From assembly GCA_003165235.1 (NCBI GenBank), contig PLSV01000231.1:28113-75449 (forward strand): a stretch of DNA of 47,337 nt. The letters run 5' to 3'. The stretch comes from Syntrophobacteraceae bacterium (lineage in GTDB: Bacteria > Desulfobacterota > Syntrophobacteria > Syntrophobacterales > Syntrophobacteraceae). The notes beneath the pieces were generated by a model. It saw only the letters and a program-made list of their open reading frames with translations, was not told where the DNA came from and ran no database searches. Shown here piece after piece: positions 1 to 47,337 of this stretch (position 1 is the first letter of the stretch; each line of letters begins with the position of its first letter). A program made the position numbers and the translations under genes.

Positions 1-1608
1 GTGTACTGGAAAATAGGCGAGAGCTCCAGTTATTCTGTCGAATGGGCAGAGGAGTTGTGGGAAAAGCGCATTTTTGCGCTTGGCCCGCAAAAGCCGATTT
101 TGAACATTGCGGCCGGCGCCTGTCAGCCTTATCCCGATTTCGCCCACACTTTTCTATCAGATCCTCGTTGCGTGGAATTTGCACGAAAAGCCGCCGCCGC
201 CTGCCGATGGACGTCTGTGAGAGACCCCCTGGCTTCCCAGATACTGTGCGCACTCGGCGTCGAACATGAGGCCCTGCCCTGCGCGGCGCTTCATGCGGCG
301 CGCAGGACCAATTTCAAGGGAACTTTCGGAGGGGTCGTAGGGGTCAACCTTATGCCTTTGGGCGGGCACTTCAGGTTGCGCGATGACTTCGACGACGATG
401 TATGGAATGCTGTCTGCCAGGCTTTGGTCAAATCGCTAAGGAAATATCATCGCCTTTTGTTCATTGCTCATGACGCTTCGGAGAAAGCTTTCATGGAGCG
501 CTACCGCGGCGAGGGAGAAGTCATTTTCCTTTCCGGTTCCTGGCGCGATTACCTGCATGTGTACGCAAAAAGTTCGGCCGTCGTATCAAACCGCGTCCAC
601 GGGGCAGTATGCGCCGCAGGCTTCGGCCGGCCTACCGTAATCATTGGCAATGACACGAGGCTCATGATAGGAGATTTCATTGGGATCCCGAGCCTCTATG
701 CCATGGAAGCGAAAGCCGGTCAGGTTGTTGACCTTATTGAAGACGGAATCAGGGGACAGAAAGCTGAAGGAGAAAGGCTCATCCACCTGCGGGAGGAAAG
801 TGCGGGTCGATACCGGTCGGCCATCCTAGAAAGCATTTTCCAAACCGGGAGGGCGACGGGGACCTCGAGTATGGCCAAGAAATCCGGTCGGACCTCGGGG
901 ACGAAAAAATTCGCACTGGCCAGTAAAGCCGAGTTTTGTTCCGGTTCCTTTCAAGATTTAATGCTCACCTTGAACTGCTTTGCGGAGAGGTGGGGCCTGC
1001 GCCGGCTCTCCACCACGCTGGAAGGCTGGGAATACCCCTGGTTTTTGTTCAACGCTTTCGACGGGGCGGACTGGTCGCAGGTCCGCCTGCTGGATATGGA
1101 CAGCGATTTGAATCCCATGCCCTGGTTCATGGCAAGCCTGGGGGCACAGGTGGAACTTGTGGGAAAACGGGGCATGCGGACGGCCCAATGGGAGGAGGTC
1201 CGCCGAAGGACCGGTCTAAAAGTGGATTGGCAGGTCCCCTCTATCAATGAAGTCCGTATTCCCGAACAGTGCTACGATGTGGTGACATGTTTTTCCGCCG
1301 CCGAGCCTTGCCCCGGACAAGATACAATGGTCGCTGAAGCTGCGAAGGCCCTGCGGAGTGGCGGAACGTTCCTGATCTCATTGCGTCTTCGCCCGCCATC
1401 CCGGGGACTAAGTCTTCCCTGGCGGAGCAGTGGAGTCTTGACCATAAAAAAGTTTACCCAAACGATTTGGGAACACCCCGCATTTGGGGTGAATGCAGAA
1501 AACCCCGGATGGGGTCTGCGCCCAGATGACATATTGGTGGAAAAAGACGGAAAATGCCGTTTCCCTGGCCCGGTTACGGCAGGGGCTGCGGTATTGCGGA
1601 AAAAATAA
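1..1608 (+). CDS. Polysaccharide pyruvyltransferase-family / methyltransferase-like fusion (5' partial)
   Basis: The frame is already open at the first base and the usual N-terminal part of a pyruvyltransferase domain is missing, so the GTG at position 1 is probably not the true start. Residues about 30-270 match the polysaccharide pyruvyltransferase (CsaB-like) family: an SVRDPLAS motif near residue 72 and SNRVHGAVCAAGFGRPTV from residue 196, the conserved Arg-His loop. A Ser/Thr/Lys-rich linker (about 275-310) leads to a second domain resembling a class I SAM methyltransferase: LLDMDSD near 363, YDVVTCFSAAE, and LRSGGTFLISLRL. Its motif I is degenerate, so activity is uncertain. Pyruvyltransferases add ketal-linked pyruvate to sugars. 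Directly upstream of an ABC polysaccharide exporter it could modify the glycan or its end. The pyruvyltransferase assignment is good; the second domain is a weaker call. Confidence 0.75.
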   Translation: MYWKIGESSSYSVEWAEELWEKRIFALGPQKPILNIAAGACQPYPDFAHTFLSDPRCVEFARKAAAACRWTSVRDPLASQILCALGVEHEALPCAALHAARRTNFKGTFGGVVGVNLMPLGGHFRLRDDFDDDVWNAVCQALVKSLRKYHRLLFIAHDASEKAFMERYRGEGEVIFLSGSWRDYLHVYAKSSAVVSNRVHGAVCAAGFGRPTVIIGNDTRLMIGDFIGIPSLYAMEAKAGQVVDLIEDGIRGQKAEGERLIHLREESAGRYRSAILESIFQTGRATGTSSMAKKSGRTSGTKKFALASKAEFCSGSFQDLMLTLNCFAERWGLRRLSTTLEGWEYPWFLFNAFDGADWSQVRLLDMDSDLNPMPWFMASLGAQVELVGKRGMRTAQWEEVRRRTGLKVDWQVPSINEVRIPEQCYDVVTCFSAAEPCPGQDTMVAEAAKALRSGGTFLISLRLRPPSRGLSLPWRSSGVLTIKKFTQTIWEHPAFGVNAENPGWGLRPDDILVEKDGKCRFPGPVTAGAAVLRKK

Positions 1609-1644
1609 CGGGCAAAACGCGGGTCTCATAAACAGGATGCAGGG

Positions 1645-2430
1645 ATGATCCTCAGTTCGTGGACTTACCGAAGGTTTATCTGGGAAAACGCATGGAGAGA
1701 TCTCTGGTTTCGATATGTGGGTTCGGCCATGGGTTTCTTGTGGAACGCCATTCATCCTCTTTTTCAAATCCTGCTCTACACGCTTGTATTCTCTCATCTG
1801 ATACCGGCGAGAATCCCCAATTTATCTTCAGGTTTTGGGTTTGCTATTTATCTATGTTCAGGCTTAATCCCCTGGATGGGGTTCAGTGAAACCGTGACCC
1901 GCTGCACAGGCTCATTTATCGCCAATGCAAATTACTTGAAAAAAGTCTCTATCCCCGAGCAGGTGTTCGTTATTCAGAACGCATCGAGCTGTTTCATGAA
2001 CCTTGCCATCAGTGTTGCTCTTTTCATTGTAGTGTGTATATTCTTGGGCCACTCTCCAGCCCTGTCATGGCTGGCTTTGCCACTGGTCCTTTTACTGCTG
2101 CAGGGATTCGGTTTCGGGCTGGGGCTTTTTCTGGGGGTGATGAACACATTTTTCAGAGACATCAGCCAGGCATTGACGCTTTTCCTGCAATTGTGGTTCT
2201 GGGTGACCCCCATCGTTTACGTGGAATCGATCTTGCCCGAGTGGGCCCGGAGTATGCTTTATTTGAACCCGGTTTTTTATTTCGTCAGAGCTTCTCAGAA
2301 CATAATTGTCGAAGGCGCATGGCCGCACTGGAGCTCTTTTGCAATCATGTTCTGTATAGCCGCCGGGTTCAGCATCCTGGGCTATCTAACGCTTATCAGG
2401 TTAAGGTCGGAAATCCGGGATGTCCTGTAG
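1645..2430 (+). CDS. wzm: ABC-2 type polysaccharide export permease (Wzm/KpsM/TagG family)
   Basis: A 261-residue integral membrane protein of normal length for the family, with about six hydrophobic segments. It starts with the amphipathic stretch typical of Wzm/TagG permeases (WENAWRDLWFRYVGSAMGFLWNAIHP) and ends in a short basic tail. The FFRDISQALTLFLQLWFWVTPIVY region is the characteristic conserved end of this family. It would form the inner-membrane channel exporting a completed lipid-linked glycan. The ATG lies 8 nt after an AGGA Shine-Dalgarno at 1633-1636. It follows the pyruvyltransferase gene by 36 nt, and its stop precedes the preferred start of the ATPase gene by 19 nt, so the genes look co-transcribed. 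TagG, KpsM and O-antigen Wzm types cannot be told apart from this sequence alone, but the next gene's C-terminal domain favours the O-antigen type. Confidence 0.9.
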   Translation: MILSSWTYRRFIWENAWRDLWFRYVGSAMGFLWNAIHPLFQILLYTLVFSHLIPARIPNLSSGFGFAIYLCSGLIPWMGFSETVTRCTGSFIANANYLKKVSIPEQVFVIQNASSCFMNLAISVALFIVVCIFLGHSPALSWLALPLVLLLLQGFGFGLGLFLGVMNTFFRDISQALTLFLQLWFWVTPIVYVESILPEWARSMLYLNPVFYFVRASQNIIVEGAWPHWSSFAIMFCIAAGFSILGYLTLIRLRSEIRDVL

Positions 2431-2449
2431 CAGGAGAGACTTTGTCGCA

Positions 2450-3778
2450 ATGGAACCTGTTATAAGCGCTAAAGACCTTTCTAAGGCGTTCAAGATTTAT
2501 AGCAACCCATGGCATCGGGCTTTGGACTGGGTGGATTCCGGCAAGAAGCGGTACCAGGAGTTTTGGGCGCTAAAGGACATATCGTTTGAGATGGGTCGCG
2601 GCGAGTGCCTCGGCGTCATCGGTCCTAACGGCGCAGGAAAAACCACGCTGCTAAAGATATTGACCGGGGTGCTCGATCCTACAGCCGGTGTTTTTCAGGT
2701 GCAAGGCAAGGTTTTGTCGCTGCTCGAATTAGGAACGGGGTTTAACGTGGAACTGACCGGCCGCCAGAATCTGATAAACAGCGCCTGCCTGCTCGGCTTC
2801 GAAGCGCGTTTGATCGAGGAACGCATGCCGGAAATTGAGTCATTTGCCGAACTGGGAGATTTCTTCGACCGTCCGATCAAGCTTTATTCGTCCGGAATGT
2901 ACGTGCGGCTTGCCTTTTCCATGTTCGTGTTTATGGAGCCGGAGGTGCTGATAATCGACGAGGCGTTGAGCGTTGGGGACATCTTTTTCCAGCAGAAGAG
3001 TTTCTCCAAGATGCGCGAGATGATTTCAGGGGGCAACACCTGCATTTTTGTCTCACACGACATGGCGGCAGTGCAGCACCTTTGTCAGCGGGCTATCCTG
3101 CTCAGACATGGCGCAATCGAGTTTTGTGGCGATTCAGTCGAGGCGGTGAGCAGGTATTATGGCGCCACCGGATTGCGGAGCATCTGTCCTCCTCATGACC
3201 AGGCGCCGTTTGACGGGGCCGAAAGCGCGGTTGAGGCTCCCAAGCCGGATGGTGGATTGAAACCGGCTGAAATCATGGCTCGTAATATTCTGGGCAACGG
3301 GTGCCGCCACAACCACGGGGCAGGGGGCCTATTATTGATTGGCGCATGCGTCACAGATTTAGGCGGACATCCCGGGATGAATGTCTCCGTGCTTGAAAGA
3401 CTTTCTTTTCACGTCATCGTCCGGGCCACTTCAGCAATAATCGACCCGAACTGCGGAATTCACCTCTACGATCGTTTGGGTAATCTGGTTTTTGCCGGAG
3501 GCGCCAAGCAATCCGGCCATAGGTTGCCGGATATGTCTCCGGGCCAGGAACTTGTAGTGGTCCTTACTGTCCAGTTTAATGTTCAGCCCGGAGAATATAC
3601 TTTTAGCCTCGGTGCGGCAGAGCCTTCGGCTGTTGGAGGCCCCAATGCCGGTTTTCTGCATGACCGCCATGAACTCCTGGGTCCCATCGTCGTTACGGCG
3701 GATCCGGGCAGACTCCTTCCTTTCCATGGTATCGCGCAGTTACCGATGACATTTAGCCATTATATCCCGGCAGAATGA
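2450..3778 (+). CDS. wzt: ABC transporter ATP-binding protein with C-terminal glycan-binding domain (Wzt-like)
   Basis: An ATPase of 442 residues from ATG 2450. I prefer this start to ATG 2420, which overlaps the permease by 11 nt, because AGGAGA at 2432-2437 sits upstream of 2450. The nucleotide-binding domain has Walker A GPNGAGKTT (58-66), signature YSSGMYVRLAFS (146-157), Walker B IIDE (D170/E171) and the switch His in FVSHDM. Beyond about residue 260 there is a further region of roughly 180 residues, predicted to be beta-rich, as in Wzt proteins whose C-terminal domain recognises the modified non-reducing end of the polysaccharide. KpsT and TagH proteins lack that domain in this form. 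It energises export through the adjacent permease. The long C-terminal domain implies that the glycan carries a recognised terminal residue, and pyruvyl and methyl transfer genes are on hand to make one. Confidence 0.9.
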   Translation: MEPVISAKDLSKAFKIYSNPWHRALDWVDSGKKRYQEFWALKDISFEMGRGECLGVIGPNGAGKTTLLKILTGVLDPTAGVFQVQGKVLSLLELGTGFNVELTGRQNLINSACLLGFEARLIEERMPEIESFAELGDFFDRPIKLYSSGMYVRLAFSMFVFMEPEVLIIDEALSVGDIFFQQKSFSKMREMISGGNTCIFVSHDMAAVQHLCQRAILLRHGAIEFCGDSVEAVSRYYGATGLRSICPPHDQAPFDGAESAVEAPKPDGGLKPAEIMARNILGNGCRHNHGAGGLLLIGACVTDLGGHPGMNVSVLERLSFHVIVRATSAIIDPNCGIHLYDRLGNLVFAGGAKQSGHRLPDMSPGQELVVVLTVQFNVQPGEYTFSLGAAEPSAVGGPNAGFLHDRHELLGPIVVTADPGRLLPFHGIAQLPMTFSHYIPAE

Positions 3779-3851
3779 ACCCTTTACTCAATGGGACAAA
3801 GAAGCGATTATCCACCCACGACGCCCACCGATTGAGCACAAAGGACCAGAG

Positions 3852-4694
3852 ATGGGCATAGGCCTAGGCGTGGAAGTTGAAAACACTTCGATGGATTCTT
3901 TTTTGGCGTCCGAGGGGTATCCCCGGAAGAGCCGCCGGTACTGCAAAGTCGTCCGGTGCTGGTGCGGTTCGGATGCGCTGGTGGAGCTTCCGGCGCACGG
4001 CGATTATCAGCTTTGCCGGACATGCGGCTGCCTTTTGCTCAGGTGCGTCCTCGCGCCCACATATCTCGAAGAGCTTTATGGCGAGGCATATTTCGACGCC
4101 CACCAGGTCGCGATCGGACTGCCGCCCCTCTGGCGAAGGTATGAAACCGACGCCCATGACAGAATCCCGATATGGATGGCGGCCATACTCCGGCGCTTTT
4201 CCGGCGGCAGGCTGATCGAGGTCGGATCGTCCCACGGGCGTTTCCTCAAGGAACTGGCTGGCGCCGGTTTCCAGGTGACCGGACTGGAGCTGGACCATGC
4301 GATGGCGTCCCGGGCAAGGGAGAAGACGGGGCTTGACATAAGGTGCTCGTCCCTTGAGCAGATCGCGGCTGCGTCTTATGACGTGCTGGTTGCAAACGAT
4401 GTTCTCGAACATCTCTACGACCCTGGGAAAATGCTCTCGGATTCCATGCGCGTACTCAAGGAAGGTGGCAGGGCCTTCTTCCAGACTGTTGTTTTCGATG
4501 GCTGGAGGGCCTGTCCCCCGGTTGTGCTAAGGCCTCTCTATCATGTCGTCCTGTTCAGCCGGGAGTCTCTGGAACGCCTTATACCCCCCTCCGGGAGGCT
4601 TATGTCGATCGAAGAGACCGTTTTCGGGTGTTCCTACATAGTTGTCCTGAAAAACCCGGCAACCGGAAAAATTGACCTGCGTGGCCGCGTTTGA
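3852..4694 (+). CDS. Class I SAM-dependent methyltransferase
   Basis: A 280-residue protein starting at ATG 3852 after a weak purine-rich site. A cysteine cluster near the N-terminus (CWCGSDAL then LCRTCGCLLL) resembles the small zinc-binding module found in sugar-modifying methyltransferases encoded in polysaccharide loci. The SAM fold follows: motif I LIEVGSSHGRFL begins at residue 121, an acidic residue ends strand 2 (VTGLELDHA), and VLVANDVLEHLYDP near 179-192 is the motif II/III region typical of the Methyltransf_23 group. It sits between the Wzt-like ATPase and the GT9/coiled-coil gene on the same strand. That context suggests methylation of a sugar or glycan end in the cytoplasm before export. 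The substrate cannot be read from sequence. The 73 nt before it contain no recognisable terminator. Confidence 0.85.
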   Translation: MGIGLGVEVENTSMDSFLASEGYPRKSRRYCKVVRCWCGSDALVELPAHGDYQLCRTCGCLLLRCVLAPTYLEELYGEAYFDAHQVAIGLPPLWRRYETDAHDRIPIWMAAILRRFSGGRLIEVGSSHGRFLKELAGAGFQVTGLELDHAMASRAREKTGLDIRCSSLEQIAAASYDVLVANDVLEHLYDPGKMLSDSMRVLKEGGRAFFQTVVFDGWRACPPVVLRPLYHVVLFSRESLERLIPPSGRLMSIEETVFGCSYIVVLKNPATGKIDLRGRV

Positions 4695-4886
4695 TATATT
4701 AGCTGGCATCGGCCAAGGGGGCGAAAGGATCTCCTTTTTAGAAAAGGTGGACTTTATGCCCATATGCCGGGGAGCTTACCGGGTTTCCGGACTGACGCCG
4801 CTCTGGCCTTTCGACCAAACACATAGTATAGTTGAAGAGTTCATATTGAGGCCAGAAACGAGCGGCGCCGCAATCACGAGAGAGAG

Positions 4887-7658
4887 ATGAATACTGGTTT
4901 GTCCATTAAGTCATCCAGAAATATCCTTATCCCTCGCTTCGATACCTTTGGAGACCTGGTGCTCGTGGAGGGGTTCGTCTCGGCTGTGCTGGAAATGGCC
5001 CCCGAAGCCTCTGTCACTCTCCTGGTGAGAAAGGACTACGATCAGCTTGCGGAAATGTTTCCCCGGCGCCTTCATTGGGAGACGACTTCCATAAATCCCT
5101 TCGCCCAAGTCCCGCGGCAGGAGGAGCTGGCGCCCTTTGTCACCTCTTTGCGGGGCAATTCCTACGACCTTGTCCTGTTCACGGCTTACAGCAGAACATG
5201 GCTCGACGATGTCGTCGGCGCCGCCACTGCGCCTGCTCTCCGAGTTGCGCTGGGCTCGGGTGAAGCAATGCCGGCTCAGTTGGACTCCTTCATGGATCGG
5301 TTGGGTATCGGCTTCTCTTTTCCCGTTTACGATGTCGTCGTTAAAGTGGAAGAATTGGTGCACGAAACGGAAAAATACCGGGTGCTCCTGGAACAACTCA
5401 CAGGCGAGCAGCGGTCCCTGCGGTCCCCGCAGCTCATTCTCAACGGAGATTTGTCGGAATTGGCCGCCCGCGTTTTAGCCCAACGGGGTCTGTCCGAAGA
5501 GCAATACCTGCTGTGCGCCCCCGCCGGAACGGCCAACATTTCGATAAAAGCGTGGCCGGAAGCTCACTTTGCCGGACTTATCGCCCGGATTGAGCAAATC
5601 TTTGGCATACCGGCCCTGATAACAGGTCATGAAAACGAGCGCTCAATCGTCGACAATGTGTTCCGCTTGGCGGAACAGGCAGGGGCCCACCCAAGGGTGT
5701 GGCTCGGCATGGACGGAGAAATGCCTCTTGCCGCGGCCCTGACGCGGAAGTCATTATTTTACCTGGGCAACGATACCGGCCTGATGCATGCGGCGGCAGC
5801 CTTTGAACGGCCGGTGATCGCGTTTTTCGGCGGCGGACATTGGCCGAGGTTTCTGCCGGCCGCTCAGACAGGCCGGGTTTTCGTAACTCCGATGCCCTGT
5901 TTCTATTGCAACTGGGAGTGCGTTTTCAGTGAAGCGCTTTGTGTGCGCGGAATTTCCTTCGAGAAGGTCCTCCCCGAAATAGAGCAATTCCTGCAAGATC
6001 TTCGCGGTGGGCGGCAAAGTTTCCGGGTGGTCGAACAGAAGGTCCAGTCCGCCGACCTGCGGGATTTTTTTGAGCAGGCGGTCCGGCGCCTCGATCAGTT
6101 GAAAAAGGATGTGCAGGCCGAACGGAAATCTTTCCTCAAGCAGAGCGTGGACCTGTCACGGCTCCTGGTGGAATCGGACAATGACCGCCGGGCGCGTCTG
6201 GACCAGATACGGAATCTTACCAAACTTCTTCGTGAATCGGAGGCGGACAGGGCTGCCCGCCTGGATAACATTCAGAAACTCGAGCGCCGTTTGCGCGAAT
6301 CTGAAGAGGACCGGGAGTCGCAGTTCGAGCAGATCCAACAACTCACGAGACTTCTTCATGAATTGGAATCAGACCGGAATGCCCGCTTAGAGCAGACAAC
6401 GGGACTGACGCGGCTCCTGATGAAATCGGAATCAGACCGGAATGCCCGCTTGGAGCAGATCACCGAACTTACACGGCTCCTGGTGGAATCGGAAAAGGAC
6501 CGGAATACCCGCTTAGAGCAGACCACGGGATTGACACGGCTTCTGATGAAATCCGAATCAGACCGGGATGCCCGCCTAGAGCAGACCACAGAACTGACAC
6601 GGCTCCTGATGGAATCCGAATCAGACCGAAATGCCCGCTTAGAGCAGATCAACGAACTGACACGGTTTTTCCTGATGGAAACCGAATCGGACCGGAATGC
6701 CCGCTTGGAGCAGATCACCGAACTTACACGGCTCCTGACGGAATCCGAATCCGACCGGAATGCCCGCTTGGAGCAGATTACCGAACTTGCACGTCTCCTG
6801 ATGGAATCCGAAGAGGACCGAAATGCCCGCTTGGAGCAGATCACCGAACTTACACGGCTCCTGGTGGCGTCCGAAGAGGACCGGGAGTTGCGGTTCGAGC
6901 AGATCCAAGTGCTCACAAGACTTCTTCGAGAATCCGAATCCGACCGGGTTGCCCGCTTAGAGCAGATCACCGAACTAACACGGCGCCTGATGGAATCCGA
7001 ATCAGACCGGAATGCCCGCTTAGGGCAGATCACCGAGCTTACCCGGCTCCTGGTGGAATCCGAATCAGACCGGAATGCCCGCTTAGGGCAGATCACCGAG
7101 CTTACCCGGCTCCTGGTGGAATCCGAATCGGACCGGAATGCCCGCCTGGAGCAGATCACAGAACTCACCCGGCTCCTTATTGAATCGGAATCAGACCGGA
7201 ATGCCCGCCTAGAGCAGATTGCCGAACTTACACGGGTCCTGGTGGGGTCCGAAGAGGACCGGGAGTTGCGGTACGAGCAGATCCAACGGCTCACAAGACT
7301 TCTTCGTGAATCCGAATCAGACCGTAATGCCCGCTTAGAGCAGACCACGGAATTGACACGGCTCCTGGTGGAATCCGAATCGGACCGGAATGCGCGCTAT
7401 GAGCAGATCACCGAACTGACACGGCTTCTGGTGGAGTCGGAATCGGACCGGAATGCGCGCTTTGAGCAGCTAACCCAACTCACTCGGCTCGTTAATGCCC
7501 GCTTGGAGCAGATCGTGGAACTTACACGGCTCGTGGATGCCGCACGGGGTGTTTTCTCCAAGATTGAAACAAGCCGGTTCTATCGGCTGGCGCGCGCTAT
7601 GGGATTTTTTGGCGGTCTCAAACAAGTGATTGCAGATTTTCTGGGCCACTCCGGGTGA
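4887..7658 (+). CDS. GT9 (heptosyltransferase-like) glycosyltransferase with long 21-residue-repeat helical tail
   Basis: A 923-residue two-part protein. Residues about 13-370 are a GT-B fold family 9 glycosyltransferase: an N-terminal nucleotide-fold start (ILIPRFDTFGDLVLV), the acceptor/donor region AGTANISIKAWP, and YLGNDTGLMHAAA with N295-D296-T297-G298, the family hallmark. A cysteine cluster (C-x2-C-x3-C-x6-C) follows near 338-353. After a short linker, residues 423-864 are 21 consecutive repeats with consensus LTRLLVESESDRNARLEQITE, then a 14-residue partial copy. The tail ends in a short amphipathic segment rich in aromatics and basics (SRFYRLARAMGFFGGLKQVIADFL), which could touch the membrane. 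Typical GT9 enzymes are about 350 residues, so the tail is an addition. Given the neighbouring Wzm/Wzt genes, a spacer or chain-length-ruler role is my inference. The initiation site is weak (GAGAGAG just before ATG). Confidence 0.85.
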   Translation: MNTGLSIKSSRNILIPRFDTFGDLVLVEGFVSAVLEMAPEASVTLLVRKDYDQLAEMFPRRLHWETTSINPFAQVPRQEELAPFVTSLRGNSYDLVLFTAYSRTWLDDVVGAATAPALRVALGSGEAMPAQLDSFMDRLGIGFSFPVYDVVVKVEELVHETEKYRVLLEQLTGEQRSLRSPQLILNGDLSELAARVLAQRGLSEEQYLLCAPAGTANISIKAWPEAHFAGLIARIEQIFGIPALITGHENERSIVDNVFRLAEQAGAHPRVWLGMDGEMPLAAALTRKSLFYLGNDTGLMHAAAAFERPVIAFFGGGHWPRFLPAAQTGRVFVTPMPCFYCNWECVFSEALCVRGISFEKVLPEIEQFLQDLRGGRQSFRVVEQKVQSADLRDFFEQAVRRLDQLKKDVQAERKSFLKQSVDLSRLLVESDNDRRARLDQIRNLTKLLRESEADRAARLDNIQKLERRLRESEEDRESQFEQIQQLTRLLHELESDRNARLEQTTGLTRLLMKSESDRNARLEQITELTRLLVESEKDRNTRLEQTTGLTRLLMKSESDRDARLEQTTELTRLLMESESDRNARLEQINELTRFFLMETESDRNARLEQITELTRLLTESESDRNARLEQITELARLLMESEEDRNARLEQITELTRLLVASEEDRELRFEQIQVLTRLLRESESDRVARLEQITELTRRLMESESDRNARLGQITELTRLLVESESDRNARLGQITELTRLLVESESDRNARLEQITELTRLLIESESDRNARLEQIAELTRVLVGSEEDRELRYEQIQRLTRLLRESESDRNARLEQTTELTRLLVESESDRNARYEQITELTRLLVESESDRNARFEQLTQLTRLVNARLEQIVELTRLVDAARGVFSKIETSRFYRLARAMGFFGGLKQVIADFLGHSG
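6153..7520 (+). repeat. 63-bp in-frame tandem repeat array (21 units plus a partial)
   Basis: Direct 63-bp repeats run through the 3' half of the GT9 gene, encoding 21-residue units. All are 63 bp except the ninth, which carries one extra codon (FFLMETESD). A truncated 42-bp unit closes the array at 7479-7520. Units 3, 12 and 18 share a variant (EEDRE..FEQIQ or similar) and each is followed by LLRESESDR or LLHELESDR, a higher-order pattern. Units 14 and 15 share the otherwise absent LGQITE variant and are nearly identical in DNA, pointing to recent duplication. Unit size equals three heptads, but only about half the core positions are hydrophobic. Confidence 0.95.
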
Positions 7659-7866
7659 GGGCAAAATTTCCGGAGGCTTCACCGCACGGACATGATTTGC
7701 TGCTTCGAAGAGGCGTGGTGGGCTGCGCTCCACTTAGCCCACCCTACAAATCTTTTCATGGTTTAGGGTGTCCCAACGGGACATGAAATGTTGTGGTGAA
7801 CCCTTGCATAAATTTACCGTTCACAAACAGGAACGGCCGACTTTTAGCTGAAATCGAGAAGGCAAA
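7659..7866. other. Intergenic region with two hairpin-forming repeats
   Basis: The 208 nt between the GT9 gene and gspE have no ORF of note. They contain a perfect 8-bp stem (GGTGGGCT at 7717-7724 with AGCCCACC at 7736-7743, 11-nt loop) and a 6-bp stem with a 3-nt loop (TGTCCC 7769-7774, GGGACA 7778-7783). The first belongs to a dispersed motif: its complement matches 38512-38531 at 19 of 20 bases. Either hairpin could end or attenuate transcription of the polysaccharide operon, but no T-tract follows them. Confidence 0.6.
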
Positions 7867-9516
7867 ATGGCTTTATTGGACGAGACCCTCTTGCGAGCGG
7901 GTTACTGCAGGGAATGCGACCTGGAGCAGGCTCGAAACGTCCAGAAGGAATATGGCGGCAGGCTGGGCCATATAATGCTCAACATGGGCCTGATCACAGA
8001 AGGCCAGCTCATGAACAGCCTTTGTGAATGTATGGAGCTGGGACGGTTGTCCGATCTTCCCGAACGGCCCCAGCTCTTGAGCGTATCGACAATCAGAGCG
8101 GAATTTCTTCTCAAAAACAATGTGTTTCTTCTCAGCGGGGGGCAGGATGAAATATGGCTTGCCACCAACGATCCCTTCAATCTGGAGATCTTCTCCATGG
8201 TCGAGCGGCTGGCGTCCAAGCCGGTCAGGCTCTTTCTGGGAACCGAAGAGGAACTGCGGGACCTGAGGCTGGCCCTCGAGTCGGAACTAATGCTCGATGA
8301 AGAAGAAAAAGGCGTTTCCGACCTGGACGACGAAATTGACAAACTGCGGGAATTGGCCTCCGAAGCCCCGGTGATACGGATGGTTAACACTCTGCTCTCC
8401 AGGGCTGTTCAATCCCGCACTTCGGATATCCACTTCGAATGTTTTAAGAAATTCATGAAAGTGAGGTTCCGCGTCGATGGGGTCATGACGACCGTCGAAC
8501 ATGTTTCATCGGGGGTGAAGTTGGCGGTGATAACCCGGCTGAAGCTCCTCTCGGGTATGAATATCGCGGAAAACCGGTTGCCACAGGATGGAAGGATTTC
8601 CATCCGGGTGGGCGGAAAGCAGGTGGATATTCGTAGTTCCTCGGTGCCCACCTCCTTTGGAGAAAGCTTCGTTCTTCGCCTCCTGGGCAAGGAAGATATC
8701 CAATGCTCCCTGGAAGGCCTGGGGTATTTCCCTGACCACCTTTCTCTTTTGCGGGAAATCGCGGCAAGGCCCAACGGCATCATATTGACAACCGGGCCGA
8801 CCGGTTCAGGAAAAACCACCACGCTCTACTCCATCCTCAACGAACTGGTGACGGACACCACCAAGATCGTTACTGTGGAGGACCCGGTTGAATACGAGTT
8901 GGAGGGAATCAACCAGATTCAGGTCCGTCCCGATATAGGTTACACTTTTGCCCACTCCCTGCGGTCCATCCTGCGGCAAGACCCGGATATCATCATGGTT
9001 GGCGAGATCAGAGACGCGGAAACAGCGGAGATTTCCATTCGGGCCGCACTCACCGGGCACCTGGTCCTGTCCACATTGCACACGAATACGGCCCTGAGTT
9101 CAATCACGCGTTTGGTCGACATGGGAATCGAATTCTTTCTTCTGAAGGCGTCCATCATCGCCCTGATGGGGCAGCGTCTGGTTAGAAAACTCTGTCCTTA
9201 TTGCGCCAAGCCCGTGGATGTCGCCCCTGAGATGCTCGCCTCCTTGCGGTTCGAAGAACTCAAAACCTACTACAGCCTGGACGATCCAAAACTCAGGAAA
9301 CCTGTAGGATGTGATAAGTGCAACCATACCGGGTACATCGGCCGTATGGCTATTACTGAAATCATTCCCTTTGCGAACCAGGTGCAGGCCGAGTTCGAAC
9401 AGGACAAAAATTTTGACGATCCCAATAAGCTCGGCTATAGAACGATGCAACAGGATGGGCTTATTAAGGCGTTAAACGGGATTGTCGCCTTGGACGAGGT
9501 CTTGCGGATAACGTAA
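7867..9516 (+). CDS. gspE: Type II secretion / type IV pilus assembly ATPase (GspE/PilB family)
   Basis: A 549-residue secretion ATPase. The N-terminal part (LLRAGYCRECDLEQARNVQ, then LGHIMLNMGLITEGQL) is the MshEN/GspE-N type domain. The ATPase core follows: Walker A GPTGSGKTT from residue 310, an Asp box (TTKIVTVEDPVEYEL), Walker B with G379-E380 (IMVGEIRD), and a His box (GHLVLSTLHTN). The four cysteines of the zinc module (C443, C446, C482, C485) are present, as in GspE and PilB and unlike PilT. The start ATG has AGAAGG 4 nt before it. It would power assembly of a periplasmic pseudopilus or pilus. Only a GspF homologue and one prepilin follow; no secretin, PilM-P or prepilin peptidase gene lies in the window, so the set is minimal or its partners are elsewhere. 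GspE and PilB cannot be separated on sequence alone. Confidence 0.92.
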   Translation: MALLDETLLRAGYCRECDLEQARNVQKEYGGRLGHIMLNMGLITEGQLMNSLCECMELGRLSDLPERPQLLSVSTIRAEFLLKNNVFLLSGGQDEIWLATNDPFNLEIFSMVERLASKPVRLFLGTEEELRDLRLALESELMLDEEEKGVSDLDDEIDKLRELASEAPVIRMVNTLLSRAVQSRTSDIHFECFKKFMKVRFRVDGVMTTVEHVSSGVKLAVITRLKLLSGMNIAENRLPQDGRISIRVGGKQVDIRSSSVPTSFGESFVLRLLGKEDIQCSLEGLGYFPDHLSLLREIAARPNGIILTTGPTGSGKTTTLYSILNELVTDTTKIVTVEDPVEYELEGINQIQVRPDIGYTFAHSLRSILRQDPDIIMVGEIRDAETAEISIRAALTGHLVLSTLHTNTALSSITRLVDMGIEFFLLKASIIALMGQRLVRKLCPYCAKPVDVAPEMLASLRFEELKTYYSLDDPKLRKPVGCDKCNHTGYIGRMAITEIIPFANQVQAEFEQDKNFDDPNKLGYRTMQQDGLIKALNGIVALDEVLRIT

Positions 9517-9572
9517 GATCGCGAACTTTACGTTAACAATATATGTAATGAGTTAGACGGAAAAGGTCCTTT

Positions 9573-10787
9573 ATGATGCCCACGGGGCGATCTGGAGAAT
9601 TTATCTACGAGGGCGCCACGGCGCAGGGTCAAAAGGTAAAGGGGCGCTTTAGGGGCGAGCGTGATAAATTTCTGGCCGAGGTCCGAAAGAAGGATATCAC
9701 ACTGCTTAAAGTCAAGCAGAGAAAGATAAGCTTGAAGGGTGGGAGATTTACCGAAAAAAACCTTACCTCCGGAATAGAAGAACTCAAGCATCTTATCACC
9801 TCAGGAATGAAGCTAGATCAGGCGCTTCAGCTTATCGTCAGGACCAACCAGAAGGCAAGCGCCGTCAACTATTGGCAAAATGTGCTCAAAGCAGTCAAGA
9901 CCGGCAAGCAGTTTTCAGCAGCCATCAAGGAGACCTCCACCAAAATCAAGCTCGATATCCCTGAGTTCTACACCAATATCATCTCGGTGGGCGAAGAGGT
10001 CGGCGACCTCGGTTCGGCTTTGGTCAAGCTGAAAGAATACCTGGATTTCAAGTCGGCTCTGCTTTCGGAAATCAGAACCGCCATGGCCTACCCTGCATTC
10101 CTGGTCCTGGTGTCCTTCGCTGCCCTCTCCCTCATTTTTGGGTTAATCCTGCCCACTTTCTCCAATATTTTCGGGCCACGCGAAATGGAGAGGCTTCCTG
10201 CCCTGTCGGTCATGGTTTTCCATGCGGGCAAATACTTTCGGGAGCACCTGTTCGGGATCTTTTGCGTCTTTTGCGGCGCCGTAACGGCAGTGATATTTTT
10301 CCTGCCTGTAATAAAAAAGAAGATAATGAATCTGTTCCTCCGTCTTCCAGTAACGCGAGATCTTGTCCTCAGCCTGGATATAGCGAATATTTTCACCTCG
10401 TTCGGCATGATGCTCAACGGGGGTGTCGACCTGGCGAGGGCATTGCGGCAGACAGCGCGGGTCGCTCGCCTGCCGGCGCTCAAATCTCTTCTGGAACAGA
10501 GCATAGAAGAAGTGAAGAAGGGGAACAAGCTGAGCGCGGTTTGGTCGGACAGCCGCACGATTCCTCCCGACGTCATCTCCCTCATGATAGTCGGCGAGAA
10601 TTCGGCGCGCCTGGGCGATATCATGCAGGAGCTGGGAACCCGGTTCCTCCTTAGTTTCAAACGGGATGTAAAGACGCTCACCACCTGGCTCGAACCTGCT
10701 ATCATCCTGATTCTGGGGGGGTTTGTCGGGTTCATTGTGGTGGCGATAGCATTGGCCCTGGTCAGCATTAATGAAATCATGTCGTGA
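9573..10787 (+). CDS. gspF: Type II secretion / type IV pilus inner-membrane platform protein (GspF/PilC family)
   Basis: A 404-residue protein, the standard length for GspF/PilC. An N-terminal segment opens with FIYEGATAQGQKVKGRF, the usual start of the family. Two cytoplasmic four-helix GspF domains follow (about 70-190 and 270-390), the first containing FYTNIISVGEEVGDLGSALVKLKEYL and the second VISLMIVGENSARLGDIMQEL. Transmembrane segments lie near 173-195, 225-247 and 375-398. It anchors the ATPase to the membrane and helps extract prepilins. GGAAAAGG precedes two in-frame ATG codons, at 9573 and 9576, and either could be used. The gap from gspE is 56 nt. The 3' end overlaps the next ORF by 17 nt, suggesting translational coupling with the prepilin gene. 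Confidence 0.9.
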   Translation: MMPTGRSGEFIYEGATAQGQKVKGRFRGERDKFLAEVRKKDITLLKVKQRKISLKGGRFTEKNLTSGIEELKHLITSGMKLDQALQLIVRTNQKASAVNYWQNVLKAVKTGKQFSAAIKETSTKIKLDIPEFYTNIISVGEEVGDLGSALVKLKEYLDFKSALLSEIRTAMAYPAFLVLVSFAALSLIFGLILPTFSNIFGPREMERLPALSVMVFHAGKYFREHLFGIFCVFCGAVTAVIFFLPVIKKKIMNLFLRLPVTRDLVLSLDIANIFTSFGMMLNGGVDLARALRQTARVARLPALKSLLEQSIEEVKKGNKLSAVWSDSRTIPPDVISLMIVGENSARLGDIMQELGTRFLLSFKRDVKTLTTWLEPAIILILGGFVGFIVVAIALALVSINEIMS

Positions 10788-11265
10788 GACTACCCAATCT
10801 ATGCGGGATGTTGAGTTGAAGGCCGCAGGGATTCGCTCCGGCCCCGGACGGAAGGCGCCCCGCCAACGCCCCAGGAGGCTGATAGACCCTCTGCGGCGGT
10901 CCCCTTCCGCGCTACGCGGCGGACATCGCACAGGGCTGTTTATAAGTCTATCATACGAGGGTTTCACCCTGCTGGAGTTGCTCGTCGTGCTGACCATCAT
11001 CGGGCTGGCTATTGGTCTCGTGGCTCCGCAGGGATTCAAAGTCTACGATCAGGCCAAGACCTACCTGGCCCGGCTTGAGGATGGCGGGTTTAAAAAGAAG
11101 GCCGTTTTCGAGGCTTTTCTTCTGAATAAAGACTGTGATGTAACATACGACAAGGGCGTGGCATACTTGTCGTGTGGCGATAAAACCGTTCTAACCCAGA
11201 GCGCCGCTCAGAAATTCGACGATATCCATATCAGCAGTAAAGGTTTTACGTCGGACATAAAATGA
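10771..11265 (+). CDS. Prepilin-like (pseudopilin) protein with abnormal long leader
   Basis: A 164-residue ORF. The core is a class III prepilin signal, EGFTLLELLVVLTIIGLAIGLVAP, with Gly64 at -1, Phe65 at +1 and Glu69 at +5, the features recognised by the PilD-type peptidase and needed for assembly. The predicted mature protein is only about 100 residues. What precedes it is odd: normal leaders are 5-25 residues, but no start codon occurs near Gly64 and the only available starts (ATG 10771 or ATG 10801) give a leader of 54-64 basic residues. The DNA coding for this leader (about 10851-10960) is a small repeat element also present at 44211-44340 before dut, and the homology ends 3 nt before the Phe codon. 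The native leader therefore seems to have been displaced. The gene may still work through the coupled upstream start, or it may be a recent pseudogene. Confidence 0.7.
   Translation: MKSCRETTQSMRDVELKAAGIRSGPGRKAPRQRPRRLIDPLRRSPSALRGGHRTGLFISLSYEGFTLLELLVVLTIIGLAIGLVAPQGFKVYDQAKTYLARLEDGGFKKKAVFEAFLLNKDCDVTYDKGVAYLSCGDKTVLTQSAAQKFDDIHISSKGFTSDIK
10851..10960 (+). repeat. Small dispersed element, copy 1 (inside the prepilin leader)
   Basis: About 110 bp that align with 44211-44340. Both copies contain GAAGGCG at the left, a TGATAGAC block, a GCGGT..CC..CGCTACGCG block, and end in the identical 19-mer ATAAGTCTATCATACGAGG (10942-10960 and 44322-44340). TGATAGAC near 10880-10887 is complementary to GTCTATCA at the right end, so the element has inverted-repeat ends like a MITE. 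It has no coding capacity of its own. It interrupts the gene between the GspF stop and the prepilin cleavage site. Confidence 0.7.
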
Positions 11266-11302
11266 GATCGGCGATAATGAGCCATAAATTTCGCGCTAAC
11301 CC

Positions 11303-13336
11303 ATGCATAATCTAATGTTAGGAAACAAGCAAATCCCGCTGATTTGCCTTTTTCTGGCGGTTGCCGCCCTTATGGCGTTCCAGCAGCTCAATCAGTGCGA
11401 TTTCATTAATTATGACGATCCCTTATACGTAACCGACAACATTCATGTCAAGAATGGCGTTACCATCGGGTCAATTCGGTGGGCATTCGCAATCGGCTAT
11501 GGCTCAAACTGGCATCCAGTGACATGGATGTCCCACATGCTCGATATTCAACTCTTTGGGTTGAAACCCCGATGGCATCATCTGACTAATCTCCTGTTCC
11601 ACATTGCAAATACACTGCTGCTCTTTTTCATTTTCTGCCGGATGACCAAATCGCCCTGGAAGAGCGCTTTCGTGGCGGCTCTGTTCGCCCTTCACCCTCT
11701 CCATGTGGAATCAGTCGCCTGGGTGTCCGAGCGAAAGGACGTCCTTTCAACTTTCTTCTGGATGCTTGCCATGGGCGCCTATGTCCACTATGTCGAGCAT
11801 CGGACGGAGGACGGAAGACAGAGGACGGAGGGCGCAGAGAAACGGACGGGTATCCTCCGTTCTCCGTTCTCCGTTTTCCGTTATTTGGCCGTTCTTATAT
11901 TTTTCGCTTTAGGCCTTATGGCGAAACCGATGGTGGTGACCCTTCCTTTTGTCCTGCTCCTTCTGGACTACTGGCCTCTGCAGCGCTTAGAGCCTAAGAA
12001 ATCAGCGGAGCAAACCAGCACAGAGGCAAGCAGGCATGGTGCGGGAAGCGGAGAGCGGGAGCAGTTGTCTGCAAAAAAGAAAAAGGGCGAATCGGCTAAG
12101 ATGCGCATCGCGCAGGGCTTGGTGAAAGAAGCTAAACCAGCGGATCATGAATGCCAATGGGCATTGGTTGGCCCTCTGGTCCGGGAAAAAATCCCACTTC
12201 TTGCGCTTGCAGCCCTCTCATGCATAGTGACGTACATCGCTCAGCAAAAAGGAGGAGCGGTAGCATCCATTAAAGCGTTTTCACCAGGCGCTCGTATTGC
12301 GAATGCCTTCGTTTCCTATATCGCATACATTGGAAAGACCATCTGGCCGGTCAATCTCGCTGTTTATTACCCTCACCCCGGCTGGTGGCCGCTATGGAAG
12401 ATCCTGGGGGCGGTTCTACTCTTCATCGCGGTCACCATTTCAGTTATCCGGACGGCAAAGAGGTTTCCCTACCTGACTATGGGATGGCTCTGGTTTACGG
12501 GCACACTTGTGCCCGTCATAGGGATTGTCCAGGTCGGCGCTCAAGCCATGGCTGACCGCTACACTTATGTCCCCCTGATCGGGTTGTTCGTCATGGCGGC
12601 GTGGGGCGTTCCGGAACTCCTGGAAAAATGGCGGCCCACCCGGTTCCCAACAGCCCGCAAAGAGGCGCTTTTTGCGTCTTCCGGATTGGTTCTTCTGTCT
12701 CTTTTCATTGTTACATGGACTCAGGTCGGGTACTGGCGGGATAATATCACGCTGTATGATCATGCCCTGAAAGTCACCAATCGTAATGATAAGATCCACA
12801 ATAACCGGGGTATCGCCTATGGTGAACTTGGCAACCTGAAGCAGGCGATTTCAGATTATGACAGGGCCATCGCGATCGATCCTGAACTCGCGTTGGCCTA
12901 TATCAACCGTGGCGCCGCCTATCGCCAGCTTGGCGATCAGAGGCGGGCGATTTCAGATTTTAACAGGGCCATCGCGATCGATCCTGAAACCGCGTTGGCC
13001 TATATCAACCGTGGCGCCGCCTATGGCAAACTTGGCGACCGCAGGCAGGCGATTTCAGATTATGACAGGGCCATCGAAATCGATCCTGAATATGCTGACG
13101 CCTATAATAACCGGGGCGTCGTATATGGCGAACTTGGCAACCTGGGGCAGGCGATTTCAGATTTTGACAGGACCATCGAGTTCAACCCTAAACGTGCAGA
13201 GGCATATTATAACCGGGGTATTGCCTTCTCTGGGCTTGGCCGCGACAGCGAGGCGATCGAGGACATGAAAACAGCGGCGAAATTTGACAGCGAAGAAGCC
13301 AAAAAATTCTTGAGAAGCCGGGGAATAAACCGGTGA
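11303..13336 (+). CDS. TMTC-like GT-C membrane protein with C-terminal TPRs, paralogue 1 of 5
   Basis: A 677-residue protein. About 480 residues of multi-pass membrane domain are followed by five 34-residue TPRs (from about 495), the last degenerate. The first extracytoplasmic loop holds NYDDP (Asp38-Asp39), and the next conserved stretch is HPLHVESVAWVSERKDVLS near 131. MADRYTYVPLIGLF at about 415 completes the pattern. These positions correspond to the acidic loop, the HPxHxExVA..xRxDVL block and the (E/D)RxxYxPxxG block of eukaryotic TMTC protein O-mannosyltransferases, a GT-C fold family using lipid-linked sugar. Protein O-glycosylation at the outer face of the inner membrane is the best inference, with TPRs perhaps choosing the acceptor. 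A basic loop (about 230-275) and the hairpin-encoded loop at 167-192 are the variable parts. No strong Shine-Dalgarno precedes ATG 11303; ATG 11315 is an alternative. Confidence 0.8.
   Translation: MHNLMLGNKQIPLICLFLAVAALMAFQQLNQCDFINYDDPLYVTDNIHVKNGVTIGSIRWAFAIGYGSNWHPVTWMSHMLDIQLFGLKPRWHHLTNLLFHIANTLLLFFIFCRMTKSPWKSAFVAALFALHPLHVESVAWVSERKDVLSTFFWMLAMGAYVHYVEHRTEDGRQRTEGAEKRTGILRSPFSVFRYLAVLIFFALGLMAKPMVVTLPFVLLLLDYWPLQRLEPKKSAEQTSTEASRHGAGSGEREQLSAKKKKGESAKMRIAQGLVKEAKPADHECQWALVGPLVREKIPLLALAALSCIVTYIAQQKGGAVASIKAFSPGARIANAFVSYIAYIGKTIWPVNLAVYYPHPGWWPLWKILGAVLLFIAVTISVIRTAKRFPYLTMGWLWFTGTLVPVIGIVQVGAQAMADRYTYVPLIGLFVMAAWGVPELLEKWRPTRFPTARKEALFASSGLVLLSLFIVTWTQVGYWRDNITLYDHALKVTNRNDKIHNNRGIAYGELGNLKQAISDYDRAIAIDPELALAYINRGAAYRQLGDQRRAISDFNRAIAIDPETALAYINRGAAYGKLGDRRQAISDYDRAIEIDPEYADAYNNRGVVYGELGNLGQAISDFDRTIEFNPKRAEAYYNRGIAFSGLGRDSEAIEDMKTAAKFDSEEAKKFLRSRGINR
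11801..11880 (+). repeat. Heptanucleotide/hairpin tract in paralogue 1
   Basis: A purine-rich left arm built of 7-bp units (GGAGGAC, GGAAGAC, AGAGGAC) is followed by a pyrimidine-rich right arm (TCCTCCGTTCTCCGTTCTCC), able to fold back on each other. It encodes the cytoplasmic-type loop HRTEDGRQRTEG and the start of the next membrane segment. It is in frame. Confidence 0.8.
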
Positions 13337-13355
13337 GCTGAATTGGATCGGTTTT

Positions 13356-15353
13356 ATGTTAGCAAACAAGCAAATCCCGCTGATTTGCCTTTTCCTGACG
13401 GTTGCTGCCCTTATAGCGTTCCAGCAGCTCAATCAGTGCGATTTCATTAATTACGACGATCCCTTATACGTAACCGACAACATTCATGTTAAGAGCGGAA
13501 TTACGATGGGGTCGATGCGGTGGGCATTCACGACCGGTCATTCCGCAAACTGGCATCCCGTGACATGGATGTCCCACATGCTCGATGTTCAACTCTTTGG
13601 GCTGAATCCGCGATGGCATCATCTGACCAGTCTCCTGTTCCACATTGCAAATACGCTGTTGCTCTTTTTAATTTTTTGCCGGATGACCAAAGCGCCCTGG
13701 AAGAGCGCTTTCGTAGCGGCTCTGTTCGCTCTTCACCCTCTCCACGTGGAATCCGTCGCCTGGGTGGCTGAGCGGAAGGATGTTCTTTCCACTTTCTTCT
13801 GGATGCTTGCCATGGGCGCCTATATCCGTTATGTCGAGCGTCGGACGGAGGAAGGAGAGAAGCGGACGGGTATCCTCCGTTTTCCGTCTTCCGTTTTCTG
13901 TTATTCGGCTGTTTTCATATTCTTTGCTTTAGGTTTGATGGCGAAACCGATGCTGGTGACCTTTCCCTTTGTCCTGCTGCTTTTGGACTACTGGCCTCTG
14001 CAGCGTTTAGAGCCTAAGAGATCCGCGCAGCAAACCCGCACAGAGGCAAGCAGGCAGAGAGCGGGAAGCAGAGAGCAGGCGCAGTTGTCTGCGAAAAAAA
14101 GAAAGGGCAAATCGGTTAAAATGCGTACCGGGCAGGGCATGGTGAAAGAAGAAAAACCAGCGGCTCAGAATTTCCAATGGGCATCGATTCGTCCTCTGCT
14201 CTGGGAAAAAATGCCCCTTTTCGCCCTGGCGGCGCTTTCCAGCATTGTGACGTTTGTCGTCCAGCAAAAAGGGGGAGCGGTCAAATCTGTCGAGATATTT
14301 TCACCGGGCATTCGTATCGCGAATGCTTTCGTTTCATATATCGTCTACATCGAAAAGACCATCTGGCCGATTAATCTCGCTGTTTTTTATCCTCATCCCG
14401 GATTGCTGCCGCTCTGGCAGGTCCTGGGGGCGGTTCTGCTACTCACCGCAGTCACCGTTTCGGTTATCCGGACCGCAAAGGGGTTTCCCTGCCTGACTGT
14501 GGGATGGCTCTGGTTTACAGGCACGCTTGTGCCCGTCATAGGGATTGTGCAGGTCGGCGCTCAAGCCCTGGCCGACCGCTACACTTATATCCCCCTGATC
14601 GGGTTGTTCGTCATGGCGGCGTGGGGCATTCCGGATCTTTTAAAAAAATGGCGGCCCAACCGGTTCCCAACACCCCGCAAAGAGGCGCTTTTTGCAGCGT
14701 CGGGATTGGTTATGCTGTCTCTTTTGATTGTGACGCGGACACAGGTCGGGTACTGGCGCAATAACATCGCATTGTATGATCACAGCCTTAAAGCGAACCC
14801 CAGTGACGTTATCCACGGCAACCGGGGAGTCGCCTATTTCAAGCGTGGAGAATATGCGAAGGCGGTTTCGGATTATGACAGGGCCATCGAAATCAATCCT
14901 AAATATGATGAGGCCTATAATAACCGGGGCGCTGTCTCCGGCATACTTCGCGATAACAGGCAGGCCATTTTGGATTTTGACAGGGCCATCGTGATAAATG
15001 GTAAATATGTTGATGCCTATTATAACAGGGGCATCGCCTATGGCGAACTTGGCGACCCGAGGCATGCGATAGAGGATTTTGACAGGGCCATCGAGATCGA
15101 TCCTAAATATGCTGATGCCTATAATGGTCGGGGCGTAGCCTACCATAAACTTGGCGATCAGAAGCAGGCGATTTCAGATTTTGACAGGGCCATCGAGATC
15201 AATCCTGAATATGCTGATGCCTATAATAACCGGGGCGTCGTCTATGGCATGCTTCGCAACCAGAGGCAGGAGATCGAGGACCTGCAAAAGGCGGCAAGAC
15301 TTGGCAGCGCAGATGCAAAGAACTCTTTAAGAAGCAGAGGGATAAGCTGGTAG
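13356..15353 (+). CDS. TMTC-like GT-C membrane protein with C-terminal TPRs, paralogue 2 of 5
   Basis: A 665-residue protein, highly similar in protein and DNA to paralogue 1, 19 nt downstream of it. NYDDPLYV, HPLHVESVAWVAERKDVLS and ADRYTYIPLIGLF are all intact, and the only change at the last block is ALADRY for AMADRY. Five TPRs begin at about residue 481; the second and last are irregular (VSGILRDNRQ, YGMLRNQRQE). The hairpin-tract loop is the shortest of those that keep both arms (EERTEEGEKRTGILRFPSSVF-type). The last residues LRSRGISW close the protein as in the other copies (RGINW or RGIDW). The start ATG 13356 begins MLANKQIPLICLF, matching the shared N-terminus. No clear ribosome site is seen. 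The function is inferred as for paralogue 1, with a diverged TPR groove suggesting a different partner. Confidence 0.8.
   Translation: MLANKQIPLICLFLTVAALIAFQQLNQCDFINYDDPLYVTDNIHVKSGITMGSMRWAFTTGHSANWHPVTWMSHMLDVQLFGLNPRWHHLTSLLFHIANTLLLFLIFCRMTKAPWKSAFVAALFALHPLHVESVAWVAERKDVLSTFFWMLAMGAYIRYVERRTEEGEKRTGILRFPSSVFCYSAVFIFFALGLMAKPMLVTFPFVLLLLDYWPLQRLEPKRSAQQTRTEASRQRAGSREQAQLSAKKRKGKSVKMRTGQGMVKEEKPAAQNFQWASIRPLLWEKMPLFALAALSSIVTFVVQQKGGAVKSVEIFSPGIRIANAFVSYIVYIEKTIWPINLAVFYPHPGLLPLWQVLGAVLLLTAVTVSVIRTAKGFPCLTVGWLWFTGTLVPVIGIVQVGAQALADRYTYIPLIGLFVMAAWGIPDLLKKWRPNRFPTPRKEALFAASGLVMLSLLIVTRTQVGYWRNNIALYDHSLKANPSDVIHGNRGVAYFKRGEYAKAVSDYDRAIEINPKYDEAYNNRGAVSGILRDNRQAILDFDRAIVINGKYVDAYYNRGIAYGELGDPRHAIEDFDRAIEIDPKYADAYNGRGVAYHKLGDQKQAISDFDRAIEINPEYADAYNNRGVVYGMLRNQRQEIEDLQKAARLGSADAKNSLRSRGISW
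13842..13900 (+). repeat. Heptanucleotide/hairpin tract in paralogue 2
   Basis: A short version of the same tract at the same codon position: left arm CGGACGGAGGAAGGAGAGAA, right arm TCCTCCGTTTTCCGTCTTCC. The unit number is lower than in paralogues 1, 3 and 5, yet the frame is kept. Confidence 0.75.
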
Positions 15354-15375
15354 CAGCCAGCGGTCTTGGGTCACG

Positions 15376-17592
15376 ATGTCTTCCATGTTAAAAAATAAAC
15401 AGGTTCTGATGATCTGTCTTTTTGTCGCTGCTGCTGCTCTCATAGCATTCTGGCGCGTCAATCAGTGCGATTTCATCAATTATGACGATCCCTCATATGT
15501 AATCGAGAACGTTCATGTTCAGAACGGCATTACGATTGAGTCAATCCGGTGGGCATTCACGACCGGTTATGCATCAAACTGGCATCCTGTGACATGGATG
15601 TCCCACATGCTCGATGTTCAACTCTTCGGGTTGAAACCGCAATGGCATCACCTGACTAATCTCCTGTTCCACATCGTAAATACGCTGTTGCTCTTCTTCG
15701 TTTTTCACAGGATGACCAAAGCGCCCTGGAAGAGCGCTTTCGTGGTGGCTCTGTTCGCCCTTCACCCTCTCCACGTGGAATCCGTCGCCTGGGTTTCCGA
15801 GCGCAAGGATGTTCTTTCCACTTTCTTCTGGATGCTCGCCATGGGCGCCTATGTCCATTATGTCGAGCATCGGACGGAGGACGGAAGACAGAAGACGGAG
15901 GACGGAAGACAGAAGACGGATATTCTTGGTTTTCCGTCTTCCGTTTTCCGATATTCGGCCGTTCTCATATTTTTTGGTCTGGGCCTTATGGCGAAACCGA
16001 TGCTGGTGACCTTTCCTTTTGTCCTGCTGCTCTTGGACTACTGGCCCCTGCAGCGCTTCGAGCCAAAAAAATCCGCTCGGGAGATCAGTACAGAGGCAAG
16101 CAGGCAGCGGGCGCAGTCGCCTGGGAACAAAAAAAAGGGCGAATCGGCTAAGATGCGCACCGGGCAGGGCATACTGAAAGAAGAAAAACCAGCGGCTCAG
16201 AATTTCCAATGGGCATCGATTCGTCCTCTGATCTGGGAAAAAATGCCCCTTTTCGCCATGGCGGCGCTTTCAAGCATCGTAACATTTGTCGTCCAGCAAA
16301 AAGGAGGAGCGGTCAAATCTATCGAGGCGTTTCCACCGGGCGTTCGTATTGCGAATGCCTGCGTTTCATATATCGTCTATATTGGAAAAACCATCTGGCC
16401 GATTAATCTTGCCGTTTTTTATCCTCATCCCGGATCGTTGCCGCTCTGGCAGCCTCTGGGGGCGGTTCTGCTCCTTATCGCAGTCACCGTTTCGGTTATC
16501 CGGACGGCAAAGAAGCTTCCCTGCCTGATTGTGGGATGGCTTTGGTTTGCCGGCACGCTTGTGCCTGTCATAGGGATTGTGCAGGTCGGCAGGCAAGCCA
16601 TGGCTGACCGCTACACTTATATCCCCCTGATCGGGTTGTTCGTCATGGCGGCGTGGGGCATTCCGGAGCTTTTGAAAAAATGGCGGCCCAACCGGTTCCC
16701 AACACTCCGCAAAGAGGCGCTTTTTGCGGCGTCGGGATTGGTTCTTCTGTCTCTTCTCATTGTTACATGGACACAGGCAGGGTACTGGCGCAATAACATC
16801 GCCTTGTATGATCACAGCCTTAAAGCTGCAGGCCTTAGTGACATTATCCTCTGCAACCGGGGTAACGCCTATGGCGAAATTGGAAACCACGAGCAGGCAA
16901 TTTCAGATTTTGACAGGGCCATCCAAATCAATCCTGACTATGCGAACGCATATCATGACCGGGGTGTCGTCTACGGCAAACTTGGTGACCGCGGGCAGGC
17001 GATTTCAGATTTTGACAGGGCCGTCGAAATCAATCCAAAATATGCTGCGGCCTATAATAACCGGGGCGCCGTCTATGACATACTTGGCAAGAAGAGGCAG
17101 GCTATTCAGGATTTTAACAAGGCCATCGAAATGAATCCTGAATATGCTGAGGCCTATTACAACCGGGGCGCGGCCTATGGCGAACTTGGCGAGCAGAGGC
17201 AGGCGATTTCAGACTATGACAGGGCCATCGAAATCAATCCAAAATTTGCTGAGGTCTATATCAACCGTGGCGCGGCCTATCGCGAACTTGGCGACCGGCG
17301 GCAGGCGATTTCAGATTTTGACAGGGCCATCGAGATCAATCCTGACTATGCAAAGGCATATTTTAACCGGGGGGTTGTCCATTACGAACTTGGCGACCAG
17401 AGGCAGGCGATTTCAGATTATGACAGGGTCATCGAGATCAATCCTGACTATGCAAAGGCATATTTTAACCGGGGAATCGCCTACGGCAAACTTGGCTACG
17501 GCGGCAAGGCGATCGAAGACCTGAAAAGAGCGGCGAAATTTGACAGCGAAGAAGCCAAGAAACTCTTGAGAATCCGGGGAATAGACTGGTGA
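15376..17592 (+). CDS. TMTC-like GT-C membrane protein with C-terminal TPRs, paralogue 3 of 5
   Basis: A 738-residue protein with seven TPRs (from about residue 487), otherwise built like its neighbours. The catalytic-type motifs NYDDPSYV, HPLHVESVAWVSERKDVLS and MADRYTYIPLIGLF are conserved. The basic cytoplasmic loop is shorter than in paralogue 1 (lacking the SGERAQLSAKK part). The hairpin loop is one of the longest, reading TEDGRQKTEDGRQKT, a direct protein duplication produced by six perfect 7-bp units. Two successive TPRs near the end (YAKAYFNRG) are almost identical, showing recent duplication. It begins 22 nt after paralogue 2 with ATG 15376 (MSSMLKNKQ) or ATG 15385. It ends in a GTGA overlap with the GTG start of paralogue 4, so these two are translationally coupled. 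Confidence 0.8.
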   Translation: MSSMLKNKQVLMICLFVAAAALIAFWRVNQCDFINYDDPSYVIENVHVQNGITIESIRWAFTTGYASNWHPVTWMSHMLDVQLFGLKPQWHHLTNLLFHIVNTLLLFFVFHRMTKAPWKSAFVVALFALHPLHVESVAWVSERKDVLSTFFWMLAMGAYVHYVEHRTEDGRQKTEDGRQKTDILGFPSSVFRYSAVLIFFGLGLMAKPMLVTFPFVLLLLDYWPLQRFEPKKSAREISTEASRQRAQSPGNKKKGESAKMRTGQGILKEEKPAAQNFQWASIRPLIWEKMPLFAMAALSSIVTFVVQQKGGAVKSIEAFPPGVRIANACVSYIVYIGKTIWPINLAVFYPHPGSLPLWQPLGAVLLLIAVTVSVIRTAKKLPCLIVGWLWFAGTLVPVIGIVQVGRQAMADRYTYIPLIGLFVMAAWGIPELLKKWRPNRFPTLRKEALFAASGLVLLSLLIVTWTQAGYWRNNIALYDHSLKAAGLSDIILCNRGNAYGEIGNHEQAISDFDRAIQINPDYANAYHDRGVVYGKLGDRGQAISDFDRAVEINPKYAAAYNNRGAVYDILGKKRQAIQDFNKAIEMNPEYAEAYYNRGAAYGELGEQRQAISDYDRAIEINPKFAEVYINRGAAYRELGDRRQAISDFDRAIEINPDYAKAYFNRGVVHYELGDQRQAISDYDRVIEINPDYAKAYFNRGIAYGKLGYGGKAIEDLKRAAKFDSEEAKKLLRIRGIDW
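15871..15950 (+). repeat. Heptanucleotide/hairpin tract in paralogue 3
   Basis: Clean 7-bp periodicity: GGAGGAC GGAAGAC AGAAGAC is present twice in a row (42 bp), then a spacer and the right arm TTTCCGTCTTCCGTTTTCCG. Because 7 is not a multiple of 3, gain or loss of one unit would shift the frame; three units (21 bp) would keep it. Confidence 0.85.
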
Positions 17593-19679
17593 ATGGTTCT
17601 ATGTTGGGCGAGAAGCAAATCCCGCTGATTTGCCTTTTTCTGGCGGTTGCCGCCCTTATGGCGTTCTGGCAGGTCAATGAGTGTGATTTCATTAATTACG
17701 ACGATCCCTCATACGTAACCGAGAACTTTCATGTTAAGAGCGGCATTACGCTTAGGTCAATTCGGTGGGCATTCACGACCGGTTATTCCGCAAACTGGCA
17801 TCCAGTGACATGGATGTCCCACATGCTCGATGTTCAACTCTTTGGGTTGAAGCCGAGATGGCATCATCTGACTAATCTGTTGTTCCACATTGCAAATACG
17901 CTGTTGCTCTTTTTCCTCTTTCACCGGATGACCAAAGCGCCCTGGAAGAGCGCTTTCGTAGCGGCTTTGTTCGCCATTCACCCTCTCCACGTGGAATCCG
18001 TCGCCTGGGTGGCTGAGCGCAAGGATGTTCTTTCAACTTTCTTCTGGATGCTCGCCATGGGCGCCTATATCAATTATGTCGAGCATCGGACGGAGGACGG
18101 AAGAGAGGGAACGGGTATCCTCCGTTATTCGGCCATTCTCATATTTTTTGTTTTAGGTCTTATGTCAAAACCGATGCTGGTGACCTTTCCTTTTGTCCTT
18201 CTGCTCTTGGACTATTGGCCTCTGCATCGATTCGAGCCAAAAAAATCCGCTCGGGAGGTCCGTACAAAGGCAAGCAGGCAGGGAACGGGAAGCGGAGAGC
18301 GGGCGCAGTTGTCTGCGAAAAAAAGAAAGGGCGAATCGGCTAAGATGCGCACCGCGAAGGGCATGGTGAAAGAAGAAAAACCAGCAGTTCATAATTTCCA
18401 GTGGGAGTTGATTCGTCCTCTGCTCTGGGAAAAAATGCCCCTTTTTGTCCTGGCGGCGCTTTCAAGCATTGTGACATTTGTCGTCCAGCAAAAGGGAGGA
18501 GCGGTCAGAACTATCGAGGCAATTTCACCGGGCGCTCGTATCGCGAACGCCTTCGTTTCCTATATCGCCTACATTGGAAAGACCGTCTGGCCGGTTAATC
18601 TTGCCGTTTATTATCCACACCCCGGGTGGTGGCCGCTATGGCAGGTCCTGGGAGCGGTTTTACTCCTTATGGCAGTCACCATTTCGGTTATCCGGACGGC
18701 AAACAGGCTTCCCTTCCTGGCTATGGGATGGCTCTGGTTTGCCGGCACGCTTGTGCCCGTCATTGGGATTGTGCAGGTCGGCGGTCAAGCCATGGCTGAC
18801 CGCTACACCTATGTCCCCCTGATCGGGTTGTTCGTCATGGCGGCATGGGGCATTCCGGAACTCTTGAAAAAATTGCGGCCCACCCGGTTCCCAACACCCC
18901 GCAAAGAGGCGCTTTTTATTTTGTCGGGATTGGTTCTTCTGTCTCTTTTCATTGTTACACGGACACAGGCAGGGTACTGGCGCAATAACATCGCGCTGTA
19001 TGATCATAGCCTTGAAGCAAGCCCCAGTGAAGTTATCCACAGCATCCGGGGACTTGCCTACGGCAAACTTGGCGAGCAGAGACGGGCTATTTCAGATTAT
19101 AACAGGGCCGTCGAAATCAATCCTAATTATTCTGAGGCCTATAATAACCGGGGTATCGCCTATGGCAAGCTTGGCGACCAGAGGCAGGCGATCCCTGATT
19201 TTGACAGGGCTATCGCAATCGATCCTAAATCTGCTGAGGTCTACAATAACCGGGGCGTCACCTATGACAAGCTTGGCGACCACAGGCGGGCGATTGCAGA
19301 TTATGACAGGGCCGTCGAAATCAATCCTGAATATCCTGAGGCATATAATAACCGGGGTGGCGCCTATGGCGCGCTTGGCGACCAGAGGCGGGCGATTGCG
19401 GATTATGACAGGGCCATCGAAATCAATCCTGAATATCCTGAGGCATATAATAACCGGGGTGGCGCCTATGGCGCGCTTGGCGACCAGAGGCAGGCGATTG
19501 CGGATTATGACAGGGCCATCGGGCTTAGCCCTAAACAGGCGGAGATATATTATAACCGGGGTATCGCCTACGGCAAACTTGGCCACGACAGCAAAGAGAT
19601 CGAGGACATGAAAACAGCGGCAAGATTTGACAGTGAAGAAGCTAAGAAATTCTTGAGAAGCCGGGGAATAAACTGGTGA
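17589..19679 (+). CDS. TMTC-like GT-C membrane protein with C-terminal TPRs, paralogue 4 of 5
   Basis: A 696-residue protein starting at GTG 17589 in a 4-nt overlap with paralogue 3; ATG 17601 (MLGEKQIPL) is an alternative that fits the shared N-terminus well. NYDDPSYV, HPLHVESVAWVAERKDVLS and MADRYTYVPLIGLF are intact. Six TPRs begin at about residue 478. The fourth and fifth are nearly identical over a full 34 residues (YPEAYNNRGGAYGALGDQR in both) with near-identical DNA, a fresh 102-bp duplication. The hairpin-tract loop is reduced to HRTEDGREGTGILRYSA because the right arm is missing. It ends in a GTGA overlap with paralogue 5. The proposed role is as for paralogue 1. Confidence 0.8.
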   Translation: MNGSMLGEKQIPLICLFLAVAALMAFWQVNECDFINYDDPSYVTENFHVKSGITLRSIRWAFTTGYSANWHPVTWMSHMLDVQLFGLKPRWHHLTNLLFHIANTLLLFFLFHRMTKAPWKSAFVAALFAIHPLHVESVAWVAERKDVLSTFFWMLAMGAYINYVEHRTEDGREGTGILRYSAILIFFVLGLMSKPMLVTFPFVLLLLDYWPLHRFEPKKSAREVRTKASRQGTGSGERAQLSAKKRKGESAKMRTAKGMVKEEKPAVHNFQWELIRPLLWEKMPLFVLAALSSIVTFVVQQKGGAVRTIEAISPGARIANAFVSYIAYIGKTVWPVNLAVYYPHPGWWPLWQVLGAVLLLMAVTISVIRTANRLPFLAMGWLWFAGTLVPVIGIVQVGGQAMADRYTYVPLIGLFVMAAWGIPELLKKLRPTRFPTPRKEALFILSGLVLLSLFIVTRTQAGYWRNNIALYDHSLEASPSEVIHSIRGLAYGKLGEQRRAISDYNRAVEINPNYSEAYNNRGIAYGKLGDQRQAIPDFDRAIAIDPKSAEVYNNRGVTYDKLGDHRRAIADYDRAVEINPEYPEAYNNRGGAYGALGDQRRAIADYDRAIEINPEYPEAYNNRGGAYGALGDQRQAIADYDRAIGLSPKQAEIYYNRGIAYGKLGHDSKEIEDMKTAARFDSEEAKKFLRSRGINW
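18087..18126 (+). repeat. Reduced heptanucleotide tract in paralogue 4
   Basis: Only the left arm (CGGACGGAGGACGGAAGAGA) and a 7-nt remnant TCCTCCG of the right arm remain, joined to the conserved TTATTCGGC. It is the shortest of the five, which may show the loop before expansion or after deletion. Confidence 0.7.
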
Positions 19680-22015
19680 TTAGTTATGTGTTAGGAAACA
19701 AGCAAATCACGCTGATTTGCCTTTTTCTGGCGATTGCCGCCCTTATGGCGTTCTGGCAGGTCAATCAGTGCGATTTCATTAATTATGACGATCCTTCATA
19801 CGTAACTGAAAACATCCATATCCGCAATGGTGTTACGACAGAGGCAATTCGGTGGGCATTCACGACCTGTTATGCCGCAAACTGGCATCCCGTGACATGG
19901 ATGTCCCACATGCTCGATGTTCAACTCTTTGGGTTGAAACCGCGATGGCATCATCTGACTAATCTCCTGTTCCACATTGCAAATACACTGTTGCTCTTTC
20001 TCATTTTCTGCCGGATGACCAAAGCGCCGTTGAAGAGCGCTTTCGTGGCGGCTTTGTTCGCCCTTCACCCTCTCCACGTGGAATCCGTCGCCTGGGTTTC
20101 CGAACGAAAGGACGTCCTCTCAACTTTCTTCTGGATGCTCGCCATGGGCGCCTATATCAATTATGTCGAGCATCGGACGGAGGACGGAAGACGGAGGAAG
20201 GAGGACAGAAGACAGAGGACGGAGGACGGAGAGAAGTGGACGGGCATCCTCCGTTATTCGGCTGTTTTCATATTCTTTGCTTTAGGTTTGATGGCCAAAC
20301 CCATGCTGGTGACCTTTCCTTTTGTCCTGCTCCTTCTGGACTACTGGCCTCTGCAGCGCTTAGAGCCTAAGAAATCCGCCGGGCAACCCCGTACAGAGGC
20401 TGGCAGGCAGGGAGCGGGAAGCGGAGGGCAGGCACAGTTGTCTGCGAAAAAAAGAAAAGGCGGATCGGGCAGGATGCCCACTGGACAAGGCATGGTGAAA
20501 GAAGAAAAACCAACGGATCGTATATGCCAATGGGCATTGATTCGTCCTCTGATCCTGGAAAAAATCCCACTTTTTGCGCTTACAGCGCTCTCATGTATCG
20601 TGACATATGTCGCTCAGAAAAAGGGAGGTTCCGTCTCATCCTTTGAGGAAATGGGACCGGGCGTTCGTATCGCCAATGCCTTCGTTTCCTATATCGTCTA
20701 CATTGGAAAGACCCTCTGGGCGGCTAATCTTGCAGTTTATTATCCACATCCGGAGTTGTGGTCGCTCTGGCAGGCCATGGGGGCGGCTCTACTGCTTATC
20801 GCAGTCACCATTGCGGTTATCCGGTCAGCAAAGAGGTTTCCCTACCTGGCTGTTGGATGGCTGTGGTTTACAGGCGCACTTGTGCCCGTCATAGGGATTG
20901 TGCAGGTCGGCGGTCAAGCCATGGCCGACCGCTACACTTATATCCCCCTGATCGGGTTGTTCGTCATGGCGGCATGGGGCATTCCGGAACTCCTGCAAAA
21001 ATGGCGGCCCACCCGGTTCCCAACACTCCGCAAAGAGGCGCTTTTTGCGTTGTCGGGATTGGTTCTTCTGTCTCTTTTCATTGTTACGCGAACACAGGTA
21101 GGGTACTGGCGTAATAACATTGCGTTGTACGATCACACCCTTAAAGTTGCAAGCCCCAGTGAGGTTATCCTCTGCAACCGGGGGAATGCCTATCGCAAAC
21201 TTGGCGACCTGAAGCAGGCGATTTCAGATTATGACAGGGCCGTCGAAATCAATCCTACATGCGCTGAGGCCTATAGCAACCGGGGAAATGCCCATGGCAA
21301 ACTTGGCGACCAAAGCCAGGCGATTTCGGATTATGACAGGGCCATCGAAATCAATCCTGAATATGCCGATGCCTATGGCAACAGGGGGACCGCCTACTCC
21401 AAACTCGGCAAATACAGACAGGCGGTTTTGGACTTTGACAGGGCCATCGAGATCAATCCTGAACTCGCGTGGGTTTATAATGGCCGGGGCATGGCCTATG
21501 GCAAATTTGGCGAGCACAACCGGTCGATTTCAGATTTTGACAGGGCCATCGAACTAAATCCTGAATATGCTGAAGCCTATCATAACCGTGGCGCCGTCTA
21601 TAGCCTGCTTCACAATAACAGCCAGGCGATTTCAGATTTTGACAGGGCCGTCCAAATCGATCCGGATGATGCGTACGCTTATTATAACCGGGGTGTCGTC
21701 TATGGCGAACTTCACAACCAGAGGCAGGCTATTTCGGATTATGACAGGGCCATTGAAATCGATCCTGAAAATGCTGACGCCTATAATAACCGGGGAGTCG
21801 CCCATTATGGACTTGGCGATCACAGGCAGGCGATCTCGGATTATGACAGGGCCATCGAGATCAAGCCTGACTATGCAAAGGCACATTATAACCGGGGGGT
21901 CGTCTACGCTGAACTGGGCGACGGCGGTAAGGCGATCGAGGACCTGAAAGCAGCGGCGAAATTTGGCAGCGAAGCAGCTATGAAATACTTGAGAAGCAAG
22001 GGAATAAACTGGTGA
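19676..22015 (+). CDS. TMTC-like GT-C membrane protein with C-terminal TPRs, paralogue 5 of 5
   Basis: A 779-residue protein, the longest of the series, with eight TPRs from about residue 492. It starts at GTG 19676, overlapping paralogue 4 by 4 nt. NYDDPSYV, HPLHVESVAWVSERKDVLS and MADRYTYIPLIGLF are conserved. Small differences from the other copies, such as TTCYAANWHP for TTGYSANWHP and KKGGSVSSFEEMGPG for QKGGAVKSIEAFSPG, mark it as somewhat diverged in the extracytoplasmic loops. Its TPRs are the most heterogeneous in the array (for example YSLLHNNSQ, YGELHNQRQ). The hairpin-tract loop is the longest, about eight 7-bp units, but like paralogue 4 it lacks the long right arm. Twenty-one nucleotides separate it from the next membrane protein gene. 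Confidence 0.8.
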   Translation: MISYVLGNKQITLICLFLAIAALMAFWQVNQCDFINYDDPSYVTENIHIRNGVTTEAIRWAFTTCYAANWHPVTWMSHMLDVQLFGLKPRWHHLTNLLFHIANTLLLFLIFCRMTKAPLKSAFVAALFALHPLHVESVAWVSERKDVLSTFFWMLAMGAYINYVEHRTEDGRRRKEDRRQRTEDGEKWTGILRYSAVFIFFALGLMAKPMLVTFPFVLLLLDYWPLQRLEPKKSAGQPRTEAGRQGAGSGGQAQLSAKKRKGGSGRMPTGQGMVKEEKPTDRICQWALIRPLILEKIPLFALTALSCIVTYVAQKKGGSVSSFEEMGPGVRIANAFVSYIVYIGKTLWAANLAVYYPHPELWSLWQAMGAALLLIAVTIAVIRSAKRFPYLAVGWLWFTGALVPVIGIVQVGGQAMADRYTYIPLIGLFVMAAWGIPELLQKWRPTRFPTLRKEALFALSGLVLLSLFIVTRTQVGYWRNNIALYDHTLKVASPSEVILCNRGNAYRKLGDLKQAISDYDRAVEINPTCAEAYSNRGNAHGKLGDQSQAISDYDRAIEINPEYADAYGNRGTAYSKLGKYRQAVLDFDRAIEINPELAWVYNGRGMAYGKFGEHNRSISDFDRAIELNPEYAEAYHNRGAVYSLLHNNSQAISDFDRAVQIDPDDAYAYYNRGVVYGELHNQRQAISDYDRAIEIDPENADAYNNRGVAHYGLGDHRQAISDYDRAIEIKPDYAKAHYNRGVVYAELGDGGKAIEDLKAAAKFGSEAAMKYLRSKGINW
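20174..20256 (+). repeat. Heptanucleotide tract in paralogue 5
   Basis: About eight 7-bp units (GGAGGAC, GGAAGAC, GGAGGAA, AGAAGAC, AGAGGAC and variants) encoding a Glu/Asp/Arg-rich loop, then the short remnant TCCTCCG. It has the longest left arm of the five. Confidence 0.8.
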
Positions 22016-22036
22016 GCCGAAAAGGAGACCCGGTAA

Positions 22037-24610
22037 ATGAAGCGCATGCGTGAGGCCGCGGTTTCTCTCGCTCTAGTCGCCGCGATTGTCATTATATGGT
22101 GCATAATTTATGGCTGTACTTCGCTCGCCGCCTGGAACACCCCTGTGAATTACGGCGGCGATGTGACTTACGGCGGCGACACGGCCTGGGTGCTGGCCAA
22201 CGCACAGGCATTTCTTAACGGCGAGATCGCGCCGGTTTTTCAAAAATTCGTGAAATCCCTCGGCGCTCCCTTTGCTGCCAATTGGAACGACTATCCGATT
22301 ACCGAAGAGCTTATATTTGCAGCAATGGGCTGGCTGGGACGAGGCATAGGGCTTTTTGCGAGTGCGAATGTCATTCTTTTGCTGGCTCATGTTCTTGCCG
22401 GCTTATCGTTTTACTGGGTTGCCAGAACCCTCAAGTACAAAACAGCTTTCAGCCTCGCCGGGGCCGTCTTGTTCGCTTTCTCTCCCATCATTTTTTATTG
22501 GAGCCTGCGCCACATCACTCTCGCCTACTACTGGCACGTCCCCCTGTTTCTCCTGGTGACCTGGTGGACTTTATCGGGCCGGATAACTTTATGGGGCCGA
22601 AAATGGTGGATTGCGGCGGCCGTCTCCTTTATTACAGGTACATTTAACCCGTATTACACCTGTATGTATTTGCAGTTCCTGGGGTTTGGAGTTCTTCTTC
22701 ATTCCGTGCGAAAGCAGTGGCCGCAAGCAGCCATGGCCTTTGTCATGGGGTGCCTGGCGATGGCCGGATTTCTGCTGATGAACGTTGATACGATCAGCTA
22801 CGCTGCGCAACATGGGAGTAACCTCGAGGCCGGCGTCCGTCACTTAAGCGAACTGATGCCATATGCATTAAGAGTTCCCGACCTCCTCCTGCCGCCTCCC
22901 TACCATCGCTGGCATTGGTGGGCCTCTTTCGGGCAGACGAGATATTACCTTGTAACCGGTCTCAAGGGAAATTTGTGGAGTCCGTATCTTGGTTTTGCGG
23001 GTATTGCAGGCTTAGCCTGGCTTGTGGGCCTGAGCATTTTCAGACTTTTTCAGGGAAAACCCCGTTGCATTCCCGTTCAAGCATGGCAGACTTTATGGGT
23101 ATTGGCCTTTTCGCTTGTTGGCGGCGTCAATTTGATTCTGGGGATTTTAGGGTGTACTTATTTCAGGGCGCCAAACAGGTTAAGCATTATTATCCTGTGC
23201 TTTTCCCTCCTTTTCCTGGTCCGCCAGCTCTCGCGCCATTGTTCCCGCCGGCTTACGCTGCCCGTGGCTTTTATTCTGTTGGCGGTCGGTCTGGCCGATC
23301 AGTTACAGCCCGTTGCGACCAGTGCGAGCATTGAACAAATGGCGCAACAGATTCGATCGGATCGTGAGTTTACAACCGGCATGGAATCGGGCCTGCCCCC
23401 TGGAACCATGGTTTTTCAACTGCCGGTGATGGGCTACCCGGAGTATGGATCCATAAACAAAATGTACGACTACGAACATCTCATTCCATATCTCTACTCT
23501 AAGCGCATCCGCTATTCCTATGGCTCGGATAAGGGAAGGGCTTCCGAATCCTGGCAACGGGAAGTCGAGAAGATGCCGCCCGCAGAGATGGCCGCCAAAC
23601 TTGAGGAGTACGGCTTCGGCGCCATTTATCTCAATACAAAGGCTTTTAAAGACGGGGGATCGAAGCTGATCGACGGTTTAAGGGACGCTGGCAAGCCGGT
23701 TTTGCTCGTGAGCAGCGGGAAGGACCTGGCAGCGATTCGACTGAAACCTGCCGCTGTACCGTCTATGCCGGATATTCCCCCATTCTGCGGCCCAGGTTGG
23801 TCGGTAGGCGGCGATCCAGGGGACGATCGATGGGCGGTTGCCCGCGAGGCGACTATCGAATTCTGGAATACCCGAAAGGAGAGCACAAAAACATCCATAC
23901 AGTTTAGCTTGTCAACCTTAAAACCAAGACACGTCAGGATTACCTTTAATTCCGAGTTGTTCGATGATTTCGATCTTCGGCCGGAGGCTTCCAGGACGAT
24001 TGGGCCTAGAGACCTCACTTTGGCCCCCGGGAAAAACGTCATGCAATTCGAGACGGATGCGCCTCCTGAGGCTCAGGGAAATGCCGATCCTCGAAAGCTG
24101 ACTTTTTTGATACGCGACTTAAAAGAGGTTCGATTCACGACGGACTCCGGTTTGGCGAAACAGACCCCGTCTTTGCCTTTAGACCAACGCATAGAATTTG
24201 CCCAGGGGCGCAGCGGGACCAATTATCTCCTGGATGGATGGTCGCAACCCGAACCCTGGGGTGTCTGGTCCGACGGTCCGGAAGCATCGATCAAACTGCC
24301 GATAGACGGGGATGCAAAAGAGATAAAGGCGATCTCTTTAGAGGCGGACGCATTAGTTGGTCCTCAACACCAGGAGCAAACAGTCGATCTCTGGTGGGAC
24401 GGTGAAAAAATTCAGAGTTTTTGCCTTAAGGCCTTTTCGGATAATCTCATGGAGATACGGATTCCGGAAGCCGCACAGAAGACGGGCGTGATGCGGGGTT
24501 ACCATTTATTGCGGTTTTCGATTCTAAATCCGGCGAAACCTGCAGACATCGGAATGGGGCCGGATTCCCGGAATTTAGGCATAGGACTTAAGACGCTCGT
24601 GCTTCATTGA
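22037..24610 (+). CDS. Large multi-pass membrane protein, probable GT-C type glycosyltransferase
   Basis: An 857-residue protein with a good AGGAG site (22022-22026) before ATG 22037. About eleven hydrophobic segments occupy residues 8-425. The first large outer loop contains YGGDTAWVLANAQAFLNG and NWNDYPITEE, which resembles the acidic first loop of GT-C enzymes, but no family signature is certain. From about residue 440 there is a large soluble C-terminal part. One section resembles nucleotide-free periplasmic loops of YfhO-type proteins (PEYGSINKMYDYEHLIPYL, KMPPAEMAAKLEEYGFGAIYLN). Two further stretches, near 600-690 and 725-850, look like beta-sandwich carbohydrate-binding-type folds. 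It lies directly behind the TMTC-like array and likely belongs to the same transcript. I do not recognise a named gene; glycan transfer at the periplasmic face is an inference from topology and neighbours. Confidence 0.65.
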   Translation: MKRMREAAVSLALVAAIVIIWCIIYGCTSLAAWNTPVNYGGDVTYGGDTAWVLANAQAFLNGEIAPVFQKFVKSLGAPFAANWNDYPITEELIFAAMGWLGRGIGLFASANVILLLAHVLAGLSFYWVARTLKYKTAFSLAGAVLFAFSPIIFYWSLRHITLAYYWHVPLFLLVTWWTLSGRITLWGRKWWIAAAVSFITGTFNPYYTCMYLQFLGFGVLLHSVRKQWPQAAMAFVMGCLAMAGFLLMNVDTISYAAQHGSNLEAGVRHLSELMPYALRVPDLLLPPPYHRWHWWASFGQTRYYLVTGLKGNLWSPYLGFAGIAGLAWLVGLSIFRLFQGKPRCIPVQAWQTLWVLAFSLVGGVNLILGILGCTYFRAPNRLSIIILCFSLLFLVRQLSRHCSRRLTLPVAFILLAVGLADQLQPVATSASIEQMAQQIRSDREFTTGMESGLPPGTMVFQLPVMGYPEYGSINKMYDYEHLIPYLYSKRIRYSYGSDKGRASESWQREVEKMPPAEMAAKLEEYGFGAIYLNTKAFKDGGSKLIDGLRDAGKPVLLVSSGKDLAAIRLKPAAVPSMPDIPPFCGPGWSVGGDPGDDRWAVAREATIEFWNTRKESTKTSIQFSLSTLKPRHVRITFNSELFDDFDLRPEASRTIGPRDLTLAPGKNVMQFETDAPPEAQGNADPRKLTFLIRDLKEVRFTTDSGLAKQTPSLPLDQRIEFAQGRSGTNYLLDGWSQPEPWGVWSDGPEASIKLPIDGDAKEIKAISLEADALVGPQHQEQTVDLWWDGEKIQSFCLKAFSDNLMEIRIPEAAQKTGVMRGYHLLRFSILNPAKPADIGMGPDSRNLGIGLKTLVLH

Positions 24611-24806
24611 ATATTTCACGGGTTAAGGCTATGCTCCGATAAGTTTCAGCCTGCAACTGCCCGCCGGCGCATGGCCCTCGGCTTTTGGCGGTTTCGGGCG
24701 CCTTCATGGGACATGACGGACTGCATGCCCGAGGGAGAACGCTTTGATGACTATGCGAATTTATGAACGCTCCACTGGATTTTGATCAAGTCACAGGGAT
24801 TTTCAG
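24611..24806. other. Intergenic region before gtrA
   Basis: 196 nt with no credible ORF. GCATGGCCCTCGG near 24669-24681 and GCATGCCCGAGGG near 24723-24735 share complementary 7-bp cores (CCCTCGG and CCGAGGG) with a 48-nt gap; this is too far apart and has no T-tract for a standard terminator. Base composition drops sharply toward gtrA. Confidence 0.4.
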
Positions 24807-25172
24807 ATGATTAGCAAACAGTTTATGCGTTTCATTCTCATTGGAATTTTAAATACGGCATTTGGTTACTCGCTTTATGCTTTGCTGATTTTTCTAGGGT
24901 TGCGCTACGATTTGGCTATTTTGATTGCGACCGTTTTGGGAGTATTATTTAACTTCAAAACCACCGGCGCCCTTGTTTTTAATAATAGGCAGAATAACTT
25001 GATCCTCAGATATTTTGGAACTTATTCAATTATTTATTTACTAAATGTATTACTTGTCTGGTTAATGTTGAAGTCAAATATCAATTCCTATCTCGCACAA
25101 GCATTTGTTATGCCTGTTCTCGTGGTGTTGTCATATGCCATGCAGAGGGATTTCGTTTTTAGAGTCAGATAA
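24807..25172 (+). CDS. gtrA: GtrA-family membrane protein (polyprenyl-phosphate sugar flippase type)
   Basis: A 121-residue protein with four transmembrane helices, the standard size for GtrA. It shows the family features FIRFILIG-type opening (QFMRFILIGILNTAFGYSLYALL), NFKTTGALVF in the middle loop and a final QRDFVFR. GtrA proteins are thought to flip polyprenyl-phosphate-linked sugars made by a GtrB-type GT2 enzyme. A GtrB-like domain lies nearby, fused to an epimerase at 26878-28848. Base composition is unlike its neighbours: 25021-25080 has only 13 G/C of 60 by hand count, against well above half in the genes that follow. That suggests separate acquisition. ATG 24807 has no strong ribosome site. 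Confidence 0.88.
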   Translation: MISKQFMRFILIGILNTAFGYSLYALLIFLGLRYDLAILIATVLGVLFNFKTTGALVFNNRQNNLILRYFGTYSIIYLLNVLLVWLMLKSNINSYLAQAFVMPVLVVLSYAMQRDFVFRVR

Positions 25173-25190
25173 TTAGAATGGCAATAGAAA

Positions 25191-25979
25191 ATGCAGCGTG
25201 AAAAAATGGAGAAATTAAAAGAAGCCATCAAGAAGACTCGCAAAAGACTCATCGATATGCACTTCGATAGTGGTGTTGGACACATCGGAGGCAATTTATC
25301 AGCCTTAGACATATTGATGGTCCTTTTTCATACGGTGCTCGAGGCTGAAGATGCTTTCATCCTGTCAAAGGGGCATGCTGCGGGCGCCCTTTACGCCACA
25401 CTGTGGTCTATCGGCCGTCTGAAAGATGAGGACCTGTTGCAGTTTCACAGGGATGATACGAAATTGAGCGGACATCCTGCTCCGGATTTCTTGCCTGAGA
25501 TTCCTTTTTCCACCGGAAGTCTCGGGCATGGACTGTCGTTGGCTGCGGGGATTGCTTTGGGGAAGACTCTCCAGAAGCAACCCGGAAGAGTATTTTGCCT
25601 GTTATCGGATGGAGAACTGCAGGAAGGCTCCACGTGGGAAGCGCTGATCTTCATCGCACATCACTTGATTGGTCCTCTGACAGTGTTCATCGACGTCAAT
25701 GGGCTGCAGGCGTTCGGAACGACGCAGGAAGTATCGGGGCTCCAGTTGACTGTCGAGAAGTTCCGCGACTTCGGATTGGAGGCTGAGGAGATCGATGGGC
25801 ACGACGTAAATGCGATCTCGGCGGCATGCAGGCGTTCCAACTCCGGCGCCAGGATCTATCTGGCGCACACCTGCAAGGGATGCGGCGTCTCCTTTATGGA
25901 AAACCAAATGGCGTGGCATTACCTGCCGATGACAGAAGAACAGTACAGGCAGGCTTTGAAGGAGTTGGAGTCGATATGA
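25191..25979 (+). CDS. Transketolase-like N-terminal subunit (ThDP-binding)
   Basis: A 262-residue protein, the first half of a split transketolase. Visible signatures are SGVGHIGGNLSALDILMVL, SKGHAAGALYATL, the GSLGHGLSLAAGIALG loop, and the thiamin-diphosphate/Mg motif beginning SDGELQEGSTWEAL and ending in FIDVNG about 25 residues later. The His residues of the first two motifs contact the cofactor or the sugar. It overlaps the C-terminal subunit gene by 4 nt (ATGA), as usual for such pairs, and the two together would transfer two-carbon ketol units. Central-metabolism transketolases are normally single chains of about 660 residues. A split copy inside a glycan locus more likely makes a special sugar, such as a branched or chain-extended one, but this is inference. 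Two ATGs, 25191 and 25206, are possible starts. Confidence 0.88.
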   Translation: MQREKMEKLKEAIKKTRKRLIDMHFDSGVGHIGGNLSALDILMVLFHTVLEAEDAFILSKGHAAGALYATLWSIGRLKDEDLLQFHRDDTKLSGHPAPDFLPEIPFSTGSLGHGLSLAAGIALGKTLQKQPGRVFCLLSDGELQEGSTWEALIFIAHHLIGPLTVFIDVNGLQAFGTTQEVSGLQLTVEKFRDFGLEAEEIDGHDVNAISAACRRSNSGARIYLAHTCKGCGVSFMENQMAWHYLPMTEEQYRQALKELESI

Positions 25980-26881
25980 GAAATATATTATGTCGAACCC
26001 TCGTTGACTCCGCCTCAGATCCCAAATTGGTGTTTTTGACCGGAGATCTTGGATTTCAGGCCCTGGAGCCCTTGCGGGATGCTCTGGGAGAGCGCTTTAT
26101 CAATGCGGGCGTAGCCGAACAAAACATGGTTTCCGTTGCAGCCGGCCTGGCCAGAACAGGTCTGAGGCCCTGGGTGTACAGTATCGCCCCTTTTGTCTAT
26201 GCGCGCCCCTACGAGCAGATTCGCAACGATATCTGCATGCACCGCCTGCCGGTGATACTGGTCGGAAATGGAGGCGGATATGCATACGGAGCGATGGGAG
26301 TGACGCATCACGCGCTGGAAGATTATGGAGCGCTTCTTTGCCTGCAAAATATGAAGGTGTGCGTGCCTGCATTCGCTATGGACGTGCCGGTCATTATCGG
26401 GCAACTCATGCGGCAGTCTGGCCCTGGGTACCTGCGCCTCGGAGTCTGCGAACTTCCTCGGGACATGGAATTGCCCGAATATGCAGCGTGGCGCCGCCTG
26501 CTCGGAGGAAAAGGCCCGACAATGGTTGTTGCAGGGCCGCTGGCCGGCGCCATCTTAGGCGCCGCCGCCGCCTTGCCCCGGGAACAGCAGCCGGACTTAT
26601 GGGTGGTGACCGAACTGCCGCTTAGCCCTGAGTCGATCCCGGAAGACCTTCTTGGCAGCCTGCGTTCATCACAGCGGCTGATCGTCGTGGAAGAACATGT
26701 TTCAAGCGGCGGTGTCGGTCAAATGTTGTCCTGTTGCCTGGCGCTTATGGGCAGGATGCCCCCGGTTTTTACGCATCGCTGTGCTCTCGGATATGTTTCG
26801 GCTCGCTATGGCTCTCAGAAATTCCATCGGAAGGAATGCGGTCTGGATCCGGATAGCATTTTGAAGGAATTATGTCAATGA
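25976..26881 (+). CDS. Transketolase-like C-terminal subunit
   Basis: A 301-residue partner of the preceding gene, started at ATG 25976 because it overlaps the upstream stop as ATGA. An in-frame extension upstream would run through the N-subunit gene and adds no family sequence. It carries the pyrimidine-binding domain with RFINAGVAEQNMVSVAAGLA, where the Glu of AEQNM activates ThDP, and VGNGGGYAYGAMGVTHHALED, the conserved region facing the active site. The transketolase C-terminal domain follows (TMVVAGPLAGAILGAAAAL through LIVVEEHVSSGGVGQML). Together with the N-subunit it makes an alpha2beta2-type ThDP enzyme. It overlaps the next gene's ATG, again pointing to a tightly coupled operon of sugar-modifying enzymes. 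Confidence 0.88.
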   Translation: MRNILCRTLVDSASDPKLVFLTGDLGFQALEPLRDALGERFINAGVAEQNMVSVAAGLARTGLRPWVYSIAPFVYARPYEQIRNDICMHRLPVILVGNGGGYAYGAMGVTHHALEDYGALLCLQNMKVCVPAFAMDVPVIIGQLMRQSGPGYLRLGVCELPRDMELPEYAAWRRLLGGKGPTMVVAGPLAGAILGAAAALPREQQPDLWVVTELPLSPESIPEDLLGSLRSSQRLIVVEEHVSSGGVGQMLSCCLALMGRMPPVFTHRCALGYVSARYGSQKFHRKECGLDPDSILKELCQ

Positions 26882-28848
26882 GCAGGGACCTGGAACAAGC
26901 AATAGCCCGTTTGCAGGGCCCCATACTGATCTTGGGGGCAAGCGGATTCATCGGTTCAAACCTGTTGCGGATGATACTGGAACATCGATCGGATGTGGTC
27001 GGCACCTCGACTTATCCGGCAGCGTGGCGCCTTGAGAAGCTTCCCGAGGATAATTTGCGGGCGGTGGACCTCCTGGTCGAATCCAATCTGGACAATCTCC
27101 TCGAAGACGTCAAACCGCGCACTATTTTCAACTGTGTCGGATATGGCGCCTATTCGTTTCAGCAGGAGAGCGAACTCATATATGAGACCAATTTCAACCT
27201 GACGGCAAAACTGCTCCAAAAGTTGGCCCTTCGGAAGATTGCGTGCTACGTTCATGCCGGAAGTTCTTCCGAATATGGAGACCGTGCTTCGGGACCCCTG
27301 GAAGATGATTCGCCCGCGCCAAACAGTGATTATGCCGTTTCGAAGCTTGCCTGCGCAAATTTGCTTTACTACTACGGCCGGAAGAAAAAACTGCCCTGCG
27401 CTAATCTCCGTTTGTACTCGGTATACGGACCCATGGAGGATTCGTCGCGTTTAATACCCACCGTCGTGCGCTGTGGATCGCAGGGACATTACCCTGAATT
27501 CGTCAATCCGGCCATATCGCGTGATTTTATCTACGTCGATGAAGCCTGCGAAGCTTTCATTAAGGCCGCGCTCTATCTTCGCGAAGACAACTATGGTGAT
27601 TCTTTCAACATCGGCAGCGGTAAAAAGACGACAATTCACGATGTGGCCGAGATCGCCAGGGAGTTGTTCGCAATAGGAGAGGCGCCTTCCTTTTCGATGC
27701 CCGCCCGGCATTGGGACACGAGCTTCGATTGGTTTGCCGATTCGCGCAAAGCCAGGGAACTGCTCGACTGGGAATCGAACATCGATTTCAGGGAGGGACT
27801 GATACGGACTATTGAGTGGTATCGCAACTTCCCGGAAAAAGAGAAATATCAGCGTCTCTCGAAACAATACGGACTGGATGTCAAGTACAGCGTTAGCGCA
27901 GTGGTTGCGTGCTATAAGGACGCCCAGGCAATCCCAATAATGTACGAACGGCTCAAGAGCACATTTGAAAAGCTTCGCATCGAACATGAAATAATCTTCG
28001 TAAATGATAACAGCCCGGATGAGAGCGAGGAGGCCATCCGTGAGTTGACGCGAAAGGACAGGCGGGTGATCGGAGTGTCCCACTCACGCAATTTCGGGTC
28101 CCAGTCAGCTTTCCGAAGTGGAATGGAGATAAGTTCAAAAAATGCGTGCGTGCTTCTGGACGGTGATCTTCAGGACCCGCCGGAGCTTATTGAGTCTTTC
28201 GTGCTCAAATGGCGCGAAGGCTACGATGTGGTGTATGGAAGGCGTGTGAAGCGTGAAGCGCCTCTGCTTATGCAGGTTGCCTATAAGCTTTTTTATCGCG
28301 TTTTCGACAAATTCTCGTATCTGTCCATTCCCCGGGACGCGGGCGATTTTTCGCTTTTGGACAAACAGGTTATTCTTTGCATGCTGCAATTCCCGGAACG
28401 CGACCTGTTTCTGCGGGGTGTTCGCGCTTTCGTCGGCTTCAAGCAGACCGGCGTAGATTACATACGTCCTGAACGTATGTTTGGACGCTCGACTAATAGT
28501 CTCGTAAAGAACCTCGCGTGGGCCAAAAAAGGGATACTCTCTTTTAGCACCACTCTTTTGTCAATGCTGAGCTTTCTTGGAGGCTGCCTGTTTCTGGCGA
28601 CGCTGCTCCTGGTCCTTTTACAGGTAATATCGAGGATCGTGGCGCCCAGTCTGTCCCCGAAAGGCGTCACAATTTTGCTGATCAGCATATTGTTTTTTGG
28701 GTCAATCAATCTCCTTGCGATAGGCATAATCGGAGAATACATCGCCAAGATTTTTGAGGAAGTGAAGCGAAGGCCTCATTTTATTCGGCGAAACATAATC
28801 AAAGGCGGTCAAGTTCGCGCCTCTGTAAATAAGCGGATGGGCGATTGA
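26878..28848 (+). CDS. NAD-dependent epimerase/dehydratase fused to GtrB-like GT2 glycosyltransferase
   Basis: A 656-residue fusion. I chose ATG 26878 (ATGA overlap, 9 nt after GAAGGA) over ATG 26872, which is only 3 nt from that site. Residues 1-320 are an extended short-chain dehydrogenase: the Rossmann glycine motif GASGFIGSNLL near 21, YGDRASGPLEDDSP, and Y152-x3-K156 in YAVSK. Residues about 335-656 form a GT2 enzyme of the dolichyl-phosphate-mannose/GtrB group: VSAVVACYKDAQAIP, FVNDNSPDESEE, LLDGDLQDPPELI near 426, and a tail with two transmembrane helices ending GIIGEYIAKIFEEVKRRPHFI. The fusion would make a nucleotide sugar and load it onto polyprenyl phosphate, the substrate flipped by GtrA. 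Fusions of this pair are unusual; a sequencing join is unlikely because the frame is intact and unbroken. Confidence 0.85.
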   Translation: MSRDLEQAIARLQGPILILGASGFIGSNLLRMILEHRSDVVGTSTYPAAWRLEKLPEDNLRAVDLLVESNLDNLLEDVKPRTIFNCVGYGAYSFQQESELIYETNFNLTAKLLQKLALRKIACYVHAGSSSEYGDRASGPLEDDSPAPNSDYAVSKLACANLLYYYGRKKKLPCANLRLYSVYGPMEDSSRLIPTVVRCGSQGHYPEFVNPAISRDFIYVDEACEAFIKAALYLREDNYGDSFNIGSGKKTTIHDVAEIARELFAIGEAPSFSMPARHWDTSFDWFADSRKARELLDWESNIDFREGLIRTIEWYRNFPEKEKYQRLSKQYGLDVKYSVSAVVACYKDAQAIPIMYERLKSTFEKLRIEHEIIFVNDNSPDESEEAIRELTRKDRRVIGVSHSRNFGSQSAFRSGMEISSKNACVLLDGDLQDPPELIESFVLKWREGYDVVYGRRVKREAPLLMQVAYKLFYRVFDKFSYLSIPRDAGDFSLLDKQVILCMLQFPERDLFLRGVRAFVGFKQTGVDYIRPERMFGRSTNSLVKNLAWAKKGILSFSTTLLSMLSFLGGCLFLATLLLVLLQVISRIVAPSLSPKGVTILLISILFFGSINLLAIGIIGEYIAKIFEEVKRRPHFIRRNIIKGGQVRASVNKRMGD

Positions 28849-28858
28849 CCGAACCAAG

Positions 28859-29782
28859 ATGAAAATAGAAATGGTTACCCGTTTGTGCCCGGTGTGCTGC
28901 TCTGCGGATCAGTCACATATTTTCGCTGAGGCTGACTTTGATCCCGCAGCATGGGACGAGTATGCTTTTGCCTCGCGTAAGACGCCGGAATACATGCACT
29001 ACCGCCTAATCTCCTGCCCTCGTTGTGATCTGCTGTATGCTTCCCCATTGCCTGGTTTGGAAATGCTCGCTCAGGCTTATATGGATGCGGCATACGATGC
29101 CGGCGTGGAATCAGAGTATGCGAGCAAAACCTATGCAGGGTTCCTGCCGGCCATAATGCGCCGGCTTCCCGATCTTGGCGGCGCGCTTGATATCGGAACC
29201 GGCGATGGCGCATTCCTCGCTCAGTTGCTCGCTCGAGGTTTTGAGTGCGTTGTGGGGGTGGAGCCTTCGAAAGCGGCTATGTCCGCCGCCATTGGTTCCG
29301 TGAAACCCTTCATTCGCCATGGCCTGTTCCGGGTGGAGGACTTCCGGGAGGAAAGCTTTAGCCTGGTCACCTGTTTCCAAACCGTGGAGCACCTTTATGA
29401 CCCGCTCAAGCTTTGCCGTGATGTATTCGCACTCTTAAAACCCGGTGGCGCGCTATTTTTGATATGCCATAACAGGCGTTCGTGCTCGGCCCTTTTCCTC
29501 GGGTTGAAGTCCCCCATCTTCGACACCGAGCATCTGCAACTGTTCTCGCACAGCAGCGCCTTCTTCCTCCTCGATAAGGCCGGTTTTAAAAACATAGGGA
29601 TCATGCCGGTGCTGAATAAATACCCGTTGCACTACTGGCTCAAGCTCTCGCCATTGCCCCTAAAACTCAAGCAAGAAGCCCTGGCGCGCCTGCGCAGGCG
29701 CCATTTTGGGAATCTGTCCATATCGCTGCCTGCCGGGAACATGGCGGTTGTCGGATACAAATCAAGGAGCTGTTCTATCTGA
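28859..29782 (+). CDS. Class I SAM-dependent methyltransferase with N-terminal zinc-type cysteines
   Basis: A 307-residue protein 10 nt after the fusion gene. The N-terminus has LCPVCCSAD and later ISCPRCDLLYASPLP, a four-cysteine module like that of sugar C- and O-methyltransferases from deoxysugar pathways. The SAM domain shows motif I ALDIGTGDGAFLAQLL near 108, the strand-2 acidic residue in VVGVEPSKAA, and LVTCFQTVEHLYDPLKLC near 170-187. It is related in architecture to the methyltransferase at 3852-4694 but is not a close copy. It probably methylates a sugar made by the transketolase/epimerase genes; the exact substrate is unknown. The true start of the next gene lies 31 nt after its stop. 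Confidence 0.85.
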   Translation: MKIEMVTRLCPVCCSADQSHIFAEADFDPAAWDEYAFASRKTPEYMHYRLISCPRCDLLYASPLPGLEMLAQAYMDAAYDAGVESEYASKTYAGFLPAIMRRLPDLGGALDIGTGDGAFLAQLLARGFECVVGVEPSKAAMSAAIGSVKPFIRHGLFRVEDFREESFSLVTCFQTVEHLYDPLKLCRDVFALLKPGGALFLICHNRRSCSALFLGLKSPIFDTEHLQLFSHSSAFFLLDKAGFKNIGIMPVLNKYPLHYWLKLSPLPLKLKQEALARLRRRHFGNLSISLPAGNMAVVGYKSRSCSI

Positions 29783-29813
29783 ACCCAACACGGCAACATG
29801 GATTAACCCGATT

Positions 29814-31268
29814 ATGCTGTTTAGTTCCCTGCATTTCCTCTTTTTCTTTATCATTGTAACCTCATTGTATTTTTCGCTCCCGCATAAGTGGCGTTGGCTG
29901 TTGTTGTTGCTCGGCAGTTGTTACTTTTACATGGCCTTTGTTCCCATCTATATCGTGATCCTCGGCTTTACCATCATAGTGGATTATTTCGCCGGCATCC
30001 TGATTGAGAAAAGCACGGGCCAGGCTCGACGGTTATTCCTTATCTGTAGCCTGATCGCCAATATTGGCGTACTGGCGGTCTTCAAATATTACAATTTCAT
30101 AAACACGAATCTGGGATTTCTTTTACGAGGGTTCGGCCAGAACGATCCATTGCCTTACCTGTCAATCCTGCTGCCAATCGGTCTGTCTTTTCATACTTTT
30201 AAAGCGATGAGCTATACCATAGAGGTTTTCCGGGGGAATCAGAAGGCGGAACATCATTTTGGTATTTACGCCCTTTACGAAATGTTCTATCCCCTGCTGG
30301 TCGCCGGCCCGATTGAGCGTCCTCAGCACCTGCTGCATCAGTTCCGCGAGCGACATTATCTTGATTATGACCGCGTGGTTGACGGCTTGAAATTGATGGC
30401 CTGGGGATTGTTTCAAAAAGTGGTGATCGCAGACCGGTTAGCGGTTGTCGTAGACCATGTATACGATAATCCCCAAATGGGCAATGGCCTGTCTTTCGCC
30501 ATTGCCACTCTGTTTTTCGGATTCCAGATACTCTGCGATTTTTCAGGCTATTCCGACATGGCCATCGGCGCTGCCCGCGTGATGGGTTTCAGCCTGATGG
30601 AAAACTTCAACCGCCCATACCTGGCCCGCTCTATCCCGGATTTCTGGCGCCGCTGGCATATCTCGCTTTCAACCTGGTTCAGGGATTACCTCTACATCCC
30701 TCTGGGAGGGAGCCGAGTAACTATCCCCCGCTTGTATATGAACCTGTTTGTAGTGTTCCTGGTCAGCGGGCTCTGGCACGGCAGCAACTGGACGTTTGTC
30801 GTCTGGGGGGCGCTGCATGGGTTCTATTACGTTTTTGCCGTGATGACGAAGGAGTTGCGCAGGCGTATTCGGGAAAAACTGAGAGTTCCCGAGTTTCCCC
30901 TGCTCCAGACTCTGACAACCTTCACGCTGGTCAGCGTGGCGTGGGTGTTCTTTCGGGCCGGCAGCCTGAATGTGGCGCTCCACATGATTAAGCGTATGAT
31001 TACCGATATCCCCATGATATCGAGCTTGACTCTGCAACGGTTATCAGCCCAGTTAAATCTGGGCGTGTCCGAGCAGGAACTCATGATGTGTTTTCTGGTA
31101 ATCCTGATCCTTAATACAGTTCATATTATGCAGAACCGGGTCAATTTGGCTCTGTTCGTAAAACAGCGTTCGCCTTTGCTGCGATGGGCGATTTATTACG
31201 GCGCCGTCTTCTCCATCATTCTGCTGGGTGTGTTCGAAAACCGGCAATTTATCTATTTCCAATTCTAA
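29814..31268 (+). CDS. MBOAT-family membrane O-acyltransferase (AlgI/PatA-like)
   Basis: A 484-residue protein from ATG 29814 (MLFSSLHFLFFF, the normal opening of AlgI-like MBOATs). A longer in-frame reading from 29706 would overlap the methyltransferase by 77 nt and adds atypical residues. About eleven membrane helices are present. Family hallmarks are LPIGLSFHTFKAMSY, AGPIERPQHLL, CDFSGYSDMAIGAARVMG, RSIPDFWRRWHISLSTWFRDYL with His282, and the catalytic-type SGLWHGSNWTFVVWG with His322. These proteins move acetyl or other acyl groups from a cytoplasmic donor across the membrane for polysaccharide O-acylation. The next gene encodes an SGNH-type periplasmic partner, so the pair looks like PatA/PatB or AlgI/AlgJ systems. 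The substrate is presumably the glycan made by this module. Confidence 0.92.
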   Translation: MLFSSLHFLFFFIIVTSLYFSLPHKWRWLLLLLGSCYFYMAFVPIYIVILGFTIIVDYFAGILIEKSTGQARRLFLICSLIANIGVLAVFKYYNFINTNLGFLLRGFGQNDPLPYLSILLPIGLSFHTFKAMSYTIEVFRGNQKAEHHFGIYALYEMFYPLLVAGPIERPQHLLHQFRERHYLDYDRVVDGLKLMAWGLFQKVVIADRLAVVVDHVYDNPQMGNGLSFAIATLFFGFQILCDFSGYSDMAIGAARVMGFSLMENFNRPYLARSIPDFWRRWHISLSTWFRDYLYIPLGGSRVTIPRLYMNLFVVFLVSGLWHGSNWTFVVWGALHGFYYVFAVMTKELRRRIREKLRVPEFPLLQTLTTFTLVSVAWVFFRAGSLNVALHMIKRMITDIPMISSLTLQRLSAQLNLGVSEQELMMCFLVILILNTVHIMQNRVNLALFVKQRSPLLRWAIYYGAVFSIILLGVFENRQFIYFQF

Positions 31269-31270
31269 TT

Positions 31271-32332
31271 ATGAAAAACCAGGGAACAATTAAGGTACTC
31301 CTTAAACTGAGTCTACTCTCATTGCCGATTCTGCTGCTGACGGCGTACTATGTTATTGACGACCCATTTAAAGTCATAAAATCTTACGATACCTACTATC
31401 GTGCAGGCTGCCCTAACTACGTGGGGCTCAACCGGGATTATGTCTCCACTGAAACTTTCCTCCGGCATCACGATGAAATGAAGTGGGATTCCTTTATTTT
31501 TGGTAATTCACGTTCGATCTTCGACGAGGTGAATGATTGGGCGGCGTATATTGACTCTGACCGGACTTTCCATTTTGACGCCTCCGGAGAGTCCATCTAT
31601 GGGATCATGTGCAAACTACGGCTTATGGAGCGGCGCGGAACCCCGGTCCGAAACGCTTTGATCGTCATGGACGTGGCGACGCTCAGGGAGGTGAACAATT
31701 CCAGGGGACATCTTTTTCTCAAACATCCCCTGCTCTCCGGACAGAGCTGGATCACCTTTGAACTGGAGTATCTTAAAACCTTCTTTTCCAGTAGATTCCT
31801 GGTGGTCTACCTGGACTTTAAACTTTCCCATAAAATCAAGCCCTATATGATCGCTGATGATATCATGGATAACCGCCATCTCGATTATTATCTTCAACAT
31901 AACGAGATTCATTACGCAGAATATGAAGAACTTATCCATAGCAATCCCGACGCCTATTACCAACATCGTGAGGCCGTCTTCTCTGTCCGTCCCGCAACTT
32001 TGGTCGTCACCCCATCAATAATCCATGAGCCTCAAAAGGCATTGCTGAGGGAAATATCCCGGATGCTGAACAGCCAAAAAACAAATCTCAGGATTGTGAT
32101 TAGCCCGCTCTATGATCAAAAGAAATTCAATCCGGCCGATTTGGCGTATCTGCAAGACCTTTTCGGTGAAGATCGAGTCTACGACTTCTCCGGCATTAAC
32201 GACATCACCAACGATAAGTTCAACTATTACGAACCCTCCCATTACCGTCCACATATCGCCAGGAAGATCATGGCCTTGATCTATGGGACCCGGGGATTAA
32301 TTCCTAAACGCCCAAATCCACAAGTTCCGTAA
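31271..32332 (+). CDS. SGNH/DltD-like periplasmic protein, partner of MBOAT
   Basis: A 353-residue protein from ATG 31271, two nucleotides after the MBOAT stop; longer readings overlap the upstream gene. One N-terminal membrane anchor (residues 8-28, KVLLKLSLLSLPILLLTAYYV) leads to an extracytoplasmic domain. FIFGNSRSIFDE has the nucleophile-type Ser80 in GNSRS, and NYYEPSHYRPHIA near the end carries the acid/His pair (E321, H324) in the position of the SGNH Asp-x-x-His block. This is the arrangement of DltD/AlgX/WssI-type proteins, which complete acyl transfer to the polysaccharide after the MBOAT delivers the acyl group. Glu in place of Asp is a variation. It ends the second glycan module; the minus-strand hydrolase converges on it with 26 nt between. 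Confidence 0.8.
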   Translation: MKNQGTIKVLLKLSLLSLPILLLTAYYVIDDPFKVIKSYDTYYRAGCPNYVGLNRDYVSTETFLRHHDEMKWDSFIFGNSRSIFDEVNDWAAYIDSDRTFHFDASGESIYGIMCKLRLMERRGTPVRNALIVMDVATLREVNNSRGHLFLKHPLLSGQSWITFELEYLKTFFSSRFLVVYLDFKLSHKIKPYMIADDIMDNRHLDYYLQHNEIHYAEYEELIHSNPDAYYQHREAVFSVRPATLVVTPSIIHEPQKALLREISRMLNSQKTNLRIVISPLYDQKKFNPADLAYLQDLFGEDRVYDFSGINDITNDKFNYYEPSHYRPHIARKIMALIYGTRGLIPKRPNPQVP

Positions 32333-32346
32333 TCCATAGCTATCTT

Positions 32347-32402
32347 TGTAAATCCTGTCTAAGCTTTATCTCGACGCTCCGCGAGGGGGCTCTGCGGTGA
32401 AC
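32347..32402 (-). repeat. Half copy of the TTCACCGCAGAG dispersed element
   Basis: AAATCCTGTCTAAGCTTT through CTCTGCGGTGAA matches the right half of the complete copy at 41638-41792. It overlaps the 3' end of the M20 hydrolase gene, giving its last 13 or so residues (SPQSPLAERRDKA) and its stop codon. Confidence 0.75.
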
Positions 32403-33711
32403 GGGCGCTCACTGCCTGCTGCATCGCGGCCAGGAATTCGGCCCCATTCCGGATAACCTCTTCATCGACATCGAAGGTCGTGCTGTGATGGCCGCCGCCG
32501 ACAGGGGCGCCAAAAAGAACGAACAACGCCCTGCCCCCCCTGCTCTGAACACGCTCCATCATAACGGTCACGTCTTCGGAGGCATTGAAGGCGGCCTCCT
32601 GTATTACCTGGACAGTCGACGGGAGTTTCTCGGCGATTGATGTCCCCAGTTCCACCAACTCGGGGGAACTCTCGGCGCTGAGCGCTGTGGCCGCGTGTTC
32701 GATCTCGATGGCCAGGTCGTACATCTTCGCGGCGCCTTCCAGCACCTCCCTGGCTTTCAGGGCCATGAACTCATTGATCTCATTGGTCACGCCGCGCGTT
32801 TCCATGCGCAAGTAAGCCTTGTCGGGAATAATGTTCCATGCCGTCCCCGCCTGCATTACCCCCACGTTGACGCGTGAAGCACCATCGGCATGCCTGGCGA
32901 TGGCGTAAAGATTGCTTACAGCCGCACATGCGCCCAGCAAAGCATTTTTGCCGTCGTTTGGACGCAGCGCCGCGTGTGCGGCGCGTCCGCGATAGGTGAC
33001 CTCGAATCGCGACAGCGCCATAAAACTTTTCACGTTCATGGCGATCTGCCCGAGTTGTTTCATGCTTATGCCAACATGGCCGCCGAACAGAAAATCCAGG
33101 TCGTCCACCACCTTTTTTTCAACCATCGCCACGGCCCCGCCAAGGTTCTCCTCGCTGGGCTGAAACACAAATTTAACCGTGCCCCTTAGAGTTTCGCGGT
33201 TTTCGGCGAAATGCGCGGCCAGCAGCAATCCTATGGCCGTATGAACGTCATGGCCGCACATGTGCGCATAACCGGGGTTCTGCGAGATGAATCCTTGCGC
33301 TGCGGGCCGATGAGAGGGATCGCTGGACTCAAGAATTTCAAGACTGTCGATGTCGAAGCGGAAACCGACCGTTGGTCCGGGCAGCGCCCCCTTTAGAACA
33401 CCGACTACCCCGGTATAGCCGCCCCTGGCGGGCGCAATGAACCGCTCCTTTATTCCGGACGCGATCGCCCGGCCGTATTCAGCCTCCAGCGTTTGCAGAT
33501 CGGGTACGACCACACGCTTATCGGCTTCGATAATATCTTTGCCAAGCAGCAGATCGTATCCCCACTCGGCGAGTTTTTCCGCTACAAAGCCTGTGGAGTA
33601 AAACTCCAGCCATGCCGGCTGCGGATTGCGGTGCAATTGGCGCCGCCATTGTACGGCTTCCTGGTAATGGGCGGCGATTGTTTCTGAGGGTCTTCGCTCT
33701 GATGGACTCAT
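32359..33711 (-). CDS. M20-family amidohydrolase, AbgA-like (p-aminobenzoyl-glutamate hydrolase type)
   Basis: A 450-residue metallopeptidase-fold hydrolase with an excellent AAAGGAGGA site before its start. It carries the M20 metal ligands: FRFDIDSLE near 117-125, HMCGHDVHTAIG with C152-G-H154-D155, SEEN with E187/E188, and GGGHHSTTFD near the C-terminus. The region around KRVVVPDLQTLEAEYGRA matches an insertion I associate with AbgA, subunit A of p-aminobenzoyl-glutamate hydrolase, rather than with simple aminoacylases. AbgA recycles the p-aminobenzoate part of broken-down folate and usually works with AbgB, which is not here, so a related amide substrate is possible. The last residues derive from a repeat element. 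It is divergent from the DVU0298-family gene across 155 nt that hold no other visible gene. Confidence 0.85.
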   Translation of the reverse strand: MSPSERRPSETIAAHYQEAVQWRRQLHRNPQPAWLEFYSTGFVAEKLAEWGYDLLLGKDIIEADKRVVVPDLQTLEAEYGRAIASGIKERFIAPARGGYTGVVGVLKGALPGPTVGFRFDIDSLEILESSDPSHRPAAQGFISQNPGYAHMCGHDVHTAIGLLLAAHFAENRETLRGTVKFVFQPSEENLGGAVAMVEKKVVDDLDFLFGGHVGISMKQLGQIAMNVKSFMALSRFEVTYRGRAAHAALRPNDGKNALLGACAAVSNLYAIARHADGASRVNVGVMQAGTAWNIIPDKAYLRMETRGVTNEINEFMALKAREVLEGAAKMYDLAIEIEHAATALSAESSPELVELGTSIAEKLPSTVQVIQEAAFNASEDVTVMMERVQSRGGRALFVLFGAPVGGGHHSTTFDVDEEVIRNGAEFLAAMQQAVSARSPQSPLAERRDKA

Positions 33712-33866
33712 GCTTCGTATCCTCCTTTGATTATTCCTGCAACTCGTCTTTAATCAGACAATAGGATATCATAGAAGCAATTGGTCCTGCAAAACAGTAC
33801 CGGAAGCGGGAAAGACAGAGGGGGCGGCAAATCGGCGCGAGAAAAACGGAAGAGGGTCCAAACAAA

Positions 33867-34718
33867 GTGGGCGAATATTGCTCTCGCCGCAGCGGATTTG
33901 AGCTCAGACGGCTTGTCCGCTCGCTTCTTGAGTGGCCCGATTTTGAGGAAGCGCTGAAAAAGATCGATATCCCCCCGAAAAAAATAATAAACCCGCTGCT
34001 CTGTTTCCTGTTCGAAACCGACGAACTGATCAGGTGGAGGGCGGTCCGGGGGGTGGGGATCACCGTATCCGCAATCGCTGAAACGGCCCTCGAACCGGCC
34101 CGCACCATCATGCGGCGGCTTATCTGGAGCCTCAACGACGAATCGGGAGGCATCGGCTGGGGCGCACCCGAGGCGATGGGGGAGATAATGGCCGAAAACG
34201 AAGCCCTCGCCCGCGAATATTATCGAATCCTTGTCTCATATATAGATGAAAATGGTAACCTGCTCGAAAACAATGAGCTTGAACGCGGAGTCATGTGGGG
34301 GATTAACAGGCTTGCACAGAAAAGGCCTGAACTCTTGCGCGAATGGACCGGTCCGGTCCAGGCGCAGTTGAAATCCCCCGACCCGGTGAAAAGAGGGCTT
34401 GCGCTCCGGACGCTGCTTTTCCTTGCGGCGGGGGCGCACCCAAAATCCCGGCCCTTAGCAAGGTGGGCGGCTGAGCAGCCTTCGCCGCCGCCGGGGCCTG
34501 CCCCGTACGCTCACCCTGGGGCAGCGGCCAACTTGGCTGGCGGTCCCGGTCCCCAAACCCTGGCGCTGCTTCTGCCGCCTTTACTCAAGGACCAATCCGA
34601 AATTCGCATATTTCAGGATGGATCTTTCGCCGAGCACAAAATCTGCCGCATGGCCTCGGAACTCCTCGACCTTACGGTTTCTGGAGGATTACAATTTGCT
34701 CCTGTATCTTCCGCCTGA
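33867..34718 (+). CDS. DVU0298-family HEAT-like repeat protein
   Basis: A 283-residue soluble protein from GTG 33867, the first in-frame start. It consists of alpha-helical HEAT-like units with LFETDELIRWRAVRGVGITVSAIAE, MRRLIWSLNDESGGIGWGAPEAMGEIMA and LERGVMWGINRLAQKRPELL, the signature pattern of a protein family best known from sulfate-reducing deltaproteobacteria. The molecular role of that family is not established. A Pro/Ala/Gly-rich stretch (about residues 205-232, AEQPSPPPGPAPYAHPG) interrupts the helices and looks like an inserted linker. Its 3' end overlaps the convergent PH-domain gene by 47 nt. It is the only plus-strand gene in a minus-strand region and seems to be a single-gene unit. 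Confidence 0.75.
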   Translation: MGEYCSRRSGFELRRLVRSLLEWPDFEEALKKIDIPPKKIINPLLCFLFETDELIRWRAVRGVGITVSAIAETALEPARTIMRRLIWSLNDESGGIGWGAPEAMGEIMAENEALAREYYRILVSYIDENGNLLENNELERGVMWGINRLAQKRPELLREWTGPVQAQLKSPDPVKRGLALRTLLFLAAGAHPKSRPLARWAAEQPSPPPGPAPYAHPGAAANLAGGPGPQTLALLLPPLLKDQSEIRIFQDGSFAEHKICRMASELLDLTVSGGLQFAPVSSA

Positions 34719-35133
34719 GCTCAAGAGGGTCGGATATATTGTGGAATGGGTCCCTTGTGCCGCCGGTTCCACTTACCGTAATTGACCCATATCCAAGAAT
34801 TCTGCCTAAAATATCCTGATTCACTTGAATTGCTTCAATCTTGCTAAGCAACACTTCAAGGGAGTTTCTGCGGATAAAACCTACTTTCGCTATAGCTCGA
34901 TGGTTTGTCACCGCAAATTCGGAGGCCGAAAAGTTAATGAATGACGAAATCGCTTTGGCTATAGCGATAAGGATGAACAAGCAACCGGCGGTTGCCGCAG
35001 CATGGCCGCCACGGCTAATAAACATGATTGCGGCAATGAACCAGATTACAGGCCAAAGAAAAATTACCCAGTGCAACCTGGCCCTGTAAAGTATGTGTTC
35101 GTCATTCATCAGATTTTCTTCGATGTAACTCAT
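34672..35133 (-). CDS. PH-domain (bPH2-type) membrane protein
   Basis: A 153-residue protein. I start it at the ATG ending at 35133, because AGGGAGGA stands just upstream on the minus strand; a GTG 42 nt further upstream is possible but lacks a site. Two transmembrane segments (HWVIFLWPVIWFIAAIMFI and AAATAGCLFILIAIAKAISSFI) precede a bacterial PH domain with FAVTNHRAIAKVGFIRRNSLEVLLSKIEAIQVNQDILGRILGYGSITVSGTGG, typical of the YdbT/bPH2 group of unknown function. Similar proteins are common single genes in Gram-negative genomes. It shares a minus-strand orientation with the LarA-like gene upstream, whose stop is about 40 nt before this start. Convergent overlap with the HEAT-like gene means the two transcripts are complementary at their 3' ends. 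Confidence 0.82.
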   Translation of the reverse strand: MSYIEENLMNDEHILYRARLHWVIFLWPVIWFIAAIMFISRGGHAAATAGCLFILIAIAKAISSFINFSASEFAVTNHRAIAKVGFIRRNSLEVLLSKIEAIQVNQDILGRILGYGSITVSGTGGTRDPFHNISDPLELRRKIQEQIVILQKP

Positions 35134-35171
35134 CTTTCCTCCCTCAGCCGTCGTTCTTGAAAAGAAGATGA

Positions 35172-36533
35172 TCACCGCTTTTTCATCCGTGCCCGTTTGC
35201 TTTCCTCTGTGCTCTGTGGTGAATGCCCCCGGCCCTGGTGAATTGCATGGCCAGGCTGAGACTGCAGGAAACTCTTGAGGGTGGGCAGGTTCCCCGCCGA
35301 ATCATAAGGCAGATCGAACAATCTCCCACCCTCGTAAGATTCGATCCAGGGTTCGTTGCGGACTGCCTCCGCCAGCGCACTGGAGACGGCCAGCCACTCC
35401 AGGGACTTGGTGTCTGAAATCCATGCGGCTCTCACGCGGTCGGGAGTCCATATTCCTATGGTCCGGAGCGCGGCGTCCATTGCTTCCCGATCCGATTCAA
35501 ACGCCAGGGGAATACGTCCCTTCTCGGGCGCCACTGCGCTCACACAGTTAGTGATGGTAGCTTTGAAGTCGATCTTCTCGACAGCCCTGCGCGTGGTGTA
35601 GTCCGCAAGACCGATTCCTGTAGCGTTTCCGCCCGACGTTTCGGAAAGATCTCTCACAACGATTCGGGTAATTCTCGGGCTCTCGCACTCCTTCTCATAT
35701 ACGTTCATGATACGGCCCACTACTTTCGTATCCATTCCGGTCCCTGAGATCTCCTTGCCGATCTCGTCTATGAGCAGGATGTCCAGTTCTTCAAAAGGCA
35801 GCTTAGGTTTGTAAATCTTAGATTCCTGCAAGAGTTGAGGTTCTCTGGCGACGACTTCGCCTGCCGGGATGGCTTCCACCCTTCGCAACCGGTTGGAATG
35901 GTCCTCGAGGAGCGCGACTGCTCCAAGTATCCTGAGATTCCTGAAAAGAGAGCCGGCTATGGCGTGTATGGCTTTGTAGTAGCTGATATTTACGGCGAGG
36001 CGGTGCATGGTTTCGGCGCCTGGTTGCCTTCCGAGTCCGACGACCGCCATCTTGAGAATTCCGGACTCGGTGTCTCCGATGTATTCCGTATGTTCCTTGA
36101 TGCGATTCACAATGAGAATGTGATCGGCATCCAACGCGGCTCTGTCCGCGTAGACCGGAACGGAATCAAATATGCGGTCGATCTCGACAACTTGGAGTTC
36201 AGTATGGATCGGAACACCGATGCTCGCGTCCGTAATACCCAAATGACTGAGCACCTCTAGCTGGCCTTCTGCAGTTCCTTTTCCATGGCTTCCCATGGCC
36301 GGGTAGAGGAACGGTTCACCCCCGGCTTCCCTGACCGCTGCAACGCAGGTCCGAAGCACCTCGTTCATCGACTCGATGCCGCGGCTGCCGGCCGTAATCA
36401 GCACCCGATCGCCCTTCCCGATCCGGGCAAGGAGGTTCGACCGCTCCAGTTCCCGTCTCACCATCCGGGAGACATCGGGGTAATCCCCTTTTTCGAACTT
36501 CTGTCGAATAAGACCAAATTTCGGATACTTCAT
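35172..36533 (-). CDS. LarA-like (lactate racemase domain, DUF2088-type) protein
   Basis: A 453-residue protein from the ATG ending at 36533 (MKYPKFGLIRQKF), preceded by AGGAGGG on the minus strand. Longer readings add low-complexity sequence with no family match. GDRVLITAGSRGIESMNEVLRT, YPAMGSHGKGTAEGQLEVLSHLGI with His83, and DHILIVNRIKEHTEY near 137-151 are typical of the LarA-like superfamily. The best-known member is nickel-pincer-dependent lactate racemase. I cannot see the full set of cofactor residues of true LarA, so the substrate is unknown. The last 25 or so residues (HQGRGHSPQSTEESKRARMKKR) are low-quality sequence generated by the end of a dispersed repeat around 35200-35224, a sign that the native stop codon was lost. 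Confidence 0.75.
   Translation of the reverse strand: MKYPKFGLIRQKFEKGDYPDVSRMVRRELERSNLLARIGKGDRVLITAGSRGIESMNEVLRTCVAAVREAGGEPFLYPAMGSHGKGTAEGQLEVLSHLGITDASIGVPIHTELQVVEIDRIFDSVPVYADRAALDADHILIVNRIKEHTEYIGDTESGILKMAVVGLGRQPGAETMHRLAVNISYYKAIHAIAGSLFRNLRILGAVALLEDHSNRLRRVEAIPAGEVVAREPQLLQESKIYKPKLPFEELDILLIDEIGKEISGTGMDTKVVGRIMNVYEKECESPRITRIVVRDLSETSGGNATGIGLADYTTRRAVEKIDFKATITNCVSAVAPEKGRIPLAFESDREAMDAALRTIGIWTPDRVRAAWISDTKSLEWLAVSSALAEAVRNEPWIESYEGGRLFDLPYDSAGNLPTLKSFLQSQPGHAIHQGRGHSPQSTEESKRARMKKR
35200..35224 (-). repeat. End fragment of the TTCACCGCAGAG dispersed element
   Basis: TTTCCTCTGTGCTCTGTGGTGAA-like sequence, matching the right terminus of the complete copy (CTCTGCGGTGAA with substitutions). 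It lies inside the 3' end of the LarA-like gene and encodes part of its atypical tail. Confidence 0.6.
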
Positions 36534-36767
36534 TAGGGATGTCCCTCCTGCTCCCCTTAAGGAAATAGAGAACCTGCCTCCGGCAGAGATTAAGCCATTT
36601 CCGCACAGAGATTGGGCGCGTAGCATAACACAAACTTCTGCTGCTGTATGTAACGGCCGATCCATCAATTCACGGCCAAAAGCTTCTTTACCACGCGTCG
36701 CTCCTTCATCCATATCTCAGACTTGCACAAGATCGACAGGTCGGTATTTCCATCAGAGTTGCAACAT
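36534..36767. other. Intergenic region upstream of the LarA-like gene
   Basis: 234 nt between two minus-strand genes. Only shadow ORFs are present. It should hold the LarA-like gene's promoter, but I see no convincing -35/-10 pair or hairpin terminator. Confidence 0.4.
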
Positions 36768-37385
36768 TCACTGTTTTGATACCGGATGCCTGAGAATAGT
36801 TTTCAGTTTTTCGGGAGTGGTGCGGCGCGGATCGCTAAGGTATATTTCATGATGCCTGCCCCGCAGAGAATAGCCCTTTTCCATGACAAACCGGTGCATT
36901 GCCGCAATTGTCGGAGCCTCGTCACAGTACGGGCCCATATACATAGTCTGAATGCTAAGGCCCTCATCCAGCGTTTCCAGCCGAATTTGCTCCCAGAGCC
37001 CCTGCTTTCCTTTCTCGACCAACTGCGAAACGGCGGACCGCACCATTTCATTCTCGATGTGAGGGGGTTGCGCTATCATCAGCGTCCAGCGCCACAGGTT
37101 CCTTTTGTCGGGGTCAAACCCCTCGATTCCTTCACACCACCAAAGCCCGCTAAGAGGCGGGACGGTATACTCCGGCTCCGCACCCGCCTTCTTTGCCGCG
37201 AACTTCGTTGTAAATGCCACGCCAAAAAGGGTTTCGATGGACACCTGGAAAGCCGGGACGGTGTTGGGGTCCCCCATGCCGTCAATCATCAGGTACTTCA
37301 ATGCCGGGACATCAACAAAAGCGAAGCCTTTTGCCGGGGGGTTGTACAAGGTTTTGAAGTCCTTTTTAAAATCGATCTTTTCCAT
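36768..37385 (-). CDS. GyrI-like domain protein
   Basis: A 205-residue soluble protein. The start ending at 37385 (MEKIDFKKDFKTLY) is chosen because AAGGAG lies 6 nt before it; an upstream in-frame ATG adds nine residues without a site. Features of the GyrI-like small-molecule-binding fold are FAFVDVPALKYLMIDGMGDPN at the start, SGLWWCEGIEGFDPDKRNLWRWTLMIAQP in the middle and MHRFVMEKGYSLRGRHHEIYLSDPRRTTPEKLKTILRHPV at the end. This closing block is highly characteristic of stand-alone GyrI-like proteins. Such domains bind drugs or other small amphipathic ligands; a sensor or sequestering role is likely, with the ligand unknown. It lies behind the BMP-type ABC operon with about 100 nt between, and may be a separate unit. 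Confidence 0.85.
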   Translation of the reverse strand: MEKIDFKKDFKTLYNPPAKGFAFVDVPALKYLMIDGMGDPNTVPAFQVSIETLFGVAFTTKFAAKKAGAEPEYTVPPLSGLWWCEGIEGFDPDKRNLWRWTLMIAQPPHIENEMVRSAVSQLVEKGKQGLWEQIRLETLDEGLSIQTMYMGPYCDEAPTIAAMHRFVMEKGYSLRGRHHEIYLSDPRRTTPEKLKTILRHPVSKQ

Positions 37386-37487
37386 TGGGAACTCCTTTTC
37401 GTCATCCATCACATCACGGGGGTACGCGCAATTTTCACTATATGCTCTGCTATCGCAAGCTGGATCAGCCGTTCCGGCTTCCCGGCG

Positions 37488-38402
37488 CTACTCGATGCGC
37501 CCCAAAGCCGAAGGCGGACTGCGCCGCCCCGTATAGAGGGCCAGGACCGCTAAGCACGCTACGTAAGGCATGACCAGGAAAAGCTGGTTCGGCAGGGCCG
37601 GCCATCTCACGGCAAACCACTCCGAAACCGCTTCTCCACAGCCGAAGAAAAGGACGGCAAGAAGCACTCCGATCGGCCTCCATCTGCCCAGGATGACCGC
37701 CGCCACGGCCAGGTATCCACGTCCCTGGGTCATGTTCTCGACAAACTGCGACAGCTCGCCGATTGAGAGAAACGCCCCTCCCATTCCGGCCAGCGCTCCC
37801 CCGGCGCAGACGGCCAAAAACTGAATGCGCCAGACCATGAGACCGGCGGCCCTCGCAGCTTCGGGATTCTCACCGCATGCCCGCAGGCGCAGTCCGGGGA
37901 CGGTCCACTTCAAAAAGGCCGTAACTGCGGTCACTATAGCCAGGGTGGCCGGGACCAGGACCGAAACCCCTTCGGCGAGGCTGCGCAGATTGACTGAAAC
38001 GCCGGCTTGCGGAAGAATTGACCCGAGACTGGGGAAGGGCGCCACCCCCGGTGAAGTTCCATACACGTGGAATACCTGGTTCAATAAGAACCCCGTCAGG
38101 CCCGCTGCCAGAAGATTTACCGCAATCGCGCAAACGATCTGGTTGGCCCGCAATTTAAGACTTGCGCCGGCGTGAACAGCGCCGATGAAGGCACCGGAAA
38201 ATATAGCGCAAACCATGCCGATCCAGTGCGATCCGGTCGCCCATGTCCCCAGCACTGCCGCAAAGGCCCCCGAGAGCATCATGCCTTCCAGGGCGAAGTT
38301 AATCACCCCGCTAAGCTCCGAGAGCAGGCCGCCGAAGGCCGCCAGGAGTAAAGGAGAGGCCTTGACGAGCGTGAGCGCAATAAGGTTGAGCAGTTGCGGC
38401 AT
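37488..38402 (-). CDS. BMP-family ABC importer permease 2 (nucleoside-type)
   Basis: A 304-residue membrane protein with about nine helices. LLAAFGGLLSELSGVINFALEGMMLSGAFAAVLG is the hallmark opening of the smaller permease in nucleoside/BMP-type importers (NupQ/YufQ-like), and LRANQIVCAIAVNLLAAGLTGFLL and RLRACGENPEAARAAGLMVWRIQFLAVCAGGALAGMGGAFLSIGELSQFVENMTQGRGYLAVAAVILG are the family's core blocks. It would pair with the larger permease to form the inner-membrane channel. It is the last gene of a four-gene minus-strand operon, with GGGAG before its ATG. The 287-nt gap to the upstream permease gene is filled by a repeat-element copy. Confidence 0.88.
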   Translation of the reverse strand: MPQLLNLIALTLVKASPLLLAAFGGLLSELSGVINFALEGMMLSGAFAAVLGTWATGSHWIGMVCAIFSGAFIGAVHAGASLKLRANQIVCAIAVNLLAAGLTGFLLNQVFHVYGTSPGVAPFPSLGSILPQAGVSVNLRSLAEGVSVLVPATLAIVTAVTAFLKWTVPGLRLRACGENPEAARAAGLMVWRIQFLAVCAGGALAGMGGAFLSIGELSQFVENMTQGRGYLAVAAVILGRWRPIGVLLAVLFFGCGEAVSEWFAVRWPALPNQLFLVMPYVACLAVLALYTGRRSPPSALGRIE

Positions 38403-38438
38403 CTTTACCGGAACTCCCGCTTAGCAAAGCTGAACCTA

Positions 38439-38749
38439 TTCACCACAGCATTTCATATCCCTGCGGGCTGCCCTAAACGATGGAAAGGACCGTAGGCGGG
38501 GCGCCGGGCGCAAGCGGAGCGCAGCCCACCAGGCCTTTTCGAGACAGAGGCACGGAGACCACAGAGAAAATCCAATCTCAACAAGACAAACAGGGGTCTC
38601 AGGACTTGAAAATAGCCAGTTTTTATCAACCCCGTTCCGTTCTTTCATCCTTGTCTCCACTCTTTACCTATCCTTCCTGTAAATCCTGTCTACAAAGCTT
38701 TTCTCTCCTTGACCGGACTACGCCCCGTCCTCTGCTTCTCCGCTGTGAA
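38439..38749 (-). repeat. Degenerate TTCACCGCAGAG element with a second hairpin element nested in it
   Basis: The left end TTCACCACAG (38439-38448) is cut by a different repeat (38491-38533, AAGCGGAGCGCAGCCCACCA at 38512-38531, also seen at 7716-7735 in reverse). Homology to the complete copy resumes at about 38541 (GAGACAGAGGCACGGAGACC, CAGGGGTCTCA, AATCCTGTCTA) and ends with CTCTGCTTCTCCGCTGTGAA near 38730-38749. The right end overlaps the 3' end of the permease 1 gene and encodes its last 19 residues. Confidence 0.75.
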
Positions 38750-39778
38750 CAGCTTTTCGACCCAGGACCCTATTCGGCCCTGACCGGCGACCGCGAGCAG
38801 GAGAACGGCCTGGACCACCAGTATGAAATTCGGAGAAAGATTGAGGCCTATCTGGAGCCATTTGTCCGAAGAACGCAGGCTTCCCAGAAAGAGCGTGCTC
38901 AGCCAGAGCCATTCCGGGGAGCCGTTCGCCAGAAAGGCGGCTGTCAGCCCATCGAACCCGTAGCCCGGCGAAAAGGACCTGTAGAACCTATGGTGGACCG
39001 CACAGACCTCGAGCGCTCCTGCCAGACCGGCGAGAGCGCCGCTCATTACGAATATCATCACCTGCCGCTTCGAGGCGGGAATGCCGGCGTTTACCGCCGC
39101 ATCGAAATTAACCCCTCCGGCGACCGCCTCAAATCCCCAGACCGTTGTTGAAAGCCAAACATAGGCGGCAAAGCAAAAGGCCAGAGCGATCAACGGCGCG
39201 GGGGTGAGAAAAAGCGAGCCGCTTCGCAATATCTCAGGCATTTGGGCGCCGGCCGGGATGGGCGGCGTTCTCCCCATAGCGGTCCCATCCCCGAGCGGCC
39301 CTGAAACCAGGTAACTGCACAGGTAGATGGCCATGTAATTGAGCAGAAGGGCGCTGATGACCTCGTGCACGCCTCGCCGCTGCCTGAGCAACACCGCCGG
39401 GAGCGCCCAGAGGCCCCCTGAAACTGCGCCTGCAACAAGGGTGAGGGGGAGGAGTACAAAGCCGGGCAAATGGGCCGCACCCACTGCGAAGGATGCGGAA
39501 ACGAGCGCCCCGATTGTGAGCTGGCCTTCGCACCCGATATTGAGGAGCCCGGCCCTGTATGCCAGAGCGATCGCAAGACCCGTTAAAAGCAAAGGAGTCA
39601 TTTTCGCCAGGGTGTTTATAGCCGCCTCGGCGCTGCCCCAGGACCCCGACCAGACGGTCCGCAGCAGATCGAGCGGCCCCACTCCGGCCGCCAAAGCCAG
39701 TCCCATACATATGAGCGCTCCGGCCGCCGGCGCGGGGATAAGAAGGGCTAAGGGCCTCAAACTAATGTGCGTTCTCAT
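38690..39778 (-). CDS. BMP-family ABC importer permease 1 (nucleoside-type)
   Basis: A 362-residue permease, the larger of the pair. Diagnostic blocks are MTPLLLTGLAIALAYRAGLLNIGCEGQLTIGALVSASFAVG, GVHEVISALLLNYMAIYLCSYLV and VMIFVMSGALAGLAGALEVCAVHHRFYRSFSPGYGFDGLTAAFLANGSP, all typical of NupP/YufP-type subunits. About nine helices are present. The final residues FTAEKQRTGRSPVKERKAL are unlike the family; they are encoded by the right arm of a dispersed repeat that runs from the downstream gap into the gene, so the native C-terminus has probably been replaced. The likely substrate class is nucleosides or other purine-like compounds. It follows the ATPase gene with a 100-nt gap holding a strong hairpin. 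Confidence 0.88.
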   Translation of the reverse strand: MRTHISLRPLALLIPAPAAGALICMGLALAAGVGPLDLLRTVWSGSWGSAEAAINTLAKMTPLLLTGLAIALAYRAGLLNIGCEGQLTIGALVSASFAVGAAHLPGFVLLPLTLVAGAVSGGLWALPAVLLRQRRGVHEVISALLLNYMAIYLCSYLVSGPLGDGTAMGRTPPIPAGAQMPEILRSGSLFLTPAPLIALAFCFAAYVWLSTTVWGFEAVAGGVNFDAAVNAGIPASKRQVMIFVMSGALAGLAGALEVCAVHHRFYRSFSPGYGFDGLTAAFLANGSPEWLWLSTLFLGSLRSSDKWLQIGLNLSPNFILVVQAVLLLAVAGQGRIGSWVEKLFTAEKQRTGRSPVKERKAL

Positions 39779-39798
39779 AACGAGTCCAGAAACCCTTT

Positions 39799-39838
39799 TT
39801 CACCACGGAGGCGTGGCATAGTCCGGTCAAGGAGAGGT
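39799..39838 (-). repeat. Single arm of the TTCACCGCAGAG dispersed element (variant)
   Basis: TTCACCACGGAGGCGTGG followed by CATAGTCCGGTCAAGGAGAG. The second part also occurs in the right arm of the copy ending at 38749 (reverse orientation, TTGACCGGACTACG) and near 42836-42857. It lies in the gap between the ATPase and permease 1 genes. Confidence 0.6.
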
Positions 39839-39888
39839 AAAGACCGACGCGGCGGGGGTCTTGTCTCCGCGTCGGTCTTCACCTCTCC
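39831..39888 (-). terminator. Long intercistronic hairpin (22-bp stem, one mismatch)
   Basis: Arms 39831-39852 and 39867-39888 are complementary at 21 of 22 positions, with a 14-nt loop. The distal arm overlaps the last codons and stop of the ATPase gene (39879-39881). No T-tract follows on the minus strand, so an mRNA-stabilising or processing hairpin that sets subunit ratio is as likely as a terminator. Confidence 0.55.
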
Positions 39889-41615
39889 CTGATCCCCGCC
39901 GCCCATCTGCCGAGAAGCTCGCGTGAAGCCCCTTCGCTTTCGGTTTTTCCTATAATTTCGCCCCGATAGATTACTGCAATCCGGTCGCAGACAGAGATCA
40001 ATTCATCGAAATCATAAGAGATGAGGATAAATGAAACTCCCCTGCTGCGGCTAAGCTCCAGCAGGCGATCGTGGACGGCTCCCGCCGCGCGGAGGTCGAG
40101 TCCACGGCAGGGCTGCTCGAGGATCGCCAGGATCGGAGACCCGGCAAGGACTCGGGCAAGCGCAACCTTCTGCCGGTTGCCGCCCGAGAGGCCGGAGATG
40201 GGTTCGAGCGGACCGGGGGCCGCGATACCGTTCAGCGTGAGCTGTTCCTCAGAAAAACGAATGACTTCCTGCTTCCGGATAAACCCCGCCTTTGCAAACT
40301 TCTTTTCCCGCTGCCGGCCAAGAAGGAAATTTTCCCATAGCGGACGCTCCGGCAAAAGCGCTTCTTCTACCGGGTTTTCCGGGAGCCACAGGATATTTTT
40401 TCTAAGCCGCTCTTTCAGGTCCAGGCGGGAAATTTCCTCGCCTTCGAACCGGACCCATCCGCTATCCTGGCGAGTCTTTCCGGCGAGAACTCGAGCAAGA
40501 GGTCTTTGCCCGTTTCCGACTATCCCTGCTATTCCGAAAATCTCCCCTTTCAAGATGGAGATGAAAATATCTTGCAGCGCAGGTTCGGTCCCGGACGGCC
40601 CCACACTCAGGTTTCGAATTTCCAGGCGGCTCGGCGCCGCAGCTATGTCGCCCGCTGCCTTCGGCGGCGGGCAGGTGGCTGGCGAGACCATTACAGCCGC
40701 GCCTTCGGCAGGTTGCCCCAATTCAGGTTTGGCGCCGACGCCGTCCCGGCGGATGCCGGGGACTGCCGCATGTTTGGGCCTGGCGATCCCGGCCTGCGGC
40801 GGCTCGCCGCCCGGCCCGGCGCCGCCTGCCATAAGCCGGGCAATTTCCTCGATGTCAGTCCCGCCGGCGTCCAGCGTGGCCTCGACGCTTCCCCCTCTTA
40901 GCACTGTGATTCTGTCCGCGGTCGAAAAGACCTCGACAAGCCTGTGGCTAATGAAAAGAACGGTTCGCCCGCCCTCGCGAAGGGATTTCATCAACTCGAG
41001 CAGTTTCTCGGTTTCTTCAGGGGAAAGGAGGCTTGTAGGTTCGTCGAAAATCAGAATTTCCGCCCCTCGGTAGAGCATTCTCACAAGTTCCATCTGCTGT
41101 CTGAGGGCGAAGGGAAGCTCTTTTGCCTGCAGGTCCAGCTCCAGACGGAAGCCCAGGGAGTCCTGGATCCGGTTGACTTCTTCCTTCGCCGGGCCGGTCC
41201 TGAGGACCCCCGGAAAAAAGGAGGGCCGTTGTGTTTCGCAGCCTACAATGATGTTTTCGAGCACTGAAAGCTGAGGAAAGAACAGCATGTCCTGGTGGAC
41301 CATTCCGATACCGGCCCGGACGGCTTCGCGCGGACTGCGAAACGAGACCGGAACGCCCCGCAGGATCATGGACCCTGAATCGGGCCGCAGCCTCCCGAAA
41401 AGCACGTTCATCAGCGTGGTTTTCCCGGCCCCGTTTTCCCCCACAATGGCATGTACCTCTCCCCTGGCTATGTCGAGGGAAATGTCGCAGTTAGCATAAA
41501 AGCCGCCGAATTTCTTGCAGATATTTCGGATTTCAACGAGGGGCGCGCAGACGGCCCTCCCAGGAAGAGGGACCACCTCACGGGGTGTCGTCTCCTGGGG
41601 TGGCGAATGATTCAT
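39879..41615 (-). CDS. BMP-family ABC importer ATPase, two nucleotide-binding domains
   Basis: A 578-residue double ATPase of the sugar/nucleoside importer class. NBD1 has Walker A GENGAGKTT (59-67), GMVHQDMLFFPQLSVLENI as Q-loop region, an atypical signature (LPFALRQQMELVRML instead of an LSVGQQQ form), and ILIFDEPTSLLSPEE. NBD2 has the relaxed Walker A GIVGNGQRPLARVLAG usual for this class, a normal signature ISGLSGGNRQKVALARVL and Walker B LAILEQPCRGLDL. Between them lies a stretch of about 65 residues rich in Ala, Pro and Gly (AGGAGPGGEPPQAG onward) that is longer than in relatives and looks inserted. Likely it energises both permeases. AGGA lies 9 nt before the ATG. The gap to the upstream substrate-binding gene holds the only complete copy of the dispersed repeat. 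Confidence 0.88.
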   Translation of the reverse strand: MNHSPPQETTPREVVPLPGRAVCAPLVEIRNICKKFGGFYANCDISLDIARGEVHAIVGENGAGKTTLMNVLFGRLRPDSGSMILRGVPVSFRSPREAVRAGIGMVHQDMLFFPQLSVLENIIVGCETQRPSFFPGVLRTGPAKEEVNRIQDSLGFRLELDLQAKELPFALRQQMELVRMLYRGAEILIFDEPTSLLSPEETEKLLELMKSLREGGRTVLFISHRLVEVFSTADRITVLRGGSVEATLDAGGTDIEEIARLMAGGAGPGGEPPQAGIARPKHAAVPGIRRDGVGAKPELGQPAEGAAVMVSPATCPPPKAAGDIAAAPSRLEIRNLSVGPSGTEPALQDIFISILKGEIFGIAGIVGNGQRPLARVLAGKTRQDSGWVRFEGEEISRLDLKERLRKNILWLPENPVEEALLPERPLWENFLLGRQREKKFAKAGFIRKQEVIRFSEEQLTLNGIAAPGPLEPISGLSGGNRQKVALARVLAGSPILAILEQPCRGLDLRAAGAVHDRLLELSRSRGVSFILISYDFDELISVCDRIAVIYRGEIIGKTESEGASRELLGRWAAGIRER

Positions 41616-41637
41616 GGTCTTTTATCCTGAAAAACTA

Positions 41638-41792
41638 TTCACCGCAGAGGCACAGAGGGCGCAGAGAAAATCAAAATCCTTTGAGATCAAAAAGGGGTCT
41701 CACTACCTGGAAATGGCCATTTCTGTTAATCCTGTTAATCCTGTTAATCCTGTCTAAGCTTTTCTCTGCGTTCTCTGTGTCTCTGCGGTGAA
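41638..41792. repeat. Complete TTCACCGCAGAG dispersed palindromic element (MITE-like)
   Basis: 155 bp with 33-bp terminal inverted repeats that differ at only three positions (left 41638-41670, right about 41760-41792). The inside has GGGGTCTCACTACCTGG and three direct copies of TTAATCCTG. It carries no ORF of its own. Related fragments lie at 32347, 35200, 38439-38749 and 39799, and a further arm follows at 41793-41815 (GTCTCTGCGGTCAA). Repeats with these ends are familiar to me from several deltaproteobacterial and other environmental genomes; their mover is not in this window. Confidence 0.85.
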
Positions 41793-41822
41793 AAACGTCT
41801 CTGCGGTCAACGCTTACCGATA

Positions 41823-42902
41823 TCACAGCTCCGGAGCGGCAAACGAATCCACCTCGGCATATCGCTTTGGAACGGTCAGTTGGCCTTTTTGAAGAAGATT
41901 TCTTGCCTTTTCGATGCGTTGGAGATCATCCGGGTCGAAAAGCTGCCTCGAATACTTCATCTCAGTTATGTCTATCGCGCCCTCGGAGGCGCCCAGCCAG
42001 CGATGTCCGCCCTGGAGACGGCCTTCAACCGCGTCCCGGATGGCGCCATAGACCGCTACGTCCATCCTCTTGAGGGCGCTGGCAAGCACCCGGCCAGGAA
42101 TTTCCGCGTCCTGGTCGAGGTCTTCGGCGACCATGTAAACGCCGCCGGTCCCTTTCACCGCCTCGCTAACCCCGATTCCCGTATTGCCTGCCGCCCGAAA
42201 GATCACATCAGCTCCCCTGTCGATCATGGCCTTTGCCAGAGATTTCCCCTTGACCGGATCGTTAAAGGACCCCGCTGTGGCGACAATTCCTTCGATCTTT
42301 TGCCCCCGGGCTTTTTGGGCCGTTTTCACCCCGGCCCGAAATCCGCTGACGTAGGCCTCAACAGGGGGTATATCCATGCCCGCCACAACCCCAACCATCA
42401 TCTTCCTGGTGAAAAGCCCGGCTATAAGCCCGGCGAGAAACCCGCCTTCCTCGGACCTGAAATCGAAGCTCGCCACGTTTTCAGCCGGGATATCGCCTTC
42501 GATATGTATGAACCGGGTTTTAGGAAAATGAGGCGCCGCCTCCTTCAGCGAGTCTGCAAACAGGTAGCCCAGCGTGACGACGACATCCGCCCTGCCGGCG
42601 GCCAAAGTTATATTGGAGGCGTAGTCAGCCTGTTCCCTGGACTGGAGGAACTGTGCGTCGATGCCGAAATCCTTCTTAGCCCTCAGCACCCCTTGCCAGC
42701 AGACGTCATTGAAGCCTTTGTCCCCCAGACCGGCGGCGTCCGTGAGGACGATTACCTTTAAGGCGCCCGCTTCCGAAGCGCTGTTCGCCTCGGAGCTTCC
42801 GGCTAAAGCCGGTAAGTGGCTTGACCAGATAATGGGGCATAGTCCGGCCAAGCAGAGAAAAGCAATTGAACAAAAACGGAAAGCTAAACACAAACGGTTC
42901 AA
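41823..42902 (-). CDS. BMP-family substrate-binding protein of ABC importer
   Basis: A periplasmic binding protein of 359 residues when started at TTG 42902, which I prefer: AAGGAGAGG stands upstream, the signal peptide then begins properly (MNRLCLAFRFCSIAFLCLAGL with cleavage after ALA), and family length fits. The longer reading to 43112 puts about 70 residues before the signal peptide. Core motifs are IVLTDAAGLGDKGFNDVCWQGVLRA, DVVVTLGYLFADSLKEAAPHFP, FDFRSEEGGFLAGLIAGLFTRKMMVGVVAGMD and FRAAGNTGIGVSEAV, as in PnrA/BmpA-type purine nucleoside receptors. No proper lipobox is seen, so it is probably soluble rather than a lipoprotein. It would deliver ligand to the permeases encoded downstream. 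Part of the signal-peptide DNA (42836-42857) resembles the CATAGTCCGG repeat arm. Confidence 0.85.
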   Translation of the reverse strand: MNRLCLAFRFCSIAFLCLAGLCPIIWSSHLPALAGSSEANSASEAGALKVIVLTDAAGLGDKGFNDVCWQGVLRAKKDFGIDAQFLQSREQADYASNITLAAGRADVVVTLGYLFADSLKEAAPHFPKTRFIHIEGDIPAENVASFDFRSEEGGFLAGLIAGLFTRKMMVGVVAGMDIPPVEAYVSGFRAGVKTAQKARGQKIEGIVATAGSFNDPVKGKSLAKAMIDRGADVIFRAAGNTGIGVSEAVKGTGGVYMVAEDLDQDAEIPGRVLASALKRMDVAVYGAIRDAVEGRLQGGHRWLGASEGAIDITEMKYSRQLFDPDDLQRIEKARNLLQKGQLTVPKRYAEVDSFAAPEL

Positions 42903-43004
42903 AACTCTGAGACCTCTCCTTAAAAAGAAAATGCTGGCAAACTCACCTCGATTCGAGATAAAAAGCAACTCTACACGCTGCGTGGCGTGTTGTCTTCCGC
43001 CTAA

Positions 43005-43033
43005 ATAATCCGGTATTTCCGCTCCGAATTCAA
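43005..43033 (-). promoter_or_regulatory. Candidate sigma-70-type promoter for the BMP importer operon
   Basis: On the minus strand TTGAAT (43033-43028) and GATTAT (43010-43005) are separated by exactly 17 nt, each 4 of 6 to consensus. It points toward the substrate-binding gene, about 100 nt upstream of its TTG start. It was found by eye, so chance is possible. Confidence 0.3.
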
Positions 43034-43160
43034 CGGCTTTTGCATCTGCGCCTCGCGCTGGTGGAGCTTTTGTCGGGCTTGTCAATGTGCAGATGACAGG
43101 TTGAGTCTTCATCGCCAGGTTTCGGGAACTGCTAAAAAGGTTTTGGGAGAGGAGAAAGCA

Positions 43161-44159
43161 ATGTCTGTCCGGTTCGTCAAAAGCTCGGTTTCCTCGTACG
43201 GGTTGGCTCCGTGCGACGAAAGTCGCGCATTGCGGCTTATCGAGCTATGCGGAAGAACGGCCTACAAGTCCGAAGAAAAGATAACTGAGGACTCCGCCAA
43301 AAAATTTGTGCTCATGCTCAAAGCGCGGGGCCATCTTTCCGTGCTCGAACACAGCAATATTGTGCTCAAGGTGGAAAAAGACCCGGCCGCACAGGTTCCG
43401 GGTGGAACGGAGCCGGTCACCTTTGCCGACATTTCTGATGCGCTGCCTGACAGGCTGGGTTTTCATCGCATTTTCCCTGTTGACTCCGGATCGGGGTTTC
43501 TCATGGCCGGGAATTTCCGGGCCTGGATTGAGACCCTGGATAGCCTGAAGAGGCTGGAACATGTGCATGGTTTTCTGCTCTGGAGCCTGAACAGGTTTTT
43601 CCCCGTCCTCTTCCCCGCAGATGGGCAGGCGGCGCCGGCGCCATCTCGAGCCTCGCTTGTGGAAGAAGAGGAGCAACTGGAGCTGCTGAAAACCGACCCG
43701 TATTTCGATCTGCCCGTTTTCGTCTTCAGGTTCGTATGCGACCGCGGCGTAACGCATGAGGTGGTGCGCCACCGGGTGTTTTCTTTCACCCAGGAAAGCA
43801 CCCGCTACGTGAATTACCAGAACAAAGGCATGGTCCTCATTCTGCCCGAAGAGCTATACAATTCATACGATGCGGCCAAAGGCGAGCTTGCGCCTGACGA
43901 CCTTCTGGCAGGCGAATGGGCAAAACGAGCAGAGGTGCTCTTCCACTGGTACAGGGAAGACCTTGCCCGAGGCTTGAGGCCCGAGATCGCCAGAGACATT
44001 CTGCCCAACCTGCTCAAGAGCGAGATTTTCGTCAGCGGCCGATGGAGCGGCTGGAAGCATTTCATTCTGCTCAGAGATTCCAGCCAGGCGCACCCGAGGA
44101 TTCGCTTCCTGGCAAAAGAGGTAAGAAAGTATTTTGCAAACCTGGGGCTCGAGTGCTGA
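43161..44159 (+). CDS. thyX: Flavin-dependent thymidylate synthase
   Basis: A 332-residue protein from ATG 43161 with AGGAGA about 7 nt upstream. A TTG 60 nt earlier is in frame but unsupported. The ThyX signature RHRVFSFTQESTRYVNY is complete, preceded by VFRFVCDRGVTHEVV. Other conserved parts are GRTAYKSEEKITEDSAKKFVLMLKARGHLSVLEHSN, and LPNLLKSEIFVSGRWSGWKHFILLRDSSQAHPRIRFLAKEV at the C-terminus. The enzyme methylates dUMP to dTMP with methylene-tetrahydrofolate and FADH2. It is longer than the common 220-260-residue ThyX, with extra sequence around residues 70-170, as in some larger members. It opens a plus-strand set with dUTPase and thymidylate kinase, giving dUTP to dUMP, dTMP and dTDP in one operon-like block. 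Confidence 0.95.
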   Translation: MSVRFVKSSVSSYGLAPCDESRALRLIELCGRTAYKSEEKITEDSAKKFVLMLKARGHLSVLEHSNIVLKVEKDPAAQVPGGTEPVTFADISDALPDRLGFHRIFPVDSGSGFLMAGNFRAWIETLDSLKRLEHVHGFLLWSLNRFFPVLFPADGQAAPAPSRASLVEEEEQLELLKTDPYFDLPVFVFRFVCDRGVTHEVVRHRVFSFTQESTRYVNYQNKGMVLILPEELYNSYDAAKGELAPDDLLAGEWAKRAEVLFHWYREDLARGLRPEIARDILPNLLKSEIFVSGRWSGWKHFILLRDSSQAHPRIRFLAKEVRKYFANLGLEC

Positions 44160-44210
44160 TGTCCTGAGGCGCATACTGAAGTCGAATGTCAGTACAGCCA
44201 ACTGCTCGAA

Positions 44211-44340
44211 GAAGGCGGCCTGCGACCGCCCAACGCGCATGATAGACATTTAGAGCGGTCGCCTTTCCCGCTACGCGCTCACATGCCGTTAAGTGTCGCC
44301 ATTTGTACTATAGGGTATTGCATAAGTCTATCATACGAGG
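44211..44340 (+). repeat. Small dispersed element, copy 2 (before the dUTPase gene)
   Basis: About 130 bp related to 10851-10960. It has an 8-bp internal inverted repeat (GCGACCGC 44222-44229, GCGGTCGC 44255-44262) and a 9-bp outer one (ATGATAGAC 44239-44247, GTCTATCAT 44326-44334). Its right end ATAAGTCTATCATACGAGG is identical to copy 1 over 19 nt. The final GAGG forms the Shine-Dalgarno sequence of the next gene. Confidence 0.7.
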
Positions 44341-44345
44341 TGAGG
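44337..44345 (+). promoter_or_regulatory. Ribosome binding site of the dUTPase gene, partly provided by the repeat element
   Basis: GAGGTGAGG at 44337-44345 has GAGGTG ending 5 nt before GTG 44348. The first four bases belong to the dispersed element's end. This site is the reason for choosing GTG 44348 over the TTG at 44303 or ATG 44363. Confidence 0.6.
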
Positions 44346-44347
44346 CC

Positions 44348-44944
44348 GTGGAACAGGAAGGGATGCGGGAAATATTTTCACTGCAGTGGGAACTCAATAT
44401 CCGGACCCTGGCGAATGCAGGCAAGGATTTCGAGGCGACCATGAACGATCCGGAACAAAGACTCATCTGGATCGAAAACTACCGCAAGGCGCTTTCCGCC
44501 GAACTTGCCGAGCTGATCCGGGAGGTGCGGGACCACGGGCTTGGGACTCAGAACGGTAAAATCGAAATTGTCGATATGCTCCACTTCCTGGTGAGCCTTT
44601 CCCAAATCGTGGGCGTCAAGCCTGAGGATACCCCGTCTTTCAGCGCCTTGGAAAACGGGGCCTCGTTTCAGACCTGCGCCATCCTGACCTTTCTTGGCAT
44701 CGACGAACTTCAAAACAGCCTCAAGTGGAAATGGTGGGCAAAAGGCGGCGGGTTTAAACCGGAGAGGGCAAAAAGCGCCATCCTTGACCTCTGGAACGCG
44801 CTTGCCTGCGCCTGCTCCGTTTTCAACCTCGGCTTTGCCGAACTCAAAAGAATCTACGTCGCCAAAAACAGGGTCAACTTCGAGCGGCAACGGCGGAATT
44901 ACAACGAAGACACAAAGACGGAAGCTGACAATCTTTCCATATAA
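44348..44944 (+). CDS. dut: Dimeric (all-alpha NTP pyrophosphatase superfamily) dUTPase
   Basis: A protein of 198 residues from GTG 44348; ATG 44363 (MREIFSLQWELN) is a possible alternative. It belongs to the dimeric dUTPase/MazG-like superfamily, not to the trimeric beta-barrel dUTPases. The alpha-helical metal-binding motifs are clear: NYRKALSAELAELIREV (E-x3-E type), and KIEIVDMLHFLVSL, whose Glu and Asp complete the Mg site. KWKWWAKGG and VAKNRVNFERQRRNY are typical C-terminal blocks. It cleaves dUTP to dUMP and PPi, supplying ThyX upstream and keeping uracil out of DNA. The thymidylate kinase gene follows after 9 nt. The 188-nt gap before it is mostly a repeat element, so expression relative to thyX may have changed after insertion. 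Confidence 0.88.
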   Translation: MEQEGMREIFSLQWELNIRTLANAGKDFEATMNDPEQRLIWIENYRKALSAELAELIREVRDHGLGTQNGKIEIVDMLHFLVSLSQIVGVKPEDTPSFSALENGASFQTCAILTFLGIDELQNSLKWKWWAKGGGFKPERAKSAILDLWNALACACSVFNLGFAELKRIYVAKNRVNFERQRRNYNEDTKTEADNLSI

Positions 44945-44953
44945 GGGATTTGC

Positions 44954-45631
44954 GTGACCAGATCCAGGCGCGATAAGCCCAAACACCACCGGCTTTCATT
45001 CCCGGCAAAGTTCATAAGTTTCGAGGGGATTGACGGATGCGGGAAAAGCACCCTCATGGACCAGTTGGCCAACTGGCTCACAACGGCGGGAATCCCCTTC
45101 CTCAGGACTCGCGAGCCGGGGGGAACGAATATCGGCGAAAAAATCCGCCAAATCCTGCTCGATCCTGCTTGCTCTGAGATGAGCAGCCGCGCCGAAGTGC
45201 TCCTCTATAGCGCCAGCAGGGCTCAACTGACCGATCAGGTCATCGTTTCCGCCATGAAGAAAGGCTCGTGGGTCCTGACCGACCGGTTCGTTGACGCCAC
45301 TTTTGCCTACCAGGGATTCGGGCGAGGTTTCGACCTCGATCGCCTCAGGATAATCCAGGAATGGACAACAAAGGACCTGTGGCCGGACAGGACCGTCCTG
45401 CTCGACTGCGATATAGATACAGCCATGTCCAGGCTTGGGGCCAGGGATGGAACAGACCGGGACCGGATCGAACAGGAGGATCGCATATTCCATCAGAAGG
45501 TCCGCAACGGCTACCTGGCGCTTGCCCAAAACGAGCCGGAAAGGTTTCTCGTCCTGGACGCCTCCAAGCCGCTGGAAGAGGTGATCGCGGAATTCTACGA
45601 AAGGTTCTGGCTGGTGGAAGTCGCGCGCTGA
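44954..45631 (+). CDS. tmk: Thymidylate kinase
   Basis: A 225-residue kinase from GTG 44954 (AAGGG 6 nt upstream). It has P-loop FEGIDGCGKST at about residues 23-33, the TREPGGTNIGEKIR loop near 51-65, and VLTDRFVDATFAYQGFGRG with the DR(F/Y/W) motif near 114. The LID region contains DGTDRDRIEQEDRIFHQKVRNGYLALA. It phosphorylates dTMP to dTDP. About 18 N-terminal residues (MTRSRRDKPKHHRLSFP) precede the usual start and are basic; the start may really be slightly later, but no better codon with a ribosome site is seen. It completes the thyX-dut-tmk group, a neat pathway cluster. Confidence 0.95.
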   Translation: MTRSRRDKPKHHRLSFPAKFISFEGIDGCGKSTLMDQLANWLTTAGIPFLRTREPGGTNIGEKIRQILLDPACSEMSSRAEVLLYSASRAQLTDQVIVSAMKKGSWVLTDRFVDATFAYQGFGRGFDLDRLRIIQEWTTKDLWPDRTVLLDCDIDTAMSRLGARDGTDRDRIEQEDRIFHQKVRNGYLALAQNEPERFLVLDASKPLEEVIAEFYERFWLVEVAR

Positions 45632-46074
45632 CTTTTTGTAATGCCGGGCAGAGCCGATCTCGCGATAGAAACTTACCGCCGGTCTAAATTCAAGTGTTAA
45701 GCCCATGTGAATATCAACGCCGGCGGCGGCTCCTGCAGGGAGTGGAAGGGCCGCATTTATCCCTGGGCCCTGTCTGGGAGTCGGATGCTCCACTATTACG
45801 GCGAGCTTTTTCGCGCGAACTCGATTTCGAAGGGATCTCCGGAATCTGACGAGTTACGCGGGCATGACATAATGGGTGAGTAGTGAAAAAATCCAGGAAA
45901 AGAAAATCTTCACCGGACAGGAGTGTTGCCGGAGGAGGTTTATTGGGGCCTGATAATAGCAACATGCAAACAGGCCCCTCCAATTTCGTTCCTCCGAGGC
46001 GGGAAAAGCAGCCGGTTGACCCTCAGTTGCGCCAGGGCGGTTCTGTTGAGGACTCAAAGGAGAACACGGCGTCA
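45632..46074. other. Gene-free stretch with a structured leader
   Basis: The 443 nt between tmk and the preferred start of the last gene hold no clear protein. GTG 45883 opens a frame that continues into the GT-C gene, but its first 64 residues are low-complexity and match nothing I know. Between 45930 and 45996 two nested stems can form: CGGAGGA with TCCTCCG (45930-45936, 45990-45996) and GGGGCCTG with CAGGCCCC (45945-45952, 45971-45978), an 18-nt loop inside. That is consistent with a folded 5' leader. Confidence 0.45.
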
Positions 46075-47277
46075 ATGCGTTTGCCCGCCTTGAACGCGCC
46101 CCCGTGGTTCTGGGCTGCGGTCATTCTGGGAGTGCTCATACGAGCGCATTTCCTCCTGTTCACAGAAGGCTCCTATGATGTCCACATTTGGGAAAATCAC
46201 GCCGCCGGGGTGCTTACACATGGACTGATCGGTTACTATCATCAGAATATCGAAATGAATCACCCGCCGGCAATAGCAGTGGCGATTGCAGGTTTGCTCA
46301 GACTATCGCAAATAAGTGGAATCGGCTTCCGTATTCTACTGAGACTGCCGACTGCATTTCTTGATGCAGGGACGGCGTTGCTGTTATTCAATATTTTTTA
46401 CGGCAGCAGGTATCGGTTATTAATTGCTGCGGCTTACTGGCTCCATCCCCTCGCATTGATTTTCTCGGCCTGCCATGGAAACACGGATTCATCCATAGCT
46501 TTCTTTCTGACCGCCTGCCTGTTTCTCCTGTCGGAAAAAAGGATTATCCAGGCAGGAATTGTTTTGGGAATCAGCCTGTGGATTAAGCTGCCCGGGGTGT
46601 TGGCTTTACCTGCGATTGTCTTTTGGTTGCCGGATTGGGAAGATCGGCTCAGATTCATAATGGCGGCTTTCCTTGTCGGCATTCTGACATATCTGCCGGT
46701 ATTGATGATGGATCCGGCGGTGCTTTTCAGGAATGTGCTGGGGTATGGCGGACAGATTATCGTCACTACAGCTCGAGCGCCGGTATGGGGGATACAGATA
46801 TTCTTTCCATCAATTAGCCGGCTGTCATGGCGATGGCAGGAACACATCTGGCCGGCCGTCCGGTTCTACTACCAACACAATATGGCCATCGTGCTGGCGG
46901 CGGTTGTCTGCTTGTCTTTTTTGCGCAGATCGAAGAAGACCGTCAAGGAACTTGGAGTTACTGTCGCCCAAAGCTATGCCATACTCTACGGATTATCCAA
47001 TTTCTGGTCTTTTCAATATTTAGCCTGGTCGATTCCATTCTGGTTTTTTCCGGGAAAGGTGTTTTTCGCAGCAGCGACAGTGCTGGCTGGAGGGTATATC
47101 TATGCTCTTTATGAATATCTTTGCGGTAACCTGCTGCTCCTGGGTAAGTGGGACTTCATCGGGCATCCGTACTGGCCATGGTATTTGCTGATGATGAGGG
47201 ACCTTGCCGTACTGTTCTTTTTTGGGGTGGCAGTGGGATCTATATTTAGAGCAATGCGCCGCTGCCGCGCCGCATAA
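46075..47277 (+). CDS. GT-C family membrane glycosyltransferase (mannosyltransferase-like)
   Basis: A 400-residue membrane protein from ATG 46075, chosen because AAAGGAGA (46057-46064) precedes it and the protein then begins right before its first membrane helix. GTG 45883 would add 64 polar residues. About nine helices are seen. The first outer loop has SYDVHIWENHAAGVLTHG, whose Asp and Glu occupy the place of the GT-C catalytic acid, followed by YYHQNIEMNHPPAIAVAI. YWLHPLALIFSACHGNTDSSIAFFL is like the conserved block of PIG-M/ALG-type and bacterial DUF2029-type mannosyltransferases. Such enzymes use polyprenyl-phosphate sugars at the outer membrane face of the cytoplasmic membrane. Acceptor and sugar are unknown. 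Downstream only 60 nt remain, containing a small AAGTGA/TCACTT stem near the window end. Confidence 0.75.
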   Translation: MRLPALNAPPWFWAAVILGVLIRAHFLLFTEGSYDVHIWENHAAGVLTHGLIGYYHQNIEMNHPPAIAVAIAGLLRLSQISGIGFRILLRLPTAFLDAGTALLLFNIFYGSRYRLLIAAAYWLHPLALIFSACHGNTDSSIAFFLTACLFLLSEKRIIQAGIVLGISLWIKLPGVLALPAIVFWLPDWEDRLRFIMAAFLVGILTYLPVLMMDPAVLFRNVLGYGGQIIVTTARAPVWGIQIFFPSISRLSWRWQEHIWPAVRFYYQHNMAIVLAAVVCLSFLRRSKKTVKELGVTVAQSYAILYGLSNFWSFQYLAWSIPFWFFPGKVFFAAATVLAGGYIYALYEYLCGNLLLLGKWDFIGHPYWPWYLLMMRDLAVLFFFGVAVGSIFRAMRRCRAA

Positions 47278-47337
47278 TACTAAGTTGCGCTCAAGTTGAA
47301 GCAACCGAAAAGAGCGGGGAAGTGATTTTTCACTTTA

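Follow-up and report, generated by a model that had tools for sequence, protein, structure and literature searches.

We analysed a 47,337-nucleotide stretch of DNA (the window), in which five co-directional open reading frames stand head to tail, each encoding a membrane part (the head) followed by a TPR domain (the arm):

11303..13336, + strand: gene 1, predicted TMTC-like GT-C head and 5 TPR units, 677 aa
12800..13333, + strand: TPR arm of gene 1
13356..15353, + strand: gene 2, head of the array type with an arm end of C322/C214 type, 5 TPR units, 665 aa
14817..15350, + strand: TPR arm of gene 2
15376..17592, + strand: gene 3, head and 7 TPR units, 738 aa
16852..17589, + strand: TPR arm of gene 3
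17589..19679, + strand: gene 4, head and 6 TPR units, 696 aa, GTG start
19041..19676, + strand: TPR arm of gene 4
19676..22015, + strand: gene 5, head and 8 TPR units, 779 aa, GTG start
21173..22012, + strand: TPR arm of gene 5

The intergenic gaps are 19, 22, -4 and -4 nt, and the whole window is free of N bases. Pairwise amino-acid identity among the five proteins is 78.0-82.5% for the heads and 62-67% for the arms, and the motifs NYDDP, HPLHVESVAW..ERKDVL and ADRYTY are found in all five genes, confirming the five ORFs with near-alike membrane heads described in the sequence-only reading. The dN/dS ratios were 0.26-0.36 for the heads in all ten pairs and 0.42-0.72 for the tails. Purifying selection acts on all five heads, and five intact, conserved copies exclude a chance pattern.

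We then compared the heads with known families. Scanned singly, the five window heads gave no match to a GT-C clan Pfam family at E<=10 and returned only chance DUF matches, so that the relation had to be sought by scanning the whole alignment and by comparing profiles. The head alignment comprised 71 rows, after three of the 69 relative ORFs had been left out (two contained unknown residues, and the third was truncated and odd). PF13231 (PMT_2) matched 43 of these 71 sequences at E<=0.01, and a paralogue of about 75% identity, c322a, matched it with E 3.8e-7. The head profile aligned over 377 columns, nearly full length, with three bacterial proteins above the Pfam TMTC_DUF1736 (PF08409) cut-off (E 2e-38), and with one single bacterial PF08409 protein at E 2.4e-29; all compared TMTC-type sequences were bacterial. 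The profile also recovered independently the PF08409 place G065:C16. PF08409 itself matched none of the 71 heads at E<=0.01 and was not found in the own genome, in a search in which 14 controls were silent; within the phylum, 3 of 118 genomes gave a hit to it. The head family is common there, being present in 105 of 247 sampled genomes.

Searches of the PDB sequences with the head, both as a single sequence and as a profile, gave no usable match. The predicted head model (pLDDT 87.2, pTM 0.88) contains 11 spans and one non-spanning helix at 328-347, as read from the model, matching the 11-helix layout described for TMTCs (PMC7801869). The first 15 Foldseek PDB rows were OST/AglB/PglB, Pmt4, ArnT and DPY19 entries, with probabilities of 0.96-1.00 and E values of 3.2e-3 to 0.11, none of them <=1e-3, and no TMTC entry was among the 50 PDB fold matches listed. 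Judged by sequence profile and modelled fold, the heads are members of the GT-C superfamily. The TMTC relation, put forward in the sequence-only reading from family knowledge, and the GT-C fold are now computed from the profile alignment, the GT-C clan matches and a GT-C-type model; the TMTC-specific Pfam domain went unmatched.

The residues proposed for catalysis in TMTCs were located in the head alignment, beginning with the acidic pair of the first loop:

11414..11419, + strand: gene 1 D38-D39, acidic pair of the predicted first periplasmic loop, 71/71 in the head alignment

This DD pair in the first outer loop (M1) is invariant, so the acidic NYDDP residues are kept throughout the relatives aligned. 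The K of M4 is present in 70/71 heads, and the R and Y of M7 in 71/71, a count that is partly circular because the rows were pre-chosen by a DRY[TSF][YF] pattern. Neither of the metal-binding residues put forward for human TMTCs, M4 E and M5 D, occurs in the heads (0/71 at either position, as assigned via the head/PF08409 profile alignment): the M4 position is P in 68 heads and A, T or S in the remaining three, and the M5 position is non-acidic in all 71. Of the acidic residues of TMTCs, the first-loop DD is thus kept, and those of M4 and M5 are lacking. With both residues absent, the chemistry may differ from that of the TMTCs. Because PF08409 is unmatched and both proposed acidic ligands are missing, the heads are, on this alignment, classed as a bacterial sister branch of the TMTC family rather than as TMTCs in the strict sense.

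The missing ligands would also suit pseudoenzymes, in which the heads would anchor the TPR arm in the membrane or act as its chaperones. We consider this very unlikely, as the heads retain the DD, the M4 K and the M7 R/Y (the latter with the row selection noted above) and have low dN/dS ratios; moreover, the human active site was derived from homology models, with the metal ligands taken from docking rather than from a solved TMTC structure (PMC7801869). One human TMTC is affected by a disease mutation. As for topology, K and R number 27 in 115 residues of the predicted inner loops versus 8 in 122 residues of the outer ones, tail excluded, and in the full-length model of gene 1 the last span runs on into the TPR solenoid. 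The predicted topology and the loop charges place the TPR domain in the periplasm after the 11 helices, as in TMTCs.

The TPR counts of 5, 5, 7, 6 and 8 given earlier were reproduced by a position-specific scan trained on units from genes 1-5 and C322, the last unit of each gene being a degenerate C-terminal cap. Pfam TPR_1 alone, at E<=0.01, gave 5, 3, 7, 5 and 8 stretches, so that genes 2 and 4 owe their counts to the position-specific scan. In the DNA, the repeats are arranged as 102-bp tandem arrays. Counted from the C-terminus, genes 1, 3 and 4 have arms that match in register (0.79-0.80 nt identity versus about 0.70 in other registers), indicating that TPR number differs by gain or loss of whole units. 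Since tandem repeats gain and lose units without selection for new acceptors, we rejected the TPR count as a sign of acceptor choice. An OGT-like asparagine ladder was likewise dropped: N occupies TPR position 6 in 22/26, 27/34 and 18/25 units of the three groups (units scoring at least 70), but it also belongs to the general TPR_1 consensus.

Comparison of the arms across the genome revealed exchange between heads. The head of gene 2 shows 0.86-0.88 nt identity to its own array versus 0.83-0.85 to C322, and its last two units and cap show 0.86-0.89 identity to c322b, c322c and c214y versus 0.71-0.74 to its own array. Gene 2 is a neighbour-like head joined to the arm end of genes from other contigs. 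Furthermore, one cassette, consisting of the last helix, the linker and the TPR domain, occurs on three head types without mutual similarity detectable by blastp, though they may be remotely related, and the last-helix and linker DNA is common to all three (E 6e-19 to 4e-33 when seven sequences were compared). The c214 head has an armless paralogue (C406), 87% identical, and the identity ends where the cassette starts. The c122, c176a and c214 heads gave no GT-C Pfam match, so that for them the sharing of one arm by several glycosyltransferases is presumptive. The arms thus appear to move between heads, as an exchangeable module in this genome.

Arm sharing could in principle be an artefact of the draft assembly, which comprises 424 contigs with 8.88% contamination, has two-N joins inside the c214 arm, c322b, c163b and c19, and in which c122 starts at a contig end and one arm-sharing partner, c214y, lies beyond a 2-N scaffold join. 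However, the genes of the window, c176a, c176b, c252, c122 and the C406 paralogue are all N-free, the N join of c214 comes only after the head, the linker and five TPR units, and gene 2, in the gap-free window, exchanges its arm with c322c, itself without a join, making an artefact improbable.

The sequence-only reading had taken the varied arms as a set of enzymes with different acceptor choice, each paralogue selecting its own acceptor through its own TPR surface. Concave TPR positions are indeed the most variable class in all three unit groups (1.9-2.1 bits versus 0.4-0.6 for the core), and in-register dN/dS among genes 1, 3, 4 and 5, with pooled dS, was 1.18 for concave, 0.26 for core and 0.70 for other codons. 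The own dS of the concave codons is higher, however (0.73), which lowers their ratio to about 0.67, and none of the dN/dS tests of concave codons demonstrates a ratio above 1; the corresponding values elsewhere were 0.54 (c322b/c322c/c214y arms) and 1.08 (c176a/c252). TPR families are generally variable at concave positions, and, with arms moving between heads, arm and enzyme form no fixed pair. Acceptor specialisation of each paralogue is therefore doubtful: since the arms are shared with other head types, exchangeable arms are indicated, and one acceptor per enzyme is not demonstrated. A constant catalytic part with a varied TPR part holds as a description, but the acceptor-choice set gives an incomplete picture.

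We also considered a neutral or dosage expansion, in which one enzyme would have been multiplied by unequal crossing over, its repeats being shuffled and no new function gained. A supported split (96/92) in the head tree separates the C210 from the C322 heads, units within one gene are no closer than units between genes (0.764 versus 0.755-0.760), and head-to-tail pairs were seen in 11 of the 52 named loci left after 28 of 80 had yielded no ORF satisfying the filter for length and motif; all three would suit such an expansion. Against it, purifying selection acts in all ten head pairs at dS 0.27-0.46, from which it follows that the copies have been long retained, and the cassette is carried by three head types; we regard this explanation as rather unlikely.

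The surrounding genes include candidates for the supply of a donor:

1645-3778: Wzm/Wzt exporter
10771..11265, + strand: prepilin-like protein, candidate acceptor, directly upstream
22037..24610, + strand: membrane protein of 857 aa without a Pfam match at E<=0.01, with an 83% paralogue on contig C214
24807..25172, + strand: GtrA-family protein, candidate polyprenyl-phosphate sugar flippase (PF04138, E 2.7e-16)
26872..28848, + strand: fusion of an epimerase with a GtrB/ArnC-like polyprenyl-phosphate sugar synthase, candidate donor maker

The GtrB-like domain of the fusion matched sll0501 with E 7.6e-61, and the best NCBIfam match of its GT2 domain was PgfS (E 3e-64), at a score of 217 versus a cut-off of 500. 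By these sequence matches, a putative polyprenyl-phosphate sugar synthase, a putative flippase and GT-C enzymes are present in one locus, as in Gtr-type systems. In 80 named loci, a single-sequence search at E<=1e-5, with neighbours cut at contig ends, found GtrA in 0/80 and GtrB in 2/80, and for the pilus GspE in 0/80 and a prepilin-like motif in 10/80. A conserved link of the heads to pilus or GtrA/GtrB genes was accordingly rejected on these loci.

The acceptor is most likely a protein, as TPR units mostly bind peptides, and protein acceptors are used by the TMTCs and, among the structure matches, by OST, PMT and DPY19. Alternatively, the heads could add side groups to a surface polysaccharide or lipid glycan after its export, the arm merely docking to an assembly or export complex. 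The neighbours are of glycan type (Wzm/Wzt, methyltransferases, sugar-nucleotide epimerase, GtrA, GtrB-like, MBOAT), the three-component systems described in PMC11127046 and PMC11754754 decorate glycans, and a single arm type on several head types would suit a common docking partner, but the neighbours looked for are not conserved in the 80 named loci, and we find a glycan acceptor somewhat unlikely.

We thus favour, with a probability of about 0.62, the reading that genes 1-5 encode periplasm-facing GT-C glycosyltransferases of a TMTC sister branch, with an exchangeable, acceptor-holding arm. At the outer face of the inner membrane, the 11-helix head would receive its sugar from a polyprenyl-phosphate carrier, the first-loop DD may act as catalytic base or acceptor binder, and the arm after helix 11 would hold the acceptor close to the active site. 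The epimerase-GtrB fusion could produce the donor and GtrA could flip it, both being encoded just downstream. The arm appears to have been swapped between TMTC-like copies, and its helix-carrying form attached to several other head types. A further proposal, which we hold possible rather than probable, is a pool of interchangeable periplasmic arms that recombine between loci and make ordinary membrane glycosyltransferases acceptor-targeted, the heads setting the sugar and the arms the target; one arm type of this pool comes with its own membrane helix, and one head exists both with and without an arm.

Among known enzymes, TMTC1-4 (CAZy GT105, PF08409) share the 11-helix GT-C head, the first-loop DD, the M4 K, the M7 R and Y, and a TPR domain past the last helix on the non-cytoplasmic side (predicted here), but here the heads lack a PF08409 match, M4 E is replaced by P/A/T/S and M5 D by non-acidic residues, and tandem arrays and arms common to other heads occur. 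The bacterial DUF1736-type homologues L128, L129 and L130, from the same phylum, have the same head layout by profile alignment and TPR-like tails by eye, but the KE and ADY motifs are kept in all three, and identity within the profile alignments is 24-27%. The S. mutans Pgf protein glycosylation operon, in which PgfE is an epimerase and PgfM1 and PgfM2 are membrane proteins, comes close through the PgfS match of the GT2 domain. It also contains pgfM1, pgfE and pgfM2 (PMC5856776), but the GT2 score lies far below the PgfS cut-off, and TPR arms are absent from the summary of that paper. The Gtr/GT136 three-component systems resemble the locus in that GtrA, GtrB-like and epimerase genes adjoin the GT-C genes here, and a C-terminal substrate-binding module is found on the GT136 enzyme as well (PMC11127046), but here a TPR arm replaces the carbohydrate-binding module, and the adjacency is not conserved in relatives. 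FlmG of Caulobacter, a TPR-directed flagellin glycosyltransferase, takes acceptor specificity from its TPR domain (PMC7591256), but it is cytoplasmic, with a GT-B domain, a soluble donor and an N-terminal TPR. Exchangeable arms between TMTC-like copies and other membrane heads appear to be new here. A bacterial sister branch with the DD but without the proposed metal ligands offers a natural test of the required residues; if the arms are exchangeable, arm swapping could aim bacterial glycosylation at chosen proteins, and the natural armed and armless pair makes the role of the arm directly testable.

The five tandem genes (genes 1 to 5) occupy 11303-22015 of the window, all on the + strand, just where the sequence-only reading had placed them, and follow one another at gaps of 19, 22, -4 and -4 nt. 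Its description of very similar membrane domains was also borne out, with 78.0-82.5% identity among the membrane parts (heads) and 62-67% among the C-terminal TPR arrays (arms), as were its TPR counts of 5, 5, 7, 6 and 8, which include the degenerate cap unit; Pfam TPR_1 alone gave 5, 3, 7, 5 and 8 units. The strong Pfam matches of the whole proteins were TPR families throughout, and the membrane parts alone gave just chance DUF matches at E<=10. A heptamer minisatellite, GACGGAA/GACGGAG (translated RTEDGRQ), was found at 11801-11849, 15873-15920 and 20175-20243, where genes 1, 3 and 5 encode the loop from helix 4 to helix 5, which is predicted to be cytoplasmic; this motif has 62 matches in the own genome (up to 2 mismatches allowed) versus 0 for the reversed control.

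The relation to TMTCs, the eukaryotic O-mannosyltransferases, that the sequence-only reading proposed was now computed via bacterial homologues. A scan of genome contigs supplied 80 named loci; 69 ORFs, in 52 of these loci, passed a length and motif filter, and we aligned 66 of the ORFs with the five window heads (71 sequences). At E<=0.01, the anticipated GT-C signal appeared as PF13231 PMT_2 in 43/71 heads, whereas the TMTC family itself, PF08409 (TMTC_DUF1736), matched 0/71. PF08409 exceeded its cut-off in 3/118 genomes of the phylum, and the three bacterial proteins have tails that look TPR-like by eye. The 71-head profile aligned with these three over 377 columns (E 2e-38) and with a single one at E 2.4e-29, and independently recovered one PF08409 place (G065:C16 in another genome, E 6.8e-53). 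Since the profile both aligns with bacterial PF08409 proteins and finds one by itself, the TMTC relation is real through these homologues, all sequences compared being bacterial. In databases, such proteins go by the name 'protein O-mannosyl-transferase'. Among the matches listed in the open-access literature (PMC), none dealt with TMTC-like proteins of bacteria, with their arrangement in tandem arrays or with an exchange of their arms.

The proposed GT-C fold likewise emerged from structure prediction, with weak E-values. The AlphaFold2 head model (pLDDT 87.2, pTM 0.88) was read as 11 spans (10-31, 89-115, 118-139, 141-177, 188-207, 209-223, 285-317, 364-383, 389-406, 424-443 and 449-477) plus a non-spanning helix at 328-347. 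With near-identical spans and the tail excluded, K+R numbered 27 in 115 inner-loop residues versus 8 in 122 outer-loop residues. Foldseek rows 1-15 against the PDB were AglB, PglB, OST-containing, Pmt4, ArnT and DPY19 entries, at probability 0.96-1.00 and query TM-score 0.36-0.47 but E of only 3.2e-3 to 0.11; rows 1, 6, 9, 10, 12, 13 and 14 are complexes, whose matched chain we take to be STT3. In the full-length model (pLDDT 81.9), the last span continues into five TPR units. The layout of 11 spans and a non-spanning helix is that of TMTCs in PMC7801869, and PMC6801728 also counts 11 helices.

At the active site, every one of the 71 heads has D38 and D39, K208 is kept in 70/71 and R419 and Y422 in 71/71, the M3 and M7 counts being partly circular because the row filter demanded ERKDVL-like and DRYxY-like strings. 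Positions of M4 and M5 were set by aligning the head profile with the PF08409 proteins. The residue after the M4 lysine, glutamate in TMTCs, is P in 68/71 heads and A, T or S in the other three; at the position of the M5 aspartate, 0/71 heads have an acidic residue. In the docked TMTC model of PMC7801869, both acids serve as metal ligands; this branch thus keeps the DD motif but departs from TMTCs at the proposed metal site.

Sequence comparison argues that arms are exchanged between heads. One case is gene 2, in the gap-free window. Its head is 0.86-0.88 identical (nt) to those of genes 1, 3, 4 and 5 and 0.83-0.85 to those of a second array on contig C322. Its last two TPR units and cap, however, share just 0.71-0.74 with its own array versus 0.86-0.89 with c322b, c322c and c214y (0.78 with c322d), and the cap alone 71-76% versus 88-94% with the c322b/c322c/c214y type. 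The arms of c214y and c322c are 0.889 identical (nt) over seven units in register and 0.728 in other registers; because c214y lies past a 2-N join in C214, so that this likeness may be a scaffolding error, we did not build the case on it.

Outside the TMTC-like heads, the same kind of TPR array also ends four other proteins of the own genome, c122, c176a, c176b and c252, whose genes lack 2-N joins, and runs up to an N join in c214; c122 is open at its contig end, and its cap is 93% identical (DNA) to that of the TMTC-like c163b. A DUF2142 head is carried by c176b and c252 (heads 64% identical). DUF2142 proteins and an unassigned 969-aa protein with TPR arms lie at L026 5377-8286 and 3247-5250 and at L027 3071-5041, two of them in tandem on C176. 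The DNA for the last helix and a ~40-residue linker before the array is common to c176a, c176b, c252 and c214x, at 70-79% between head types over 120-159 bp (E 6e-19 to 4e-33, seven sequences). The TPR consensus cannot account for this stretch, which is non-repeat. The own genome has it at four places, and 39 relatives have it at none (E<=0.01). Without their last 75 residues, the DUF2142, c176a and c214 head types showed no detectable similarity (blastp best E 2.2, same seven sequences), though they could be remotely akin. An armless paralogue of the c214 head on C406 is 89.9% identical (nt) over 1397 bp and ends after RRRRSPGSIR; the identity stops within about two codons of the start of the shared cassette. 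Hence the cassette comes with a helix of its own, which would place the arm on the outer side. Arm loss in C406 is conceivable, but gain of the cassette on c214 is the simpler reading. The c214 head had no match in 58 relatives at E<=1e-3.

The head profile matched 105/247 genomes of the phylum at E<=1e-20, with at least seven matches in each of 12/247, the own genome among them. Head-to-tail pairs occurred in 11/52 named loci and the longest run was two, in loci that span at most ~19 kb and often stop where the contig does. The own genome (7.07 Mb, 424 contigs) has its second array of four genes on C322, one broken by a 2-N join and the whole adjoining two PMT_2 genes and a GT2 gene, as well as fragments of about two further copies on C163 and one divergent copy on C19. 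Eight of ten same-genus genomes gave weak head matches alone (E 5e-10 to 8e-4) and one gave none at E<=1e-3; in G001 a single piece at the edge of a contig matched (46% over 197 residues, E 7.7e-43, including a 37-residue stretch at 78%). The eight complete own-genome heads group in a single clade (100/100), and inside it a supported split (96/92) sets the window heads apart from those of C322. This is an expansion particular to the lineage, with copies duplicated or else homogenised inside the arrays. The own genome has 8.88% contamination and exceeds the 3.7-5.5 Mb of ten same-genus genomes. The window contig is compatible with the genus, since its Bmp gene (41823-43112) has a 73% match in 2/7 same-genus genomes.

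The dN/dS was 0.26-0.36 for heads and 0.42-0.72 for arms. For in-register TPR codons of genes 1, 3, 4 and 5, pooled dS gave 1.18 at concave, 0.26 at core and 0.70 at other positions, the concave ones being assigned by a TPR numbering that we assume; by their own dS (0.73) concave codons gave ~0.67. Their ratio was 0.54 for c322b/c322c/c214y and 1.08 for c176a/c252. These rates are compatible with diversification, without demonstrating it.

The array's neighbours are as follows.

Farther upstream: Wzm/Wzt
Upstream: secretion/pilus ATPase, GspF-like protein, prepilin-like protein
22037-24610, downstream: 857-aa membrane protein
Downstream: GtrA
25191-26881, after GtrA and before the epimerase-GtrB fusion: transketolase split into two overlapping ORFs, one for the N half and one for the C half
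26872-28848: single ORF that joins a sugar-nucleotide epimerase and a GtrB/ArnC-like polyprenyl-phosphate sugar synthase
Downstream: methyltransferase, MBOAT protein

The synthase domain matched sll0501 (E 7.6e-61) and ArnC (~1e-34), and the neighbourhood could supply the donor in the manner of the three-component systems described in PMC11754754 and PMC11127046. Most likely, polyprenyl phosphate would be charged with sugar on the inner side and flipped to the outer side, where the GT-C head would hand the sugar over and the periplasmic TPR arm would supply the acceptor. FlmG shows that a TPR domain can define the acceptor of a bacterial glycosyltransferase (PMC7591256), and GT136 is reported to be a GT-C enzyme with a C-terminal module for substrate binding (PMC11127046). 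One arm type on several head types would fit a common target or docking partner, and arm variation within the array several targets; the data favour neither over the other. By single-sequence search (E<=1e-5), GtrA, GspE, GspF, Wzm, MBOAT and the 857-aa protein were found in 0/80 named loci, GtrB in 2, the epimerase in 3, Wzt in 5, a transketolase half in 1 and the prepilin-like motif in 10/80. The tie between these neighbours and the array is local.

A paralogue of the 857-aa protein, 83% identical over residues 1-713 and containing one in-frame TAG, lies at G000:C214:15267-17405, on the contig that also bears the c214 head with its TPR arm. The prepilin-like ORF (10771-11265) has ~60 extra residues ahead of the methylation motif; its true start is probably downstream, and a repeat element may form the leader. 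A 923-aa GT9 (heptosyltransferase-like) protein (4887-7658) contains ~18 copies of a 63-bp repeat in its C-terminal half (6366-7490), the 21-aa unit giving a weak STPR-like match.
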